Below are positions 1 through 62,822 of a stretch of 62,822 bases of DNA, piece after piece. The stretch lies in assembly GCA_018333865.1 (NCBI GenBank), contig JAGXSE010000041.1, positions 1-62,822 on the forward strand. The letters run 5' to 3'. The notes under the pieces were generated by a model. That model did no database searches and had not been told where the DNA came from. It saw nothing but the letters and a program-made list of their open reading frames with translations. Within the stretch, counting starts at the first letter, position 1. Each line of letters starts with the position of its first letter. The position numbers were made by a program, and so were the translations under genes. The DNA is from Syntrophomonadaceae bacterium. Its GTDB lineage: Bacteria; Bacillota; PH28-bin88.

Positions 1-171
1 CTGGATCTGGCCGCGCATCTTTTCTGAAATCGCCAGGCCTGCCGCGTCATCGCCGGCCCGGTTGATACGCAAGCCCGAGGACAGCTTTTCCAGTGACCGG
101 GCTGTGTTGGCCTGGTTGGCACCTAGTTGACGGTAGGTGTTCATGGCCATCAGGTTGTTGTTAATCCGCAT
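1..171 (-). CDS. Flagellin, N-terminal part (runs off the window edge)
   Basis: Structural subunit of the flagellar filament, exported through the flagellar type III apparatus. Only the first 57 codons are inside the window. The translation begins [17 protein letters not shown] and continues with [20 protein letters not shown], the conserved D0/D1 helical region of bacterial flagellins. The ATG at 171 is preceded by a strong AAGGAGG at 180-186. It is the last gene of the leftward motility block and follows csrA/fliW, whose products control flagellin translation in Bacillus. The leader contains a sigma-D promoter and a CsrA-like hairpin. Family identity is secure; total length is unknown. Confidence 0.95.
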
Positions 172-179
172 TATTCTTT

Positions 180-212
180 CCTCCTTGAGTTCTTCGTTTC
201 GGCATCCTTGCC
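180..212 (-). promoter_or_regulatory. Candidate CsrA-binding sites in the flagellin leader
   Basis: Read on the minus strand, 201-212 is GGC-AAGGAT-GCC. This is a small hairpin that presents the CsrA core ARGGAU in its loop and matches the longer consensus CAAGGATG. About 15 nt downstream lies a second GGA motif inside the Shine-Dalgarno AAGGAGGA (180-186). This is the two-site layout used by CsrA to block hag translation in Bacillus subtilis. csrA and fliW lie less than 1 kb away on the same strand. Seen: the motifs and their spacing. Inferred: CsrA binding. Confidence 0.55.
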
Positions 213-277
213 TTTTAAGGCTCATTCCCTTATGCTCCCCGCGCGCTGGAGACTAACGGAACTAACCTTCACCAATT

Positions 278-305
278 ATATCGGCATGTCCGCGCCAATA
301 CTTTA
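278..305 (-). promoter_or_regulatory. Sigma-D (sigma-28) promoter of flagellin
   Basis: On the minus strand TAAA (305-302), a 16-nt spacer and GCCGATAT (285-278) match the flagellar sigma-28 consensus TAAA-N15-GCCGATAA. It is placed about 107 nt before the flagellin start. The same arrangement with the same spacing occurs before flgM at 14878-14905, which strengthens both calls. Confidence 0.75.
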
Positions 306-338
306 GTAGGCCAAAAGTTTTTTCCGTAATCATGTAAT

Positions 339-380
339 CATGGGGACGGTTCTTTTGTGCTAACCACAGGGACGGCTCTT
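339..380. repeat. REP-like GGGGACGG/CTCTT repeat fragment
   Basis: A stretch with TGGGGACGGTTCTTTTGT followed by CAGGGACGGCTCTT. This is two degenerate copies of a motif that recurs as AAGAACCGTCCCC near 47490. Such GGGGACGG palindromic fragments are frequent extragenic repeats in Peptococcaceae-type genomes. Nothing else recognisable lies between the flagellin promoter and position 456. Confidence 0.4.
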
Positions 381-456
381 ATGGTTATTTAAGCATGGTT
401 CGTAGTTTTTCTACGTGTTTCATCCGATGGAACTGTCTCCCTTGTCATGAATTTCT

Positions 457-648
457 TTATTCCTTGTCTAATATTGCGGCTTGGCGGCGGACTGCCCGCA
501 GGGCATCACCAAGGTCCTCTTGCTCGGCCCTTTGTTCCAGGTAGTTCCAGTCCACTTCATCCCCTTGGATGGCGATTAGTCTGGCCGCCCACTGGCCATC
601 CATCCCCGAGGACCAAAATTTAAAGGCAGCAATCCGGTCCAGGATCAA
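457..648 (-). pseudogene. Fragment resembling the C-terminus of a nucleotidyltransferase-type protein
   Basis: A 63-residue open frame with only a TTG start. The frame is open upstream into GIEDLILDRIAAFKFW, and the run onward through DGQWAARLIAIQGDEVDW resembles the C-terminal part of small nucleotidyltransferase/antitoxin-like proteins (ExDLIxDRL...W..). The part just upstream continues in other frames (665-895), which fits a frameshifted, decayed gene. No ribosome binding site was found. The resemblance is from memory of the family style and is weak; it may be only a non-functional remnant. Confidence 0.3.
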
Positions 649-747
649 ATCCTCAATACCGTGGTTAATAGACCCAGGACAACCAATGAGCGGCGCAAAG
701 GATCATGGATTTCTCTTGCCTTGATAATCCTTGCTTTAATACTGGCT

Positions 748-975
748 TTACACATTGAGCCGGTACCTCCGGAAGCCAAGTTTCACCAGCTGACCTTCCG
801 CCAAGGCCTTTTGCCACCGCCGGCAATCCAAATATGTCAGAATAGATTCTTCTGTCGGGTTCCGGGGACGGCATCTGGGCAAAGGCCTGCCCCACCTGGC
901 TGACGATACCATGTGAACCTTGGCGGCCCGGGGTTTCAAATTCCGCATGTATTCGTCAAGCTGCACTCTGCGCAT
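748..975 (-). CDS. Small hypothetical protein, possibly the 5' part of a decayed gene
   Basis: 75 codons starting MRRVQLDEYMRNLK, with a good AGAGGTG-type ribosome binding site just before the ATG at 975. It is basic, has no membrane segment, and is not recognised. It lies downstream of csrA in the same direction. The open frames that follow (665-895 and 457-648) are in different frames, so this may be the start of one longer gene broken by frameshifts rather than a functional small protein. Confidence 0.35.
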   Translation of the reverse strand: MRRVQLDEYMRNLKPRAAKVHMVSSARWGRPLPRCRPRNPTEESILTYLDCRRWQKALAEGQLVKLGFRRYRLNV

Positions 976-1070
976 ACCCTTTCACCTCTTGTTCAAGATG
1001 TAAAAATGCCCAACAGTTCCTAGATGTATTGTATGGTAATTCCTGATGGCTGGCAATAACCGGATGTTCG

Positions 1071-1307
1071 TCATTTATTTCTGCCGGGATTTAACCTTGG
1101 CAGTAGGGCGATGGCCTCCGGACCGGTCTTGGCGGCAGCCCGGTTCTCCTGGCAAACTGCTTCCCGGAGTTCCTGGCGCAGGATAGTCACTTCCTTGGGG
1201 GCCTCCACGCCGATACGCACCCGGTCCCCCTCCAGAGCCACCACAGTAATTCTGATCTCATCCCCAATCACAATCGACTCTCCCGCCTTGCGGGTGACTA
1301 CCAGCAT
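1071..1307 (-). CDS. csrA: Carbon storage regulator CsrA
   Basis: Post-transcriptional RNA-binding regulator, 78 residues, beginning MLVVTRKAGESIVIGD, the invariant CsrA N-terminus. The body (RIGVEAPKEVTILRQEL) carries the RNA-contacting beta-strand 5, including the conserved arginine after VRIGV/ILR. In Firmicutes CsrA represses flagellin translation and is antagonised by FliW. Here the start overlaps the end of fliW by 10 nt, which suggests coupled translation. A strong GGAGG lies just before the ATG. The C-terminus is slightly longer than the 61-residue E. coli protein, as is usual in Firmicutes. A likely target is the flagellin leader at 180-212. Confidence 0.95.
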   Translation of the reverse strand: MLVVTRKAGESIVIGDEIRITVVALEGDRVRIGVEAPKEVTILRQELREAVCQENRAAAKTGPEAIALLPRLNPGRNK

Positions 1308-1783
1308 CCCCCTGCCTCCTTCCGGCTGGCCGCTTGGGCCGGTTGGGGTTTTTCAGGCTGGAAAAGGGAGTGCCTGGTGGTATAACGGGTTCCCTCCAAG
1401 ACCAGTTGCAGGCCTTTTTTGGCTCCAAGATTGACGGCGACCGGCCCCAAAAGATTAGCAGTCATATCCTTCACTCCAGACGGCGGTATGGTTACCACCG
1501 CATAGATCACCACCTGTTTTGGGCCATCAGCCTGGAGGGTTTCATTATGCAAAAGATTAAGCTCCACCTCGTAACCCGGAAAAACCATAAAAGGATCCAC
1601 CAGGAGGAACGCTACTGCCGGCTCCTGAACCGCCTGCAGCCAGTAAAAAACGGGATTATCCGCCACCGGCAAAAGAAGATACTCTTTTAAATCTTCAAAA
1701 GCAAGCATCCCCAGGGGAAAATGGATCAAGTCTTCTTCCTTTGCTTCCAGGACGCCGAAACGGGTAGTAGTTACCTGCACCAT
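1298..1783 (-). CDS. fliW: Flagellar assembly factor FliW
   Basis: 161-residue FliW. It is an allosteric antagonist of CsrA and also binds flagellin, forming a partner-switch that links flagellin secretion to its translation. Family features are the opening TTRFGVLEAKEEDLIHFPLG, the FEDLKEYLLL segment, and FLLVDPFMVFPGYE in the middle. The ATG at 1783 follows AAGGGGTGA. It sits directly upstream of csrA with overlapping reading frames, the conserved fliW-csrA order, and downstream of the SLH gene with a 20-nt gap. Confidence 0.95.
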   Translation of the reverse strand: MVQVTTTRFGVLEAKEEDLIHFPLGMLAFEDLKEYLLLPVADNPVFYWLQAVQEPAVAFLLVDPFMVFPGYEVELNLLHNETLQADGPKQVVIYAVVTIPPSGVKDMTANLLGPVAVNLGAKKGLQLVLEGTRYTTRHSLFQPEKPQPAQAASRKEAGGCW

Positions 1784-1803
1784 GGATCACCCCTTGTTTT
1801 TAT

Positions 1804-3303
1804 TCAACGAAAATGCAAGATCCGCTCCCGGTACTCCGCCTTCATTTCTGTTTGCAGGTAGCGGATGAACCTGCTTAAAAGGGCTGACGCCTCGGCCCTG
1901 CTCAAGACCTGGTTGGGCAGAACAAAGCCATCTTCATTACCCATCACCAGTCCCAAGCGGTAACCTACTGTTACCGCATCTCTGGCCCACGGGGGGATGG
2001 CGGCATCATCCCGAAAAGGCGTCTGCCCCTGAGTTGCCAGATCAGTGTGTTTAAGCCCCAAAGCCCGCACCAAAATGGTAATCGCCTGGGCCCGGGTCAG
2101 GGCCTGCTGAGGGGAAAAGAGGCCAGGCCCGGTTCCCTGCATTAGCCCGGCTTGAAAAACCGCCTGGTAATGCCGGTAAAAGGTGTCTGTTATCGGCACA
2201 TCGGCAAAAATGGGCTGTTCCGGCTCCGGCGCCGCCCGGGCACCCCTCCTGGGAGCGGCGGGAGGCTGGGGCAGGCTCAGGCCTGTAACAGTAACCAGTG
2301 CTGCGGCAAAGTCCCCTCTCAGCATGGGCAAACGGGGGCCAAAGTATGCGCCGGCACCGGGGAAGGCTCCCAGGCTGGCCAGGCTCAGGACATCCTCCAT
2401 GGCCCAATGGCCCTGGATATCCCGCAATAAAGGCACCGGCAGCCGTTTTTGCCGGGGGAGGCCGGTCAGCTGGTGGGACCCGGTTGACTGCAAGCGGCGG
2501 CTGTCTTGCACCAGACCATTTTCCAGATCAGGCAGGTTGGAGGTGTACTGAAGGGTGCCGGTGTCCTGGCGGACCTCCAGGTAGCCGCCGGCAAAGCTGA
2601 TTTGGCTGGGCAAGTTGGGCTGGTATTCCAGGCGCCGGGAATGGTTATTTGACAGCATTAACTGAAAGCTTCCGGCCCAACTGCTTTCTTGCTGGCTGTT
2701 GCCCGCCGTCACCTTACCCGTAAAGTTTACGGTGCCGTCTATTCTGTGGGTAGCGGTTTCCCCCCAGTTGTGCCGGTAGCCTACGGAACTGCCCCAGGTT
2801 TCCACCACTACCCTGCCGGCATTCCTATTTAAATTATACGTTTTCCTGGCAGTCCAGTTGGCGCTATGGTAACCCACCACTGGCTGCCGGTCGGCAATGG
2901 CGGAATGGGCAAACTGGTAATCCTCCAGGACATAACGATCTTTATCCACCGATATGGTTTCCCGGTAGCTGGTCAGCCGGGTAACGGAAATCTGCTGGTT
3001 GTCTTTTGGCTCCTGAGTTGTAACAAAGGTCAGTGTCCTGGTCACCGCTATTTTGTGCTCCTGGTTCCCCAGATTGGTATAGGTTAAGCGGTAAGTGACA
3101 GAACCGTCCCTGCCGGTGGTAATAGTCTCCCTTACGCTGCCGGTCAATAAAATTGGGCGGCCGGTAAGCCAAAAGACCTCCCGGTAGTCCTGCTCGTTGG
3201 CAATGCCGCCTTCCAGGTGCAGCATGGAAGCGAAAGCCTCCCCGGAGCAAAAGCCCAGGGCTAAGGCTAGCATCAATCCAATTAAAAGAAGTCTTAGCAC
3301 CAC
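1804..3303 (-). CDS. Exported SLH-domain surface protein
   Basis: A secreted wall-anchored protein of about 499 residues. The N-terminus has a hydrophobic signal segment (LLLIGLMLALALGFC) ending near GEAFAS. The middle (about 40-290) is a beta-rich region of unknown function. The last 200 residues hold three S-layer-homology units: DIQGHWAMEDVLSLA, FADVPITDTFYRHYQAVF with a TRAQAITILVRALG end, and FRDDAAIPPWARDAV with an SRAEASALLSRF end. SLH domains bind pyruvylated secondary cell-wall polymer. The frame is open to a GTG at 3333, but that codon lies in a 59-bp repeat. The GTG at 3303 has a properly spaced AGAGGTG and is preferred. It may be co-transcribed with fliW-csrA downstream. Confidence 0.8.
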   Translation of the reverse strand: MVLRLLLIGLMLALALGFCSGEAFASMLHLEGGIANEQDYREVFWLTGRPILLTGSVRETITTGRDGSVTYRLTYTNLGNQEHKIAVTRTLTFVTTQEPKDNQQISVTRLTSYRETISVDKDRYVLEDYQFAHSAIADRQPVVGYHSANWTARKTYNLNRNAGRVVVETWGSSVGYRHNWGETATHRIDGTVNFTGKVTAGNSQQESSWAGSFQLMLSNNHSRRLEYQPNLPSQISFAGGYLEVRQDTGTLQYTSNLPDLENGLVQDSRRLQSTGSHQLTGLPRQKRLPVPLLRDIQGHWAMEDVLSLASLGAFPGAGAYFGPRLPMLRGDFAAALVTVTGLSLPQPPAAPRRGARAAPEPEQPIFADVPITDTFYRHYQAVFQAGLMQGTGPGLFSPQQALTRAQAITILVRALGLKHTDLATQGQTPFRDDAAIPPWARDAVTVGYRLGLVMGNEDGFVLPNQVLSRAEASALLSRFIRYLQTEMKAEYRERILHFR

Positions 3304-3321
3304 TTTTTTGCACCTCTTAAG

Positions 3322-3441
3322 GTAAGGGGACACACCGCTATTTTAAGCAGGTCATCTTCGCTGCGGAATGTCCCCAATTAAAGTAAGGGGACACACCGCT
3401 ATTTTAAGCAGGTCATCTTCGCTGCGGAATGTCCCCAATTA
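3322..3441. repeat. Tandem pair of 59-bp GGGGACA...TGTCCCC repeats
   Basis: Two copies (3322-3380 and 3383-3441), which I read as identical, are separated by AA. Each begins GTAAGGGGACACACCGC and ends AATGTCCCCAATTA, so each is itself an imperfect palindrome (GGGGACA / TGTCCCC). The same terminal motifs occur in the larger inverted repeats at 58.6 and 62.4 kb. They lie directly between two SLH genes and touch the 5' end of the downstream one, so they could move its promoter or act as mRNA stem-loops. No transposase is present nearby. Confidence 0.85.
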
Positions 3442-3491
3442 TGGATTCCAATTCTACACCTTTTGAACTCGTCCCTTGTTCAAGATCGGCC

Positions 3492-5972
3492 CTAATCCTG
3501 GACAACTGCCACATAGACGCGCTGGTGGTCATGGAGGACAAAGATCTCGTCTCCCACCCGGAGGGACTGCCTGTCCGCCACCTGTTGGCCCTTTATTACC
3601 AGGGAAGCACTGGTATCAAGGGAAAGGAAGAGGGGATTTGCAATCCACTTTTGGTTCCCTTCGCTCCAGTCCTGGACCGGCTCCAAGCGCAGGACCCCTT
3701 GCCCGCTGATAGCTGTCACCCGGCCGAGACTGGTCTTCAGGGTTTGAGCACTTGTCCGGTAGGGGTAGATGACCATGGCCTTTACCCGGCTCTGCCTGCT
3801 GACCAGGTAAACATATTCGCCGGTATACTTGCCTGAAAAGCGGCTGTTGCGAAAATCTTCCGGGGACAAGAACCTTACCGGTTCTCTGGTGAAGTCAAGA
3901 ATCAAGGCCTCACTGGATCCGGTAAAACTGGCAGACTCGAAGCCGGTGCCGGCCTCCTGCCACTGCAAGCCTTCATAAAAACTATAGCGATTTAAACGGA
4001 AATCCTCCTCCCGCACCCTGTCCAGTACGCCCCTGGCGATCTGGAAACCTGCAGGCAGGAAGTCGTGCGTAAGAATAACCATTGCTCTGTTCTGGGCCCC
4101 TTCACGGTTGGCAATCAAAAAAAGGTGGTCCCGGGCAGACAGGTCTTGCGGATCAACCAGCCGGCGGTCTTTCACCACTATGCTGCCAGGCCCGAATTGA
4201 AACTGGGTGTTAACACCCCTTAACTCAAGTATTTCCTGGCCGTATGAAAGGCGGCTTGCCAGACCATTATGAAGATCTGCCTCTCCGGTTTTGACTGCTA
4301 GCTTTACCGCTGTCTCCCGGCCAAAGGGCGAAGTCACCGCCAGGTATATTTCCTGATGGCGGAACTGCTGCGCCATTTCCGCTAGAGATATCGGCCTGTT
4401 CCCGCTAAACATTTCTGCTGCCGGCGACAAATCAAGGGTTAGCAAGCCGGCCCGCGGCCGCCATGATCCCAGATCGAATTGCGAAACCTGGGAAAAAACA
4501 GCCTGCCGGGCGGCCGGATTAACCTGATCCAGCCTGCCCTTATAGATCCCTGTCACCCGGCTGGCCGGGCCGGCGGCCTCTATCCGCAAGACCTCCTGCT
4601 CCTGGTTGACTAGAAGCCACAAGACCTCCCCTGTTTTTAATTCCCCCAGTTCAACTGGCCGGCCCTGACGCAAGACCTGGGTAACGCCGGTTAAAGTATA
4701 GGTCCTTTCTGTCTGTGAGCTCAGCACAGTCAAACCCCTGGCGCTTATTTCCCGCAGGCGCCCGGTAACAGCAAACTGCTGGGGCTGCCGGTAACCCGGC
4801 ATTAAATCTTCCAGGATGGCCTGGACACGAATCACCTGGTCGCCTTTAAGAGAGAGAATAACCTCCTGCCCCGGCAACAGGTCCCGCAGGCTGGCATCCC
4901 TGCTGTCCATCTTGATGAGAACCTGGGAGTTCAAGCGAAAAGAGGTCAGCGGACCGTTTTGGGTATCCACAGTGATCTCCCGCCGGGCAGAATCTACCTG
5001 GCGGATAACGGCCGGGATATTTTGGGTTAAAGCAGAAGCTCTTTCCACATAGATAACCTGACCCTGTTCAATAACCACCCGGACCCGGTCTCCAGCCGCC
5101 AGGGTTCCGGAAAGGCCTAGCGACTGAGCTTTCGCCACAATAAAATCAGTCTGGGGCCCCGCCTGCAGGAAAACAACCTGCCCATTGTCCGCCAAAATCA
5201 AGTATTCTACCACCTGTGCCGGCTGGCCGTTAATAAATATCGCCCTCACCCTGCTCTGCAATAATTCCCCGGCAAATTCACTTACGTCCCGCAATCCTGT
5301 CAACCTGGGATTAATCCGGTCCGCGATGGCTGCCATCTGGCTCCGGGTAACGGGTTGTTGGGGAGCTAACTGGCCTGGCGATACACCGAAAAGGATCCCC
5401 TCCCGCAGTGCCGCTTCGATCATTGGGAGCCAGGCTTCCCTGATCCGATCCCGGTCGCGGAAGCTGAATACTGCTACTTGCCGTACTTCCGGCACCGGCA
5501 ATAACCCCAAAGCCCTGCCGGTCCATAAGCCTACTTCCTGCCGTTCCGCCGGCTGCTGGCGTTTACCATCTATCATTTCGCGGCGCTCTGCCTCTGTAAT
5601 AATTCCTTTGCCAACAGCATGCTCCAAATAAGCATCAGCCCAGTTGCCGTCCGGAGCAGTCCTCGCCCTCGCTCTTTCTTCCTCACCCATCAGCCTGATC
5701 AAAACAGCCAGTGTCTCTTCTTTAGTCATAGCCTGGTCAGGAAGAAACCGGCCATCACCATATCCCCGAATAATCGACTGCAAAACCATTCGCTGGATGG
5801 GTTCTCTGGCCCAGTGGTTATTAATATCGCTGAATTTAGCGGCATTCAAGGTTTGCACTGCATTAATCCGGCCCTCAAAAACCTGACCATGAACAGGAAT
5901 AGCTGCGGCGGGAATGCCATAAAAAAAGTAGAGCAATCCCGCTAGCAGCAAGATCATGACGCCCTTTTTCAT
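3492..5972 (-). CDS. Large exported SLH-domain protein
   Basis: 826 residues, secreted (MKKGVMILLLAGLLYFFYG signal segment, likely cleavage after AAA/AIP). Three SLH-type units lie at the N-terminus (about 40-240: FSDINNHWAREPIQRM with IRGYGDGRFLPDQAMTKEE; WADAYLEHAVGKGIIT; LREGILFGVSPGQLAPQQPVTRSQ). They are followed by about 580 residues of repeated beta-rich modules with motifs such as GDRVRVVIEQGQV, PGQEVILSLKGDQV and TGEVLWLLVN, which look like small OB/SH3-like barrels. Wall anchoring is inferred from SLH. The ATG at 5972 follows GGGTGGGGTGG; the stop of the TIG gene is only a few bases upstream, so the two are co-transcribed. Confidence 0.8.
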   Translation of the reverse strand: MKKGVMILLLAGLLYFFYGIPAAAIPVHGQVFEGRINAVQTLNAAKFSDINNHWAREPIQRMVLQSIIRGYGDGRFLPDQAMTKEETLAVLIRLMGEEERARARTAPDGNWADAYLEHAVGKGIITEAERREMIDGKRQQPAERQEVGLWTGRALGLLPVPEVRQVAVFSFRDRDRIREAWLPMIEAALREGILFGVSPGQLAPQQPVTRSQMAAIADRINPRLTGLRDVSEFAGELLQSRVRAIFINGQPAQVVEYLILADNGQVVFLQAGPQTDFIVAKAQSLGLSGTLAAGDRVRVVIEQGQVIYVERASALTQNIPAVIRQVDSARREITVDTQNGPLTSFRLNSQVLIKMDSRDASLRDLLPGQEVILSLKGDQVIRVQAILEDLMPGYRQPQQFAVTGRLREISARGLTVLSSQTERTYTLTGVTQVLRQGRPVELGELKTGEVLWLLVNQEQEVLRIEAAGPASRVTGIYKGRLDQVNPAARQAVFSQVSQFDLGSWRPRAGLLTLDLSPAAEMFSGNRPISLAEMAQQFRHQEIYLAVTSPFGRETAVKLAVKTGEADLHNGLASRLSYGQEILELRGVNTQFQFGPGSIVVKDRRLVDPQDLSARDHLFLIANREGAQNRAMVILTHDFLPAGFQIARGVLDRVREEDFRLNRYSFYEGLQWQEAGTGFESASFTGSSEALILDFTREPVRFLSPEDFRNSRFSGKYTGEYVYLVSRQSRVKAMVIYPYRTSAQTLKTSLGRVTAISGQGVLRLEPVQDWSEGNQKWIANPLFLSLDTSASLVIKGQQVADRQSLRVGDEIFVLHDHQRVYVAVVQD

Positions 5973-5986
5973 CCACCACCCCACCC

Positions 5987-8900
5987 TTATGGCTGTTCTA
6001 CTAAGACGTACCGGCCCGGCCCTTTAACATCTACTGCAAGGATCGGCCAGAATGGATCCCGGCTAACAGGGGCAGTCTGCCACGTTTGGGTATTTCCATC
6101 AAAGTAATAGACTGCGGTTTTCTGCCAGTTTTTCTGGCGCAAGTTTTCCGGCGTAAAGTTAAGGCTCAGGGTTACCGGGCCATGGAAAAAGTCGTTGGCA
6201 AAAACCCTTCGCCCAGTCTGAGTTTCCCAAACCACCTCCACCACCGGGGTGAGCAGGCGGGTTCCTCTGGGCATTGCCGCCAGGGCCTGTTCTCCTACAG
6301 ATTGGTTATTGTAAGTGATGCCCACCCTGACCCAGGTATCAGCCAATTCACCTCCTGAGAGGTTACGCAGGCCAGGGGTCCAAAGGGCACGGGCCGCCAT
6401 ATTTAGCTGTAGAATACCAGTATCGATAACAAGATTGCGGGGTGCCGCCCTGGCCACCTCCCCCGGCAGGGCAATTATAAACCTTGAGGCCTGGCGATAT
6501 TCCGCCTGGTTTAAAGCAATCCGATGATGCCTGCGGAATGAATCTTCATCGGGTATGTTAACCCTTACCCAGGAGCCCCCTCCTTCGATTCTCACCTGGG
6601 GCAGAGGTTGTACCGGATCTTCCCCTGAGCTGCCGGTCCAGGCATGGGCTACTCTTGAAAAAGAAGAGGCTCCCAATTCGTTTACGGCTCTCACTTGGAA
6701 ATAATAGGATTGATTACGGCTCAAACCAGTTGCAAAATGGACCGTCTCCCTGGTTTGGGCCAGGAAACGATAGGTACCGGCACTGCTGTCACTGATAAAG
6801 ACCTCGTAATACTCGGCAAATTCCGCCCCAGACCAATTAAGCCTCAGCGTCGTATGGTCATGAGTTGTGGCCCAAAGCCAATCCGGCGTGTCCGGTGCTG
6901 CCCGGGGACGCTGGTAGTAAAAACCATTTTGCCGGACGGTAAAACCGCCATCAGGATTAATCACCCTGATTTCCCGCCAGCCGACAAGGCCGGGCGGGGT
7001 ACGCATTTGCAATATCCCGTCGCTGATCCAGCGCAAATCCTGTGCTGGCTGCCCGCCCACAGTAACCAGGGCCTCCCTGGCAAACCGGAGACCGGTTACC
7101 GTAATCCCGGTCCCGCCGGTAGCCGGACCCTGGTCGGGGCTGACTGATGTGATTACAGGTTCCGTTACCTGGAAGTAGCTAAAGCCCCGGGGCAGGGTGA
7201 AAACCCCCTGATCTGAGTTTAAGACAGTCACATCTTTCGGGCCGGCCGTTCCTGGCGGCGCCACCCCAGTCACTGTCCGGTAGTCTTTGAACTGGACTTG
7301 AGCGGCTTCTACCCCGTCAAAAAACACCTTGATCCCAGGTCGGAAGTCCAGCCCAACGAGAGTGAAAGCTGTGCCTCCCAAGTGAGGACCCCGGTTAGGT
7401 TCAACCCGGTCGATCCGGGGATTGCTTTCGGGTGCCCGGTAGGTAAAAGCCCCGGCCAATGTATCGCTGCCGCCGTCATAATTTACTACTGTCACGTCGA
7501 CCTCCCCAGGGCGGTAAGGCGGCAAGAGGGCCATTAACTCTCCGCTGTTTAACAGGCGTACCCTGGCGGCAGGCTGCCCCTGAAAATACACCATGGCCTC
7601 CTGGCGGAAGTCGGTACCCTGCAAGGTTACCCAGATACCCCCCGCTGTGGGACCGGCAGCAGGGGTAATCCCGCTGATCTGCGGGCTGCTGGCTGGGCTT
7701 TTGTAAAGAAAGCCTCTGCGCAAAATAAATTCTTCCCCGTCTGGGTTCACTGCCCTGACATCCACATACCCCAATGGCCCAGGCGGAGTGACGATTTTTA
7801 GAGTTTGGCCATCCAGCCACTCGATTGCCGGATCTGGAACCCTGGTATTGCCGAAATAAAGGTTAAAGCCCGGATCCCGGATCAGGTTATTGCCAGTAAG
7901 ATAGACAACATCGCCGCCTTCCCGGCTGCCTGCCCCAGGCTCAACAGATAAAATCCTGGGGACCGAGGAGCGGAATTCGAAACCATTAGGCTGGGTGACA
8001 CTACCCAGATCAGTATTTGTAACAGTAACATTCACCCTGCCTTTAGGCAGCCGGGGTGTAAAAACGACAATTCTTTCATAGTCAACACTTTCAATCCGGC
8101 CGGGAATGCCGCCAAACTGCACTTGCAAGCCCAAACGGAAATCGCCGCCGGTAATTGTGACCGGGGTTTCAGCCCCAGCCATGCCCAAGGCCGGGTCAAT
8201 TTTGGTGATGATTGGCCTGCTGCCTGGAACCAGATACTCGAAACCATCCATCACCGTAACCACTCCGCCGTCCTGGTTGGCGACAGTGACTTCCACCCTG
8301 CCCGGGGGGTGGGGCGGGGTTTCCAGGGTAATCGTCTCCCGGTCAATTCGCGCTACCTTTAAGGCCGGTAGTCCGGCGAAAAAAACCTGCACATCCTGCC
8401 AAAAGTTGTTTCCTTTAATAGTCACAAAAGTGCCGCCAGCCGTTTTGCCACGATCTGGTGTGATGGAAATTATTGTTGGCAGGAACTCGGGCGCTGGCGA
8501 CAGATAGGTAAAGGCATCTCGCCTCAGGGCGCTCCCCCCGTCTGGGTTCACCACCCGTACATCTGCCGGGCCAAGTTCTCCCGGCGGAGTAACAACCTTT
8601 AACAGGGTACCACCCCTGAAATCGACATTTGCCCGGGGCACTTCCTGAGGGCCGAAGAATACCCGCACCCCCTCCCAAAAGTTCTGCCCCAAGATGGTGA
8701 CATAGGTTCCCCCTGCCTTACTGCCCCTGGGCGGGGTAACAGACTGGATAAGTGGGGTAGTCAGGCTGGGCAGGTACTCAAAGGCATCGGCAAGCACACC
8801 TGCCCCCATATTGCTGGGGTTAATTACCGTCACCGGGTATTTGCCAGGCAAATTAGCCGGCACCAGCACCCGCAGCTGGTTTGCGCTGGCGGAGACCACC

Positions 8901-11548
8901 TGCAAAACGCTTTCCCAGCCAAAATAGACCACCGGATTGGGCGGGAAGTTTTGCCCGGTGATCAAAGCCTCGATCCTGCCGCCAGCAGGGCCAAAGTCAG
9001 GCACTACCCTTTCTACCTGTGGTAAGGAAGTGGCAGTAACAAAGGAAAAGGCTCCGGGCAAGGTAAAGCTGCCACCGTCTTTGTTAATGACGGTAACGGC
9101 AAGATTGCCGGCCGGATTAGCCACTGCTGGCAGGCGTACCCGCAGTTTGCCACTGTCCACCAGGTGTACTTCGTAGACCTCTTGATGAACGGTCTGGCCT
9201 GCCTGGCCAAAGACCACCCTGATGCCTGGAAAAAATTGGCTGCCATTGATTTCGATGATGCCACCGCCGGCAACAGCACCCCGGTTCGGGCTTAGAGAAG
9301 TAATAACAGGTGTGCTGAAGTAAAAGAAACCTCTGGCGGTTTGGTCCGCCGGGTCGTTGACGTCCCGGGGCGGAGCCCACCAGGTAAATTCCTGACCATC
9401 CGGGTTGACAACCGTCACCCCCTGCCACCCTGGCACCGAAGGCGGGGCAACCACCCGGATCCGCTGCAGGCTTTCGACGGTGACGGCAAGAGGGGGAACA
9501 GCCACCGGACCAAACCGCACCTCTGCACCGGTTGCAAAGTTTTCCCCGGTGATCACTACCGACGTCCCGCCGGTCACCGGTCCCCGGACCGGTTCCAGGC
9601 CGGTAATCAGGGGGGAGCTGAAAACAGGAGGAAGGTAGAGAAAGGCGTTGGGCTTGGTGTATTCCCCATAAATGTTCAGGACCCGCACCGACTTCCAACC
9701 CTGGGTGTGAGGCGGGGTAATGACGGTCATCCGTTCCCCCTGGCCGTCGGTCTGCACTTTATCTGCAGCGTTTTTAAAGCGGGCTGTCTCAAAACGTTCT
9801 ATGCCATCGGCACCGGTATATCCGAACTGAACCACCAGGGTAGCCAGGTCTGCGCTAAAACTGGCCCCCCGGATCACTATTTCCGTACCGCCACTGACAG
9901 GGCCAAAGTTGGGAGTAACAGAATCTACCCGCAGGGCAGCACCCCGGTAGGTATAGGCATTGCGGACCCGAACAGAGGCTCCATCGGGGTTAATGACGGT
10001 AATATCCTTCACTGCCGGAACCTGGCCGGCCGGTACCACGGCATAGATATGGCGGGGGCTTAACACCGTCACATCAGTGGCCTGGTCCAGACCGACCAGA
10101 ACCCTGACCGTTTCTCCTGCCTGGGGGCTGCGAAAATCCTGTCCAGTGATGATAATTGGTGTCCTTTCAAAGATTGGGCCTTCCGCAGGCCCTAATTGTT
10201 CAATCCGATCAGTCACCCACTGGTTTAAAGGGACCTCCAGCCGGTTAACAGCCGTAATTCTTGGCTGGCTGGGGGGGGTAAGGTACTCAAAGCCCCTGGG
10301 AAAAACAACCTGAACAGTAGAATCATCATTAAGCACGAGCCATAAGATGATGTCTTGCCTGCCTAAACTCCCCCCCGGAGTGATGGCCTCCAGGGTCCTG
10401 CTGTCAATCACCCGTAGCTCGCCGGAAACAGGGGCAGGATATTCGCCGGCTGGAATGCCACCGATAGTCAGTTCCATCCGCCGGATATGTTTTTCCGCTG
10501 GCCTGGCAGGGTCAAAGAGCGGCAAATTCAGCACAGATATTGTGATGGGAGTACCCCCTTCCCTGCTGCCGAAGTTCGGGGTGACACCCAAAATAGCGGT
10601 CTCTTTTTCAGAAATAACGTAATAGAAGGGCACGGTATTGGAGTTGCGGCCATCCGGGTTGACCACCAGGACATTCTTCGCCCCGGCGGTGTTGGGAGGG
10701 GTTAAAACCGTGATGCTGCTGCTGGTGACAGAAGTGACCACCGCCTGTTGCTGGCCAAAATATACCCTGGGGAAAACAGGTTCAGGCACCCCTATTGCCA
10801 CCCGAAAGTCAGTGCCGCGAATAGTTAATTCCTGGCCGCCGGCAGTCAGGCCGGTGTTAGCCGGCAGTATCTCAGTTATTGCCGGGCTGCTCATTTCAGC
10901 GGTATAAGTAAATCCTGCCGGGATGCGCGTCCTTTCATCTGTTACCGCTCCGCTCCGCACAATGGCAACCTCCAGCGAGACGGTACCGGTCAAGCCGGCA
11001 GGAGCAGCCACCCATAGACTGGTATCAGTGAAGGGTTTGCCAGGCAGAAGGGGTGTAAGTATGCCCCCGATTCTAACCTCAACTGTGTCGCCTAACCGAA
11101 AATTGCTGCCCCGCACCTCAATCTCCGATCCCACCAGGCCGGAGTTGGGAGTGATGTAATTGATCACCGGTCCGGGAAGGTATTCAAAACCCCTCTCCCA
11201 CAAATCCCAGGTCATGTTTGGATTTAAGATCAGCACATCCTTCAGCCCAATGGAACTTCCTGGCGGCACTTCTACCATCAGCCGTCCCGGATTTTGGCCC
11301 ACCTCAGGCAAAAACTCCATCACCCTGGCAGTTTTGCCGTCGATCCGGACTATGCTGTCCGCAGAAAAACCTGTGCCAGTGATCTCCGCAAGATAGCCGC
11401 CGCCGATACCTCCTTTAAGAGGAAGGCTCTTATTTATAGCGGGAACTGCCGCCTGTAAAACAGGAGGCGACAGAATCAGCAAAAACAAGCCGGTAAAAAA
11501 TACAAATAAAAGTATAATTAAGGCCGTTTTACGGTGATTGACAGCCAT
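5987..11548 (-). CDS. Giant exported IPT/TIG-repeat surface protein
   Basis: 1853 residues. It has an N-terminal signal/anchor (ALIILLFVFFTGLFLLILS), then about 15-16 consecutive IPT/TIG immunoglobulin-like domains of roughly 85-110 residues. Each is recognisable by a P.I..(I/V).P..G...GG..(V/I)TI.G.(N/D)F start and a V.V.NPDG...F.Y end. Around residue 1460-1550 lies a fibronectin type III-like domain (TLRLNWSGAEFAEYYEVFIS ... YYFQVRAVNELG). A C-terminal domain of about 200 residues ends in DVKGPGRYVLVEQ. There is no SLH or LPXTG motif; anchoring may be through the N-terminal helix or the adjacent SLH protein. The ATG at 11548 has GGAGGAGG 7 nt upstream. It begins 19 nt after flgL stops, so it is read from the flagellar operon. 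Function is unknown; adhesin or filament-associated protein are possibilities. Confidence 0.85.
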   Translation of the reverse strand: MAVNHRKTALIILLFVFFTGLFLLILSPPVLQAAVPAINKSLPLKGGIGGGYLAEITGTGFSADSIVRIDGKTARVMEFLPEVGQNPGRLMVEVPPGSSIGLKDVLILNPNMTWDLWERGFEYLPGPVINYITPNSGLVGSEIEVRGSNFRLGDTVEVRIGGILTPLLPGKPFTDTSLWVAAPAGLTGTVSLEVAIVRSGAVTDERTRIPAGFTYTAEMSSPAITEILPANTGLTAGGQELTIRGTDFRVAIGVPEPVFPRVYFGQQQAVVTSVTSSSITVLTPPNTAGAKNVLVVNPDGRNSNTVPFYYVISEKETAILGVTPNFGSREGGTPITISVLNLPLFDPARPAEKHIRRMELTIGGIPAGEYPAPVSGELRVIDSRTLEAITPGGSLGRQDIILWLVLNDDSTVQVVFPRGFEYLTPPSQPRITAVNRLEVPLNQWVTDRIEQLGPAEGPIFERTPIIITGQDFRSPQAGETVRVLVGLDQATDVTVLSPRHIYAVVPAGQVPAVKDITVINPDGASVRVRNAYTYRGAALRVDSVTPNFGPVSGGTEIVIRGASFSADLATLVVQFGYTGADGIERFETARFKNAADKVQTDGQGERMTVITPPHTQGWKSVRVLNIYGEYTKPNAFLYLPPVFSSPLITGLEPVRGPVTGGTSVVITGENFATGAEVRFGPVAVPPLAVTVESLQRIRVVAPPSVPGWQGVTVVNPDGQEFTWWAPPRDVNDPADQTARGFFYFSTPVITSLSPNRGAVAGGGIIEINGSQFFPGIRVVFGQAGQTVHQEVYEVHLVDSGKLRVRLPAVANPAGNLAVTVINKDGGSFTLPGAFSFVTATSLPQVERVVPDFGPAGGRIEALITGQNFPPNPVVYFGWESVLQVVSASANQLRVLVPANLPGKYPVTVINPSNMGAGVLADAFEYLPSLTTPLIQSVTPPRGSKAGGTYVTILGQNFWEGVRVFFGPQEVPRANVDFRGGTLLKVVTPPGELGPADVRVVNPDGGSALRRDAFTYLSPAPEFLPTIISITPDRGKTAGGTFVTIKGNNFWQDVQVFFAGLPALKVARIDRETITLETPPHPPGRVEVTVANQDGGVVTVMDGFEYLVPGSRPIITKIDPALGMAGAETPVTITGGDFRLGLQVQFGGIPGRIESVDYERIVVFTPRLPKGRVNVTVTNTDLGSVTQPNGFEFRSSVPRILSVEPGAGSREGGDVVYLTGNNLIRDPGFNLYFGNTRVPDPAIEWLDGQTLKIVTPPGPLGYVDVRAVNPDGEEFILRRGFLYKSPASSPQISGITPAAGPTAGGIWVTLQGTDFRQEAMVYFQGQPAARVRLLNSGELMALLPPYRPGEVDVTVVNYDGGSDTLAGAFTYRAPESNPRIDRVEPNRGPHLGGTAFTLVGLDFRPGIKVFFDGVEAAQVQFKDYRTVTGVAPPGTAGPKDVTVLNSDQGVFTLPRGFSYFQVTEPVITSVSPDQGPATGGTGITVTGLRFAREALVTVGGQPAQDLRWISDGILQMRTPPGLVGWREIRVINPDGGFTVRQNGFYYQRPRAAPDTPDWLWATTHDHTTLRLNWSGAEFAEYYEVFISDSSAGTYRFLAQTRETVHFATGLSRNQSYYFQVRAVNELGASSFSRVAHAWTGSSGEDPVQPLPQVRIEGGGSWVRVNIPDEDSFRRHHRIALNQAEYRQASRFIIALPGEVARAAPRNLVIDTGILQLNMAARALWTPGLRNLSGGELADTWVRVGITYNNQSVGEQALAAMPRGTRLLTPVVEVVWETQTGRRVFANDFFHGPVTLSLNFTPENLRQKNWQKTAVYYFDGNTQTWQTAPVSRDPFWPILAVDVKGPGRYVLVEQP

Positions 11549-11567
11549 GGACATGCCTCCTCCGCGT

Positions 11568-12464
11568 CTAGCGCAGGAAATTAATCAGGCTGGGCTGCAG
11601 GACCATGGCAGCGGTTGAGAGGGCTGCGTGGTAGGCGCTTTCCCGGCTTTTAAAGCGAATAATTGCTTCTGCCAGATCCACATCCTCCAGTTGGGACAGG
11701 AGTTTGGTGGTCTCCAAATGGGCCTCCTGGGCCCGTTCTTTAGCAACCTGCAAGCGGTTGCTTTTAGCCCCCAGGACAGCCCGTTGCTCCAAAATATGAT
11801 TGGTTGCGTTTTCGATAGTTTGGATACTTGCCGATACTTGGCTCATATCACTATTTTCGAGGGCTGTCTTCAGGTCCAACATCACCTGGAATACCTTGCC
11901 GGTATTATCCGCCTGAATCTGAAAAGCTTCCTGCCCACTGATATTGACAGCAACAGTAACGCCTGGGGCAACTTCCCAGTTATGGCGAAAATCGTTTCCT
12001 GCGTAAACAACCTGACTACCCTGATGGACGAAGGGCGGCTGATGGGTAACCGAGCCTCCAAAAACATACCTGCCGGCATAACTGGTATTGGCAGCCTGAG
12101 CCATTTCTTCCACCAGCTGGCCTACCTCCTGGGCTAAAGCCTGACGGGACTCGCTGGGGATGGTCCCAGATGCGCCGTAGACAGCTAGCTCTCGCGCCCG
12201 CTGGAGGACTTTGGTCACATGGTTTAAGGCGCTTTCAGATACTTCAAGCCAGCCAATAGCATCATCCATATTGCGGGCGTGCTGATCCATTTCAGCCAGG
12301 ACTGTTTTATAGGTCAAAATCTGGGCAGTTGCAATGGGGTCGTCGGAAGGACGGGTAACAGCCTTGCCGCTGGACATCTGCCTCTGCACCTTGGCCATAT
12401 AACTGAGGTTGTGGTTCAAGTTTTGCAAGACGTTGTTCTTCAGCATGTTGTTGGTTATGCGCAT
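11568..12464 (-). CDS. flgL: Flagellar hook-filament junction protein FlgL
   Basis: 298 residues; HAP3, which joins the hook (via FlgK) to the flagellin filament. The N-terminus MRITNNMLKNNVLQNLNHNL and the C-terminus (AIIRFKSRESAYHAALSTAA) are the flagellin-like D0 helices of FlgL. The SSGKAVTRPSDDP motif is the classical D1 signature. It lies in canonical order after flgK, 11 nt away. The ATG at 12464 is preceded by a purine-rich GGGGGTGA site. Confidence 0.95.
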   Translation of the reverse strand: MRITNNMLKNNVLQNLNHNLSYMAKVQRQMSSGKAVTRPSDDPIATAQILTYKTVLAEMDQHARNMDDAIGWLEVSESALNHVTKVLQRARELAVYGASGTIPSESRQALAQEVGQLVEEMAQAANTSYAGRYVFGGSVTHQPPFVHQGSQVVYAGNDFRHNWEVAPGVTVAVNISGQEAFQIQADNTGKVFQVMLDLKTALENSDMSQVSASIQTIENATNHILEQRAVLGAKSNRLQVAKERAQEAHLETTKLLSQLEDVDLAEAIIRFKSRESAYHAALSTAAMVLQPSLINFLR

Positions 12465-12475
12465 CTTTTCACCCC

Positions 12476-13945
12476 CTAACGCTTCAGGCCGTTAACTACG
12501 GTATTCAACATCTCATCAATGGTGGAAATAACCCGGGCTGCCGCCTGGTAGGCCCGCTGATACAGGATAAGCTTGGCAGTCTCCTCATCGAGAGATACCC
12601 CGGAGATGCTTTCCCGCCGGTTTTGCAGCTGCTCGACAAGAGCCTGCTGGTTTACGGCCATCCGCCCGGCTTCATGGGCAGCCACACCCAGTTCGGCTAT
12701 AAAATCCTTATAGTAATTATCAAAGGTCGTTCCCCCTGCGCCTACCGGAGCAGGCATGAAGGCTCCATCTTCCAGCACCATGCGGGCAGAACGAAGCAAG
12801 AGGATTTGCAGTGCATTGTTGTTGTCCCCTGGGCCACTGCCCAAGGAGGCAGCAATCAAACGAACATCATTGGCCAGCAAGGGTTCTACTTGCATATCGG
12901 CGGCCCCGGTGCCGGTGAAGAAGTCTCCGCCGGGATTGCCGTCCAGGTCAAACCCCTGGCTGTGGACCTGATTGATGCGGCTGATCAAGCCTCTGGCCAG
13001 GACGTCCAGTTTATCGATATAATTCTGCACCAGGTTGTCCCGGCTAGATAAGACTCCAGCCAGCTGCCCGGAAGACACCTCCAAAAGAGGCGCGGTTCCA
13101 TCCACTTCAGACCAGCGGGGTACTAGCCGTCCGTCCTGTTCTACTGTCTCGAGCTCTCTTACCTGATCGCTTCTAGGAATACCCTGGCCCCAAACAACCA
13201 GGTCCTGGCCGGCAACTTGTACCTTAACAGCACCCGTATAATTCCCCTGGGCATCCGCATAGTCTTCCAGGGAAAAGGGAACCAGCCTGGCCAAATTATC
13301 CAGGAGCACATCCCGTTGGTCTTTCAGGTCGTTAGGCTGGTGGCCTGACTGCTTTATATTAGCAATCTGCACATTCAGATCGGCAATTTGCCGAGCCAAG
13401 GTGTTTATTTCCCGCACCTTATTTTTAAGAGTCAGGTCCAGATCCCTTTTAAGACTGCTTAACTGATCGTAGGAATGCCGGATGGCATCTGACAAGGCTA
13501 TCCCTGTCTCCCTTACGGTGGTCCGGACAGGGGTGCTTTCAGCATTTTTGCTCAGTTCCTGCCAGCTGTTCCAGAACCTTCCCATTAAGCTGTTAAGGCC
13601 GCTCTCAGAAGGCTCCATAAAAACCACTTCCACCCGTTCCAGGGTATCCCGGGTGATCTCCCAGTGTCCAGCAGTTCCAGTTTCCACCCGGATTTGGCCG
13701 TCCAAAAAGAGGTCCCGGATGCGGCGGATGAAGGTAATATCAACACCGGTGCCGATCTGGCCGGCACCGCCCGGCCGGTTAAAACCCGGCATGGAAAACG
13801 GAGTGCTGGCAGACATCAGTGCTTGCTGACGGGAAAAACCCGGGGTATTTGCGTTGGCGATATTGTGGGCAGTAGTCTGGAGACCGCTTTGTTGGGCCAT
13901 TAAGGCCCTTAAGGCCGTGTTGATGCCAGAAAAGATAGTAGGCAA
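12476..13945 (-). CDS. flgK: Flagellar hook-associated protein FlgK
   Basis: 489 residues; HAP1, the hook side of the hook-filament junction. The N-terminus contains IFSGINTALRALMAQQSGLQ and TAHNIANANTPGFSRQ, the rod/hook/HAP signature, and the C-terminus SLDEETAKLILYQRAYQAAA and ISTIDEMLNTVVNG is the conserved D0 helix. It follows flgN by 29 nt, with AGGAGTGA before the ATG. Confidence 0.95.
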   Translation of the reverse strand: MPTIFSGINTALRALMAQQSGLQTTAHNIANANTPGFSRQQALMSASTPFSMPGFNRPGGAGQIGTGVDITFIRRIRDLFLDGQIRVETGTAGHWEITRDTLERVEVVFMEPSESGLNSLMGRFWNSWQELSKNAESTPVRTTVRETGIALSDAIRHSYDQLSSLKRDLDLTLKNKVREINTLARQIADLNVQIANIKQSGHQPNDLKDQRDVLLDNLARLVPFSLEDYADAQGNYTGAVKVQVAGQDLVVWGQGIPRSDQVRELETVEQDGRLVPRWSEVDGTAPLLEVSSGQLAGVLSSRDNLVQNYIDKLDVLARGLISRINQVHSQGFDLDGNPGGDFFTGTGAADMQVEPLLANDVRLIAASLGSGPGDNNNALQILLLRSARMVLEDGAFMPAPVGAGGTTFDNYYKDFIAELGVAAHEAGRMAVNQQALVEQLQNRRESISGVSLDEETAKLILYQRAYQAAARVISTIDEMLNTVVNGLKR

Positions 13946-13974
13946 AAAAGATCACTCCTTGCAGAAGTCTGCAA

Positions 13975-14460
13975 CTAAACAGTCTTATTCAAAACCACGG
14001 CTTTTGACAAAGGCTGGAGATGACCTTCCGGGCTGTAAGTAGCCCCCTCATTCGGGGCAAAGTGAGGCATCAGCCTGTTGATATAAGCCAGGGACTGGCG
14101 GATTAGCAGGGTATTTGTCTCGTTCAGATCCTGGAGGCGCAGGCAGTGGGCCTGCAGGGAAGCGGACAATATTTCCAGCCTGGCCTGATCTTTGCCTGCA
14201 AAAGGCAAAAAATCTCGCAGGATCATGTTGCTACCCGGGTGAAGCGCAGCACTTAGCTCACTTTGCAGCCGCACCCGCTCCTCTTCCAAGCGGGATAAGG
14301 CCTGGCTGGTCTTTTCCTGCTCGGAAACAAGGGAGCAAAGCCATGGCAAATCATTTTTTTTCAAGGCTGTCATTTCCCGCTCCCCAAGAAGTACCAGCCG
14401 CGCCATTAACTCCTCCTGATCCTCCAGCAACTTAATCAAGGAAGCAAATAATTCATCCAT
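13975..14460 (-). CDS. flgN: FlgN-family flagellar export chaperone
   Basis: 161 residues, almost entirely helical, with a heptad-rich middle (LVSEQEKTSQALSRLEEERV). FlgN is the cytoplasmic chaperone for FlgK and FlgL. The assignment rests on size, the MDELFASLIKLLEDQEELM start typical of FlgN, and position between flgM and flgK. The ATG at 14460 has AGAGGTG at suitable distance, and the stop of flgM is within that leader. Confidence 0.85.
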   Translation of the reverse strand: MDELFASLIKLLEDQEELMARLVLLGEREMTALKKNDLPWLCSLVSEQEKTSQALSRLEEERVRLQSELSAALHPGSNMILRDFLPFAGKDQARLEILSASLQAHCLRLQDLNETNTLLIRQSLAYINRLMPHFAPNEGATYSPEGHLQPLSKAVVLNKTV

Positions 14461-14476
14461 TGATCTGGCACCTCTT

Positions 14477-14755
14477 TTATCGTTTTGCACTCAGGATCTC
14501 TTCGGCAATTTTTGCAGCCAGGGCTTCTACCGGAACCTGGTAGGTTCCGGCACGCAGCCTGGATTTTAAATCCTGCACCAAACCTTCCCGCATCAGCGGC
14601 TCTGCGGCCTCTCTGATCAATTGATTGAGAGCTTTAGCCTCGGGAGACAGCTCCAGTGAATCCTTTTCAACCGCAGGACGGCTGCCAGTTTCCGGTTTTT
14701 TTGCCCCCCCATAGGCTATAACCGCCTGAACCGGAGGTATGCCCTTGATCTTCAT
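14477..14755 (-). CDS. flgM: Negative regulator of flagellin synthesis FlgM (anti-sigma-28)
   Basis: 92 residues. The N-terminus MKIKGIPPVQAV is the FlgM opening, and the C-terminal half (DSLELSPEAKALNQLIREA ... LKSRLRAGTYQVPVEALAAKIAEEIL) is the sigma-28-binding helix set. FlgM holds sigma-D inactive until the hook is complete and FlgM is secreted. It is the first gene behind a sigma-D promoter (14878-14905), which gives feedback. AGGTG lies 6 nt before the ATG. Confidence 0.92.
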   Translation of the reverse strand: MKIKGIPPVQAVIAYGGAKKPETGSRPAVEKDSLELSPEAKALNQLIREAAEPLMREGLVQDLKSRLRAGTYQVPVEALAAKIAEEILSAKR

Positions 14756-14877
14756 CCAAAACACCTGCCCTAAATTAGAGGTTGGAGGTTAGAAGTCAGA
14801 AGTTAGAGGGAAAGCTCCGCAATATTTTAAGCCCCGTTTTTGGGGCTGCCGCAGGCAACGAGCTACCCTCACCATGT

Positions 14878-14905
14878 ATTTCGGCAGATCTACAAGGAAA
14901 CTTTA
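14878..14905 (-). promoter_or_regulatory. Sigma-D promoter of the flgM-flgN-flgK-flgL-TIG operon
   Basis: Minus strand: CTAAAG (TAAA at 14905-14902), 16-nt spacer, GCCGAAAT (14885-14878), close to the sigma-28 consensus. The same spacing is found in front of flagellin. It starts only 4 nt beyond the stop codon of cheB, so late flagellar genes can be switched separately from the chemotaxis genes. Confidence 0.75.
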
Positions 14906-14908
14906 GGC

Positions 14909-15964
14909 TCAATTTTTTACCTGCTTAATTATTTCATGAGCCATCGAGGCCAGCGGATAAACCCAGTCTGCTACCCCTGCCTCAACAGCGGCCTTTGGCA
15001 TTCCATAAACAACACAGGACACTTCCGCCTCGGCCAGAGTTCTGCCACCTTTTTCTTTTATTCCTTTCATTCCTCGCACACCGTCACTGCCCATGCCGGT
15101 AAGGATCACACCCAGGGTGTTCTGGCCGCAGGTTTCGGCTGCAGATAAAAACAGCACATCCACTGAAGGCTTGAACAAGGTGGGAAAAGGAGCTTCTTTT
15201 GTCAATCGCACCTCTAACCTGTCGCAATTGCCAGAAAGCATTGTCTGCCAACCTGCCGGAGCCACCAAGGCTGTGCCTGGTCTGACCAGATCCCCTTCCT
15301 CTGCCTCTTTTACCCTAAGATGGCTTAGCTCATTCAAACGTTGGGCCAGGGGCCTGGTAAAACCAGGCGGCATGTGCTGTGCGATCAGAATTCCAGCCGG
15401 GAAATCTGCAGGCAAGGCTGAAATAATCGTCCTCAGCGCAGTAGGGCCTCCCGTGGAAGTTCCGATCGCTACCAGGTCGACTGGTGCCTTTCCCGGGTAC
15501 CCATGTTTCTCCAGCCGGGCAACAGCGGGCCTGGCTGTCTTCTTGCTGGAACCGACTGGCTTCAATGATACCCCTGCTATAGCCATTACCTTGGAACAAA
15601 GATCAGCAGCAAATAAAGGCATCTCGGCCTGGTTGGAAGGCTTGGCCACAAAATCCAGGGCACCAAGCTCCAGGGCTTTCAGGGTTGCATGTGCCCCTTC
15701 GGTTGTCAGGGCGCTGACCATAATTACCGGCACCGGGTGTAGCCCCATCAGCTTGGACAGGGTTTCCAGCCCGTCTACCTCAGGCATCTCGATATCCATC
15801 GTTACAACGTCAGGCCTTAAAACCGGTATTTTTTCCAAAGCTTCACTGCCATTGCGGGCATAACCAATAACCTTGATCTTCCCGTCCTGTTCCAGCATGG
15901 CAGTAAGGAGCCGCCGCATAAAAGCAGAATCATCGACTAAAAAAACTTTAACTGGCCAATTCAT
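14909..15964 (-). CDS. cheB: Chemotaxis response regulator / protein-glutamate methylesterase CheB
   Basis: 351 residues. The receiver domain (1-120) has acidic pair D11/D12 and phospho-acceptor D57 in TMDIEMPEVDG. The linker is about 125-160. The C-terminal methylesterase domain has the catalytic serine motif IGTSTGGPTALRTI, histidine in AQHMPPGFTRPLAQRLN, and aspartate region LTGMGSDGVRGM. It removes methyl groups (and deamidates glutamine) on chemoreceptors. The ATG at 15964 lies inside the end of cheA (17-nt overlap), so translation is probably coupled. Confidence 0.95.
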   Translation of the reverse strand: MNWPVKVFLVDDSAFMRRLLTAMLEQDGKIKVIGYARNGSEALEKIPVLRPDVVTMDIEMPEVDGLETLSKLMGLHPVPVIMVSALTTEGAHATLKALELGALDFVAKPSNQAEMPLFAADLCSKVMAIAGVSLKPVGSSKKTARPAVARLEKHGYPGKAPVDLVAIGTSTGGPTALRTIISALPADFPAGILIAQHMPPGFTRPLAQRLNELSHLRVKEAEEGDLVRPGTALVAPAGWQTMLSGNCDRLEVRLTKEAPFPTLFKPSVDVLFLSAAETCGQNTLGVILTGMGSDGVRGMKGIKEKGGRTLAEAEVSCVVYGMPKAAVEAGVADWVYPLASMAHEIIKQVKN

Positions 15965-17993
15965 TACTGGCTTTCCCTGTTGCCTTTCCGACCAGACCCC
16001 GCACATCAAGTATGAGGGCAAGCCGTCCGTCACCCATGATGGTAGCGCCTGCCAATCCGGGAATTTGGCCGATGTAATCCCCCAGGGATTTAATCACAAT
16101 TTCCTGCTCGCCAATCAGATTATCCACAATAAATCCCAATCGCCGGTCAGAGAAGCTAACCACCACCACCGGAAATTTTTCAGGGGTTTCTCCGGTACCT
16201 CGAAAACCCAGAACCTTATCCAGGCGGAATAGAGGCAATACCTCTCCCCGAACCAGTATCACATGCCGGCGTTGAACCCGCTGCATGCTATCTCTGGCAA
16301 CCTCCAGGATTTCCACCACATTTGCCAGTGGAAAAGCAAAAACCCGTTCCCCAACATAGACCAGCAAGGAACGGCTGATAGCCAGGGTCAGTGGCAGTTT
16401 AATAGTGAATAGTGTACCCCGGCCAATTAAAGTATCAATTTCCACTGTTCCGTTTATTTTTTCGATGTGGGACCTTACAATATCCATGCCAACACCCCGG
16501 CCGGAAACGCTGCTGACAACCTCGGCGGTAGTAAAACCCGGGAGAAAGATTAGATCCAATGCCTCCCGCTCATTTAACCCGGCAGCCGCCTCTTTGGAGA
16601 TCAAGCCATTGGCCAGGGCCTTTTTCTTAACTGCATCAGCATTAATCCCTCTGCCGTCATCTTCTACCGTAATGACAATTTGGTTCTCCTGATGAACAGC
16701 CTTAAGCCTAACCGTACCAACCCGGGACTTGCCCGTTTTCAGCCTTTCCGCCGGGATTTCAATACCATGGTCGATAGCATTTCGCAAGAGGTGGATCAGG
16801 GGATCCCCAATCTCTTCAATTACAGTGCGATCCAGCTCTGTTTCTCTGCCTTCGACAATAAATTCAACCTCTTTGCCTGCTTTTTGGGCCAAATCCCGCA
16901 CCATGCGGGGAAAACGGTTGAATACTTGCTCAATCGGGAACATCCGGGCCTTCATGATCTCTTCCTGCAGGTCGCTGGTAATTCTTCCAATATGGACCGA
17001 AACATCATCCAGGGTTTCCACCAGTTCCTCGGAACCAAGACGGTTGCGCAAGGAAAGGCCTACCTGGGCCAGCCGGCCCCGGTCAATTACCAGTTCACCC
17101 ACCAGGTTCATCAGGTTCTCCAGGCGATGAACGTCTACCCGCACGGTTTGACCCAATTTTTTCTCGCTCAAAGCCAGTTCAACTTTTTGCTCAGCCTGCT
17201 GGTCGGCCGAAGACGCCTGCTCTGAATCTGTCCCGGTGTCCTCCAGTTCTACCGGCATTACCTTTATACTTTCAATTTCTGAAATGGTATTAAGGATATT
17301 GGCAATAGTATCCATATCCTCCTTGGTTACCAGGAGCAATTGGATCTGGCAATCAAACTTCTCTCTTTCAATATCCTCGGCAGAAGGGACTGTCTTGATT
17401 ATTTCGCCGGCATCTTTTAAATTATTAAAAATGATATAAGCCCGGGCAGCCTTCATAATGCAGCCGCTGTCCAGCGTTACCACAATATGACAGGTGCGGT
17501 AACCCTTTACATGAGCAGCTCGCACTACATTTTCTTCGATCTCATTCAACTCAAGAGCGTTTTTTCCGGCCGGTTGAACGGCTTGCTGTGCCGGGACGTC
17601 TCCAATGGCCAGCAACTCTTGCAGTTTGCCGGATAGACTCAAGATATTTCCCCGGCCATCTCTGCCGGCAGCAATTTCTGCTTTCATTGCCTGGAGGTGA
17701 TCAAGGCAGGCCAACAGGACATTGACTACCTCCCGGGTTACAGTCATTTCTTTCCGCCGCAGTTTATCCAGTATATTTTCCATATCATGGGTCAATGAGG
17801 CCATGCTTTCAAATCCCATTGTTGCTGCTGCTCCCTTGATGGTATGGGCAGCACGAAAAATCTTGTTTAACAGGTTAATATCCCCAGGGTCCTGCTCTAA
17901 CAGGATTATCGCCTGATCCATTTCCCGGAGTTGCTCTTCTGCTTCATCCATAAAAACGCCCAGGTACTGGTTCATATCGAATTGGGATGTCAT
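15948..17993 (-). CDS. cheA: Chemotaxis sensor histidine kinase CheA
   Basis: 681 residues. P1 Hpt domain with phosphorylated H50 in FRAAHTIKGAAATMG; a P2-like CheY/CheB-docking region (about 170-250); P3 dimerisation around 290-350 (MNLVGELVIDRGRLAQ); P4 ATPase with N box LLRNAIDHGIE and G boxes VEDDGRGIN and VSGRGVGMDIV; C-terminal P5 CheW-like domain (about 540-670). It autophosphorylates in response to chemoreceptors and passes phosphate to CheY/CheB. An ATGA overlap joins it to cheW. Confidence 0.97.
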   Translation of the reverse strand: MTSQFDMNQYLGVFMDEAEEQLREMDQAIILLEQDPGDINLLNKIFRAAHTIKGAAATMGFESMASLTHDMENILDKLRRKEMTVTREVVNVLLACLDHLQAMKAEIAAGRDGRGNILSLSGKLQELLAIGDVPAQQAVQPAGKNALELNEIEENVVRAAHVKGYRTCHIVVTLDSGCIMKAARAYIIFNNLKDAGEIIKTVPSAEDIEREKFDCQIQLLLVTKEDMDTIANILNTISEIESIKVMPVELEDTGTDSEQASSADQQAEQKVELALSEKKLGQTVRVDVHRLENLMNLVGELVIDRGRLAQVGLSLRNRLGSEELVETLDDVSVHIGRITSDLQEEIMKARMFPIEQVFNRFPRMVRDLAQKAGKEVEFIVEGRETELDRTVIEEIGDPLIHLLRNAIDHGIEIPAERLKTGKSRVGTVRLKAVHQENQIVITVEDDGRGINADAVKKKALANGLISKEAAAGLNEREALDLIFLPGFTTAEVVSSVSGRGVGMDIVRSHIEKINGTVEIDTLIGRGTLFTIKLPLTLAISRSLLVYVGERVFAFPLANVVEILEVARDSMQRVQRRHVILVRGEVLPLFRLDKVLGFRGTGETPEKFPVVVVSFSDRRLGFIVDNLIGEQEIVIKSLGDYIGQIPGLAGATIMGDGRLALILDVRGLVGKATGKASNELAS

Positions 17994-18484
17994 GCCAGAC
18001 CCCCCGTTTTAAAGCTTTCGCTTAATGCCTGCTGCTGATTCAAATGCAGCACCTTGTCGAGATTCAACAGTATAATCAGTCTTTCCTGCCATTTGCCTAC
18101 TCCCTTCAGGTAGGAAACATCCACGCCCGAAAACATGTTTGGAGGAGGCTCAATGTTGGCTTCCGGTAAACGTAAGACTTCCGAAACCGCATCAACAGTC
18201 ATGCCTACCGTTACCCCGTTTACCTCCACCACAATAATGCGTGAGTTGGCGGTCGCCTCATCCAACCGCATGCCAAAACGCTTGCGCAGATCGATCACCG
18301 GCACTATTCGTCCCCGCAGGTTAATCACTCCTTCCACAAAATCTGGAGTCCGGGGGACTTCCGTAACAGTCTGCATCCGGATAATTTCATGGACAGAAGA
18401 AATATCAATTCCGTAGGTTTCCCCTGCCAGATGGAACACCACCAATTGCTGTTCAGAATTGCTCTTGTTTTTTACGACTGCCAT
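17990..18484 (-). CDS. cheW: Chemotaxis adaptor CheW
   Basis: 164-residue single CheW domain that couples receptors to CheA. Diagnostic segments are VFHLAGETYGIDISSVHEII, FVEGVINLRGRIVPVIDLR and VGMTVDAVSEVLRL. The ATG at 18484 (after a GTG three codons earlier) is preceded by AAAGGGTGGGG. It is the first gene of the cheW-cheA-cheB group. The 220 bp upstream, shared with divergent thyX, contains AT-rich sequence but no promoter I can assign firmly. Confidence 0.95.
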   Translation of the reverse strand: MAVVKNKSNSEQQLVVFHLAGETYGIDISSVHEIIRMQTVTEVPRTPDFVEGVINLRGRIVPVIDLRKRFGMRLDEATANSRIIVVEVNGVTVGMTVDAVSEVLRLPEANIEPPPNMFSGVDVSYLKGVGKWQERLIILLNLDKVLHLNQQQALSESFKTGGLA

Positions 18485-18704
18485 TTTCCCCACCCTTTCT
18501 GGGTTATTTAAAAATAATTCCTGTCAAATTTATTTCAAGATAAAAGTTCAACATATTTCGCCAAATTCCTTGTAATAAATGGCTATGGAGGAAAAAGAAT
18601 GTCGCCCAGGACTTTGCGCTGGCTCAGGCTTGCTTGACATCCAGGAACAGCCAGAGGTAGAATTGAATGCAGCAATTATTATCAAAAAAGGCAGGGTGTT
18701 TTTT

Positions 18705-19388
18705 ATGGAACCAAGAGTACAGCTGATCCGCTGGACCGAGAATGCAGACAGCCTGGCGCAGGAAGCGGCAGCTATTTGTTATGATGCCGCACCCTCACCC
18801 CAGGCACTCCAGTTTTGCATCAAAAGCGGGCACCACTCGGTTTTAGAACATAATGCCTTTACATTTAAGATTTGGGTTGCCAGGATTATCAGCCAGCAAT
18901 TCACCAGGCACCGGATAGCCTCCTTCTCTCAGCGCTCGCAGAGATATTGTGTTGAGGATGCTTTTGCTTATTATACACCTCCCGAGATCGCAGAAAACCA
19001 GGAAACAAACCTGAAGTGGCTGGCTTTTCAGGCTTCGGTACAGGAACTGTATAATTTTTTTGTCAACGCAGGCATTCCCGCTGAGTCAGCCAGGATGGCT
19101 TTAACAAATTCCACTCAGACAGTTTTTCTGATGACCATGAATGCACGGGAGCTGCGCCACTTTTTCAAACTGCGCCTGTGCCGCAGGGCCCAACGGGAAA
19201 TCAGGCAACTGGCCTGGGAGATGCTTCAATCTCTAAAGCATGTTTCCCCAGGCCTTTTCGGTGACATTGATTACCCATGCAAAATGACAGGCTTTTGCGA
19301 CCAGGGCCGGATGTGCTGCGGAATTAATCCTACATTGGAAGATGTTTTGCAGGCTTATTGGAAAAGCAAGGGCCAGTTTCCTTTATAA
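18705..19388 (+). CDS. thyX: Flavin-dependent thymidylate synthase ThyX
   Basis: 227 residues. Converts dUMP to dTMP using methylene-tetrahydrofolate and FADH2. The ThyX signature RHR-x7-S is present at 68-78 (RHRIASFSQRS). Upstream HHSVLEH is also conserved, and ALTNSTQTVFLMTMNARELRHF and RLCRRAQREIR fit substrate/FAD-binding regions. The open frame extends upstream to 18579, but family length and AGGCAGGG before the ATG at 18705 favour the shorter protein. It stands alone on the plus strand between two leftward operons. Use of ThyX rather than ThyA is typical of many anaerobes. Confidence 0.95.
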   Translation: MEPRVQLIRWTENADSLAQEAAAICYDAAPSPQALQFCIKSGHHSVLEHNAFTFKIWVARIISQQFTRHRIASFSQRSQRYCVEDAFAYYTPPEIAENQETNLKWLAFQASVQELYNFFVNAGIPAESARMALTNSTQTVFLMTMNARELRHFFKLRLCRRAQREIRQLAWEMLQSLKHVSPGLFGDIDYPCKMTGFCDQGRMCCGINPTLEDVLQAYWKSKGQFPL

Positions 19389-19404
19389 GATTTCTTGGTT
19401 TGAA

Positions 19405-20985
19405 CTAATCACTGAATTTTAACCCCTGAACAAAAGTTTGAATACGATCGCCCCGGGCTCCAGCCTTCAGAAAAACTCCAGGATAGACCTTGCCGGCTGA
19501 AATAACGGCTCCTGACGGGATCTCAACCCTTGTTGCCGCTTCCAAGGGACTGCCTAATTCCAACACCCGGACATTTCTTCCGGCAACAATGCTGCCATTG
19601 CGGAATATCCCCGGTCTGCCTTCAATCAGCACATCCTTTGCGGCAGCAATGTCGCAATAATAGGCGCCCTTACCAGTTATTTTCACTGTCCCGCTGGCAA
19701 AAAGCTTGGTATTCTGGGCATAAGACGCAGTAATATTTGCCTGTTCCATATCCTCGTTCAAGTAGCACCCGGAAAATTGCCGGCCTCCGGCCTTCAATTT
19801 TTCAATAATTGTCTGTGCATCATCCAGGGAACCAAAGCGGAGCGGGCCTAGCCCGGTAAATCGGGAAAGCGCCTCCAGACAGTTAGCTCGCAGCTGTTCC
19901 AGCGCTTCCACAGGGAAAGCCTCCTGTTCCAATTTATCCAGCTTTTCAGCCAGGTCGGTCAGCGAATCAGGCAGGTTGGAATATTTTTTCTCCATCAGTA
20001 TTTTTATGATTATCCCTTCCCCATTTTGCTTGACCTGGACTGTACCGGCGAATCCAGGATGATCCTTAAGCTGCCGGGCCGAAGCCATTAACTCTTCAAA
20101 AACGGCAACGGTTTTGCTTAAAAGATCGTGCGCAAGCTTAAACTGGACCCAGGGACCTCCCGCCCGGACAGTACTGCCCAGAATGCTCTGTCCAACCTTG
20201 ATGCTGCCTCCTGCTGAAACAGTGCTGTGGGCAATACTTCCGTGCACATCAAGTTTACCTTTCGCCTCTACCCGCATGCCTTCGGCAATACTTCCCTTGA
20301 TCACCAGATCACCCTTGAACTTGATGTGCCCTATCACCGCGTCAACATTGCCGTTCACAGTATGAGTCGGATATACTGCGAACAGATTATTCTTTTGTTC
20401 AGGCCTGCCGGAGGCTGTTGCTACCACCCGCAGGCCCCCGTCTTCAATCTTCACCCCGGGTCCGGCTATCAGCACCGGATTCTTTGCGGGCGGAGGCAGA
20501 ATATTCTGCCCTAATACGTTCTTCCCCGGTTCACCAGGCTGCGGGGGTACCTTAACGGCCAGCAATTCTCCAGGTTCAACGCTGACAATGCGCCCGTAAT
20601 CAAGATAATCAACCATTTTATCATCGGGTATTTCTTGTGTTTTTATCTGTTTCTCCAGATAAACAGGCTGGATATAGGCATCCTTGCCGGGTTTAGGCGG
20701 GAGCCCTTTTGCAATACAGATTTCTTCCCCTTTGACCTGATGCAGAATTAAAGCATCTACATTTTCCCAATCAATACCAAATACGACACCGGCTTCTTCC
20801 AGGCGGGCAGCGACTGCTTCCCGGGAAAGCAGGGGCGGCTCCATGGGTTTGTCCTTCTCGTCAGCCTGCTCCCCTTTTTCCGCAGCGGAAACCTCTCCGG
20901 CGGGAATCGCCTCCTGTTGTTTTTCTTCCAACAGCCTGATGTAAGCAGCCATCCTATCCCGGGCAATACGGATCTGGAAATCCAT
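19405..20985 (-). CDS. FapA-family protein (DUF342, flagellar assembly protein A domain)
   Basis: 526 residues. The N-terminal third (about 50-180) is a variable domain with VKVPPQPGEPGKNVLG, the DUF342 hallmark. The middle and C-terminus are a right-handed beta-helix built from glycine/valine repeats (GSIAEGMRVEAKGKLDVHGS, STVSAGGSIKVGQSI, DVLIEGRPGIFRNGSIVAG). A helical hairpin interrupts it at about 300-380. The family is linked to flagellar polar targeting/assembly in Vibrio (FapA) and to polymer or surface structures; its mechanism is not settled. AGGAGGGGG precedes the ATG at 20985. A c-di-GMP riboswitch lies in the leader, so expression follows the motile/sessile switch. Confidence 0.85.
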   Translation of the reverse strand: MDFQIRIARDRMAAYIRLLEEKQQEAIPAGEVSAAEKGEQADEKDKPMEPPLLSREAVAARLEEAGVVFGIDWENVDALILHQVKGEEICIAKGLPPKPGKDAYIQPVYLEKQIKTQEIPDDKMVDYLDYGRIVSVEPGELLAVKVPPQPGEPGKNVLGQNILPPPAKNPVLIAGPGVKIEDGGLRVVATASGRPEQKNNLFAVYPTHTVNGNVDAVIGHIKFKGDLVIKGSIAEGMRVEAKGKLDVHGSIAHSTVSAGGSIKVGQSILGSTVRAGGPWVQFKLAHDLLSKTVAVFEELMASARQLKDHPGFAGTVQVKQNGEGIIIKILMEKKYSNLPDSLTDLAEKLDKLEQEAFPVEALEQLRANCLEALSRFTGLGPLRFGSLDDAQTIIEKLKAGGRQFSGCYLNEDMEQANITASYAQNTKLFASGTVKITGKGAYYCDIAAAKDVLIEGRPGIFRNGSIVAGRNVRVLELGSPLEAATRVEIPSGAVISAGKVYPGVFLKAGARGDRIQTFVQGLKFSD

Positions 20986-21082
20986 CAGCAACACCCCCTC
21001 CTAGTGAAGAAAACCTTTTTTAAGACTCCTTAATCATGGATGAATTTTTGAGCATAATTTTTAATGGTGGCATAAAACAATT

Positions 21083-21205
21083 AAGCCTTTTGCACCGACA
21101 ACCGGAGAAAAGGCTTCGCTTAAGCGGCAACCCGGCTGTCATGGCCATATATTGGCTGTAGACCCGCAGCTTTGCGCCCTATCCTTTCGGAGAGTTTGCC
21201 CATTT
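21083..21205 (-). promoter_or_regulatory. Cyclic-di-GMP-I (GEMM) riboswitch with terminator, upstream of the DUF342 gene
   Basis: Read on the minus strand from 21205: GGGCAAAC, the P2 hairpin closed by a GAAA tetraloop (CTCCGAAAGGATAG), GGCGCAAAGCTGCGGGTCTA, then a P3 hairpin and GGCCATGACAGCCGGGTTGC. These are the conserved blocks of the GEMM-I aptamer: GAAA tetraloop, CGCAAAGC, CAGCCGGGTTGCC. Just downstream, AAGCCTTTT (21116-21108 region) and AAAAGGCTT (21083-21091 region) form a 9-bp stem followed by AATTGTTTT, a plausible terminator/expression platform. The start codon of the DUF342 gene is about 100 nt further on. Direction of control (on or off) cannot be read with certainty. Confidence 0.88.
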
Positions 21206-21454
21206 TTAATATTGACTTGGTGCGTCAGGCGACAATAATATGATTTCGGCTACCTGGATTAATTATTCGGCATATTTATACATTTTCCTCTCTAGCCGGG
21301 ACATTTTTTTAAAACAATTCAAGAGACCCCATCCCTTCACTATTTACATGCGGATTACCGGCCACAAGTAATGGACACCCAAATACATTATATTTCCAAC
21401 ATGTTACTTTTTTACATTATTGGAATATAATAATTGTATAAGGCCTCTCTATCC

Positions 21455-21482
21455 AAAAAAAAACCAGCATTCGGGATGCTGG
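21455..21482 (-). terminator. Intrinsic terminator of the Cys-rich protein gene
   Basis: On the minus strand CCAGCAT-CCCGA-ATGCTGG is followed directly by nine T residues. It lies 17 nt beyond the stop codon of the gene at 21499-22131. Confidence 0.93.
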
Positions 21483-21498
21483 TGTAAACCAGAATAAC

Positions 21499-22131
21499 TC
21501 AGTCGATAATTTGCGGCGGGTAGGGAGGCCAGACCGGAACAAAGGGCGGGCACTCTTCGGCAACAACACACTCTTCCGGCTCCGGGCAAAAACCGTAGGC
21601 AGGGATTAAGAGCTGAACATGGGCAAACAGTTTAAACAGGACCAGCTTGCCAATACAGCAGCGCACTATTGTGGTGTCGATCAGGAAACAATCCAGGCAC
21701 TCCAGGAAAACTTCACACTGGGGCTGCAGCCCGCGTTCCCCGGCCCGACCCAAAATTACTGTAAACTCTTCCATGATGGGATCGCTGGTAAAGGTCTTGG
21801 TTCCGACAGCATCGGTGTACTTGAAGGTGTAGCGCCAGAAGAATACTACCCTTACCCTTCTGCCAGGCAGGATCGTACAGGTTGTTTGGAAGTAGGGTGG
21901 TTCTTCTACCACTTCCGCAGAAACGCATTCAACATCAGTGATGGGGCCTACCGCAATGCCGCACAGGTCGGTAACCGGTTCGTTTACCCTGGTCAGCTTG
22001 CACTCCTCATAAACCTTGTCAACCTTGACACAGACGAGTTCCGTTGGCGGCGGACAACCATAGACAGGATCACACGGGCCTGGCAGGATTTCATTTTGCC
22101 TGGTCTTGATTGTTTTTTTGACTTCAGCCAT
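21499..22131 (-). CDS. Cys/Pro-rich protein of unknown function, possibly a spore-coat component
   Basis: 210 residues, no signal peptide or membrane segment, about 18 cysteines. Residues 15-45 are rich in Cys and Pro (GPCDPVYGCPPPTELVCVKV), the middle is beta-rich (RVRVVFFWRYTFKY), CEVFLECLDCFLIDT and IVRCCIGKLV follow, and the tail is CPPFVPVWPPYPP. The style (cytoplasmic, Cys-rich, Pro-rich ends) is like coat or exosporium proteins of clostridia, but I cannot assign a named family. It is a single-gene unit ending in a strong terminator. Upstream GAAAGGAGCATT is the ribosome binding site. A spore role is inference only. Confidence 0.7.
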   Translation of the reverse strand: MAEVKKTIKTRQNEILPGPCDPVYGCPPPTELVCVKVDKVYEECKLTRVNEPVTDLCGIAVGPITDVECVSAEVVEEPPYFQTTCTILPGRRVRVVFFWRYTFKYTDAVGTKTFTSDPIMEEFTVILGRAGERGLQPQCEVFLECLDCFLIDTTIVRCCIGKLVLFKLFAHVQLLIPAYGFCPEPEECVVAEECPPFVPVWPPYPPQIID

Positions 22132-22335
22132 TAGAATTTAATGCTCCTTTCAAAAGTGAACTAGCACTATCCTTTGGGCAATTAATGCCCGGTGCTACCC
22201 ACATCATATGTGGAGCAACTGGGATTGGTGTATTGCCGTTTTTACCTTTTTGTTTTTCCAATAAAAAGTTTTTTCATCCTTTTTTTGCTCAGAGCATACA
22301 ATTTAATTAGGAATTACAGGTCAGGAGGAAGGACA

Positions 22336-24126
22336 ATGAACAGTAATCCAAACCCGTTAGAAACCAAAATAACCAGCAACCATAAAAGAGATACTTTGTT
22401 GCACATTCCTGATCTGGGATGCTGGTTTTTTTCATTGGATCACCAGGAGCGTTTGGCCTGCCGCTACGCCAAAACGGCCGGCGGGGAATGGACCAAAGAA
22501 GAACTGCTGGCAATGGACAAAGCAGACTTCTGGTGGGTTCTTCCGGATCAAAACGGTCAGATGCATGTGGTTTTTAATGACTACGATGGCCTATTATGGC
22601 ACATAAAGAAAAAGCATTCCACATGGAGCAAAACTCCTATTGCAGCTAACACTCCGGCTGGTCAGAGAAAGCCTCTTTTTCTGCATAAATACCGGGGCGG
22701 GCTGGAATTGATAGCGGCCATAATAGGAGAGCATAAATTAACGATAAACCTCAAGCTTTACAGGTTTGTGCAGGAGCAATGGAATGATTTGGGTTACCTG
22801 CCCATCGCTTTGCCCATAAATAGCGATTCCCTTTTAGAACAATGGCAAGCAAGCATCGACAGCAACCACCTGGTCCATTGCCTGTTTCCGGAAATGGTAT
22901 CCGGTACTGCCCGCCTATATTACCAGGAATGCCAGGCTTTAAGGCAAAATAGTGTCAAATCTGTCCTGCTTTGTTCCGACTGGTATTCAGATCTGGGTTC
23001 TTCACTGGTAATTGACCAAAATGACGTAGTGCATATCCTGTGGATTGATGCGAGAACCATGGAGCTGAAGTACAAAAGAAAGCTGCCAGGCGGCTGGCCT
23101 GCCGGGGGATGGCAGCCGGAGCAATGCCTTGCTACCTGGGCCGCGGATAATCTGCCTCCTATTTTAATGGTTCAAGGGGATCTCCTTTTAGCTAGCTGGC
23201 AGCAAGGAAGACAAATCTATGGCTGTCTTTCCCATGATAATGGTGTAACCTGGGGCTCTTCATCCTCATTTCCAGGAACGCAAAACGCCGCTGTCCTTCG
23301 CATTATCTCCGGCGGCGCAAGCGGGGAACCGAAAGGATTTAATGCCTATGCACTGGGCGGCCTGCCGGGAAGTATTTTATCCCCCGCACTTTTTCTTTCG
23401 CCACCGGACTTCTTACTTGCTGGCCCACCTGGGGAGCCGGAGGAAAAAAACCAACCGATCCCGCCTGAAGAGAACCTGTCTTCTGAAGATTGTAGCGGGG
23501 AACAGGCAAAAGATACGCCAGCAGAAAAGAATCGGGAGATTGAACAGGAGGGAGATCTCAGCTTTTTCATCCAGCAGCATAACGATTACTTCCAGCGGCT
23601 GATCAAACAAACTGAAGACTTGCGCCTTGCCAACCAACAAATTGAACAGAAGCTAAGTGAAAAGAACAAAGAGTTGATAGCAGCAAACAACCTGGCAAAG
23701 CAACAGGAAGCCAGAGCCAGGATCCTTGCCCAGCAATCCTACAACCAGGGAGAACAATACAAAACTATGGAATTAAACCTGAAACAGCTTAAACAAGAGT
23801 ACGCCCAAGTAATATCTCAGCTGCAAAAGAATACCAATCAAATTGACAGCTATAAGGAAGAATTAAAGCTCGCAAGGGATGAAACCCGGGTCATGTCGCT
23901 GCAGCTACGAGAGAAAGACGGGGACATCAAACACCTGAAACATTGCCTGCAGGCCAAAGAGGAAGAGGTTATGGCTGTCCAGCGGCAGCTGGCTGATAAG
24001 ACAAAACAGCTGCAGGAAATAGAAAAACGGCTAAAAGAAGCTGAGGGCTTGCTTCAGGAAGCTCAAAGAAAGGTTAACGAGCGAAAACCAGGGCTGTTGG
24101 AAAGAATAACCCGATCCATCCAGTAA
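22336..24126 (+). CDS. Protein with beta-propeller-like N-terminus and long C-terminal coiled coil
   Basis: 596 residues, no signal peptide. The first 350 residues look like a six- or seven-bladed propeller of the sialidase/BNR type: repeated W/DxxxxLH segments and one clear Asp-box (SHDNGVTWGSS). Residues about 370-440 are a Pro/Glu-rich linker. Residues about 445-580 are an almost unbroken coiled coil (LRLANQQIEQKLSEKNKELI ... LQAKEEEVMAVQRQLADKTK) with a basic end. The frame is open further upstream, but the ATG at 22336 has CAGGAGGAAGG at ideal distance. It is divergent from the Cys-rich gene; the shared 200-bp region may co-regulate them. No function is assigned. Confidence 0.8.
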   Translation: MNSNPNPLETKITSNHKRDTLLHIPDLGCWFFSLDHQERLACRYAKTAGGEWTKEELLAMDKADFWWVLPDQNGQMHVVFNDYDGLLWHIKKKHSTWSKTPIAANTPAGQRKPLFLHKYRGGLELIAAIIGEHKLTINLKLYRFVQEQWNDLGYLPIALPINSDSLLEQWQASIDSNHLVHCLFPEMVSGTARLYYQECQALRQNSVKSVLLCSDWYSDLGSSLVIDQNDVVHILWIDARTMELKYKRKLPGGWPAGGWQPEQCLATWAADNLPPILMVQGDLLLASWQQGRQIYGCLSHDNGVTWGSSSSFPGTQNAAVLRIISGGASGEPKGFNAYALGGLPGSILSPALFLSPPDFLLAGPPGEPEEKNQPIPPEENLSSEDCSGEQAKDTPAEKNREIEQEGDLSFFIQQHNDYFQRLIKQTEDLRLANQQIEQKLSEKNKELIAANNLAKQQEARARILAQQSYNQGEQYKTMELNLKQLKQEYAQVISQLQKNTNQIDSYKEELKLARDETRVMSLQLREKDGDIKHLKHCLQAKEEEVMAVQRQLADKTKQLQEIEKRLKEAEGLLQEAQRKVNERKPGLLERITRSIQ

Positions 24127-24146
24127 TAGGTATCTAGCTAGCTTTC

Positions 24147-24188
24147 TATACCCGGCGGAACATTAACCATGATTCCGCCGGTATTTCT
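24147..24188 (+). terminator. Intrinsic terminator after the propeller/coiled-coil gene
   Basis: CCGGCGGAA ... TTCCGCCGG forms a 9-bp GC-rich stem with an AT loop, followed by TATTTCTATTT. It starts about 20 nt after the stop codon at 24126. Confidence 0.75.
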
Positions 24189-24292
24189 ATTTAATGGTTA
24201 TTTGGCACTTGTTTACGGCTTTGCCATTACTGGTACAAGCTGTTATTCTAACTACATAAGTAACAAACAACCCCAAAAAAAGGAGGAGTTGC

Positions 24293-24883
24293 ATGTTGTA
24301 CCGGTTAAAGTTCAGTCTCACCTGCCTGCTGGTTATTGCCGTGCTGGTTTTGTTCGCCAGCAGCCTGCCTGCTTCTGCCAACAGTATTCCTCGCTGGCCG
24401 CAGCCTGAATGGTTCGCCCAATTTAACACCACCCCGGCGCCATCCCCTTCTCCTGTACCGGCGCCTACTCAACCGCCTGCCGCAGGGACAGGAATTGTCC
24501 TGACTGCCCAGGAGGCCAGAATGGTTGAAATGGTTAACCAGGAACGGGCTAACAGAGGTCTACCCCCTTTTAAAGTCAACCTGACCCTGACCAAGTTAGC
24601 CAGGATGAAAAGCCAGGACTTGCTTGACAACAATTATTTTGCCCACTACTCACCTACATATGGTTCTGCCTATGACATGATGCGCAGGGAAGGGATCAGA
24701 TTCCGGTATGCGGCAGAGAACCTGGCCAGACACTCCAGCCTTTCTGGGGCTCATTACAGTTTAATGGCCAGCAGTGGCCACAGGTCTAAAATCCTGGGCA
24801 AGAATTATTCAGAAATCGGGATCGGTATAGTCAGAACACCCCGGGGCGGGGTAATAGTCACGCAAATGTTTGTGGGCTATTAG
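24293..24883 (+). CDS. Secreted CAP/SCP-domain protein (YkwD-like)
   Basis: 196 residues. Signal peptide (MLYRLKFSLTCLLVIAVLVL ... PASA), Pro-rich linker (about 40-65: TTPAPSPSPVPAPTQPPA), then a CAP domain of about 125 residues. Family motifs are MVEMVNQERANRGLPPF, LARMKSQDLLDNNYFAHYSP, YAAENLA, SSGHRSKIL and YSEIGIGI. Histidine/glutamate pocket residues (H in FAHYSP, E in AENLA, H in SGHRSKIL) are retained. Related proteins in Firmicutes are often sporulation- or wall-associated. The ribosome binding site AAAGGAGGAG is near perfect. Confidence 0.9.
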   Translation: MLYRLKFSLTCLLVIAVLVLFASSLPASANSIPRWPQPEWFAQFNTTPAPSPSPVPAPTQPPAAGTGIVLTAQEARMVEMVNQERANRGLPPFKVNLTLTKLARMKSQDLLDNNYFAHYSPTYGSAYDMMRREGIRFRYAAENLARHSSLSGAHYSLMASSGHRSKILGKNYSEIGIGIVRTPRGGVIVTQMFVGY

Positions 24884-24916
24884 CCCCAGAAAATCTGTAA
24901 CCATAAGAAACAGACG

Positions 24917-24941
24917 GAGGGCGGGAAAAGCGCCCTCTTTT
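24917..24941 (+). terminator. Intrinsic terminator after the CAP-domain gene
   Basis: GAGGGCG-GGAAAAG-CGCCCTC followed by TTTTC, 33 nt after the stop codon at 24883. It also separates the convergent sirtuin gene. Confidence 0.85.
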
Positions 24942-24948
24942 CGTATCC

Positions 24949-25692
24949 CTATGCCTTTATTGCTTGCAGGAGGTCTGCAAAAACCAGCCCGGCAGTTTCA
25001 TGCACCACCACTGCTGCCCGGCTATCCCATGGAGTAGGCTCCCGGTTGATAATCACCACCTGGGCAGACAGTTCAGGCAAACCTGCTGCCGGGTAAACCT
25101 GAAGACTGCTGCCGGCAACCAGCAAAAGCCCGCAACCATGCATTGCCTGCAGTGCTGCGGCATATTCTTTACCCATGGCGTCTTCAAACAGCACCACATC
25201 TGGACGGAGGATCCCGCCACAGATTTGGCATAAGGGCGGGTTTATTTTAGCATCGTATTGCTCAAGCAAGCACTCAAAAGGTACATGGCTATGGCAACTC
25301 AGGCAGCGGCAGGTTCGCAAGTGGCCATGGACTTCCCATACCCGGCGGGAACCTGCCTTAAGGTGCAGGCTATCGATATTTTGGGTAATAACGCCCTGGA
25401 TCAGCCCCATATTTTCAAGGGCAACAATAGCCCTGTGAGCCTGATTGGGCTCGGCCTGGCGAAAGGAGGCCCATCTGGCTAAATTATTGTCATAGAAAGC
25501 CCCCGGGTCCCGAAGCATCGCAGAAACACTGGCCGTACGCATAGGATCAAGCTTGTGCCATAATCCCTTATCTGAGCTGCGGTAATCGGGAATGCCACTT
25601 TCGGTACTCACCCCGGCCCCGGTGAAGACCAGGGCTTTTGATGTTATTTTGAGCAAGCCGGCGATTGCATTTATTTTTTCCTGATAGTTCAT
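24949..25692 (-). CDS. NAD-dependent protein deacylase, sirtuin family
   Basis: 247 residues. Removes acyl groups from lysine using NAD. Seen: GAGVSTESGIPDYRS (NAD/Rossmann motif), TQNIDSLHLKAG (usually TQNIDGLH; here Ser replaces Gly), catalytic histidine in VWEVHGHL, zinc-ribbon cysteines CRCLSCH ... CQICGG, LRPDVVLFEDAM, and AGSSLQVYPAAGLPE. Open frame extends to 25947, but that part spans a terminator hairpin. The ATG at 25692, with a G-rich site upstream, gives the normal family length. Confidence 0.92.
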   Translation of the reverse strand: MNYQEKINAIAGLLKITSKALVFTGAGVSTESGIPDYRSSDKGLWHKLDPMRTASVSAMLRDPGAFYDNNLARWASFRQAEPNQAHRAIVALENMGLIQGVITQNIDSLHLKAGSRRVWEVHGHLRTCRCLSCHSHVPFECLLEQYDAKINPPLCQICGGILRPDVVLFEDAMGKEYAAALQAMHGCGLLLVAGSSLQVYPAAGLPELSAQVVIINREPTPWDSRAAVVVHETAGLVFADLLQAIKA

Positions 25693-25866
25693 CCCGTTGC
25701 CCCCCAACACTTTAAAGGCTTTGATTGACCCCCATGCCACCTTTGAAGGCATATATTTTGCCTCTCTTAGCTCCCTTTCGATAATGATTAATTCTGTCTT
25801 TATGCCCTTTATCCCTGCCGGTTTTCTAGGTATGATTAAACAAAGATGAATTAAGCTGGTAGAATC

Positions 25867-25895
25867 AAAAACTCCTCTTTTCAGAGGAGTTTTTG
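25867..25895. terminator. Bidirectional hairpin AACTCCTCT/AGAGGAGTT
   Basis: Perfect 9-bp stem (25870-25878 with 25883-25891) flanked by an A-run on the left and a T-run on the right, so it can end transcripts in either direction. It is about 100 nt beyond the stop of the exporter gene and about 180 nt before the sirtuin start, which isolates the sirtuin gene. Confidence 0.75.
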
Positions 25896-25930
25896 TTGTC
25901 TTTATTAAGAGATTACCCTCCACTTGCCTG

Positions 25931-25967
25931 AAAGGGGCAGACGGCAACAGAAAATGCTGTCCGCCCC
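25931..25967 (-). terminator. Terminator-like stem-loop after the exporter gene
   Basis: On the minus strand GGGGCGGACAGCA pairs with TGCCGTCTGCCCC (13 positions with one mismatch and one G-U), followed by TTTC. It lies 31 nt after the exporter stop codon and just before the bidirectional hairpin. Confidence 0.65.
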
Positions 25968-25997
25968 ACTTAAGTCAAATGGCTTATAGAGAACGAT

Positions 25998-27563
25998 TTA
26001 GAACGGAGGCGGGAAGAAAAGGCCACCGAAGAGGAGATAGGCAATAACAAGCACCCACACAACATTGAAGAGTTGTGTCGTGACAAAGCCTAAGGCTGGC
26101 GCGCCGCCGCCGATCTTGATGAGTTCGGCAAAACGGGTATCCAGACCAATGCAGACAAAGGCCAGCGCAAACCAGTACTCGCGCAGGAAAGTCAACAAGG
26201 GAGCCGTTGCTGAAACAACCTTGGGATCAATCATGGTGGAGAAGATAAATGAAGCTACCACAAAACCAAGCACGAACTTGGGGAAACGATACCAGATTTC
26301 CATTGCGCTCGGTTTCTCGGCACCGGCAGACGCCTTGGCCTTATCCTTATAGGTCCATATTATTGCCAAGACAAATGCCACAACCCCGATCAGCGCGTTC
26401 TGGGTCAGCTTGAGGATTGAGGCATACTCCATCGCAGTGGGGCCAACCATCGCGCCGGCTACCACCACAGCGGCTGTCGTATCTATCGTGCCCGCCATCC
26501 AGGCTCCGGCGACTGCTTCAGACAGGCCAAGGGCTCTGGCGATCAACGGCTGCAAGATCATCATCGGCATAGCCATCAGGAGCACGAGGGATGTAACATA
26601 ACCCATTTTCTTCGGGTCGCCCTTGACAGCGCCGTGAGCGGCGATAGCGGCAGAAACACCGCAGATTGAAACCGCGCTTGCCATAACAGCAGAAAATTCA
26701 TCGTCCAGTTTAAAGTACTTTTTCAGGATCCAGTAAGCAGCATACCAGACTGTCACGATGACGATGATACCCTGGATCAGTCCCAAACCGCCGGCAGCAA
26801 TGATCCGGTCAAATAGAATGGAAGCACCAAAGATCACCAGACCGGTCTTGATAAAGAACTCGGTTTGGACTGCCTCTTTGAGCCAATCCGGGAGCCTGAC
26901 CAGGTTGCTGACCAAAAGGCCCAGGATCAGCGCCCACAGGACGAACCCAAACCCCCACTCACGCATGGTATGGTTCCCGCCGAGGAAATTTGCAAAAAAC
27001 GCCAGGAGGAACACCACCGGGAAACCCAACGCATAGAGGGCCACTTTCCCGCCCTTAAGGAAGATTCCCACAGCAGTAAGAATTAAGTAAATAACACCAA
27101 CGATCAGGACGCTTTGCATATTACCCCAACTCAAGACACGCGATATTTCACGCCTCGCCTGAGACCTGATGTCCGCACCAAGTTTTTGGGCGTCTGCCTT
27201 GAGTTTGCTGTCCTTAACATCCTTTGCTACCGAGTTGACTTTGCCGGCAGCCGAGACAACGGCGGCGCGGTCTTGCTTCTGAATAGCGGCTTGCAAGGCA
27301 TTAACTTCGGTTAGTAGCGCCTTTTCACCCTTTGCCTCTGCATCCTTGGCAAGCTTGTCGACCTTAGCCGACTGTTCGGCAAGGAAAGTATTCAGTTCTC
27401 CGGCCGTCAACCAACGAAAAGAGGGGACTGTCAAAGTTACACCGGCGATTACTGAAAACATAATCAAAAAACCAAGCCAGACCGCTAACCAGTCTTCTTT
27501 CTTCCATAAGCTTGACCAGCCCTCGCCTTTAGGGGCCGCCTGTTTCTGTGGAGCCTTTTCCAC
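25998..27563 (-). CDS. YeiH-type putative sulfate exporter (UPF0324) with an inserted coiled-coil domain
   Basis: 521 residues, clearly longer than the usual 330-350 of the family. Residues 1-20 are Lys/Gln-rich and cytosolic, 23-48 form one membrane helix, and 55-145 form an Ala/Lys-rich coiled coil (FLAEQSAKVDKLAKDAEAKG). Residues 150-520 form the conserved transporter core of about 10 helices, with motifs ILFDRIIAAGGLGLIQG, AVSICGVSAAIAAHGAVKGD, GAWMAGTIDTTAAVVVAG and a final region near LAFVCIGLDTRFAELIKIGG. Members are annotated as sulfate exporters from limited data; the substrate is not proved here. The GTG at 27563 has AAGGAGGTG. It is a single-gene unit with a structured leader. Confidence 0.85.
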   Translation of the reverse strand: MEKAPQKQAAPKGEGWSSLWKKEDWLAVWLGFLIMFSVIAGVTLTVPSFRWLTAGELNTFLAEQSAKVDKLAKDAEAKGEKALLTEVNALQAAIQKQDRAAVVSAAGKVNSVAKDVKDSKLKADAQKLGADIRSQARREISRVLSWGNMQSVLIVGVIYLILTAVGIFLKGGKVALYALGFPVVFLLAFFANFLGGNHTMREWGFGFVLWALILGLLVSNLVRLPDWLKEAVQTEFFIKTGLVIFGASILFDRIIAAGGLGLIQGIIVIVTVWYAAYWILKKYFKLDDEFSAVMASAVSICGVSAAIAAHGAVKGDPKKMGYVTSLVLLMAMPMMILQPLIARALGLSEAVAGAWMAGTIDTTAAVVVAGAMVGPTAMEYASILKLTQNALIGVVAFVLAIIWTYKDKAKASAGAEKPSAMEIWYRFPKFVLGFVVASFIFSTMIDPKVVSATAPLLTFLREYWFALAFVCIGLDTRFAELIKIGGGAPALGFVTTQLFNVVWVLVIAYLLFGGLFFPPPF

Positions 27564-28303
27564 AAAAATACACCTCCTTGATTAATTTATCAGTTCTGTT
27601 TACCATTAGATATCCTTTCCCTAACCTGCTTTTCCGGTTCACCCCTTTCATTTTTGAGTGCATACCTAAGGCTTATTGCGCTTTACATAAGCCTAGTTGC
27701 CGTTTGATCACCAATTTTTGCCGGAGCCATTGTGCCGGCTGTTATATCTACCCTGAAAAAGAGGTTGGCGGCTTTTTGCACTGGCTTCCTTTCGTTGCAT
27801 GGCTCCGCTATCTCGGTGCATATTTTAATTAGGCCAGAAACCATCGCTTGTGAACTTTTTAACAGTTAGTCGCAAAAATTTATTGAATATAGACTGGTGC
27901 TTTAGCTTAGGGGATTTTTATTACCGTCATTAAGTTTTATTATTACAGTATTTATTCGCACCAGTCTGCAAAATTCCTGCTAGGTAAAAAATTTTTTATG
28001 AAGATATGAAGAATCTTTATTAAAGCATATAGGTTTCTGCGATACTGCCTGTCAACAACCTGGCAGAAAAGCCTTATTCTCCTCCAAATATAATCTTACT
28101 AAAAGCTAAAGGCTCATGCTCTTTCCATGAGCGGAATAAAAAATATTTCACTAATGCGGGTTCTTTTTACCGGCAGGAATTTCTGCAGCAATCTAGAAAA
28201 ATATAAAAAAGCAAATTAATACGTTTCTCCAAATCCGGCGTTTCTAGTTCCTGATCTTCATTATTCATACCCATTGTTTCAAAAAAAGGAGATGACCTTA
28301 ACA
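27564..28303. other. 740-bp gene-free region between two divergent membrane-protein genes
   Basis: No credible gene. It contains several hairpins: AGGCTTAT/ATAAGCCT (27669-27694), GCCGG/CCGGC (27719-27740), CTGCC/GGCAG (about 28044-28066) and GCTCATG/CATGAGC (28112-28132). A 10-bp inverted repeat AGACTGGTGC (27891-27900) / GCACCAGTCT (27958-27967) lies about 57 bp apart. On the minus strand 27620-27830 looks like a structured leader of the exporter gene, but I cannot match it to a known riboswitch. The stretch 27840-28110 is AT-rich and probably carries the divergent promoters. Confidence 0.5.
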
Positions 28304-29494
28304 ATGAAAGTCGGCACCCTGGAACTTAAATTTCCCCTTACACCTACCAGAATTCTGCTGCTGGTCATTTTCGCTATCGGTTCAGCGGTTATTCTGTACC
28401 GGTTTGCTGTGGGGCTCGGGCCGTCAACCAACCTGAACGATGCCTGGCCCTGGGGCTGGTGGGTAAGCTTCGGCATTCTCACCGGTGTGGCTTTGTCGGG
28501 CGGAGCTTTTGTACTTGCCTGCCTGGTCCATATCTTTAATGTTAGAAAGTTTGAACCCTTTTTGCGCCCGGCTATCCTGGCTGGTTTTTTAGGATACAAC
28601 ACCGTTGGGTTAACATTATTGGTCGAACTTGGCTTCCCCTACCGGATCTGGCATCCCTGGTTCTACTGGCAGTATCATTCCATCATGTTTGAGGTGGCCT
28701 GGTGTGTTACATTGTATTTATGTGTGTTGACCGTCGAGTTTTCCCCTGTACTGCTGGAAAAAATCCGCCAGCACCGGCTGGCTCATACTGTCCACCGGGC
28801 AGCGGTACCACTGGTGATTGCCGGGACAATCATTTCCTCCCTCCACCAATCATCCCTGGGCACCCTGTTACTGGTAATGCCCACAAAACTGAGTCCGCTG
28901 TGGTATACACCCTGGCTGCCGTTACTGTTTTACATTTCGGCCATTTTTTCCGGCATTAGCTTCTCAATTTTAATCTTGTACGCTACCTATAAAGCATTCA
29001 GCCGCCAGGTACCCTTTCAACTGCTGGCCGATTTGGCCAAAGGCCTGCCCTGGTTAATGGGCATCTACCTGGCCATAAAACTGGCGGATTTGCATGCCAG
29101 GGGCATGCTGCCGGAGCTTTTGCATGCCAACCCCTACAGCCTATTGATGTGGGCGGAACTGCTGGTCGGGGTTGTTATTCCCGGAGTAATCCTGAGCTTT
29201 GCCAAGTTGAGAAATACACTCCCTGGTTTGTTTGCCGGGGTATGGCTGGTTGTAATCGGGCTTATTTTAAACAGGTTTAATGCCAGTCTGTTCGGCTTTA
29301 TTGAAACAGCCTTCCTCCCCTATTTCCCGCACTGGATGGAAGTGATGATGTCTGCCGCCATTGTAGCCGGCGTTATCCTGGCGTATATTGCTGCGGCCGA
29401 AAACCTGCCACTACTGGACGCGGAACACGGGGAATCAGTCCATGCAAAACCCCTGCCGCCGGCCCATGGCATTTCCCATGGTGTAAAAGGTTAA
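28304..29494 (+). CDS. NrfD/HybB-family integral membrane protein
   Basis: 396 residues with about 10 membrane helices. The family forms the quinone-interacting membrane subunit of complex iron-sulfur molybdoenzymes and of hydrogenase/Qrc/Dsr complexes. Seen: AWPWGWWVSFGILTGVALSGGAFV (family core region), PAILAGFLGYNTVGLTLLVE, YRIWHPWFYWQYHSIMFEV, and HQSSLGTLLLVMPTKLSPLW, all like HybB. The usual iron-sulfur and catalytic partners are not next to it. An upstream TTG at 28274 is possible, but AAAGGAG at 28286-28291 points to the ATG at 28304. A terminator follows directly, so it is monocistronic. Confidence 0.88.
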   Translation: MKVGTLELKFPLTPTRILLLVIFAIGSAVILYRFAVGLGPSTNLNDAWPWGWWVSFGILTGVALSGGAFVLACLVHIFNVRKFEPFLRPAILAGFLGYNTVGLTLLVELGFPYRIWHPWFYWQYHSIMFEVAWCVTLYLCVLTVEFSPVLLEKIRQHRLAHTVHRAAVPLVIAGTIISSLHQSSLGTLLLVMPTKLSPLWYTPWLPLLFYISAIFSGISFSILILYATYKAFSRQVPFQLLADLAKGLPWLMGIYLAIKLADLHARGMLPELLHANPYSLLMWAELLVGVVIPGVILSFAKLRNTLPGLFAGVWLVVIGLILNRFNASLFGFIETAFLPYFPHWMEVMMSAAIVAGVILAYIAAAENLPLLDAEHGESVHAKPLPPAHGISHGVKG

Positions 29495-29518
29495 GCTTAG
29501 ATTATATCATGCCTTTTA

Positions 29519-29541
29519 GGAGGGTCATGCCCTCCCTTTTT
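29519..29541 (+). terminator. Intrinsic terminator after the NrfD-like gene
   Basis: GGAGGG-TCATG-CCCTCC followed by CTTTTT, 24 nt downstream of the stop codon at 29494. Confidence 0.88.
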
Positions 29542-29651
29542 AATTTGGAGAGAGAAGTTTTTTTACGAAAAAAGGTTTTGGCGGGCTGACACCGAATGTT
29601 TAGATTTTTATTAGCACTCTACCTGTTTCAGCAATAGATCTAGAAGAGGCG

Positions 29652-31103
29652 ATGTGTCAAGTGCGCTATAAACAAATTTTTAATGCCCTTGGTTTCCTGT
29701 TGATCATCACAGGGGGTGCAATGGGCATTCCCCTTTTATGGGCTCTTTATTTTCGCGAACCCGCTGCAGCAGCCTTTGCTATTTCTTCCCTGGTGTCAAT
29801 TGCGGCAGGGGCTTTGATGTTTCATTTATTCCAGACAGGCGAAGAGATCAGGCCCCGGGAGGGTTTTGCGATTGTAACCTTAAGCTGGATGCTGGCATCC
29901 CTGTTCGGCAGCCTGCCATATGTCCTGACCGGAACTCTCCCAAACTTTATCGATGCTTACTTTGAAACCATGTCCGGCTTCACCACTACCGGAGCCAGTG
30001 TCCTGACAGATATCGAGGCTGTGCCCCTTTCGGTGCTGTCCTGGCGCAGCCTGACCCAGTGGCTGGGAGGAATGGGGATTGTGGCGCTGTTTGTGGCCCT
30101 CCTCTCCCAAACAGGTTCCAGTGCCATGCAAATGTTCAAGGCGGAAGTGCCCGGCCCGCTTTCAGAAAAGCTTAGGCCCCAGGCAAAAGAAACGGCTAAA
30201 GTTTTATGGCAAGCCTATCTGGTGCTATCCCTGGCCTGCTCCCTCCTCCTTTGGGCAGCCGGGATGAATTTTTACGAGGCCATGAACCACACCTTTACCA
30301 CCATGTCGACCGGCGGGTTTTCCACCAAAAATGCCAGCATCGCTTATTACAGTCCCTTAATCCAGTGGGTTATTATTGTTTTTATGACCTTAGCCGGAGT
30401 AAACTTTGGGCTTTACTACCTAAGCCTGAGAGGAAGGACGTTAAAAACCATCTGGCACAACCACGAGTTTCGCCTTTATCTCCTGGTTATCCTCTGTACC
30501 ACCCTGGTAGTACTTCTCAATATTCATGGAAAAGTTTTCCATACTTTCGAGGAAAGTCTCAGGGCTGCCGCTTTTCAGGTGGTATCCATTATCACTACCA
30601 CAGGTTTTGCCACTGCGGACTATAATCAGTGGCCGACATTCTCCCGCGCCCTACTGTTTGTCTTGATGTTTGTCGGCGGCTGTACCGGGTCTACTGCTGG
30701 CTCGGTGAAGATATTCCGCTATTTAATCCTCTTTAAACATGCTTTATTAGAACTTAAGCACCAGCTGCATCCCCGCTATATTTGCCGCCTGACAGTAGAC
30801 AGGTTGCCGATTAATAACGGTGTTCTGGTCAGCGTTCTTATATTCTTCTTTTTGTACATTTTCCTCTTTTGCGCTGGCTGGCTGGTCCTTTTGCTGACTG
30901 GCATGGATATGACCAGCGCTGCTTCAGCGGTTGCCTCCGCTTTGGGCAACGTTGGTCCCGGATTGGGGTCTGTGGGTCCGGTGGCGAACTACGCTCATTT
31001 ACTCCCCTTAGCAAAGGTAATTCTCACTTTATTGATGCTGGTCGGCAGACTGGAGATTTTTACAGTCATGGTATTGTTCCTGCCTGCGGCCTGGCGACGC
31101 TAG
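29652..31103 (+). CDS. trkH: Potassium-uptake membrane subunit, TrkH/KtrB family
   Basis: 483 residues, four M1-P-M2 repeats. Selectivity-filter regions are visible: TMSGFTTTGASVL (repeat 1), TFTTMSTGGFSTKN (repeat 2), SIITTTGFATADY (repeat 3) and ALGNVGPGLGSVGP (repeat 4). GGCTGSTAGSVKIFRY and QWLGGMGIVAL are typical of TrkH. It works with a TrkA/KtrA RCK subunit, which is not in this window. AGAAGAGG precedes the ATG. It stands alone and converges on the amidohydrolase gene at its right. Confidence 0.93.
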   Translation: MCQVRYKQIFNALGFLLIITGGAMGIPLLWALYFREPAAAAFAISSLVSIAAGALMFHLFQTGEEIRPREGFAIVTLSWMLASLFGSLPYVLTGTLPNFIDAYFETMSGFTTTGASVLTDIEAVPLSVLSWRSLTQWLGGMGIVALFVALLSQTGSSAMQMFKAEVPGPLSEKLRPQAKETAKVLWQAYLVLSLACSLLLWAAGMNFYEAMNHTFTTMSTGGFSTKNASIAYYSPLIQWVIIVFMTLAGVNFGLYYLSLRGRTLKTIWHNHEFRLYLLVILCTTLVVLLNIHGKVFHTFEESLRAAAFQVVSIITTTGFATADYNQWPTFSRALLFVLMFVGGCTGSTAGSVKIFRYLILFKHALLELKHQLHPRYICRLTVDRLPINNGVLVSVLIFFFLYIFLFCAGWLVLLLTGMDMTSAASAVASALGNVGPGLGSVGPVANYAHLLPLAKVILTLLMLVGRLEIFTVMVLFLPAAWRR

Positions 31104-31164
31104 ATTCAACGGTGTTCTGGTGATATTGCTGCCAGGTTGCCGGTTAAGCGTCATCCTTACTTTT

Positions 31165-32001
31165 CTAAAAGTCCCTTCGCACCAAATCGCTGTAGAGTTC
31201 CGGCCGCCTGGCCTTTAAGAAAAAAGTATCCCGCATGGTTTTCCCCTGCTGCCGGCGAATAGTATTGATCAGATTGGGATCCAGCTCCGCCACCAGGAGT
31301 CCCTCCGAGCCAGCAAAGTCTTCCGCAACTACATTTCCTCTGGGGTCCAAAATCAGGGTTCCGCCGCAAAAACCTTGCCCTTCACCGTTCTCCCCCACCA
31401 GGTTGCAGGCGGCGACGAAAACAGAGTTGTCATAAGCCCTGGCAGCCAGGTACTTCAGCCAGCTTCCCCGGCGGTCGGAAACAATGGCCGGGGAGGCATG
31501 GGGCGCAAAAATAATTTCACTGCCCCGCATCGATAAAATTGCGCTCACCTCCGGAAAGTGCAGGTCCCAACAGATCGCAACGCCAAAATTGAACCTGGGC
31601 GTATTAAATACCGGCAGTTCATTACCGGCGGAGAAATATGGCATCTCGCTCTTTCCCAAATGGGTCTTGCGATATTTAGTCAGGGTCCCATCGGGAAAAG
31701 CTGCCACCTGTGTAATATAGATCCGGTCCCCGGCCGATTTTTCCGCCATGCCCGCAATAATGATCAAGCCATTCTCCCGGGCTAACTGGCTTAATACTGT
31801 TGTGCTGGATCCAGGCACCGGCTCCGCCAGCTCTTGCGCCCGGGGCCGGCTATAGCCCTGGATGCACATTTCCGGAAAGCAGACAATATCTGCCCTTTGC
31901 AGCCGGGCTTCAGCCGCAAATCTGCGGATTTTAGCTAAATTGCAGGCTATATCGCCAAGCCGGGCCTCCATTTGCACCAGGCCCACCCGGATGTGTTCCA
32001 T
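31165..32001 (-). CDS. Carbon-nitrogen hydrolase (nitrilase superfamily amidase)
   Basis: 278 residues. Catalytic triad motifs are present: Glu in CFPEMCIQGYSRP, Lys in YRKTHLGKSEMPYF, Cys in VAICWDLHFPEVSA. The second glutamate region follows. The family cleaves amides, N-carbamoyl amino acids or nitriles; the substrate cannot be read from sequence. It is read leftwards after the dctPQM genes, but a terminator (32041-32062) stands between. The start is uncertain: the ATG at 32001 is chosen by family alignment; a GTG at 32013 is also possible and neither has an ideal ribosome binding site. Confidence 0.88.
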   Translation of the reverse strand: MEHIRVGLVQMEARLGDIACNLAKIRRFAAEARLQRADIVCFPEMCIQGYSRPRAQELAEPVPGSSTTVLSQLARENGLIIIAGMAEKSAGDRIYITQVAAFPDGTLTKYRKTHLGKSEMPYFSAGNELPVFNTPRFNFGVAICWDLHFPEVSAILSMRGSEIIFAPHASPAIVSDRRGSWLKYLAARAYDNSVFVAACNLVGENGEGQGFCGGTLILDPRGNVVAEDFAGSEGLLVAELDPNLINTIRRQQGKTMRDTFFLKARRPELYSDLVRRDF

Positions 32002-32040
32002 GGCTAAAGACACATCCCTTCTGTTGTATAAATACAGGCA

Positions 32041-32062
32041 AAAAGGGCCGCCAGGCCCTTAT
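32041..32062 (-). terminator. Terminator after the TRAP operon
   Basis: On the minus strand AAGGGCC-TGGC-GGCCCTT is followed by TTTGCC. It starts 8 nt after the dctM stop. It reduces but may not abolish reading into the amidohydrolase gene. Confidence 0.75.
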
Positions 32063-32067
32063 TTGCT

Positions 32068-33327
32068 TTAAAAGATAACATCCACAAACAGTGGCAAATA
32101 GGTGATTAGCAACAGAACTGAAATCAGGCTTAGTACCATTGGAATCACTGCCCGGCTGATCCGCTCAATCGGCAGCTGGGTAATAGTGCTGGCAACATAA
32201 AGGTTAATCGCAACCGGCGGAGTGATCATCCCGATGGCCAAGCCCAGAACCATGATGATCCCAAAATGGATCAGGCTGACCTCCAGATGGATTATCAGCG
32301 GCAAAAAAACCGGCGTCAGAATAATTAAGGCAGACGCTGTCTCCATAAATACCCCGGCCACAAGAATAATAACATTGATCAGGAGCAAGATCACATACTT
32401 ATTCTCAGACAGGCTTAAAACCGCATTAGCAATAATGGAAGGGATCTGCCAGTTAGCCAGCACCCAGCTTAAAACGCTGGAGGTTGCAATGATAAACATG
32501 ACCACAGACATGGTAACAGCAGACCTGGTAATGATATTAAATACATCCCGCCAGCCCAGGTCCTTGTAAATAAATACGGCCACAAACAGCGCCCAGTTCA
32601 CAGCAATTACCGCTGCTTCGGTGGGGGTAAAAAAGCCGGAAAAAATCCCGCCCAGGATAATGACCGGTGTCATCAGCCCCCAGAAAGCACCCTTCAGGGT
32701 TTGCCATACATTGGCGAAAGAAAAAGCTGCTCCCCGGGGGTAATTATTTCTGGCTGCCTCCCGCAGAGCAATGGCAATCAGCACACCACCCATCAAGATG
32801 CCTGGGATGAAACCATTTAGAAACAGACGGCTGACAGACTCGTTGGCAATTACCGCATAAAGCACCATTGGCACTGACGGGGGAATCACCACTCCCGTAC
32901 AGCCGCCGGCAGCAATCAAAGCTGCGGAAAATTCCGGCTGGTAGTTTTTTTTCTTCAGTTCAGGTACCAAAGGTGTGCCCACAGCCGCCGTGGTAGCTGC
33001 ACCAGAACCGGAAATAGCGGCAAAAAACATGGAAGCCAGCACGGATACTACCCAAAGCCCACCCCGGAGGAAACCGAAAATAGACTCCGCAAACTCCACC
33101 AGTTTTTCTGACACCCTGCCTTTAGCCAGCAAATCCCCTGCCAGAATAAAAAAAGGCACCGCCACCAGAGGGAAGGAGTCTGTGCCGGCAAACATTCTTT
33201 GCGGAAGCACAATCAGATTTACCCCCGCAGTCATAAGAACAGTTATTGAGGTTAATCCGATTGCCAAAGCAATCGGCAACCCAAGCATAAACAAAATAAT
33301 TAAGGTGCCGAACAAGAGGCCGGCCAT
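32068..33327 (-). CDS. dctM: TRAP transporter large permease, DctM
   Basis: 419 residues, about 12-13 membrane helices, the usual family size. Uses the sodium/proton gradient to import substrate delivered by the DctP binding protein. Seen: TSITVLMTAGVNLIVLPQRM, FAAISGSGAATTAAVGTPLVPELK, AAGGCTGVVIPPSVPMVLY, LGLAIGMITPPVAINLYVAS. Its ATG overlaps the dctQ stop codon by one base (TGATG). Confidence 0.95.
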   Translation of the reverse strand: MAGLLFGTLIILFMLGLPIALAIGLTSITVLMTAGVNLIVLPQRMFAGTDSFPLVAVPFFILAGDLLAKGRVSEKLVEFAESIFGFLRGGLWVVSVLASMFFAAISGSGAATTAAVGTPLVPELKKKNYQPEFSAALIAAGGCTGVVIPPSVPMVLYAVIANESVSRLFLNGFIPGILMGGVLIAIALREAARNNYPRGAAFSFANVWQTLKGAFWGLMTPVIILGGIFSGFFTPTEAAVIAVNWALFVAVFIYKDLGWRDVFNIITRSAVTMSVVMFIIATSSVLSWVLANWQIPSIIANAVLSLSENKYVILLLINVIILVAGVFMETASALIILTPVFLPLIIHLEVSLIHFGIIMVLGLAIGMITPPVAINLYVASTITQLPIERISRAVIPMVLSLISVLLLITYLPLFVDVIF

Positions 33328-33815
33328 CAGCTTCGCACCTCCCTGCCCGGAAACAGTTCTTCTGCCATCATTGATAAGGCATGAATAAACATGGCAGTAA
33401 ACCCCAGCGGAAGGCTAATATAGACATGACTCATAGAAATACCCAGAGCGGGAGAAACCTGAAAGACCTGCAGACTGATCATCTTTACAGAATAATAGAT
33501 GGCCACAGCCAAGAAAGCAACTGTTAATAGGTTGACAATCCACCTTGTGATAGTCTTTGCAAGGCCCCGCAGAAGGTCTGCGGCAAAGGTAACCGCAATA
33601 TGGCTTTTCCGTTTATATGCCATGCTGGCCCCTAAAAAAGTACTCCAAACCAAAAGGTACCTGGATAGTTCTTCTGTCCAGGAAAACGCCGAGAAAAAAA
33701 TACGGCTGACGATTTGCAGGGAAATTACTATTATTAAAGCTATAATCAGCAGGAACACCAGTCTGGTTATCAGCCAGTCCACCGCGTTGCTAACTTTTTG
33801 CAATAATACAATCAT
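33327..33815 (-). CDS. dctQ: TRAP transporter small permease, DctQ
   Basis: 162 residues, four membrane helices. Family motifs are FSWTEELSRYLLVWSTFLGA with the conserved E-E and the following AYKRKSHIAV. The ATG at 33815 with AAAGGAAG is preferred over the upstream in-frame start at 33845. It is translated in tandem with dctM. A strong stem-loop separates it from dctP. Confidence 0.92.
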   Translation of the reverse strand: MIVLLQKVSNAVDWLITRLVFLLIIALIIVISLQIVSRIFFSAFSWTEELSRYLLVWSTFLGASMAYKRKSHIAVTFAADLLRGLAKTITRWIVNLLTVAFLAVAIYYSVKMISLQVFQVSPALGISMSHVYISLPLGFTAMFIHALSMMAEELFPGREVRS

Positions 33816-33846
33816 TTCCGGATACTTCCTTTCTCCCCAAGTCAAT

Positions 33847-33876
33847 CAGGGCAGCGGCGCTAAAGCCGCTGCCCTG
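33847..33876 (-). promoter_or_regulatory. Stem-loop between dctP and dctQ
   Basis: Perfect 12-bp GC-rich inverted repeat (CAGGGCAGCGGC with its complement, 6-nt loop) without a T-run. Such intercistronic hairpins in binding-protein operons protect or partly terminate the message so that the binding protein is made in excess of the permease. Confidence 0.75.
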
Positions 33877-33895
33877 AACTTGCCACTTGCCCAAA

Positions 33896-34939
33896 TTATT
33901 TTTTGCCCAGTTGAGCCTCAATTTCGGTAATGAGGTTGCCAAACCGGTCGCTATATTTCAGGTAAACAGGCTTCGCCGCTTCTCTGAAAGGCGCTAGGTC
34001 GGGATAGCTGATCTGCATACCCTTAGCCTCAATTTCTTTCAATTGCCTCGCCTCATTTTCGGCAATCCAGTTCCGCTGATGGGCAGCTGCTTCCTTGGCA
34101 GCGTCAACCAGTATCTTCTGGGTTTCAGGAGTGAAGTTCTTGTTAAATACATCCAGGCTCATCACAAACAGCGCAGGAGCATAGGTATGCCTGGTCATGG
34201 AGAAATACTTCTGGGTTTCAAAAAGTTTAAAGGCATATGCTACATTGACCGGATTCTCCTGCCCGTCAATGGTCCCCTGCTGCAGCGCCGTCAGGGCTTC
34301 CGCCCAGGCCATTGGGACAGCGTTAGCACCTAAGGTATTAAAAAGATCAATATACACTGGGTTTTGCATAACGCGAATTTTCAAGCCTTTCACATCAGCC
34401 GGGGCAAGCACAGGCCGTTTGGAATTGGTGAGGTTCCTAAACCCACGTTCTGCATAGGCTAAACCTTTAAGTTTCACTGTTTCCAGTTCTTTTAAAATGT
34501 TCTGGCCGATCGGCCCGTCTAAAACAGCGTAAGCGTCTTCCCGCTTGGAAAACAAGAAAGGCATTTCAAATACGGCAATCTTGGGCAGAAAATTTGCTAC
34601 GGGACCGTTGGTTATAATGCCCATATCAACAGTGCCCATCTGCATTCCTTCCAAAAGGGTGCGCTCGTCTCCCAACACCGCATTCGGGAATATTTCCACC
34701 TTTACATTTCCCGCAGTTTTAGCTTCAACAATTTCCTTGAACTTCATTGCCGCAACATGATAGGGATCCTGCTCATTAACCACATGAGCCAACCTAATTA
34801 CCCGGGCCTCTTGCTTTGCGGGCCCCTTAGGCTCAGCCGGCTTGGTATCCTGCCCCGTTTTTGTTCCGCCGCAGCCGGCTGCAAACGTAAGCGCCAGAAC
34901 TAAAAGTACTGCCAGTAACACCCAACCCTTTTTCAACAT
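33896..34939 (-). CDS. dctP: TRAP transporter substrate-binding lipoprotein, DctP family
   Basis: 347 residues. Lipoprotein signal with lipobox LTFAAGC; mature domain has the DctP motifs RIRLAHVVNEQDPYHVAAMK-like start, VKVEIFPNAVLGDERTLLEGMQ, LKIRVMQNPVYIDLFNTLGA and GQENPVNVAYAFKLFETQKY. The conserved arginine that clamps a substrate carboxylate lies in LKIRVMQ. The substrate is probably an organic acid but cannot be named. GGAGGGGAAG precedes the ATG at 34939. First gene of dctP-dctQ-dctM. Confidence 0.93.
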   Translation of the reverse strand: MLKKGWVLLAVLLVLALTFAAGCGGTKTGQDTKPAEPKGPAKQEARVIRLAHVVNEQDPYHVAAMKFKEIVEAKTAGNVKVEIFPNAVLGDERTLLEGMQMGTVDMGIITNGPVANFLPKIAVFEMPFLFSKREDAYAVLDGPIGQNILKELETVKLKGLAYAERGFRNLTNSKRPVLAPADVKGLKIRVMQNPVYIDLFNTLGANAVPMAWAEALTALQQGTIDGQENPVNVAYAFKLFETQKYFSMTRHTYAPALFVMSLDVFNKNFTPETQKILVDAAKEAAAHQRNWIAENEARQLKEIEAKGMQISYPDLAPFREAAKPVYLKYSDRFGNLITEIEAQLGKK

Positions 34940-35066
34940 TTCTTCCCCCTCCAAAACTATTATATCTAGAAAACATGATAAAAAGTGCTTTTCGACACGA
35001 TTTCCTGAATCCCTCCCCCTCTTCGCTCCAAACTGTATAAATTAAAGCATGGGGGTCTAGATGGGT

Positions 35067-36839
35067 TTAATTAACCGGAAGGAAAAAGAAAAATGTGCTG
35101 CCGCTGCCCAGGCGGCTCTCCACACCCACCCGGCCGCCGTGGTTCTCGATAATGTGTTTAACAATAGCTAACCCGAGCCCGGTCCCGCCTGAACGACGGG
35201 AGCGGCCTTTATCCACCCGGTAAAACCGTTCAAAAACCCGGCCTATATCATGAGCAGGAATACCTTCACCTGAGTCTTTAACCCAGACCTTAAGCACCTG
35301 ATTCTCCATCTGCGCCCCAACCGAGATCTCCCCTCCTGCAGGGGTATACTTTACTGCATTGTCTACCAGATTTACCAGCACTTGCTTCAAACGTACCCTG
35401 CTGCCGGAAACAACCGGTATTTGTTGCTGGGGAAACTCTACCCGGAATCGCAGCCTCCCGGCAGCCAGCCTTTGCTCAAACTCAGCCAGAACTTCTCCCA
35501 CCAGATCTGCGATCTGCACCGGCTGCCGCTCTGGGATCTCCTTCATGGCTTCCAACCGGGACAGGTCCAACAGCTCGTCAACAAGGTCAGACAGGCGGAT
35601 GGCTTCCCGGTCAATAATCTCCAGAAAACGGCGGGCTGTCACCGGATCTTCGAGGGTCCCATCCAGGAGAGTTTCGGCAAACCCCTTGATGGACGTAATT
35701 GGAGTCTTTAATTCATGGGAAACATTGGCGACAAAGTCCTTGCGGATCTGCTCCAGCCGGCGAATGGCAGTAATATCGTGCATCACCAGCAAAAATCCGG
35801 CGATTCTTTTTTCCCCGCCCGGTATCACAGCCAGGTAGACCTGCAAAACCCTCTCTTCCGGGTAGATCAAGCTAATTTCCAGCATCCCGTCCTCCTCCCC
35901 CTTTGCCATGGCCGCTACCCGTTCATTCAATTCCGGATGGCGCACCACTTCCAGGAGATGCCGGCCAGTCATGGTCTTTTCAGTCATTCCCAGAAAACGT
36001 ATTGCTGCCGCATTAGCCATTTGCACCTTGACCCCAGGGTCTAAAACTATTACCCCGCTGACCAGGTGATGCAAAATTGTGGCTAACCTTTGGCGGGAGG
36101 AAGATATTTCGTTTACCTTGTCATTGATGGTAGCGGCCATTTCATTAATTGTTTGGGCAAGGGAACCAATTTCGTCATTTCGTCTGAGGCGAACCCGGTG
36201 GTGGAGATTACCAGTAGCAATAAACTTGGCAGCCTGGCTTACCTCCTTCAACGGATTCGTTATTGAAGACGCCAGGCGAAGACCGAGCAGGATCGAAAAA
36301 ATTCCGGCAACAAAAACAGCTATCCCCAGCAGATGCCACAGGCGGTTAAGGTCTTGTTTCACCTGGGTATTGGGCACTGCCAGCCGCACTGCCCCCGCAA
36401 TACTATCCGGCCCCCTTACAGGCAGAGCGATATAGAGCATCTCCGTCTGCAGGGCACTGTTGTAACGGGTAGAGATTCCTGTTTTACCGCTCAAAGCTGC
36501 CCGGATTTCCGGACTGGATAAATGGTTCTCCATCATGGTATAATTTTCAATGCTGTCTCCTAAAACATTACCGTCTTTCCCGATCACCGTAACCCTGAGA
36601 CCAGCCTCCTTACCCAGGCGTCCGGCAAGGTCATTAATCTCCCCTGCTCCCCTACCTTCGATTATCGGGCCAGAAAATACAGTTTGGACTATCTTCGTCT
36701 GGGTCAAAAGATTATTTTCCAGATTAGCCAAAAAATAACCTTTTAAGAGCCACAACAAAAAGACACCCAGCACCAGCAAGGTACCACAAGCCAGAATCAG
36801 ATAGGTTTGTGTCACTTTAGCCCTGATGCCGTAGAACAT
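35067..36839 (-). CDS. phoR: Phosphate-regulon sensor histidine kinase PhoR
   Basis: 590 residues. Membrane helix (about 10-30), extracytoplasmic sensor of about 125 residues, second helix, HAMP (ASSITNPLKEVSQAAKFIA), PAS-like domain (ATILHHLVSGVIVLDPGV), HisKA with phospho-histidine in FVANVSHELKTPITSIKG, HATPase with N box LVNLVDNAVKYTP and G boxes VKDSGEGIP and GGTGLGLAIVKHI. It phosphorylates PhoB when phosphate is scarce. Assignment to PhoR rests on architecture and on its place at the end of the pst-phoU operon. The ATG at 36839 (AAGGGGCGG) is preferred; the frame is open to 36917. Confidence 0.92.
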   Translation of the reverse strand: MFYGIRAKVTQTYLILACGTLLVLGVFLLWLLKGYFLANLENNLLTQTKIVQTVFSGPIIEGRGAGEINDLAGRLGKEAGLRVTVIGKDGNVLGDSIENYTMMENHLSSPEIRAALSGKTGISTRYNSALQTEMLYIALPVRGPDSIAGAVRLAVPNTQVKQDLNRLWHLLGIAVFVAGIFSILLGLRLASSITNPLKEVSQAAKFIATGNLHHRVRLRRNDEIGSLAQTINEMAATINDKVNEISSSRQRLATILHHLVSGVIVLDPGVKVQMANAAAIRFLGMTEKTMTGRHLLEVVRHPELNERVAAMAKGEEDGMLEISLIYPEERVLQVYLAVIPGGEKRIAGFLLVMHDITAIRRLEQIRKDFVANVSHELKTPITSIKGFAETLLDGTLEDPVTARRFLEIIDREAIRLSDLVDELLDLSRLEAMKEIPERQPVQIADLVGEVLAEFEQRLAAGRLRFRVEFPQQQIPVVSGSRVRLKQVLVNLVDNAVKYTPAGGEISVGAQMENQVLKVWVKDSGEGIPAHDIGRVFERFYRVDKGRSRRSGGTGLGLAIVKHIIENHGGRVGVESRLGSGSTFFFFLPVN

Positions 36840-36927
36840 TAGACCGCCCCTTAATTCTATCTGAAATACTGCAATGTTGGTACTATTGGGTTCATTAACC
36901 GGCAAGGGTAGAGGCAAAATTTTATTC

Positions 36928-37590
36928 TTAGTCGTTTAATTCTTTACGCTCACCGGTGACTAAATAAATCACATCTTCTCCGATATTAGTCGCATGATCG
37001 GCGATTCTTTCCAGATAACGGCTGACAAACAGCAGGTATGTGGCCTGGGTGATTGTCCTTGGGTCTTCCATCATGTAGACCAGCAGTTCACGAAATACCT
37101 GGTTATGAAGGCTATCTACCTGATCATCGTCTTTGGCCATCCGGCAAGCCAGGTCAACGTCCTCCTGAACATAGGCATCCAGGGACTCTTTCACCATTTT
37201 CTGGGCCAGCAAGGCCATGCGGGGGATATCAATTAAGGGCTTAATTAAAGGCTGGTTGGCTATTTTTTTAGCCACCTTGGCAATATCCTCAGCATAGTCA
37301 GCCATCCGCTCCAGGTCAGTGATGATTTTAAACCCGGCACTGATCCGGCGCAGGTCCTTGGCCATGGGCTGTTGAGTTGCAATCAGCTTCAGACACAAGG
37401 CCTCAATCTGGTCCTCCAGTTCATCGATCTGGGCATCGCCATCGATCACTTTTTGCGCCAATTCTACATCCTGTTTAGCCAGGGCTTCTACGGCCTGGGC
37501 GATAGCTGTCTCCACCAGGCTTCCCATCCGCAAAATATCCTGCTGCAGGACTTTTAATGACTGATCAAAGCCGCTCCTGGTCCCTAACAT
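36928..37590 (-). CDS. phoU: Phosphate-transport accessory/regulatory protein PhoU
   Basis: 220 residues, two PhoU three-helix repeats with metal-cluster motifs (ALAKQDVELAQKVIDGDAQID and CRMAKDDDQVDSLHNQVF, E/D-x3-D type). PhoU restrains PstSCAB import and mediates PhoR inhibition when phosphate is plentiful. AAGGAGGAAAG precedes the ATG. It lies between pstB and phoR. Confidence 0.96.
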   Translation of the reverse strand: MLGTRSGFDQSLKVLQQDILRMGSLVETAIAQAVEALAKQDVELAQKVIDGDAQIDELEDQIEALCLKLIATQQPMAKDLRRISAGFKIITDLERMADYAEDIAKVAKKIANQPLIKPLIDIPRMALLAQKMVKESLDAYVQEDVDLACRMAKDDDQVDSLHNQVFRELLVYMMEDPRTITQATYLLFVSRYLERIADHATNIGEDVIYLVTGERKELND

Positions 37591-37617
37591 ATTGGCTTTC
37601 CTCCTTGTTAATTTTTA

Positions 37618-38379
37618 TTAACCAAATCTGCCGGTGACATAGTCTTCCGTGCGCCGGTCCCTGGGTTGGGTAAAAATAGTTTCGGTTACATCGTGTTCCA
37701 CAACCTCGCCATGTAAGAAAAAGGCCGTAGTATCTGACACCCTGGCTGCCTGCTGCATGTTATGGGTAACAATTACAATAGTATAACGGTCTTTCAGGTC
37801 CCGGATCAGTTCCTCAATCCGCAACGAAGAGATCGGATCCAGGGCAGAAGACGGTTCATCCATCAGGAGCACTTCCGGCTCAACCGCCAGCAGGCGGGCT
37901 ATGCAAAGGCGCTGCTGCTGCCCGCCGGACAACCCTAAGGCCGGCTGGCGCAGCCGGTCCTTAACCTCATCCCATAAAGCAGCCTTGGTAAGGCTGGTTT
38001 CCACCAAATCATCCAGCATTTTTTTGTTTTTAAGGCCGTGTACCCGGGGCCCGTAAGCTACATTGTCATAAACTGTCATGGGGAAAGGATTGGGTTTTTG
38101 AAACACCATCCCCACTTTTTTCCGCAGTGCCACAACATCTACTTCAGGACCATAGATCTCCTGGTCGTCCAAAAAGATTTTTCCGGTCAGGCGCACCCCG
38201 GCGATCAGGTCATTCATCCTGTTCAGCGTTCTGATAAAAGTAGACTTGCCACAACCAGAAGGCCCGATCAGAGCTGTTACGGAATACTCCTTGATGTTAA
38301 GGCAAATATTTTTTAATGCTTGAAAATCTCCATACCATAGACAGAGGTCATTAACCAATATTTTGCTGTTTTGCAACAT
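37618..38379 (-). CDS. pstB: Phosphate ABC transporter ATP-binding protein PstB (copy 1)
   Basis: 253 residues. Walker [22 protein letters not shown]-loop [16 protein letters not shown], signature [19 protein letters not shown], Walker [17 protein letters not shown]-loop [16 protein letters not shown]. It ends DYVTGRFG as PstB usually does. Second of two adjacent paralogues, diverged from its neighbour mainly in the N-terminal strand and helical domain. AGGAGGACAGC precedes the ATG. Confidence 0.95.
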
Positions 38380-38401
38380 GCTGTCCTCCTAAGCCTTCCA
38401 T

Positions 38402-39160
38402 TTATCCGAACCGACCGGTGATATAGTCTTCGGTCCGTTTATCCATGGGTTTTGTAAAGATCTCCGCCGTAGGGCCATACTCCACCATTTCACCAAGGAG
38501 AAAGAAAGCCGTGTAGCCGGCCACCCTGGCCGCCTGCTGCATATTATGAGTTACCATGACAATGGTGAAATTGTTTTTCAGCTCTGATATCAATTCCTCT
38601 ATCTTTAAGGTTGCAAGTGGATCCAGGGCAGAACAGGGTTCATCCATTAATAAGACCTCAGGTTCCACTGCTAAAGCCCTGGCGATACACAGCCGCTGCT
38701 GTTGGCCGCCGGAAAGACTGGCCCCTGAATGCTGCAGCCGATCCTTAACCTCATCCCATAAGGCTGCCCTCCTGAGGCTTTTTTCTACTGTCTCCTCCAG
38801 GCTGGCCCCCTGCCTTAGACCGTTGATCTGCAACCCTACGGCAACATTTTGCCAAATAGACATGGTTGGAAAAGGATTTGGTTTTTGAAACACCATGCCT
38901 ATTTTGCGTCTGACCTCAACAGGATCAATCGCGTCGGCATAGATGTCGGTTCCGTCCAGCAGGATCCGCCCGGCAGTCCTGGCTCCAGGAATAGTTTCGT
39001 GCATCCGGTTAAAAGACCGGATCATGGTAGATTTGCCGCACCCGGAGGGTCCGATAATAGCCGTCACTTCTTGTTGCACTACTTGCATAGAAACGTCTTT
39101 AATCGCCATGGTTTGGCCATACCAGGCGCTGAAATTCTCTACTTGCAATCTCACCTGCAT
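38402..39160 (-). CDS. pstB: Phosphate ABC transporter ATP-binding protein PstB (copy 2)
   Basis: 252 residues. Walker [22 protein letters not shown]-loop [17 protein letters not shown], signature [19 protein letters not shown], Walker [17 protein letters not shown]-loop [16 protein letters not shown], and the terminal DYITGRFG. It begins 2 nt after pstA stops. Its signature keeps the more common ARALA, so this copy may be the ancestral partner of PstA/PstC; the other arose by tandem duplication. Confidence 0.95.
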
Positions 39161-39162
39161 GG

Positions 39163-40068
39163 CTATCTACCCCCATAGGCTTTTCTTCCTGCCATCCGGG
39201 CCAGGATGCTGGCAACCAAAACCATTGATAGGAGTACCAAAGCTGCTCCCCATGCCAACCGGTGCAATTCCGCAAAAGGGGTGCCGGCATAAGTGAAGAT
39301 ATACACCGGCAGTGAGGCAATGCGCTGGTCAAGGCCCGTATGCCAGTACTTGCTGCTCAGGGCTGTGAATAATAGGGGCGCTGTTTCCCCTGCTGCCCTG
39401 GCTACCGCCAGCAAGGAACCGGTAATGACCCCGCCGGCTGCGCTCCTCAAAACCACACTCAAAGTCGTCCGCCAGTGGGAAGCCCCCAAGGCCAGGGACG
39501 CCTCCCGCAAGCTGTTGGGAACCAGCCGGAGCATCTCTTCAGCAGTCCTGGTTACCAAAGGCAGCATGATCACCGCCAGAGCCACCCCGCCGGCAATAGC
39601 CGAATGGCGCTTCATGGTGAGGACTATGGTTCCGTAAACAGCTATTCCTACAATAATAGAAGGGATACCTGTCATCACATCACAGAGGAACCTGACCGAC
39701 CAGCCCAACCGGCCCCGGCCAAACTCGGACAGGTAAATACCGGCCAGGATGCCCAATGGTATCGCCAAACCTGATGCCAGGCCAACCAAAACCAGAGTTC
39801 CAACAATGGCATTTGCAAGCCCTCCGCCTACTTCCCCAACCGGCTTGGGCAGCTGGGTAAAGAAGTCCCAGTTAATGGCAGCCATGCCCTTTGCCGTAAC
39901 GTATATGAGAATGCTGGCCAGGGGCACCAGGGCGATCATTGTTGCAATAACCGCCAGGCCCCCCATTAACCTGTCCATCACTTTCCGACGCCGGCTTCTC
40001 CCCTTATTGGCCGGAGAAAAAGGCATTCTCGTTGTTTCAGCAGAATCACTTCGTTTAAGAATGCTCAT
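39163..40068 (-). CDS. pstA: Phosphate ABC transporter permease PstA
   Basis: 301 residues, six membrane helices. Seen: [53 protein letters not shown] and the EAA loop [20 protein letters not shown]. Forms the membrane channel with PstC. The ATG at 40068 overlaps the pstC stop as ATGA, so the start 13 codons further upstream was not used. Confidence 0.94.
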
Positions 40069-41009
40069 TCTCTGCCTACCCCTTCCGGCCCTCTGGCCAC
40101 CCTCCATACCAAAAGCCGGGCCATTATATTTAACAACAGAGTAACAACAAACAAGACCAGGGCAGCAGCCACCAGAGCCGAAAGATGCAGTTGGTCAAAG
40201 GATTCATTGAACTCATTCGCAATAATACTGGCGATGGTCTGGCCCAGATCAAACAAGGAGGGAGAAATCTGGGGCCGATTGCCGATAAGCATGGTTACAG
40301 CCATGGTTTCCCCCAGAGCGCGGCCTAAACCAAGGATAACAGCTCCAATGATGCCTGATCTGCCGTAAGGCAATACAGCTCGTTTGATAGTCTCCCACCT
40401 GGTGGCACCTAAGGCAAGCATCGCCTCCCGCTGGGAATTAGGCACCGCTAACAAAACCTCCCTGGAAACTGCCGATATAGTAGGAGTGATCATAATGGCC
40501 AAAATAATGCCTGCTGCCAGCATCCCAAAACCATAAGGAGTCCCCTGGAACAAGGGAAGCCAACCCAGGTTGTCCGCCAAAAAGGGAGCTACCGACGTCC
40601 TGATCCAGGGAATCAGAACAAAAATCCCCCAGATCCCGTACACAATACTGGGGATGGCAGCCAGCAGTTCTACCAGGAAAGATACCGGCGACCTCAGCCA
40701 CTGGGGAGCGAGTTCGGCTAAGTAAATGGCAATGCCTAAGCTCAATGGCACCGCGATAATCAAGGCCAGCAAGGAGGAAACAATAGTTCCATAGATGAGC
40801 GGCAGGGCGCCAAAATTATCATTGACTGGATCCCAGTAGTAATTTGTTATAAATTTCCACCCGAATTTGCTAAAAGCAAGCTGGGAGCCGCTCACCAGTT
40901 CCCAAGTAATTACCAGGACTATTCCAATCAAACCCAGCGCTGCCAGCAAAGTTAAGGCATAAAACAGTCGATCCCCTCGCCAGTGGTTTTTCTGGGTTAT
41001 TATTTTCAT
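40065..41009 (-). CDS. pstC: Phosphate ABC transporter permease PstC
   Basis: 314 residues, six membrane helices. Seen: FGALPLIYGTIVSSLLALII, YLAELAPQWLRSPVSFLVEL and LAAIPSIVYGIWGIFVLIPW, EAA loop LLAVPNSQREAMLALGATRW. Partner of PstA. GGGGAGATAC-type site precedes the ATG. A terminator-like hairpin lies between it and pstS. Confidence 0.94.
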   Translation of the reverse strand: MKIITQKNHWRGDRLFYALTLLAALGLIGIVLVITWELVSGSQLAFSKFGWKFITNYYWDPVNDNFGALPLIYGTIVSSLLALIIAVPLSLGIAIYLAELAPQWLRSPVSFLVELLAAIPSIVYGIWGIFVLIPWIRTSVAPFLADNLGWLPLFQGTPYGFGMLAAGIILAIMITPTISAVSREVLLAVPNSQREAMLALGATRWETIKRAVLPYGRSGIIGAVILGLGRALGETMAVTMLIGNRPQISPSLFDLGQTIASIIANEFNESFDQLHLSALVAAALVLFVVTLLLNIMARLLVWRVARGPEGVGRE

Positions 41010-41050
41010 TGTATCTCCCCTTTGAATACTCGCCCAAATTTTATCGCCAT

Positions 41051-41102
41051 AAAAAGGCTACAAGGGCACCCCGCAGATGTCCCTTGGGGTAACCCTAGCC
41101 TA
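41051..41102 (-). terminator. Partial terminator between pstS and pstC
   Basis: On the minus strand AGGCTA ... TAGCCT closes a long imperfect stem (inner CCCCAAGGG/CGGGGTGCCCTTG segments) followed by TTTTTATGG. A leaky terminator here would give the commonly observed excess of PstS over the permease. Confidence 0.55.
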
Positions 41103-41135
41103 TTAGCCCCATAAACCTGTTAGTCCTGGTCGCGG

Positions 41136-42251
41136 TTACTTCAACAGAGGTTCTCCCTGGAAATTTATCTGTTTAATCTTGGCTTCCGCCAGTTTCACCA
41201 CATTTTCCGGCAGCGGAGCATAGAGCAGGTCCTTTGCCATCTCTTCTCCCTCATGAATAGCCCACCAGAGGAACTTGGCCAGCTCAGTCCCCTTGGCCCG
41301 GTCTTTCTGATCTCTATAAACCAGCAAGTAGGTGTAGCCGGCAATAGGATAAGCATTCTCCCCGGGGGCATTTACAATAGAGACCCGCATGTCTGCCGGC
41401 ATGTTAGGAGCGGCCCCTTCCGCAGCTGCTGTCACAGAATCAAGCGTGGGTTCCACAAACTTTCCGGCCTGGTTTTTGATATGGGCGTAAGGCAAATTGC
41501 TTTTGATGGCGTGAGCCAATTCGATGTATCCTATCGCTCCTGGTGTTTGCCTGATAGTGCCGGCTACGCCCTCGTTGCCCTTGGCGCCAATTCCGGTAGG
41601 CCACCGGACAGAAGTACCTTTCCCCACCCTTTCATTCCAGGCAGGACTGATGGTGCTGAGATAGTCGGTGAAGATAAAGGTTGTGCCGCTGCCATCGGAA
41701 CGGTGAACAATTACGATGTCCTGGTTAGGGAGTTTGACTCCTGGGTTTAAGGCGGCCAGTCTGTTATCGTTCCACTTCTTGATGTTGCCTAAGAAGATAT
41801 CTGCCAATACTTCCGGCGTCAATTTGAGGCCGGTTGGAATGCCTTCCATGTTATAGGTTACTACAACCGCACCCATTACTGTAGGGATGTGGAAGATCAC
41901 TCCTGGCGCACTGGCAAGCTGCTCGTCTCTCATCACCGCATCAGTCCCGGCAAAATCCAGGGTCTGGTCGGTAATCCCTTTTATCCCGCCGCCACTACCG
42001 ATCGACTGGTAGTCAATAGCCACATGGGTGGCAATTTTACGGTACTCGGCTATCCACTTGCTATAAAGGGGAAAAGGAAAAGAAGCGCCTGCTCCGTTGA
42101 GGGTCACCGCTTGTGGCTTTTGTGGTTGCCCTTTTTGTTCCGGAACCTTGCCTGCATCTTTCTGCCTGTCGCATCCGGTTACGGCCGCCGCGACCAACAT
42201 CACTGCTACCAAGATTACTGCCCACTTCTTCTTGCTCAACTTACTCAGCAT
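41136..42251 (-). CDS. pstS: Phosphate-binding lipoprotein PstS
   Basis: 371 residues. Lipoprotein signal (KKWAVILVAVMLVAAAVTGC). Phosphate-binding segments: NGAGASFPFPLYSKWIAEY, SIGSGGGIKGITDQTLDFAGTDAVM and VHRSDGSGTTFIFTDYLSTI. Captures phosphate for PstCAB. The ATG at 42251 with GGGAGGAG is preferred over the upstream in-frame start. It is controlled by the Pho box at 42333-42373. Confidence 0.96.
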   Translation of the reverse strand: MLSKLSKKKWAVILVAVMLVAAAVTGCDRQKDAGKVPEQKGQPQKPQAVTLNGAGASFPFPLYSKWIAEYRKIATHVAIDYQSIGSGGGIKGITDQTLDFAGTDAVMRDEQLASAPGVIFHIPTVMGAVVVTYNMEGIPTGLKLTPEVLADIFLGNIKKWNDNRLAALNPGVKLPNQDIVIVHRSDGSGTTFIFTDYLSTISPAWNERVGKGTSVRWPTGIGAKGNEGVAGTIRQTPGAIGYIELAHAIKSNLPYAHIKNQAGKFVEPTLDSVTAAAEGAAPNMPADMRVSIVNAPGENAYPIAGYTYLLVYRDQKDRAKGTELAKFLWWAIHEGEEMAKDLLYAPLPENVVKLAEAKIKQINFQGEPLLK

Positions 42252-42297
42252 GAAAATGTACTCCTCCCATATTTGGCTGGCCAATTAGCCTTGTCCT

Positions 42298-42373
42298 ATT
42301 ATAATCAACCCTTGTGCCAGAATATACAAAACAGGTTAAGTCTTGATTATTCTAATGTTAAATTTATGTTAAA
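42298..42373 (-). promoter_or_regulatory. Pho box and promoter of the pst operon
   Basis: On the minus strand three TTAACA-like hexamers lie on an 11-bp phase with an intervening TAATCA: TTTAACATAAA, TTTAACATTAG, AATAATCAAGA, CTTAACCTG (42373-42333). This is the tandem-repeat pattern bound by PhoB/PhoP-type regulators in Firmicutes. About 29 nt further on is TATAAT (42303-42298) without a good -35, as expected of an activator-dependent promoter. The pstS start is about 47 nt beyond it. Confidence 0.82.
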
Positions 42374-42418
42374 AGATGATCGCTGCAGTTTTTGTTAATC
42401 ATTCCTTAAATTTAGTTA

Positions 42419-43126
42419 TTATTCTTGCTCCCTGAAACGATAACCCACACCCCTGACAGTCTCAATAAATTTTGGGTTAGCCGGATCCTGTTCAATTTTT
42501 TGTCGCAGGTAGCGGATGTGTACGTCAACAGTCCTGGTGTCAGCAGCAAAATCATACCCCCAGACCTGGTCTAGAAGATAATCCCGCTTTAGCACCTTAC
42601 CGGGGCTTTGCATCAAGTGGCGCAGGAGTTCAAACTCTTTGGGTGTTAAATCGATGGATTCACCATAGAGCAGGACCTGATAATGGTCGGGACGCATCAG
42701 GATAGCCCCCGCTCTGATTTCTGCAGCCCCTTCCTTGTCCATCACCTGCCCCGCCATGTTCCGGCTCCTGAGGCGTGCTTTGACCCGGGCCGTCAATTCC
42801 CTCGGGCTGAACGGTTTTGTTACATAATCGTCAGCTCCCAGTTCCAGGCCGAGGACCTTATCAAATTCTTCCCCTTTCGCAGTAAGCAGGATTATCGGGA
42901 TAGCAGCCGTTCCTTGCCTGGCCCTCAAGAGCCGGCAGACCTCGAAACCGTCCCTGCCAGGCAGCATGACGTCCAGGATTATCACATCAGGCTCCTGGGT
43001 TTCTGCCAGTTCCAGCGCCTTGCCGCCATCGCAGGCAGTTATAACCTGGTGCCCCTCTTTTTGCAGGTTAAATTTAATTAATTCTACAATGGCTTCTTCA
43101 TCATCAACAACCAATACCTTGCCCAC
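42419..43126 (-). CDS. phoB: Phosphate-regulon response regulator PhoB/PhoP
   Basis: 235 residues. Receiver domain with D8/D9, phospho-acceptor D52 (VIILDVMLPGRDG), T in IILLTAKGEE and K in YVTKPFSPREL; winged-helix DNA-binding domain with TPKEFELLRHLM and RTVDVHIRYLRQKIE. It activates the pst operon through the Pho box just downstream of its own gene. A GTG at 43126 with a G-rich site is preferred; a TTG at 43144 is the other option. Confidence 0.94.
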   Translation of the reverse strand: MGKVLVVDDEEAIVELIKFNLQKEGHQVITACDGGKALELAETQEPDVIILDVMLPGRDGFEVCRLLRARQGTAAIPIILLTAKGEEFDKVLGLELGADDYVTKPFSPRELTARVKARLRSRNMAGQVMDKEGAAEIRAGAILMRPDHYQVLLYGESIDLTPKEFELLRHLMQSPGKVLKRDYLLDQVWGYDFAADTRTVDVHIRYLRQKIEQDPANPKFIETVRGVGYRFREQE

Positions 43127-43202
43127 TTCCCTACACCCCCCCAACGATAAAGGGAAACCAGAAAATCAAAATTGCCTGATCAATAATTATGTTATCATAA
43201 GT

Positions 43203-43844
43203 TTACGTTTGCGTAAGGCCTTTCAAGTATGCCACACACCTGTCTGCCGCTGCCTTCGGGCCAGTCAGGACCGGAACCTGCACTGCCACCGCCTTCTCAA
43301 GATGGGCCAAACTGTACTGGGCCAGGACTATCACATCCACATCTTCCATGGAACTGATCATATCAATGACCAACCTGTCATGCTCAGCGGTTTCTCCCCG
43401 CAGCATCAGCTGGAATGCCTGATCGTTTACCAGGGACTTGACCTGGATTCCGGGCCGCTTTTCCTCCAGGTAGCTGATCAGGGCCGGTGGGGTCTCTTTC
43501 ATCGTGGAAATTAGCCCAATCCGTTCATACTCCAAGGCCTGATCAAGCATTCCTTCATCGGACCGGAACAGTTTGGCAGTGCACAAAGGCTGCAAAATAG
43601 CTGTAACATTGTTAAAGGCGGAGCAGGTAAGCTGAATACAGTCAACCCCAGACTCTTCTGCGGATTCCAACAAGCGGGCAAAACGGCGGATGATCGCAGG
43701 AGTTAACTCCCCCTGCTCCTTAATCATTGGCACCAGCCCTGTATCCACTAAATGAAGCAGCTTTATTCCAGAAAAAGTATCCTGAAAAGCTTTTTCAATC
43801 GGCTTGATGGCCATTGTGGTTGCATGGATGACAGCTGCTTGCAT
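43203..43844 (-). CDS. Asp/Glu/hydantoin racemase-superfamily protein
   Basis: 213 residues, two similar alpha/beta halves. The first-half cysteine is present in DCIQLTCSAFNNVT. At the equivalent place in the second half the sequence reads VIVLAQYSLAHLEKA, where true racemases have a Cys (VLGCAG). A two-cysteine racemase mechanism therefore looks unlikely; a one-cysteine reaction (decarboxylase or isomerase type) or a lost activity is more plausible. GAGGAG precedes the ATG. It follows the DUF1847 gene by 31 nt, probably in one operon. Confidence 0.8.
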   Translation of the reverse strand: MQAAVIHATTMAIKPIEKAFQDTFSGIKLLHLVDTGLVPMIKEQGELTPAIIRRFARLLESAEESGVDCIQLTCSAFNNVTAILQPLCTAKLFRSDEGMLDQALEYERIGLISTMKETPPALISYLEEKRPGIQVKSLVNDQAFQLMLRGETAEHDRLVIDMISSMEDVDVIVLAQYSLAHLEKAVAVQVPVLTGPKAAADRCVAYLKGLTQT

Positions 43845-43875
43845 TTATTTTGCTCCTCTTTTTTTTAAATGACAA

Positions 43876-44541
43876 TTATTCTTTGGTCTCCGGTTTCTGA
43901 ACAGTACTTTCAAGGCAATGCGCGGCCAGCTTTTTTTTATAGTAAAAGGCGGCATATATGGCACCCAGCGGATTATGCGCCAGCACCCGATCTTTTACAG
44001 CCAGGACTGTTACCGGAGCAGCAGAATGTTTGATAAATAAAGTATCGTGGCCCACACACAAGCCCACAATGATATTGAAGTGGGTTTCAGCCTGATTTAA
44101 AAGCTTGGCCTGGGCTATAGGGTTACACATGGGCTCAAACTCTCCCGGCCTGATTTTATCGGCCTGATCGAGGCCCAATTCTTCTTTAGGCACAGCACCG
44201 GTTTTGCATGTTGCAGATACTACCTCAAAACCGTTTTGCTGCAAAACTCCATGAATTACCCTGGCTTCCTGGCGCAGTCCGATACAAAAAGCCAGACCCA
44301 GCCGGCAAAAGCCTGACCGGTGGCTAAATTCCATAATCTCTTCCATGCGAGTCCAGCGGCCATAACCGGTAGCTTCCGTCCAGGCGGAAGCAAGGGCGAT
44401 TTTTTCTGTCAGCGGGTCTTTGCGGTATCCATCCAGGCTTTCCTGATAAACTAAATGTTCAGTTGTCATCGGGCATTCTTTTGGTATTTTATTGGTCTCC
44501 CCTGATAGGCAAGCGTAAACTCCGCAAGTGGCACAACGCAT
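43876..44541 (-). CDS. DUF1847 family, Cys-rich metal-binding protein
   Basis: 221 residues starting MRCATCGVYACLSGE; the Cys motif CxxCGVxxC continues with ECPM and is a likely iron-sulfur or zinc site. Further cysteines occur in GFCRLGLAFCIGL, VVSATCKTG, MCNPIAQAKLLN and GLCVGHDTLF. The family is found in anaerobes and has no established role. The ATG at 44541 with AAAGAGGATG is used; 26 upstream codons are rejected. It sits between a CoA-transferase and a racemase-like gene. Confidence 0.85.
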   Translation of the reverse strand: MRCATCGVYACLSGETNKIPKECPMTTEHLVYQESLDGYRKDPLTEKIALASAWTEATGYGRWTRMEEIMEFSHRSGFCRLGLAFCIGLRQEARVIHGVLQQNGFEVVSATCKTGAVPKEELGLDQADKIRPGEFEPMCNPIAQAKLLNQAETHFNIIVGLCVGHDTLFIKHSAAPVTVLAVKDRVLAHNPLGAIYAAFYYKKKLAAHCLESTVQKPETKE

Positions 44542-44666
44542 TATTTCATCCTCTTTCCGGCAAAGAATTATTGCAGTAATGTTATTTATTAAGCAAGCTA
44601 AGCAAATTTCCTGCCCCATTAAAAGATTTTTGCATTATAAACTGACAAAAATTTTGCTATAATTGG

Positions 44667-45875
44667 CTAAATTACCCCTTGCCGACGCAAGTCCAAAAGG
44701 CGATCTTCTGTAAGACCCAGCATTTCAATCAAAACCTCTTCCGTATGTTGACCCAAGCCGGGAGCAGCCGGCCTGATCTCCGGGTCAGGCATATCTGATA
44801 GCTTGATCGGGTTACCGGCCATAGGCAGCCTGCCCGCCACCGGATCCTCCATTTCCACAATCATCTTCCTGGCCCGCACCTGGGGATGGTTGACAACCTG
44901 GGCAATATTGTTGATGGGGCCGCAAGGCACTCCTGCCTCCTCCAATATAGCCAGCCATTCTGCGGTTGACCGCTGCGAAAAGGCCAGTGCCAAATGGGGC
45001 CTCAATTCCAGATAGTTTTCGGTCCTGGCCTTGTTGGTTGCAAACTGCGGCAAGTTAACGAGGTCTTCCCGTCCAAGCGCCCCGCAAAGCCTGGCCCAGA
45101 GCTGGTCGTTGCCTGCTGCCACAATAATCCATCCGTCTGATGTGGCAAAATTCTCAAAAGGGGCGATCGATGGATGGCGGCCCCCCAGAGGAGCTGGAAT
45201 CTCACCTGTCACAGCGTAACGGGCAATGGCATTTTCCAAAAGTGCCACCTGCCCATCCAGCATGGCGACATCCACAACCTGGCCCTGGCCGGTTAACCGC
45301 CGGCTGTACAGTGCTGTAACAATCCCGATGGCTGTAAACAACCCGGCCGTCAGATCCCCAATGGATGCTCCTACCCGGGTAGGCTGGCCGCCTGGTTGGC
45401 CGGTAATGCTCATCATCCCGCCGGCCCCTTGCACGATCATATCGTAGGCCGGCTTCAAGGCCCAGGGACCGGTCTGACCAAAACCGGAGCAAGCCGCATA
45501 AATCAAGGCAGGGTTGATTGCCTGCAGACTTTTCGCCCCTAGTCCCAGACGGTCCATGGCACCCGGCCGGAAGTTCTCAACCACCACGTCAACCCCCTGG
45601 ACCAACTTAGTGATCAGTTCCCGGCCCTCCCCGGACTTCAGGTTAACGGTAATACTTTTCTTTCCCCGGTTGATGCTCATAAAATAGGCGCTTTTGCCCT
45701 CCAAAAAAGGGCCAAAAGCCCTGGCATCGTCTCCCCCTTCCGGATGTTCAACTTTAATCACTTCCGCACCCATGTCAGCCAGGATCATGGTGCAGTAAGG
45801 CCCGGCCAAAACCCGGGTGAAATCCAGCACCCGGATGCCATGCAGAGGGTAAGCAGAATTGAGAATTTCCAGCAC
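44667..45875 (-). CDS. Class III CoA-transferase (CaiB/BaiF family)
   Basis: 402 residues. Moves CoA between organic acids through an aspartyl anhydride; family includes formyl-CoA:oxalate, carnitine and benzylsuccinate CoA-transferases. Seen: GIRVLDFTRVLAGPYCTMILADMGAEVIKVE in part, GDDARAFGPF, KSAYFMSINRGKKSI, the catalytic Asp in GASIGDLTAGLFTAIG, and EEAGVPCGPINNIAQV. The GTG at 45875 has GAGGAGG 7-8 nt upstream. The acid substrate cannot be named. It is followed by DUF1847 and the racemase-like gene. Confidence 0.92.
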   Translation of the reverse strand: MLEILNSAYPLHGIRVLDFTRVLAGPYCTMILADMGAEVIKVEHPEGGDDARAFGPFLEGKSAYFMSINRGKKSITVNLKSGEGRELITKLVQGVDVVVENFRPGAMDRLGLGAKSLQAINPALIYAACSGFGQTGPWALKPAYDMIVQGAGGMMSITGQPGGQPTRVGASIGDLTAGLFTAIGIVTALYSRRLTGQGQVVDVAMLDGQVALLENAIARYAVTGEIPAPLGGRHPSIAPFENFATSDGWIIVAAGNDQLWARLCGALGREDLVNLPQFATNKARTENYLELRPHLALAFSQRSTAEWLAILEEAGVPCGPINNIAQVVNHPQVRARKMIVEMEDPVAGRLPMAGNPIKLSDMPDPEIRPAAPGLGQHTEEVLIEMLGLTEDRLLDLRRQGVI

Positions 45876-46158
45876 ATGCAATCCTCCTCGCAATTATATA
45901 AATGTCCGACAAAGCTGATCATAATTGACCCCTAGCATACGCAGGGTTTTCACTTAAGCATAATATTTCTACCTTTACGAAGGATAAACCTTTGTTATTA
46001 TTTAGGGAGAAAAGCTAAAAGTCAAGAAAAAGCCCTGCTTTTCAGTAACTAGCAGGAGGTCCGGAGAAGATATTTCTCACCTTGCTTTATACGTGCAAAT
46101 TTGCCATAATCAGGGAGACTAAACTATTTCGGACCAATACTATCTATGAGGTGAAAAA

Positions 46159-47301
46159 ATGGCCTTGATTGAACTGATCGCAACCGCTACTTTTGGGCTG
46201 GAAGCGGTGGTGGCCCGCGAAGTGCAAAAACTTGGATACGAAGACGTTAAAGTGGAAAACGCCAGAGTTAACTTTAAGGCCGGTACCGAAGCTATTTGCA
46301 GAACCAATCTGTGGCTCAGGAGCGCAGACCGGGTTTTAATTAAAATAGGTGAATTCCCGGCAACCACCTTTGAGGAACTTTTCGAAAAAACCAAGGCCCT
46401 GCCCTGGGCAGACTGGATTCCCGAAGACGGCAACTTTCCGGTGGAAGGAAAGTCTGTTAAGTCCACTCTATACAGTGTCCCCGATTGCCAGGCCATTGTC
46501 AAAAAGGCCGTGGTGGAAAGCATGAAAACCCGCTACCGGCGCCAGTGGTTTGATGAAAAGGGTCCTCGCTATACCATTGAGGTGGCCTTATTGAAAGATA
46601 TGGCCACCCTGACCATTGATACCAGCGGCCCGGGACTGCACAAGCGAGGTTACCGGAAACTTGCCAGTGCCGCCCCATTAAAGGAAACCTTGGCAGCAGC
46701 CATGGTTAACCTAAGCTATTGGAATCCAGACCGGCTACTTTTGGACCCCTTCTGCGGATCCGGGACTATTCCCATTGAGGCGGCCTTGATCGGATTAAAC
46801 ATGGCCCCGGGACTTAACCGGGAATTTGCCGCCGAAAAATGGCCCATTATCCCCGGGAAGTTTTGGCAGACAGCCCGACAGGAAGCCAGAAACTTGGTCC
46901 GCGACGATATCAAACTGGAGATCCGGGGGACTGATATGAATAATGAGGTCTTAAGTATGGCCAGGTACCATGCAAAAGAGGCCGGAGTAGAAAAACACAT
47001 CCACTGGCAGCAAATGCCTTTAGCGGAAGTGCGAACCAAGCAGAAATACGGCTGTGTAATCTGCAACCCTCCCTACGGGGAACGCCTGGAGGAACAAAAC
47101 ACGGTAGAGAGCCTGTACCGGGAAATGGGACAGGTCTTCCGCCCGTTGGATACCTGGTCCTTTTACGTACTGACCGCTAACCAGGGCTTTGAGCGGCTTT
47201 TTGGCCGTAAGGCAGACAAAAAGCGGAAATTATATAACGGCCGCATCGAGTGCCATTACTACCAGTATTACGGCCCCAGGCCGCCCCGCCGGGAAGAATA
47301 G
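46159..47301 (+). CDS. THUMP-domain 23S rRNA (guanine-N2) methyltransferase, RlmL/YpsC type
   Basis: 380 residues. N-terminal ferredoxin-like/THUMP region (1-160; LIELIATATFGLEAVVAREV, LRSADRVLIKIGEFPATTFEELFE) and C-terminal Rossmann methyltransferase with DPFCGSGTIPIEAAL (SAM-binding) and catalytic VICNPPYGERL. ETLAAAMVNLSYWNPDRLLL is also typical. It uses SAM to modify large-subunit rRNA. AGGTGAAAAA precedes the ATG. Single gene, divergent from the CoA-transferase. Confidence 0.93.
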   Translation: MALIELIATATFGLEAVVAREVQKLGYEDVKVENARVNFKAGTEAICRTNLWLRSADRVLIKIGEFPATTFEELFEKTKALPWADWIPEDGNFPVEGKSVKSTLYSVPDCQAIVKKAVVESMKTRYRRQWFDEKGPRYTIEVALLKDMATLTIDTSGPGLHKRGYRKLASAAPLKETLAAAMVNLSYWNPDRLLLDPFCGSGTIPIEAALIGLNMAPGLNREFAAEKWPIIPGKFWQTARQEARNLVRDDIKLEIRGTDMNNEVLSMARYHAKEAGVEKHIHWQQMPLAEVRTKQKYGCVICNPPYGERLEEQNTVESLYREMGQVFRPLDTWSFYVLTANQGFERLFGRKADKKRKLYNGRIECHYYQYYGPRPPRREE

Positions 47302-47477
47302 TCAGGCAGCAGCTCCCAGTCACTAATAGACCAGGGCTACTCGTCCAAAGTGGGAATTTTTTTACCCGGCTGGAGCAGGTGGAGCATACATGACGGACCC
47401 TATGCCGGAAACGCCTGTAACCGTCCAAAATAGGGGATTGCCACAATCAATGGCATGTAAAATCCTGAAAACATAAC

Positions 47478-47520
47478 ATTCAATTCAAGAACCGTCCCCG
47501 GATTTACCCGGATTTACATA
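47478..47520. repeat. REP-like AAGAACCGTCCCC fragment
   Basis: Contains AAGAACCGTCCCCGG and a short direct repeat GGATTTACCC/GGATTTACAT. It is the reverse complement of the motif at 339-380. It lies just beyond the stop codon of the DUF2877 gene. The rest of 47302-47503 shows no gene. Confidence 0.4.
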
Positions 47521-48391
47521 AGTGTTCCAAGGTGGCAAGTACCGCATGCGCGATATCAAAACCGGTGCTTGCTCCAAGCATAGTAATCCGGGACAGGATA
47601 CCGGTATTGCTCTCTCCCCGGACAAGGCTTATGAGAAAGTCCCTTGCCGGTTCCGGCGCCAGTCCCCTTCTGCCCATTTCCAGCATGTGGGCGCCAAGCA
47701 GGGTGGTGCCGGCCACAGCTTCGGGCGGGATGTGCGGCGGTTGCCAGCGCTCTCCCCTGCTTTGCTTAAAGTACCTGCAAGTTAACAGGGCGCCACAAAC
47801 CAGGTCATCACCGCTGGGAGTGGAACCCCGGCCGAGGCCAACAAGGTCTGCGCAGGCCGAGTTGAAGCCGGCGCGGTCTCCCGCAGCAAGAGAGCTAAGA
47901 AGTCTCGGAAAGCTTTCCCTGATTCGCTCTCTGAAATAGCCTTCCCCTGACGACCCGCCAATAAGAACAGAGCTTGATATATCACATCCGGCGGCCAGCA
48001 GGCTAGCTTTAACCTCCGGCAGTACGGAGCGGATAGCAGCTGTGCCGGCCGCCGGCAGAACACCGGGCGCAAAAGAGATGTCTTTACCGGCGCCCAAACA
48101 TATTGATACCTCATGATTTTTTGGAAACCAGACTGTTCCCCGACCAAAGCTTCCTTCCATGCCAGGATGCAAAACCCTGCCAAAGTTCCGGAAACCTTCC
48201 CGGGTAAGGCCAATGGTGGAAGGGCCGCGCCAGGTGACGGGAGCGGCGACCATCAATAGATGGCGCCAGCCTTCCACCCGCAGGTTGATTACCTGGTCAT
48301 GCACCGAAAGAACAGTTAATTTTCTTGGCCTTTTATAGGCCGCCAGATCCCTGGCCCACCACATTACTTCACAATCCGTTTTTCCGCTCAT
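47504..48391 (-). CDS. allH: DUF2877 protein, AllH-like subunit of an oxamate carbamoyltransferase
   Basis: 295 residues. Homologue of E. coli YlbF (AllH), which with FdrA (AllF) and YlbE (AllG) forms the three-component carbamoyltransferase converting oxalurate and phosphate to oxamate and carbamoyl phosphate. Family hallmark: DLVGLGRGSTPSGDDLVCGALLTC (about 185-210); also VAGTTLLGAHMLEMGRRGLAP and SLVRGES. Last gene of the leftward catabolic cluster, 19 nt after the permease. It is separated from its partner DUF1116 by the permease and hydroxylase genes, an unusual order. Substrate in this organism is inferred, not shown. Confidence 0.85.
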   Translation of the reverse strand: MSGKTDCEVMWWARDLAAYKRPRKLTVLSVHDQVINLRVEGWRHLLMVAAPVTWRGPSTIGLTREGFRNFGRVLHPGMEGSFGRGTVWFPKNHEVSICLGAGKDISFAPGVLPAAGTAAIRSVLPEVKASLLAAGCDISSSVLIGGSSGEGYFRERIRESFPRLLSSLAAGDRAGFNSACADLVGLGRGSTPSGDDLVCGALLTCRYFKQSRGERWQPPHIPPEAVAGTTLLGAHMLEMGRRGLAPEPARDFLISLVRGESNTGILSRITMLGASTGFDIAHAVLATLEHLCKSG

Positions 48392-48410
48392 AGCACCGAC
48401 CTGACGCTAA

Positions 48411-49841
48411 CTAATTTTCCTTGTATACATTATTAAAAATCATGTACAGGACAAGAGCGATCGGTATCGCCGGATACCAAATGATACCACCTGGGAATGG
48501 AAAGATGCCAACAGTTATGATCTGACCCGTGGGAACAGCGATCAGATAACAAAGAACCCAAGTCAGGATGAGTGAAGCATATGCCGCCTTGCTCCACCCG
48601 TTAGAGTACCAGGGGCCATCTGGTCCGTATGTGTAGAGCTTTTGCACATTAAAGTTACCTTTTCTCAACACCCAGTAGTTAGCCACCATAATGCCGGTGA
48701 TCGGACCCAATAATATGCCGTAGTTTGCCGCCCACTTTGTTGTATAGTCAACTATACCTGAAGCGTATCCAAAAGCCCACCAGGGAGCAAGGAAAAAGGC
48801 AATGATCGCGGACACATACACACCCTTTTTCCAGGACATTTTTAGTTGGGACATCAACATGCTGACCATTGGCGGAGCATTGGCGGTGATATCTGTCGAC
48901 CAGGGCGCCAGGAAGGAGAATGATAGCCCTATCAGCACAGCCAGCAAGCCGGGAGCAAACTTGAGAATAATTTCCTGGGGCAGTACAGTTCCGGTTAGTG
49001 CAACTGCAGAATACCCTAACGCCGTTCCCAAAAGTTGGCCGATAATTAGGCCGAAGAGAAGACCTATCGGGAGGGCACGGGGATTCCTGGCATCTATACC
49101 CCGGCTCAGGTCGCTGATATTTACCGATACTGTCGCCCACCAGTTTGTTTGGATAGCAAGGTATGTTAAAAAGCCCATGCTGAAATATCCTGTCGTGCTG
49201 ACAAACATATTCGGAATATTAGGGGCAAATTCAGCTGATGTAGCCAGCCAGACGACGAGCCAGAGAAAATATAGCAGGATTAATGGTCCTGCCCAATCGG
49301 CCATCTTCCCTATCCCTTTTAGGCCAAGCCGCATCACAGCAACTAAAGAGGCCAGATAAAAAACAATAGCTATCGGAAGGTAACGGATCGCCACATCCAT
49401 GATCGCATCAGCAGGTACTCCAACCAGCATCAAAAAGACCATCAACAAAGCCAGGGAGCCGACGTATACTTCTATGCCATACCAAATCGCGCCGGAAATA
49501 GCTCTCAGGATCAACGGCAGCCCAGTTCCTTTAAAGCCAAAGGGTTCCCTTAGCTGTACGGCATACGTGATGCCGTATTTTACCCCGGGTATACCGTTTA
49601 GCCACATCATGGCGGCGGCGGCCAGGTTCCCGATAAAACTTCCGATTAAAGCCTGCCAGATATCGAGACCAAAACCTTTGGCGATCGGGCCCAGGAAAAA
49701 CATCGGTATACAGGCACTCAGCGAAAACATCATCAGCGTGAAGGTCAACGTGCCATATTTCTTCTCGCTAGCCGGAACCGGCAAAAGATCTGGGTTCTCC
49801 TGGTATCCCTGCGGAACTACAGGTTGATTTTCTCCGGACAT
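48411..49841 (-). CDS. NCS1-family nucleobase/allantoin/hydantoin permease
   Basis: 476 residues, 12 membrane helices. NCS1 members carry uracil, cytosine, allantoin, hydantoin or thiamine with H+ or Na+. Seen: GYQENPDLLPVPASEKKYGT (cytosolic N-terminus), IPMFFLGPIAKGFGLDIWQALIG, NGIPGVKYGITYAVQLREPFG-type helix 2-3 loop, ISGAIWYGIEVYVGSLAL, NWWATVSVNISDLSRG and GPITGIMVANYWVLRKGNFN. The ATG at 49841 has GAAAGGGGAG. Its place inside the cluster makes it the likely importer of the heterocyclic substrate. Confidence 0.92.
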   Translation of the reverse strand: MSGENQPVVPQGYQENPDLLPVPASEKKYGTLTFTLMMFSLSACIPMFFLGPIAKGFGLDIWQALIGSFIGNLAAAAMMWLNGIPGVKYGITYAVQLREPFGFKGTGLPLILRAISGAIWYGIEVYVGSLALLMVFLMLVGVPADAIMDVAIRYLPIAIVFYLASLVAVMRLGLKGIGKMADWAGPLILLYFLWLVVWLATSAEFAPNIPNMFVSTTGYFSMGFLTYLAIQTNWWATVSVNISDLSRGIDARNPRALPIGLLFGLIIGQLLGTALGYSAVALTGTVLPQEIILKFAPGLLAVLIGLSFSFLAPWSTDITANAPPMVSMLMSQLKMSWKKGVYVSAIIAFFLAPWWAFGYASGIVDYTTKWAANYGILLGPITGIMVANYWVLRKGNFNVQKLYTYGPDGPWYSNGWSKAAYASLILTWVLCYLIAVPTGQIITVGIFPFPGGIIWYPAIPIALVLYMIFNNVYKEN

Positions 49842-49912
49842 CAATCTCTCCCCTTTCTAAAATTTCTTAAAATTAATGTTGTTTGTTGGCGCCGATCGGC
49901 GCTCTTTGTCTG

Positions 49913-52231
49913 TTATGAGATCAATTCACCCTCCTTTCTTGCTTTCTCTTTCAATGCCTGCACAATCCGTTCGGGTGTAATGGGGAAAGTATTAAATTCC
50001 ACCCCGATGGCATTAGCAACGGCATTGGCAATAGCGGGAGCCACTCCGATCATGGGAGGCTCACCCACACCCCGGGCGCCGAAAGGACCCCCCTCTTCCG
50101 GCGTCTCTAAAACGAAACAGTTGATATCGGGCACGTTTTCAATGGTGGGTATCTTATAGTCGGTATAGTTGTGGTTTAAGACCCGTCCCCTGTCCAGCTT
50201 AAGTTCTTCGTAGAGAGCGGTGCCAAGGCCCATAATGGCCCCGCCGTTAAGCTGGGCTTTGCATAGTTGCGGGTTGATGGCCTGGCCGGCATCCATCACA
50301 CTGGCAATCCGCAGCAGGTTAATGGCCCCGGTTTCCGGGTCGATTTCCACCTCCGCGGCAGTGGCGCCAAAGGTCCAGAACAGGCCGGGGTTGCCCTGAC
50401 CGGTTTCTGGATCCAGGTTGGACAGGGTGGTAGGAACCCAGGAACCCCTGCCGATGATCGGCCCGGTCAGGCCTTCACCGGTTGCTTTTTTAAAGCTGTT
50501 GGCCAGTTTTGCCACCTCGATGAATCTGCTGTGGTCCTTAACCCATCGGACAACAGTGTCACTTAGTTCCAGTTCATCTTCCGGCACACCAATGGCCGGG
50601 CCGGCCAGGGCATAAAGTTGATCCTTCACATCCTGCGCCGCTTTCAGCACTGCATTGCCGCAGCAGTAAGTGGTTCGGCTGCCCACGCTCTGCCACTCGT
50701 AAGGGGTGAAATCGGTGTCAGGCATCCGGAGCTCGATCTTTTCAGGGGGGATGTTCAGGGCTTCTGCTGTCATCTGCACAAAGACGGTTAGCATGCCCTG
50801 GCCCATCTCAGTGCTGCCGATCAGCAGGTGGACAGTGCCGTCCTCATTTAAACGGATAATAGCCGAAGACGAAGCGTTGCTGGGTTGAGCCGGTGCTTTG
50901 ACCATGCCGGCGATGCCCTTACCCCTGTATTTACCACCCTTATGACCAAAGTCAACCGCATCGGCCACCACTTTAAGGCACTGGTCGAATGCCACGTGTT
51001 TTACCACCTGACCACTGGCCGTGCTGGAGCCGTCTTTCATGCCGTTAATCAGCCTGATCTGCAGCGGGTCAATGTTAAGCATGCCTGCAATTTCGTCCAT
51101 CTGGCGTTCGATACCCCACTGCATTTCACACATGCCAAAGCCCCTGAGCGGACCTCCAACAGGGTTATTGGTGTAAACGCAGTAGGAATCGGTTTTGACG
51201 TTAGGTATATCATAAGCGCCGGTGGAGCTGTAGCCAGCGGCACGGACTATGTTAACCCCGTATTCGGTATAGGCGCCGCCGTCCCAGATCATCTCGTACT
51301 CCATTGCTGTCAGACGGCCGTCTTTTCTGACGCCGGTTTTCAAGCGGGAATAGAGAGCCTGACGGACGAAGGAACCCTGAATATCCTCCTCGCGGGTAAA
51401 CACAAGCCGGACAACATAACCTGGGCACTTTTTGGCCAGCGGGATCACCAGGCCCTCCATGGTAGCGCCGGCCTTGCCGCCGAAACCGCCGCCGATATAG
51501 TTGGAAATGATGCGGATTTTATGCAGCGGCATACCCAGTGATTTGGCCAGAAGCTGGCGCACAGCGGATGGTGACTGGGCGGTGGTCCAGATGGTAAGCT
51601 TGCCGTCTAGCCCCCACATGGCTGCGGCTTTATGGGTTTCCAGGGTGACGTGCTGGATATGGGGAACGAAGTAGTTACGTTCAATAACCAGGTCCGCTTC
51701 GGCAAAGCCCTTTTCCACATCGCCTTTGCGGAGTTTAAAATGGTTGGCGATATTGGTGCAGGATTTGGGGTAAAAAACCGGCACCAGCTCGTAACGGCAA
51801 AGTTCCTCGTGGATGAGCGGCGCATCAGGTTTCATGGCTTCCCGGGGATCAAATAAAGCCGACAGCTCTTCGTATTCTACCTCGATCAGCTCAGCAGCTG
51901 CCGCCGCCGCTTCCTCCGTAACAGCTGCCACTGCCGCCACCGGCTCGCCGTAAAACCTTACTTTATCTACGGCAAAGAAATTCCGGTCGATCAGGTACAG
52001 GCCGATGCGGTTGGGGAAGTCTTTGCCCGTTACCACAGCCTTGACACCAGGGTAGTTTTCCGCCTTTGAGGTATCAATACTCCTGATGATGGCATGGGCG
52101 ACGTTACTCTTTTTGATCTTGGCATAAAGCAGAGGGCCGATATAAAGGTCTTCCAGGAACTTCGCGCTGCCGGTCACCTTTTCAATGGCCTCTTTGCGCG
52201 GGAGGCTTGTTCCGACATATTTCAAGGACAT
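49913..52231 (-). CDS. Xanthine-dehydrogenase-type hydroxylase, molybdenum-binding subunit
   Basis: 772 residues. Binds the molybdopterin cofactor and hydroxylates an N-heterocycle or aldehyde with water. N-terminal domain (KYVGTSLPRKEAIEKVTGSA ...), then Moco motifs TIWTTAQSPSAVRQLLAKS, NYIGGGFGGKAGA, GGPLRGFGMCEMQWGIERQM, GSTEMGQGMLTVFVQMTAE, and the catalytic glutamate in GARGVGEPPMIG near the C-terminus. The ATG at 52231 with GGAAGGAGGAAG overlaps the small-subunit gene by 10 nt; the 27 upstream codons are rejected. Subunit type is certain; substrate is not (xanthine, uracil, hydantoin and nicotinate-like compounds are all possible). Confidence 0.93.
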   Translation of the reverse strand: MSLKYVGTSLPRKEAIEKVTGSAKFLEDLYIGPLLYAKIKKSNVAHAIIRSIDTSKAENYPGVKAVVTGKDFPNRIGLYLIDRNFFAVDKVRFYGEPVAAVAAVTEEAAAAAAELIEVEYEELSALFDPREAMKPDAPLIHEELCRYELVPVFYPKSCTNIANHFKLRKGDVEKGFAEADLVIERNYFVPHIQHVTLETHKAAAMWGLDGKLTIWTTAQSPSAVRQLLAKSLGMPLHKIRIISNYIGGGFGGKAGATMEGLVIPLAKKCPGYVVRLVFTREEDIQGSFVRQALYSRLKTGVRKDGRLTAMEYEMIWDGGAYTEYGVNIVRAAGYSSTGAYDIPNVKTDSYCVYTNNPVGGPLRGFGMCEMQWGIERQMDEIAGMLNIDPLQIRLINGMKDGSSTASGQVVKHVAFDQCLKVVADAVDFGHKGGKYRGKGIAGMVKAPAQPSNASSSAIIRLNEDGTVHLLIGSTEMGQGMLTVFVQMTAEALNIPPEKIELRMPDTDFTPYEWQSVGSRTTYCCGNAVLKAAQDVKDQLYALAGPAIGVPEDELELSDTVVRWVKDHSRFIEVAKLANSFKKATGEGLTGPIIGRGSWVPTTLSNLDPETGQGNPGLFWTFGATAAEVEIDPETGAINLLRIASVMDAGQAINPQLCKAQLNGGAIMGLGTALYEELKLDRGRVLNHNYTDYKIPTIENVPDINCFVLETPEEGGPFGARGVGEPPMIGVAPAIANAVANAIGVEFNTFPITPERIVQALKEKARKEGELIS

Positions 52232-52719
52232 CTCGCTTCCTCCTTCCGCCCCTGTTTTTTGCCACAGGTCTTGACGGCCTCGCGAATTTCCACGTAAGCG
52301 CCGCAACGGCAAAGGTTGCCGCTCAGGGCCTCGTTGATTTCTTTGTCGCTGGGCGACGGATTACGGTTGAGCAGGGCGCGGGCCGACATAATCATACCGG
52401 GTGTGCAGTAACCGCACTGGAAGGCACTGTGGTCGATAAAGGCCTGCTGGATCAGGTCCAGTTCCCCGTTTTTGGCCAGGCCTTCGATGGTCACCAGGTC
52501 CCTGCCGTCCAGTTCTGCGGCCAGCACAACGCAGGAATTTACCGCTTCCCCGTCCAGCAACACCATGCAGGCACCGCATTCACCCACCTCGCAGCCTTCC
52601 TTGGTGCCGGTAAGCTTTAGTTCTTCCCGGATAAATTTCAATAGACTAAGCCAAGAGTTCACTGTCCGGACCTCTTTATAACCGTTCACCGTAAAATTGA
52701 TAGTAATATTCCCTGCCAT
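52222..52719 (-). CDS. Hydroxylase [2Fe-2S] small subunit
   Basis: 165 residues with two [2Fe-2S] clusters: plant-ferredoxin type CEVGECGACMVLLDG ... C, and the second, helical CGYCTPGMIMSA ... NLCRCGAY. Carries electrons from the Mo site to FAD. The ATG at 52719 follows GGAGGTG; a GTG two codons earlier overlaps the previous stop. Middle gene of FAD - FeS - Mo subunits. Confidence 0.95.
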   Translation of the reverse strand: MAGNITINFTVNGYKEVRTVNSWLSLLKFIREELKLTGTKEGCEVGECGACMVLLDGEAVNSCVVLAAELDGRDLVTIEGLAKNGELDLIQQAFIDHSAFQCGYCTPGMIMSARALLNRNPSPSDKEINEALSGNLCRCGAYVEIREAVKTCGKKQGRKEEARCP

Positions 52720-52721
52720 AC

Positions 52722-53546
52722 TCACACCTCCATTATCTCGGCCAAACCGCGACGGACCAAGACCTCGGCCAGGTGACAGCGGTACTCACGGGAGCCACGC
52801 AGGTCGGTGATGGGAATAATATCGTCTTTAACCAGGGCTGCGGCAGCATTCCAGTCGGTCGAACCCCCGTTGACAGCTTTTTCCACCGCCTTGGCACGCA
52901 CCGGGGTGGGAGCTACAGCACTGACGGCAATCCTGATCCCGTCATCGCGCTTCTGCACAGCAACACCCACCGTTGCCAGATCCACCGAGCCAGTACGGGA
53001 GGCCTTGTAATAGATGCCTTTGCCGGCGGGGTATGGCTTTGGTATCAACACAGACACCACAAGTTCGCCTTTATTAAGCGCCGTTTTCCCGGGAGCAACA
53101 AAAAAGTCCTCGATTGCTAAAGAACGCTCGCCGCCCGGACCGGCAATATTAACCAGTGCCCCCAGGCAGTACAGGGCGGCAGCCGTGTCGGCAGCCGGGG
53201 AGGCATTGCAGATGTTCCCGGCCAGCGTTCCCCGGTTGCGGATGGAGAAGGAGCCGATATGATGGCAGGCTTTGGCCAGCACAGGCACATTTTTCGCCAC
53301 AGGTTCAAACCGCTCAATCTGGTTTAAGGTCACGGCGGCGCCGATGGTAATACCGGCCTCGTCCTCCCTTAACACTTTTAACTCTGGAATACTCTTGATA
53401 TCAAGGATCAGGCGCGGGCTGTACTTGCCTCCTCTCATGCCCACCAAGAGGTCGGTGCCGCCGGCAAGCAGAAATACACCCTCGCCGCCAAGCAACCCTG
53501 TCACCTCACTCAGAGTGGTACATTTTCTGTATGCAAAATTCCGCAT
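52722..53546 (-). CDS. Hydroxylase FAD-binding subunit
   Basis: 274 residues, CoxM/XdhB type. FAD motifs LLAGGTDLLVGMRGGKYSPR and GTLAGNICNASPAADTAAALYCLGA; C-terminal CO-dehydrogenase flavoprotein domain from about 170 (YKASRTGSVDLATVGVAVQ). Passes electrons to NAD or another acceptor. The ATG at 53546 has GGAGGTGAAGG. The stop overlaps the start of the small subunit. It follows the DUF1116 gene by about 80 nt. Confidence 0.94.
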   Translation of the reverse strand: MRNFAYRKCTTLSEVTGLLGGEGVFLLAGGTDLLVGMRGGKYSPRLILDIKSIPELKVLREDEAGITIGAAVTLNQIERFEPVAKNVPVLAKACHHIGSFSIRNRGTLAGNICNASPAADTAAALYCLGALVNIAGPGGERSLAIEDFFVAPGKTALNKGELVVSVLIPKPYPAGKGIYYKASRTGSVDLATVGVAVQKRDDGIRIAVSAVAPTPVRAKAVEKAVNGGSTDWNAAAALVKDDIIPITDLRGSREYRCHLAEVLVRRGLAEIMEV

Positions 53547-53626
53547 ACCCTTCACCTCCGGAAAAAGAAAATAGTCTAAACGCCGTTACTATTCAGGCAT
53601 GCTGGTTTTCTCATTCTGACTACTTA

Positions 53627-54940
53627 CTACTGACCACTGATTTTCGCCAGTTCCTTGAGCGCCCCAATAAAGCATTCCAAAGGAGGCAGCACAATTCCGG
53701 CGCCGATTTGCCCCACACCTGGCTCTTTGTGGGCAATGCCAGTATTAATTCGGGGCAGAATACCTTTTTCAATGACTTTCCGCACATCAATACCGGTAGG
53801 GGTGCCGCGGAAGCTCATGGCCGGGATATTGAAATTGCTGTTTTCGGCCACGGTTATTTCGTACATCTCGCTGGTAGCTTCAAAGGCATCGGCAGGCTTG
53901 CCGCCGATAAAATTCACAATGGCTGGTGCTGCCGCCATGGCAAAACCGCCGATACCCACTGTCTCGGTGATCACGCTGTCGCCGATATCAGCATTGGCGT
54001 CGTTAGTGGTAAAACCGGAGAAGTACAGGCCGGCAGGCACATTGGCCGGGCCGGTAAACCACTGATCGCCGGTGCTGCTGACGCGGATGCCAAAATCGGT
54101 GCCGTTGCGGGCCATGGTGGTGACGATGGTGGAGTTTTCGATCCCATGTGCCGCCAAGGCCATAGATTTACAGGCGGCCATGATGGCGTTCAATGACGTC
54201 AGGTCGTTGCTGTGCATAAAAGCCAGCACTTCCGCAGCGGCGGTTGGCTTAACCTCCTTGAAATAAGCACAGACGTTGGTCAGGTCTATCCTTTCACAGT
54301 CGTAGTCGTGGCTGCGGCCGGATTCGGTCTCTGCAATGCAGGGGGCCAGGGTACGGATAAACAGCGAGGTGGTGGCCCGGTTCCGGTTGTGCCCCTCGTC
54401 ACCCATATGCAAGGCCTGGGCGATGAGAGTCTTCATATCCACACCGCCGGATAGCCGGATAGCTTCTTTTAAAACTTGGGCGTAAATTGTATTGAGCCAG
54501 CGCAACCTGCGCAGCACTCCTTCATCGTAGGCGCCGTAACGCAAGACCTTGCCATAGCCCTCGTTCATATTGGAGTAGGTGCAGCCGCCGTACTCCTTGT
54601 CTTCGATGATAAACACCATCTGGGTAGGGGTTATGACACCGGCCATGGGGCCCACCGCGTTGTAGTGGTGGCAGGGAGCGAACTCGATTTCGCCCGATGC
54701 GGCCAGTTCAACTGCCTCTTCAGTTGTTCTGGCCATTTTTTCATAAATCAGGCCGCCGGTAATAGCTCCTCTCAGGGGACCGCTCATTCTATCCCAGGTA
54801 ATAGGCGGACCGGCGTGGAGAAACAGATTGTCTTTCATGCCCGGGATGACGTCCCGTGCCCGGCCGATATCGACCAGCACCGGTCTGGCACCCATCATCC
54901 TCCGGACAGCTTCCTGGTTGGCTAGGTCTATCCTGCTCAT
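53627..54940 (-). CDS. allG: DUF1116 protein, AllG-like subunit of an oxamate carbamoyltransferase
   Basis: 437 residues. Homologue of E. coli YlbE (AllG), partner of FdrA and YlbF. Seen: NQEAVRRMMGARPVLVDIGRA, FLHAGPPITWDRMSGPLRGA (substrate-site-like, conserved), CHHYNAVGPMAGVITPTQMV, MHSNDLTSLNAIMAACKSMA, ARNGTDFGIRVSSTGDQWFTGP and DSVITETVGIGGFAMAAAPA. The ATG at 54940 has AGGAGGTTC. A terminator lies just upstream, so it may have its own promoter or depend on read-through from the fdrA side. Confidence 0.9.
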   Translation of the reverse strand: MSRIDLANQEAVRRMMGARPVLVDIGRARDVIPGMKDNLFLHAGPPITWDRMSGPLRGAITGGLIYEKMARTTEEAVELAASGEIEFAPCHHYNAVGPMAGVITPTQMVFIIEDKEYGGCTYSNMNEGYGKVLRYGAYDEGVLRRLRWLNTIYAQVLKEAIRLSGGVDMKTLIAQALHMGDEGHNRNRATTSLFIRTLAPCIAETESGRSHDYDCERIDLTNVCAYFKEVKPTAAAEVLAFMHSNDLTSLNAIMAACKSMALAAHGIENSTIVTTMARNGTDFGIRVSSTGDQWFTGPANVPAGLYFSGFTTNDANADIGDSVITETVGIGGFAMAAAPAIVNFIGGKPADAFEATSEMYEITVAENSNFNIPAMSFRGTPTGIDVRKVIEKGILPRINTGIAHKEPGVGQIGAGIVLPPLECFIGALKELAKISGQ

Positions 54941-54976
54941 TACTATAGAACCTCCTGTTTGGTTGACTGTCAGTTA

Positions 54977-55006
54977 TGAAAGAAAAAGGGCCCTGGCCGG
55001 GGCCCT
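54977..55006 (-). terminator. Terminator/attenuator between the cyclase and DUF1116 genes
   Basis: On the minus strand AGGGCCCC-GGCC-AGGGCCCT (imperfect 8-bp arms) is followed by TTTTTCTTTC. It begins 13 nt after the stop of the cyclase-family gene and splits the cluster into two transcription segments. Confidence 0.8.
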
Positions 55007-55018
55007 CTTCCTGGCCCC

Positions 55019-55819
55019 TTACTGTTCCTCGTAGAAAGCCACGACTCTGGCGAAAGCAGCTTCGCCGCCTTTGAATTTCCAGGGGAAGCAGCCGATGTAC
55101 ATCCGCTTGTTCTGGAGTTCAGGGGCAGCAATGTCACCGCCTAAATTTTCAAAATGCATACAGTTGTGTTTAAACAACGCATTGTGAGTGAGCTGGTAGT
55201 GCTCCGTTGGGAATAGCTTGTCAACGGCCTCTTTGCCGCCGAATCTTTTTTCGGCCACAGCCCGCACCCGGTCACACTGGCCAAAGGTGCCTTTGCCCAG
55301 AAAGCGGCCGATGGGCAGGTTCATGGGATGGTCGGTGGAAACGGCGTCCATGCCCCAAAGCTTAATTTTTTTCTCAATGAGCCAAGGCACCATGTCGGAG
55401 TGGGCGCCGGGGTGCAGGTGAATATAACGCTCTTCATCGGGGGTCTCGCCAAAGGTGGCATACCGGCTCCAGCCGGTGTTGATCACCAGGATGTCGCCTT
55501 CACGGACTTCCACCCTTTTTTCGATCATCTCCGGAGTGTATACGGCCAGGTCTCCCATTTCGTCCCTGACATCAACGATAACACCGGGGCCGAACAGCCA
55601 TTCCATCGGCACCTCATCGATCGTCATCCCGTTAGTGACAAAATGGCGGGGAGCATCCAGATGGGTACCGATGTGGTTGGAGGTCTGGATGTACTGGGCA
55701 TTGACACCGTGCTCCGGCTTCCGCTTAAAATACTTGGCCTCAAAAGGCGGGTAATACGGCCAGAACTGGACATCCGCGTTCAGGGGCTGGGAAAGGTCAT
55801 ACAGCCTGACATTCTTCAC
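55019..55819 (-). CDS. Cyclase-family metal-dependent hydrolase
   Basis: 266 residues, kynurenine formamidase / isatin hydrolase superfamily. Metal-binding signature SNHIGTHLDAPRHF (HxGTHxDxPxH) at about 48-60, second-sphere residues GWSRYATF and the C-terminal HNALFKHNCMHFENLG. These enzymes hydrolyse amide bonds, including ring amides such as in isatin. In this cluster ring opening of a hydroxylated heterocycle is a reasonable inference. A GTG at 55819 with GGGAGG 9 nt away is preferred to the TTG at 55828. It follows the nitrilase-like gene by 23 nt. Confidence 0.9.
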   Translation of the reverse strand: MKNVRLYDLSQPLNADVQFWPYYPPFEAKYFKRKPEHGVNAQYIQTSNHIGTHLDAPRHFVTNGMTIDEVPMEWLFGPGVIVDVRDEMGDLAVYTPEMIEKRVEVREGDILVINTGWSRYATFGETPDEERYIHLHPGAHSDMVPWLIEKKIKLWGMDAVSTDHPMNLPIGRFLGKGTFGQCDRVRAVAEKRFGGKEAVDKLFPTEHYQLTHNALFKHNCMHFENLGGDIAAPELQNKRMYIGCFPWKFKGGEAAFARVVAFYEEQ

Positions 55820-55842
55820 TCTTGTCAACCTCCCTGATATTT

Positions 55843-56721
55843 TTATTTTTTCCCCTTCGCCCTGGGGAAGGGGCTCCTGCCGTCCCTCAATATGTTTTGA
55901 TAGACTTCCAGGTTCCTGTCCTCAATGTGATTGTAAACCATTGGCTCCCGGGAACCCTGTGTTACAAAGCGGAGCGGGTCGGGATCCAGTTTGGCCGAAA
56001 CAATTTCTTCCACGCCGCGGGCCTGCGCCAGTTTGATACCCCGCGGATCGATAATCAGGCTGTTGCCAAAGTAATGGTTCCCCCCGGCGTCGGTGCCAAC
56101 GGAGTTTACCGCCACCATGTAGACATGGTTATCAAAGGCACGGGCAGCACTGGTCAGATACCAGATATCAAAACTTCGGAGCAAAGCCGACGGCCGTAAA
56201 ATTACCTCGGCACCCTGCAAGGCCAGCTCACGGGAAAGCTCGGGAAAGTCGCCATCGTAACAGATGATGATGCCTATTTTGCCAAGCCTGGTATCAAACG
56301 TCTTCACTTCGGTACCCGGTGTTACCCAACCACCGCAGTTAACGTTTTCGGTGATAAAGGCATGGGTCTTGCGGTAGCTGCCCACCACCGCCCCTGCATC
56401 GTCGATAAGAGCGGCGGTATTGTAGATTGTGCCGTTTTCGCCCCTTTCATAGAAGGTGTAGCAGACATGAACACCCTTTTCGCGGGCGGCCCGGCCGATC
56501 TCGTCGGTTACCCTGCCCGGAACCGGGTCCAGCAGCTTATAGAGCTCGTTAAATGAAAGATTGTGAATAAAACCAGTAGTGATGGTTTCGGGAAAAACCA
56601 CCAAGTCAGCCTGGTGCTCCTCCGCCGCCCGGCAAATCCATTCCTTGGACTTTTTCAGGTTGTAATCCACGTCATTGGGCCGAAAGCCCATCTGCGCACA
56701 GGCCACTGTAAATTCTTTCAT
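55843..56721 (-). CDS. Carbon-nitrogen hydrolase (nitrilase superfamily)
   Basis: 292 residues. Triad motifs: Glu in VVFPETITTGF, Lys in GSYRKTHAFITE, Cys in IICYDGDFPELSREL. Also VGTDAGGNHYFGNSLIIDPRG. Family members hydrolyse amides or N-carbamoyl groups (for example beta-ureidopropionase, omega-amidase). Position between the cyclase and FdrA genes suggests it attacks an amide or ureido intermediate of the same pathway. GAGGAGGAGG precedes the ATG. It shares only family level with the amidase at 31165-32001. Confidence 0.9.
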   Translation of the reverse strand: MKEFTVACAQMGFRPNDVDYNLKKSKEWICRAAEEHQADLVVFPETITTGFIHNLSFNELYKLLDPVPGRVTDEIGRAAREKGVHVCYTFYERGENGTIYNTAALIDDAGAVVGSYRKTHAFITENVNCGGWVTPGTEVKTFDTRLGKIGIIICYDGDFPELSRELALQGAEVILRPSALLRSFDIWYLTSAARAFDNHVYMVAVNSVGTDAGGNHYFGNSLIIDPRGIKLAQARGVEEIVSAKLDPDPLRFVTQGSREPMVYNHIEDRNLEVYQNILRDGRSPFPRAKGKK

Positions 56722-56733
56722 TTGCCTCCTCCT

Positions 56734-58458
56734 CTAATTCAGCTTGTGAAGCAGGCTGAGCAAGTCTTCATTGCCAAAAGCGGGCGGGCTCCACCTGACA
56801 TGGATCACTGCATCGCCCTTTTTTTTCAGGTTCAGGGCGAAATCTTCCAGCCCCAGGTTAACTACTTTTGGTCCCTGCCGGAGCAATTCCGCTATTTTGC
56901 CCATCTCGCCTTCCCGCCGGAGCAATTCTCTTACAAACATTGCCGCATCGGCGTTGCTTGCCAGTACCGTTACCCCCGCCCCGGTCAGTTTAGCCACCTG
57001 GCCGCTGCGATCCTGGAAGTCATCGTCAGTACCGCAGACGGAGGCAACGAACACTATTTCCCGCCCTTTTGCCGCCGCCTTTTCCCTGGCTAAAAGAACA
57101 GCCCGGGCCGTTTCACCGGCAGGGTCGGGATGTGCACCGTAGCCCAGCACCAGGTCAAAAAGAATTACCGCTGTCCCCGGATCACCAGCTTCCGCTACCA
57201 GGCGCTGGTTGCGCAGGGCCGGGTCAATCATGGGGTGCAGCCTGCCCTGGGTGAATTCGTCCTCACCGAAATCAATTACCGTGTGCCCCTGGCTGCGGTA
57301 GACGTCAGCCAGCACTGCGCCGCCCTCCATGGCCAGGTTGCTGTGGATTACACCCAGTGCCTCCCGCAGGATGACTATAGTCTCGTAGGCCAGTGTGCCT
57401 CCCGAGTAAAGCGCCCTCAGGTAGCGCTGCCCACTTTTTAATTTTCGCTTTGCAGCTTCAATTTCTTCTTCCGCTGCCACCGGGACATTGCCGGCCGGGC
57501 CAATGTTATTATCTCTTAGAACAGCGACGGCAATCTTGGCGGCCTCTTTCAGCGTAGCCGCGGGGATGCACCCGGCGACGCTGATTCTGGCCGGGTCACC
57601 GCCCATAAAACAGGCCACCACCGGCTTGCCACAGTCTTTGGCCGCTGCCAGCAACCTTTCGGCCACCACCGGTTCCGGCGGCTTGGAAACCAATACAATA
57701 ACCTTTGTCTCAGGGTCGGCCTGCAGGGCCTTAATTCCCTGCAACATCATCATACCACCCATAGCAGCCTTGATATCGCGGCCGCCTGTCCCGATGCCGT
57801 GGCTTACCCCCTCACCCAGGTTGTGGATTTGGGTGGAAACCTCCTGCAGCCCTGTACCGGAGGCGGCCACGATACCAATCCCGCCTCTTTGCACCTCGTT
57901 GGCGAAAGCAAGCGGCACACCGGAAATCATTGCGGTCCCGCAGTCGGGGCCCATCACCAGCAGCCCTTTTTCCACGGCTTTCTTTTTGAGGGCTACCTCG
58001 TCTTCCAGGGAAACGTTGTCGCTGAAGATCATCAGGTGGAGCCCGGCGTCAAGGATTTTATCCGCCTCCCGCTTTACGTAACGGCCCGGCAGGGAAATCA
58101 GGGCCAGGTTGGCGCCGGGAAGCTGTTTTATGGCGGTTTCGAAGGTGCGCGGCACATACTCGCCGGTCTGGCTCCCCCGGTCCGCTGCACGGTTCAGTTC
58201 TTCCAGCACCCTTTTGACGCCTGCCTCTGCCACCTCCTGGTCAGCGGCTCTTACCGCAATAATCAGGTCATTGGCATCGGCTGCGGCTATTTCCTCCGTC
58301 CAGAGCCCGCCGGCCTGCAGAAATTTTTTGTTATGGTCGGTTCCAACGATAATCTCGGCCCCATCCACTCCATGAAGCCCCCTGACCAGGCTGGAGAGGC
58401 GCATCAGGTAAACCGAATCCCGGAACGTGTTTTTATAAATATGGGTTTTGATAAACAT
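56734..58458 (-). CDS. fdrA: FdrA (AllF), acyl-CoA-synthetase-like subunit of a carbamoyltransferase
   Basis: 574 residues. Built like fused succinyl-CoA synthetase domains: Rossmann/CoA-binding-like region with VMGPDCGTAMISGVPLAFAN, GIGIVAASGTGLQEVSTQIH, SHGIGTGGRDIKAAMGGMMM (about 170-280), then a ligase-CoA-like domain with RALYSGGTLAYETIVILRE and ILFDLVLGYGAHPDP. In E. coli it is one of three subunits of oxamate carbamoyltransferase. The ATG at 58458 with GAGGGAGAAAGG is preferred; 20 upstream codons are rejected. First gene of the operon fdrA - amidase - cyclase, behind a palindromic operator candidate. No carbamate kinase gene is in the window. Confidence 0.9.
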   Translation of the reverse strand: MFIKTHIYKNTFRDSVYLMRLSSLVRGLHGVDGAEIIVGTDHNKKFLQAGGLWTEEIAAADANDLIIAVRAADQEVAEAGVKRVLEELNRAADRGSQTGEYVPRTFETAIKQLPGANLALISLPGRYVKREADKILDAGLHLMIFSDNVSLEDEVALKKKAVEKGLLVMGPDCGTAMISGVPLAFANEVQRGGIGIVAASGTGLQEVSTQIHNLGEGVSHGIGTGGRDIKAAMGGMMMLQGIKALQADPETKVIVLVSKPPEPVVAERLLAAAKDCGKPVVACFMGGDPARISVAGCIPAATLKEAAKIAVAVLRDNNIGPAGNVPVAAEEEIEAAKRKLKSGQRYLRALYSGGTLAYETIVILREALGVIHSNLAMEGGAVLADVYRSQGHTVIDFGEDEFTQGRLHPMIDPALRNQRLVAEAGDPGTAVILFDLVLGYGAHPDPAGETARAVLLAREKAAAKGREIVFVASVCGTDDDFQDRSGQVAKLTGAGVTVLASNADAAMFVRELLRREGEMGKIAELLRQGPKVVNLGLEDFALNLKKKGDAVIHVRWSPPAFGNEDLLSLLHKLN

Positions 58459-58517
58459 TGCCTTTCTCCCTCGTGCTGTTATACCTGCAATTGCAACTTT
58501 TATAAAAACATTAAACA

Positions 58518-58551
58518 CTAAAGATATAATTCCTTTAGATAATATATCTAA
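58518..58551 (-). promoter_or_regulatory. Palindromic operator candidate upstream of fdrA
   Basis: Perfect palindrome TTAGATA-ATA-TATCTAA (58535-58551) overlapping a second inverted repeat CTAAAG-N9-CTTTAG (58518-58538). It lies 60-90 nt before the fdrA start, AT-rich as a promoter would be. The neighbouring pucR gene makes PucR a likely binder, but this is inference. Confidence 0.55.
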
Positions 58552-58579
58552 ATCAAAGGCTTTTTTTTGTGGTATCTAG

Positions 58580-58620
58580 ACAAGGATAGGGGGCGGCTTG
58601 TAGCCGCCCCCTATCCTTGT
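58580..58620. terminator. Perfect 19-bp stem-loop between pucR and fdrA
   Basis: Arms 58580-58598 and 58602-58620 are fully complementary (ACAAGGATAGGGGGCGGCT with its complement), with a 3-nt loop. No T-run follows in the pucR direction. It directly abuts the left 187-bp inverted repeat. It can act as a pucR terminator or be part of the repeat element. Confidence 0.6.
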
Positions 58621-58806
58621 TATCATAGATAGCTACCCGCTCTAATACCCCCGCTTCTAAGGAAAGGGGACACACCTGCTGAAGCCCCGGCCTGTCTTTG
58701 GGGACAGGAATGTCCCCAATTAAAGCGGCGGTCTAAGAGCGGCTACGCTACTATATTAACTGGCTCTAAGCTTCAGGCTTCGTCTGAAGCCAAGACCCAG
58801 TTGAAT
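58620..58806 (+). repeat. Left copy of a long inverted repeat (about 187 bp)
   Basis: Nearly identical in reverse complement to 62333-62531. Shared landmarks are TATCATAGA, AGCTACCCGCTCTAATACCC, GGAAAGGGGACACACCTGCT, CCTGTCTTTGGGGACAGG, AATGTCCCCAATTAAAGCGG, CTATATTAACTGGCTCTAAG and CCAAGACCCAGTTGAAT. The copies differ mostly in one apical hairpin: here CTTCAG-GCTTCGT-CTGAAG. Internal GGGGACA/TGTCCCC palindromes link it to the 59-bp repeats at 3.3 kb. The last codons and stop of pucR lie inside it. Confidence 0.9.
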
Positions 58807-60490
58807 CCCGGTCCGAACCGAGCAGCTTCAGGATATTTACTGCGATTTCCATGTTCAGGGAGTCTTCTGGATTGTCCAGGTGCGTTCCGGTCAGTTCTTC
58901 AATTTTTCTGATCCGGTAGAGTATGGTGTTGTAGTGGGTAAACATCTTTTCGGAGGTGATCCTCAGGTTACGGTTGACCTCGTAGTAGGTTTCCAGCGTC
59001 CTGATCAGCTCGCCGTTTTTGTTCTTGTCGTAAGCAAAAACCGGAGCCAGGAGATCCTCCACAAACTTATACAGGTCTTTTTTATTTTTTTCACTGAGGA
59101 TTTTATAAAAGCCCAGTTCCTCAAAATGGAGAACAGACGCAACTTTAGAAAGCTGGCAGATTTTCAGGGCTTCCCGGGCCTCCTGAAAACTCTGACTTAT
59201 TTTGGAGATATTCTGGTAAGGCCTGCCAACACCGATTTTCAGATCTTTAGAGCCGGTACTGTCTATCAAGTGCCGGGATAATTCCTTGACGATCTTTTTA
59301 AGGTCTTCGGCAGAATTATCACGTTTAAGTTCTGCCACCACCACTATGTTTGTACCCTTGATGCCGGCAATCAGGTTTTTGTGGCAGCGCCGGTACGAGT
59401 TGATGGTTTTTAAAAGTTCTTCCTTGGCACTTTGCCTGTTGATGCCTTTCATCGGCAGACGCATTTCTTCTATCCCGTTAAAGCTGTTGTCGTTGACAAT
59501 AGCCACTGCTGTCGGATTCTGCAAGTTAATATCGAAGATCCGGCCTCTTTTTATGATATCTTCTTCGTTTTCGAAGTCGCAGGAGAGGAGAATTTCCAGA
59601 AACTCATTGTAATAACCCTTTTCAATTTCGAAGATGGCTTTGCGCTTGGTAAACTCCAGGGCGGCGATGGTTGCCGCCCGCTCCAGGATAAGCACATCCG
59701 TCTCACTCATAGGATTGTCGTAAATGGCATAGATGTGCCCGTACTGGCAGATGTCGGTTACGATGGGAATTTTTATTGCCTGCATGGTCAGGGGTTTTTC
59801 CCGGCCCGTGGTATGTTCCAGCAAATACCGGACTTCGCGGATACTGCCAAAACGCAGTTTCTCGTCCCGCACATTGACGCTGTCGGTAAAAAAGAGTTCA
59901 ATTTTCTTTGGGTCAGCACCTTCGTCAGAAAGGATGACGACGCCATCCCCATCAACAATGGCAACAAGATTGCCAATCAGTTTGGCGGTTTCTCTACAGA
60001 GACCCTTCAGTGAGCTGCCGTGCAGCACGATGTCCATCAGTTTCCTGTGGGCATGGTCCAGTTTTTGGAGAATTTTGTTTTGCTTGTTAAAAATCACGCC
60101 CAGGATGGGAGCGATTATTTCCGAAAAGGACAGGTCAAACGGGACTTCCAGCAAAGGGATGTGATGCTCGTCGGCGCGCCTGATCAGCTCTTCGGGTATC
60201 TCCCTGATAAAACGCTTGGGTTTGATGGCCAGCCCGGCTACTCCTTTTTCTTCCATCCTTGGCAGGAGCTTTTCCATCAAGTCAGGATACTCCCGGAAGG
60301 AATAGCCGGTGGTGAGCAGCAATTCTCCCTCCATCATCCAGTCCACAATATCCGGCACCTCGATGACGTTTACCAGCTTGATGACACGCCCCAGGCCTTC
60401 TCTGCCCCCAACTACGTTCAGCCTGTTGACAACTCCGAGCGAAAGGGCCTCCTTGACCGTTATGCCGTATTGTTTCTGCAAAAGCTCCAC
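58766..60490 (-). CDS. PucR-family transcriptional regulator
   Basis: 574 residues. N-terminal PucR domain (TVKEALSLGVVNRLNVVGG ... MMEGELLLTTGYSFREYPDL), middle GAF/GGDEF-like CdaR domain (about 290-430: EIEKGYYNEFLEILLSCDFE ... KIGVGRPYQNISKISQSFQE) and C-terminal HTH_30 domain (LIRTLETYYEVNRNLRITSE ... THYNTILYRIRKIEELTG). The family controls purine, allantoin and related catabolism. It probably regulates fdrA and its neighbours. The final residues STGSWLQTKPEA are encoded by the inverted repeat, so the natural end of the protein was probably replaced. Start uncertain: GTG at 60490 or TTG at 60481, which fits GGAGGTG better. Confidence 0.92.
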   Translation of the reverse strand: MELLQKQYGITVKEALSLGVVNRLNVVGGREGLGRVIKLVNVIEVPDIVDWMMEGELLLTTGYSFREYPDLMEKLLPRMEEKGVAGLAIKPKRFIREIPEELIRRADEHHIPLLEVPFDLSFSEIIAPILGVIFNKQNKILQKLDHAHRKLMDIVLHGSSLKGLCRETAKLIGNLVAIVDGDGVVILSDEGADPKKIELFFTDSVNVRDEKLRFGSIREVRYLLEHTTGREKPLTMQAIKIPIVTDICQYGHIYAIYDNPMSETDVLILERAATIAALEFTKRKAIFEIEKGYYNEFLEILLSCDFENEEDIIKRGRIFDINLQNPTAVAIVNDNSFNGIEEMRLPMKGINRQSAKEELLKTINSYRRCHKNLIAGIKGTNIVVVAELKRDNSAEDLKKIVKELSRHLIDSTGSKDLKIGVGRPYQNISKISQSFQEAREALKICQLSKVASVLHFEELGFYKILSEKNKKDLYKFVEDLLAPVFAYDKNKNGELIRTLETYYEVNRNLRITSEKMFTHYNTILYRIRKIEELTGTHLDNPEDSLNMEIAVNILKLLGSDRDSTGSWLQTKPEA

Positions 60491-60610
60491 CTCCGGCCAA
60501 ACCGGTTATCCTACCAAGACAGTAGCAAAGGCTTGTTCCCATTGTCAACAGTTTTTCTTTCACATGCCTGACTTAACTTCATACCCCACCCGGCACAAGG
60601 CGTAACATTG

Positions 60611-62173
60611 CTAGTCAATAGTCACTGTTACGGCCTGGGGGTGCCAGGTGACAAGAGCTCCCATGAACTCGGCCACAAAGCGGACCGGCACCATAGTGCG
60701 CCCGCCTCTGATTACAGGTCTGGTGTCCATTGGCCTTTCCTCGCCATTCACCCAGGCAGCCTGGCTGCCGACGGCAAGCTTTATTTCGGTCCCCGGCCTT
60801 ACAATAGCAACAGTTTGGGTATTGGGATGCCAGATCACGTTTGACCCCAAGGCCTCGGCAATGAATCTGATGGGAACCATCAGGCGCTGATTGGTATCAA
60901 TAAAAGGGGGAGAATCAAAGCTAACAGGTTTTCCCCCAACCTCCACCCGGATGCGCCCGTCCACCGCCAAGCCCCGGCTGGGTGCATTGCTGTAGAGCAG
61001 GTATTGTTTTCTCTCTTCTTTAAACTTATTCAATCCTGGGGCATATTTTTTCTCGATCTGCTGAGGCGACATCCGCTGCTCCAGGTATTGGCCGATCTTG
61101 CTGGTCCCCATTACTTTATCAAACATGACGATATTTGTTGCAGTGCTTTTGGGTACCGTAAACCTCCCCAGGGTAAAGGCATAAGCAAGGGCATAAAACC
61201 CGGTCCTGGCCGGATTAAAGGCTGCATGGTCATGGATATTGAGCCTGACCCCGCCGGCTTCCCCCCTGACTTCCGGGATAAAGGTTACCCCTGGCAGACC
61301 CGCCTGGTTCAGGACTTCCGCATACCTTTCGGCATTCAGACCCCTCCCGCCGATCCACTTAAATTTGTCGGCCATCCTTACTCCGGTTCCCTCGCCTAAG
61401 CCAGTTACCATATAACCGAAAACCGAATCCAGGTCCGGGATGTTGGGCGAAGTCTGCACCCATGGCAATCCTGTGTCCTGGTACAGCATTTGCCTGGTAT
61501 AGCCCTCCATGGTGATTACCGTCAGGTCAGCCCCAATCTTGCGGTTGAAAAACCTGGCCAGTTCCCCGGCAGTCATTCCATGGGCCATCGGCAGGTTATC
61601 CACCCCGACAAAAGAGATATACCGGTCTTCCATCATCGGGCCTTCCACTATTACGCCTCCCACCGGGTTAGGCCGGTCCAGGACGATAATCGGGATATTG
61701 TGCTCCTGGGCAGCCACCATGCAGTAATTCATGGTAGACATGAAGGTATAAGTGCGGGAACCGATGTCCTGCATGTCAAAAACCAGGATATCTATATTCT
61801 TCAGCATTTTGGCCGTTGGTTTCCGGGTCGGCCCGTAGAGACTGTAGACAGGAATCCCAAGCCGCGAATGAATAGTTGATTCCACATAGGCACCGGCTTT
61901 CGCGGTACCCTCAATCCCATGTTCCGGTCCATAGAGAGCTACCAGATTGATCGCCGGGTCAGCAGCAAAAATATCGATCAGGCTTCGACCCTGACTGTCT
62001 ACTCCCGCCTGGTGGGTAACGAGACCCACCCGTTTACCTTCAATCAGGTGGCGGTACTTGGCCAGCAGCACTTCATTCCCTAGCTTGAACCGGGGTCCAG
62101 AGGTTTGGGCAAACAGATTAACTTGAAGCATCATCAAGGCGGCAATCAACATTAACACGACGATTTTTCGCAC
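60611..62173 (-). CDS. Exo-beta-N-acetylmuramidase NamZ family (DUF1343) with copper-amine-oxidase-N stalk domain
   Basis: 520 residues, secreted (MRKIVVLMLIAALMMLQVNL signal). Residues about 30-390 are DUF1343/YbbC/NamZ: GKRVGLVTHQAGVDSQGRS, YGPEHGIEGTAKAGAYV, SLYGPTRKPTAKML, DMQDIGSRTYTFMSTM, DRPNPVGGVIVEGPMM, GLPWVQTSPNIPDLDS. Bacillus NamZ removes terminal MurNAc from peptidoglycan fragments. Residues about 400-520 are the copper amine oxidase N domain (PPFIDTNQRLMVPIRFIAEA; GGRTMVPVRFVAEFMGALVT), used in Firmicutes as a wall-binding module. It lies with pucR between the two inverted repeats; there is no obvious functional link to the catabolic cluster. Confidence 0.9.
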   Translation of the reverse strand: MRKIVVLMLIAALMMLQVNLFAQTSGPRFKLGNEVLLAKYRHLIEGKRVGLVTHQAGVDSQGRSLIDIFAADPAINLVALYGPEHGIEGTAKAGAYVESTIHSRLGIPVYSLYGPTRKPTAKMLKNIDILVFDMQDIGSRTYTFMSTMNYCMVAAQEHNIPIIVLDRPNPVGGVIVEGPMMEDRYISFVGVDNLPMAHGMTAGELARFFNRKIGADLTVITMEGYTRQMLYQDTGLPWVQTSPNIPDLDSVFGYMVTGLGEGTGVRMADKFKWIGGRGLNAERYAEVLNQAGLPGVTFIPEVRGEAGGVRLNIHDHAAFNPARTGFYALAYAFTLGRFTVPKSTATNIVMFDKVMGTSKIGQYLEQRMSPQQIEKKYAPGLNKFKEERKQYLLYSNAPSRGLAVDGRIRVEVGGKPVSFDSPPFIDTNQRLMVPIRFIAEALGSNVIWHPNTQTVAIVRPGTEIKLAVGSQAAWVNGEERPMDTRPVIRGGRTMVPVRFVAEFMGALVTWHPQAVTVTID

Positions 62174-62332
62174 AGATTATCCTCCTGCCTCTCTTTTTCA
62201 TGCAACACATCATCCAAAATCTATTGACGAACCTTGTTAACGAAAGTTCCCCAACAATGACTTTAAAGACATGCAAATTAATTCTTGCCCCTGATGCCCA
62301 TTTCCTCCATCTTCAAGGATACTTATTTTTCC

Positions 62333-62531
62333 ATTCAACTGGGTCTTGGCTTCAGAGGGGGATTGTTACCCCCACTGAAGCTTAGAGCCAGTTAATATAG
62401 CAGCGTAACCGCTCTTTTCCCACCGCTTTAATTGGGGACATTCCTGTCCCCAAAGACAGGCCTAGGCTTCAGCAGGTGTGTCCCCTTTCCTTAGAAGCGG
62501 GGGTATTAGAGCGGGTAGCTGTCTATGATAA
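62333..62531 (-). repeat. Right copy of the long inverted repeat (about 199 bp)
   Basis: Reverse complement of 58620-58806 with few differences. The main change is a longer apical hairpin: CTTCAG-TGGGGGTAACAATCCCCCT-CTGAAG replaces the 7-nt loop of the left copy. An open frame entering from the left reads STGSWLQ and then RGIVTPTEA before a stop, paralleling the PucR end. Confidence 0.9.
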
Positions 62532-62601
62532 TAACTGCCGCGAGCCGTGAATTGGATACGCTACGATTTAAGTTTACCAAAAACATTACCAGCGATATGA
62601 G

Positions 62602-62634
62602 AAAAGTATACCAAAACTGTGGTATACTTTTTTT
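62602..62634 (+). terminator. Perfect 12-bp terminator hairpin
   Basis: AAAAGTATACCA-AAACTG-TGGTATACTTTT followed by further T residues. No plus-strand gene is seen immediately upstream in the window, so it may belong to a transcript through the repeat or to a gene lost from here. Confidence 0.75.
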
Positions 62635-62686
62635 AGCGTACTACAAGAATATATTACCACAAACATAACCACCAAAATATAGAAAA

Positions 62687-62738
62687 AGTCTTGAAGGTTT
62701 TAATGTTAAATGTTCGCATCATTTAACCCTCCAAGACT
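62687..62738. repeat. Nested double stem-loop near the right edge
   Basis: Outer arms AGTCTTGAAGG (62687-62697) and CCTCCAAGACT (62728-62738), one mismatch, enclose a perfect inner hairpin GTTAAATG-TTCGCAT-CATTTAAC (62705-62727). It could be an insertion-sequence end, a small structured RNA or a recombination site. No neighbouring gene in the window explains it. Confidence 0.5.
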
Positions 62739-62822
62739 CCCAAAAGACAAATTGATAATAACATTGATTGATACGAAGTTCAACTTTAATAATAGTGATT
62801 TTTGCTACAATTTAGGGCAAGA

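Follow-up and report, generated by a model that had tools for sequence, protein, structure and literature searches.

What does an AllFGH-type carbamoyltransferase do at a locus without the usual allantoin genes? The question is raised by a 62,822-nt contig of a Syntrophomonadaceae bacterium (JAGXSE010000041.1 of assembly GCA_018333865.1), analysed whole and here called the window. A preliminary description had placed ten genes at positions 47504-60490 in one leftward cluster for N-heterocycle catabolism. All ten open reading frames were confirmed at their coordinates on the minus strand, each with its expected Pfam family above the gathering score; together with the NF004760 score of AllF, these matches agree with the families originally named. 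A CaiB-family gene outside this range is a conserved partner and a member of the pathway. The genes are:

44667..45893, minus strand: CaiB-family (class III) CoA-transferase, outside 47504-60490; putative malonate (or methylmalonate) activation
47504..48391, minus strand: AllH-like third subunit (DUF2877); PF11392, 57 bits
48411..49844, minus strand: NCS1 nucleobase/ureide permease; PF02133, 127 bits
49913..52312, minus strand: Mo-hydroxylase large subunit; MoCoBD_1/2, 261/251 bits; candidate for oxidation of uracil to barbiturate
52222..52725, minus strand: Mo-hydroxylase 2Fe-2S subunit; Fer2_2, 117 bits
52722..53555, minus strand: Mo-hydroxylase FAD subunit; FAD_binding_5, 160 bits
53627..54940, minus strand: AllG subunit (DUF1116), putative carbamoyl-transferring enzyme; PF06545, 300 bits
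55019..55828, minus strand: cyclase-family metal hydrolase, candidate barbiturate hydrolase; PF04199, 139 bits
55843..56721, minus strand: nitrilase-superfamily amidase, candidate malonamate amidase; PF00795 (CN_hydrolase), 183 bits
56734..58518, minus strand: AllF/FdrA subunit; NF004760, 565 bits (cut-off 433)
58766..60490, minus strand: PucR-family regulator; PF07905, PF13556 and PF17853; PucR 117 bits

The nine genes from AllF to AllH are regarded as a single operon because no gap between them exceeds 78 bp and two overlaps occur. The gene for PucR, the probable regulator, lies 247 bp upstream. The real start of the Mo-hydroxylase large subunit is probably internal, near residue 28.

All three AllFGH subunit homologues are encoded together at this locus, with profile scores above cut-offs and identities to the E. 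coli proteins of 42% (AllF), 45% (AllG) and 24% (AllH). AllG occurs once in the window genome, at this locus. AllF lacks HAGA, the phospho-histidine motif found in succinyl-CoA synthetase. Carbamate kinase, which the preliminary description had suggested seeking elsewhere in the genome, is absent from the window cluster and encoded on contig C57 (382 bits).

The preliminary description had reported the usual allantoin genes as absent. No allantoinase (AllB) above cut-off was identified in the window genome or in two same-family genomes, and the best match to the allantoinase profile (273 bits) is a dihydropyrimidinase/hydantoinase. Near AllFGH, AllD and AllE were found at none of 54 survey loci and AllC at none of the 30 loci of the cyclase type; allantoinase scored above cut-off in 7 of 77 cluster-bearing genomes. 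With no allantoinase above cut-off in the window genome, allantoin degradation was rejected there. In the AllG tree, E. coli and all allantoin-context AllG form one 20-row group (support 89) that includes no cyclase-type rows. The window AllG also lies outside it, among cyclase-associated AllG groups and away from E. coli AllG. Sequences from cyclase loci are clustered across the tree (8 changes versus 30.5 when shuffled).

Judging from gene families and the company they keep, we consider it likely that these genes specify oxidative pyrimidine degradation in a form that is anaerobic and conserves energy. The permease would take up uracil or a close relative, and the three-subunit Mo-hydroxylase would oxidize uracil at C6 to barbiturate. 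The cyclase-family metal hydrolase would convert barbiturate to ureidomalonate, which AllFGH would phosphorolyze to malonamate and carbamoyl phosphate, with the chemistry of oxalurate conversion to oxamate applied to a substrate one carbon longer. Carbamate kinase (within the cluster in relatives, elsewhere in the window genome) would form ATP from carbamoyl phosphate, and the nitrilase-family amidase would convert malonamate to malonate and ammonia. Malonyl-CoA would be formed by the CaiB CoA-transferase and, in relatives, converted to acetyl-CoA and CO2 by an MmdABCD-type Na+-pumping decarboxylase. We infer every one of these reactions, and likewise which pyrimidine the window organism uses. 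The preliminary description had already placed ring oxidation first, then hydrolytic opening that yields a ureido acid, then phosphorolysis by AllFGH and finally amide hydrolysis, and conserved gene company in two phyla supports this order.

The cyclase belongs to PF04199 by family score and by its HxGTHxD metal-binding motif (H52, H56, D58), which, with E227, is invariant across 27 aligned sequences. Isatin hydrolase and kynurenine formamidase are matched by its predicted model and have fold and metal motif in common with it at ~20-24% identity. Isatin hydrolase likewise opens a lactam ring adjoining a carbonyl, and if the proposed role is true the family would gain barbiturate as a new substrate. 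The Mo-hydroxylase large subunit scores 572 bits against the XdhA family, under the cut-off of 780, and its catalytic Glu751 is kept in 70 of 70 relatives; comparison of the active site among relatives singled out no substrate. The enzymes of Bacillota and Chloroflexota fall into two subtypes, which we counted against the uracil proposal. The PET, RKTH and ICYD motifs of the nitrilase carry the expected Glu-Lys-Cys triad. Across loci, nitrilase alternates with an amidase-signature enzyme (14 with nitrilase alone, 21 with amidase-signature alone, one with both).

Co-occurrence in other genomes, proposed earlier as a check, is extensive. In an even draw of 398 Bacillota genomes, AllG was identified in 59, and the cyclase in 30 of the 54 AllG neighbourhoods examined. 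These cyclase-type neighbourhoods, none of which includes allantoin genes, usually add carbamate kinase, nitrilase, Mo-hydroxylase, PucR (24 of 30) and a nucleobase permease. The cluster is strongly conserved in relatives, and gene identities, order, conservation and co-occurrence were read directly from the genomes. A chance neighbourhood is ruled out by recurrence across phyla and in the even Bacillota draw.

The fullest operon, in which each proposed step is represented in one stretch, is that of G195 (L201+L141). Here the genes run in one direction as PucR-AllH-AllF-AllG-CaiB-Cyc-carbamate kinase-nitrilase-(nitroreductase-like)-MmdA-D-C-B-FAD-FeS-MoL-permease. Near-complete sets are present in G455, G223 and G348, and in G414 without the Mo-hydroxylase; the G414 cyclase is 85% identical to that of the window, and CaiB and MmdA are separated there by 15 bp. 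Malonate genes lie within the same gene runs as the cluster in five genomes. In relatives, MmdA, MmdB and a biotin carrier (with the MKM biotin motif) share a gene run. MmdB matches TIGR01109 at 500-524 bits (cut-off 190.6); for MmdA, TIGR01117 is the best and sole family, at 632-888 bits, under the cut-off of 998.8. In seven Chloroflexota clusters a malonyl-CoA synthetase replaces the decarboxylase genes (565 bits, cut-off 558, for the one that was profile-scored). None of MmdA, MmdB and the biotin carrier is present at the window locus, where CaiB is the sole malonate-side gene, and only weak relatives of MatB were found in the window genome.

These patterns favour malonate, rather than oxamate or oxalate, as the product, and uracil or a close pyrimidine as the substrate. 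The malonate branch is proposed because, in relatives, the amidase gene is followed by CaiB then MmdA, by the MmdABCD Na+ pump, or by malonyl-CoA synthetase. The CaiB family adjoins AllF/AllG/AllH in 25 other loci. Its top NCBIfam matches are to succinate-glutarate (391 bits) and CoA:oxalate (381 bits) CoA-transferases, both under cut-off, and these near-equal scores were counted against the uracil-malonate proposal. Neither MCD-family malonyl-CoA decarboxylase (PF05292) nor AtzD/TrzD-family barbiturase was detected in the 77 genomes, and no control genome matched either profile.

Permeases point to a pyrimidine. Over 430 aa, the G195 permease shares 60% identity with E. coli UraA, compared with 25-30% for XanP/XanQ/UacT. 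Nearly all cluster permeases carry UraA Glu290 at the NCS2 motif, where purine permeases have Gln, and the same-family genomes G001 and G002 retain the cluster with UraA-like permeases. Cytosine-deaminase-like genes were identified in L060, L076 and L145, and pyrC-pyrB-pyrFE-pyrD lies within the cluster in L024. The window falls within a distinct branch having NCS1 or Gln-type permeases: a homologue of its NCS1 permease occupies the same position in L169, and L181, the locus whose cyclase is closest to that of the window, carries a permease of the Gln type. The window sub-branch might thus use a different pyrimidine. Since the window has an NCS1 permease and no in-cluster carbamate kinase, the exact pyrimidine in this organism is less certain. 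The missing in-cluster carbamate kinase was also counted against the uracil proposal, as were 14 Syntrophomonadaceae-type loci in which AllFG has no adjacent cyclase; the majority of the genomes concerned encode a tandem cyclase at another site, among different neighbours.

It is possible, though unlikely, that the same pathway serves thymine or another 5-substituted pyrimidine, via 5-methylbarbiturate, ureidomethylmalonate, methylmalonamate, methylmalonate and methylmalonyl-CoA to propionyl-CoA. The separate permease branch of the window would fit this, as would the nearness of the relatives' decarboxylase alpha subunit to methylmalonyl-CoA decarboxylase. G347 and G414 each have two paralogous clusters, and therefore two substrates are suggested. 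However, the fullest operon has the UraA orthologue, and the family name of MmdA is not decisive because MmdA-type enzymes also act on malonyl-CoA.

The preliminary description had offered two substrates, and its uracil option (via barbiturate and ureidomalonate) is the one favoured here. The other, hydantoin or a related five-membered ring, would pass through parabanate to oxalurate, with AllFGH as the known oxamic transcarbamylase and the nitrilase making oxalate. Oxalurate is the sole proven AllFGH substrate (PMC11326118), the Mhp1 hydantoin permease is the only PDB relative of the window permease (73 bits), and the best PDB match of CaiB is YfdE, a CoA:oxalate CoA-transferase. However, oxalyl-CoA decarboxylase was found in none of the 77 cluster-bearing genomes (the E. 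coli control was detected), and neighbouring malonyl-CoA synthetase and malonyl/methylmalonyl-CoA decarboxylase are ill-suited to oxalate. With the window AllG separate from the E. coli group and the relatives' permeases UraA-like, we consider this oxalate branch improbable.

Least probable, by a small margin, is degradation of some other cyclic ureide (a dihydropyrimidine, cyanurate or a purine-derived ring, for example) beside incidental malonate-related genes: several further AllFGH contexts have no cyclase, and in Syntrophomonadaceae genomes the cyclase is close to methyltransferase-like genes, but malonate genes share the gene runs in five genomes and the window genome has its own purine cluster. 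That cluster, on contig C57, fits the reductive pathway for uric acid described in PMC12507026, and a purine/uric acid role for the window genes was rejected on this ground.

The proposed uracil pathway resembles known systems in parts. With E. coli AllFGH and AllK (Kim and Kim 2024, PMC11326118) it shares three homologous subunits and a putative acylurea phosphorolysis to an amide acid and carbamoyl phosphate, followed by carbamate kinase. Unlike in E. coli, AllFGH is here coupled to a cyclase, a Mo-hydroxylase and an amidase. The reductive uric acid pathway (PMC12507026) is likewise anaerobic N-heterocycle catabolism with a Mo-enzyme and carbamate kinase, but its carbamoyltransferase is YgeW, and it also differs in SsnA, HyuA, YgeY and YgeX.

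In Rhodococcus, the oxidative pyrimidine pathway comprises uracil dehydrogenase, barbiturase and ureidomalonase. Barbiturate, ureidomalonate and malonate would be shared intermediates. However, ring opening is assigned here to a cyclase family unrelated to the barbiturase (AtzD fold), and putative cleavage of ureidomalonate by phosphate would save ATP, whereas Rhodococcus hydrolyses it to urea. Malonomonas rubra ferments malonate in a Na+-dependent manner. Relatives of the window cluster would share with it, and with MmdABCD methylmalonyl-CoA decarboxylase, decarboxylation of malonate or malonyl-CoA with a Na+-pumping beta subunit, but would join this to pyrimidine degradation.

Uracil routes known in bacteria comprise a reductive and an oxidative pathway, Rut and URC (PMC12507026). 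We found no description in the open-access papers searched of a route joining barbiturate to carbamoyl phosphate or AllFGH. The nine-gene operon, its regulator and the nearby CoA-transferase gene look like an undescribed way for anaerobes to use uracil: one ring fragment would yield ATP, and the remainder would become malonate and then acetyl-CoA. More broadly, and with somewhat less assurance, we think there is probably a widespread new uracil fermentation in anaerobic Bacillota and Chloroflexota, combining Mo-dependent oxidation, a cyclase-family barbiturate hydrolase, ATP-yielding AllFGH phosphorolysis and Na+-exporting malonyl-CoA decarboxylation, with AllFGH mainly a pyrimidine enzyme in Bacillota. 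AllG is present in ~15% of sampled Bacillota genomes, where roughly one in two of the examined AllFGH loci includes the cyclase. If true, the proposal would assign functions to three common groups (the PF04199 cyclase subfamily, the AllG-adjacent nitrilase and amidase, and non-allantoin AllFGH) and correct automatic annotation of cluster genes as allantoin or xanthine degradation. It would also give anaerobes an additional energy-conserving uracil route, and provide a nucleobase example of substrate-level phosphorylation joined to a sodium pump.

All ten genes of the minus-strand cluster (47504-60490) were found where the preliminary description had placed them, with the families named there. 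AllF, AllG and AllH, homologues of the E. coli carbamoyl-transferring enzyme AllFGH, occur with a nitrilase-superfamily amidase, a PF04199-family metal hydrolase (cyclase), three Mo-hydroxylase subunits and an NCS1 permease, in the order AllF-nitrilase-cyclase-AllG-FAD-FeS-MoL-NCS1-AllH. Because spacers are 12 to 78 bp or genes overlap slightly, this nine-gene run reads as a single operon; the PucR regulator gene lies 247 bp upstream. The PucR-AllF gap contains a perfect 17-bp inverted repeat (58581-58619; CAAGGATAGGGGGCGGC-TTGTA-GCCGCCCCCTATCCTTG), a candidate terminator, attenuator or regulator site. Two other features of the window are:

60611-62173, gene for a 520-aa protein, upstream of PucR, matching no NCBIfam family above cut-off
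39163-43144, pstA, pstC and pstS (phosphate uptake) and an OmpR-type response regulator, near the gene for the class III CoA-transferase CaiB

By eye, the 520-aa protein resembles a DUF1343-type protein with C-terminal copper-amine-oxidase-N-type repeats.

The genome has a single AllG copy (whole-genome search). For allantoinase, the absence noted previously holds genome-wide, with no match above cut-off, and a carbamate kinase, which the preliminary description had proposed looking for elsewhere, has an above-cut-off match on a different contig (C57). Neither carbamate kinase nor the Na+-pumping (methyl)malonyl-CoA decarboxylase MmdABCD is encoded within the window's cluster.

A scan of genome contigs yielded 80 AllG loci in two groups, one close (~80% identity, Bacillota) and one at ~60% (mostly Chloroflexota). 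With the window included, AllF (66/81), the FAD subunit (62/81), cyclase (59/81), the 2Fe-2S subunit (56/81) and the Mo subunit (53/81) occur near AllG. Given one to three cyclase copies per genome, chance would be expected to place one within 10 kb at no more than a few percent of loci. Because these loci were selected on AllG similarity, a second sample of 398 genomes was drawn evenly across the Bacillota, of which 59 have AllG. We examined 54 neighbourhoods, 52 from this draw and two from same-family genomes (G001 and G002); counts are lower bounds, as regions were limited to 20 kb and genes called simply. Cyclase is present in at least 30 of the 54, accompanied by Mo-hydroxylase subunits (at least 23 of 30), PucR (at least 24), carbamate kinase (at least 17), NCS2 permease (at least 16) and nitrilase (at least 15). 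AllB and AllC were found in none of these 30 regions at that length and gene calling. Among the 24 cyclase-less loci, at least five have AllB and, within the same limits, none has nitrilase.

Both same-family genomes retain the cluster: G001 has PucR-AllH-AllF-AllG-cyclase-carbamate kinase-FAD-MoL-permease, and G002 has in addition CaiB and nitrilase. At Syntrophomonadaceae-type loci the cyclase is not beside AllFG, and most such genomes have a tandem cyclase elsewhere. In five neighbourhoods from such genomes (L133, L134, L135, L136 and L137; e.g., L133:6401-8065) this tandem-fused protein (~555 aa) is encoded beside genes that by eye look MttB-like, methyltetrahydrofolate methyltransferase-like and hydantoinase-like; a methylated ureide is a possible substrate. 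Further AllFGH contexts without cyclase (L158, L167, L160, L162) are of two kinds, one with two 519-aa permease-like proteins, a RutB-like hydrolase and carbamate kinase, the other with a 367-aa protein, a Gln-type NCS2 permease and carbamate kinase.

In the AllG tree, cyclase context requires 8 changes, versus 30.5 when shuffled. E. coli AllG and all allantoin-context rows form a group of their own (20 rows, support 89), and the window's AllF lacks the HAGA motif of succinyl-CoA synthetase. The window's enzyme thus very likely acts in the manner of AllFGH, but it should not be classed as the oxamate enzyme.

A role in purine use is unlikely because the genome has a separate purine cluster on C57, whose genes correspond to those of the published reductive uric acid pathway (PMC12507026):

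L105:10725-16348 and L106:3185-19184 (contig C57), adenine deaminase, SsnA, PreA/UacX-like flavoprotein, dihydropyrimidinase/hydantoinase, YgeW/OTC-like carbamoyltransferase, YgeY, Mo-hydroxylases, BMP-type transporter and the genome's carbamate kinase

The preliminary description offered two routes on paper, hydantoin via parabanate to oxalurate and uracil via barbiturate to ureidomalonate. Nitrifiers with AllFGHK and no upstream allantoin genes have been interpreted as using oxalurate (PMC12625717). Oxalyl-CoA decarboxylase was found in none of 77 genomes (the E. coli control was positive). An acyl-CoA synthetase named malonyl-CoA synthase in NCBIfam recurs beside seven Chloroflexota clusters (one member tested, 565 bits against a cut-off of 558). 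In Bacillota clusters MmdA recurs (TIGR01117 is the best and only family, 755-888 bits for full-length copies, under the cut-off of 998.8) with the Na+-pump beta subunit MmdB (TIGR01109, 500-524 bits; cut-off 190.6) and a biotin carrier with an MKM motif. These neighbours and the lack of oxalyl-CoA decarboxylase in the 77 genomes favour malonate (or methylmalonate) over oxalate. The fullest set, in G195, runs in one direction: PucR, AllH, AllF, AllG, CaiB, cyclase, carbamate kinase, nitrilase, a nitroreductase-like gene, MmdA, a 102-aa delta-like protein, biotin carrier, MmdB, FAD, FeS, MoL and permease. G455, G223 and G348 have near-complete sets. G414 has a cyclase 85% identical to the window's, CaiB and MmdA 15 bp apart and MmdB shortly downstream; the locus showed no Mo-hydroxylase. 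In an Anaerolineales genome (L138:7400-10602), a tandem cyclase overlaps a malonyl-CoA-synthetase-like gene (358 bits, under the cut-off of 558).

The permease ending the G195 run shares 60% identity with E. coli UraA (430 residues aligned), versus 25-30% with xanthine and urate permeases; the G001 and G002 permeases fall with UraA and RutG. The NCS2 signature opens with Glu in UraA (Glu290) but with Gln in the permeases XanP, XanQ and UacT; nearly all cluster permeases have Glu there (exceptions, L020 and L181). Cytosine-deaminase-like genes occur in L060, L076 and L145. At L024:11468-16116, pyrC-pyrB-pyrFE-pyrD is embedded between AllG and Mo-hydroxylase, with mmdA after it, and AllFGH-derived carbamoyl phosphate might feed PyrB.

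We infer a pathway in which the Mo-hydroxylase would oxidize uracil (C4H4N2O2) to barbiturate, the cyclase would open this to ureidomalonate, and AllFGH would use phosphate to form malonamate and carbamoyl phosphate, the latter yielding ATP from ADP. Nitrilase would release NH3 from malonamate, CaiB or the malonyl-CoA synthetase MatB would activate malonate to malonyl-CoA, and MmdABCD would convert this to acetyl-CoA and CO2. The net reaction, uracil + 4 H2O -> acetate + 2 CO2 + 2 NH3 + 2[H], is balanced. The cyclase carries the PF04199-family metal motif, and its predicted model (moderate confidence, pLDDT 77.6) is nearest isatin hydrolase, a lactam-ring-opening enzyme. In the 81-locus sample nitrilase occurs alone at 14 loci, an amidase-signature enzyme alone at 21 and both at one, the pattern expected of two enzymes that remove one and the same amide. 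No description of a uracil-to-malonate route via AllFGH was found in the open-access literature searched.

Two single-contig genomes each have two paralogous AllFG-cyclase clusters (L139 and L169 in G347; L150 and L181 in G414), one with an NCS1 or Gln-type NCS2 permease and the other without. This pairing suggests two substrates; thus, sub-branches may differ in the pyrimidine used, uracil versus thymine.
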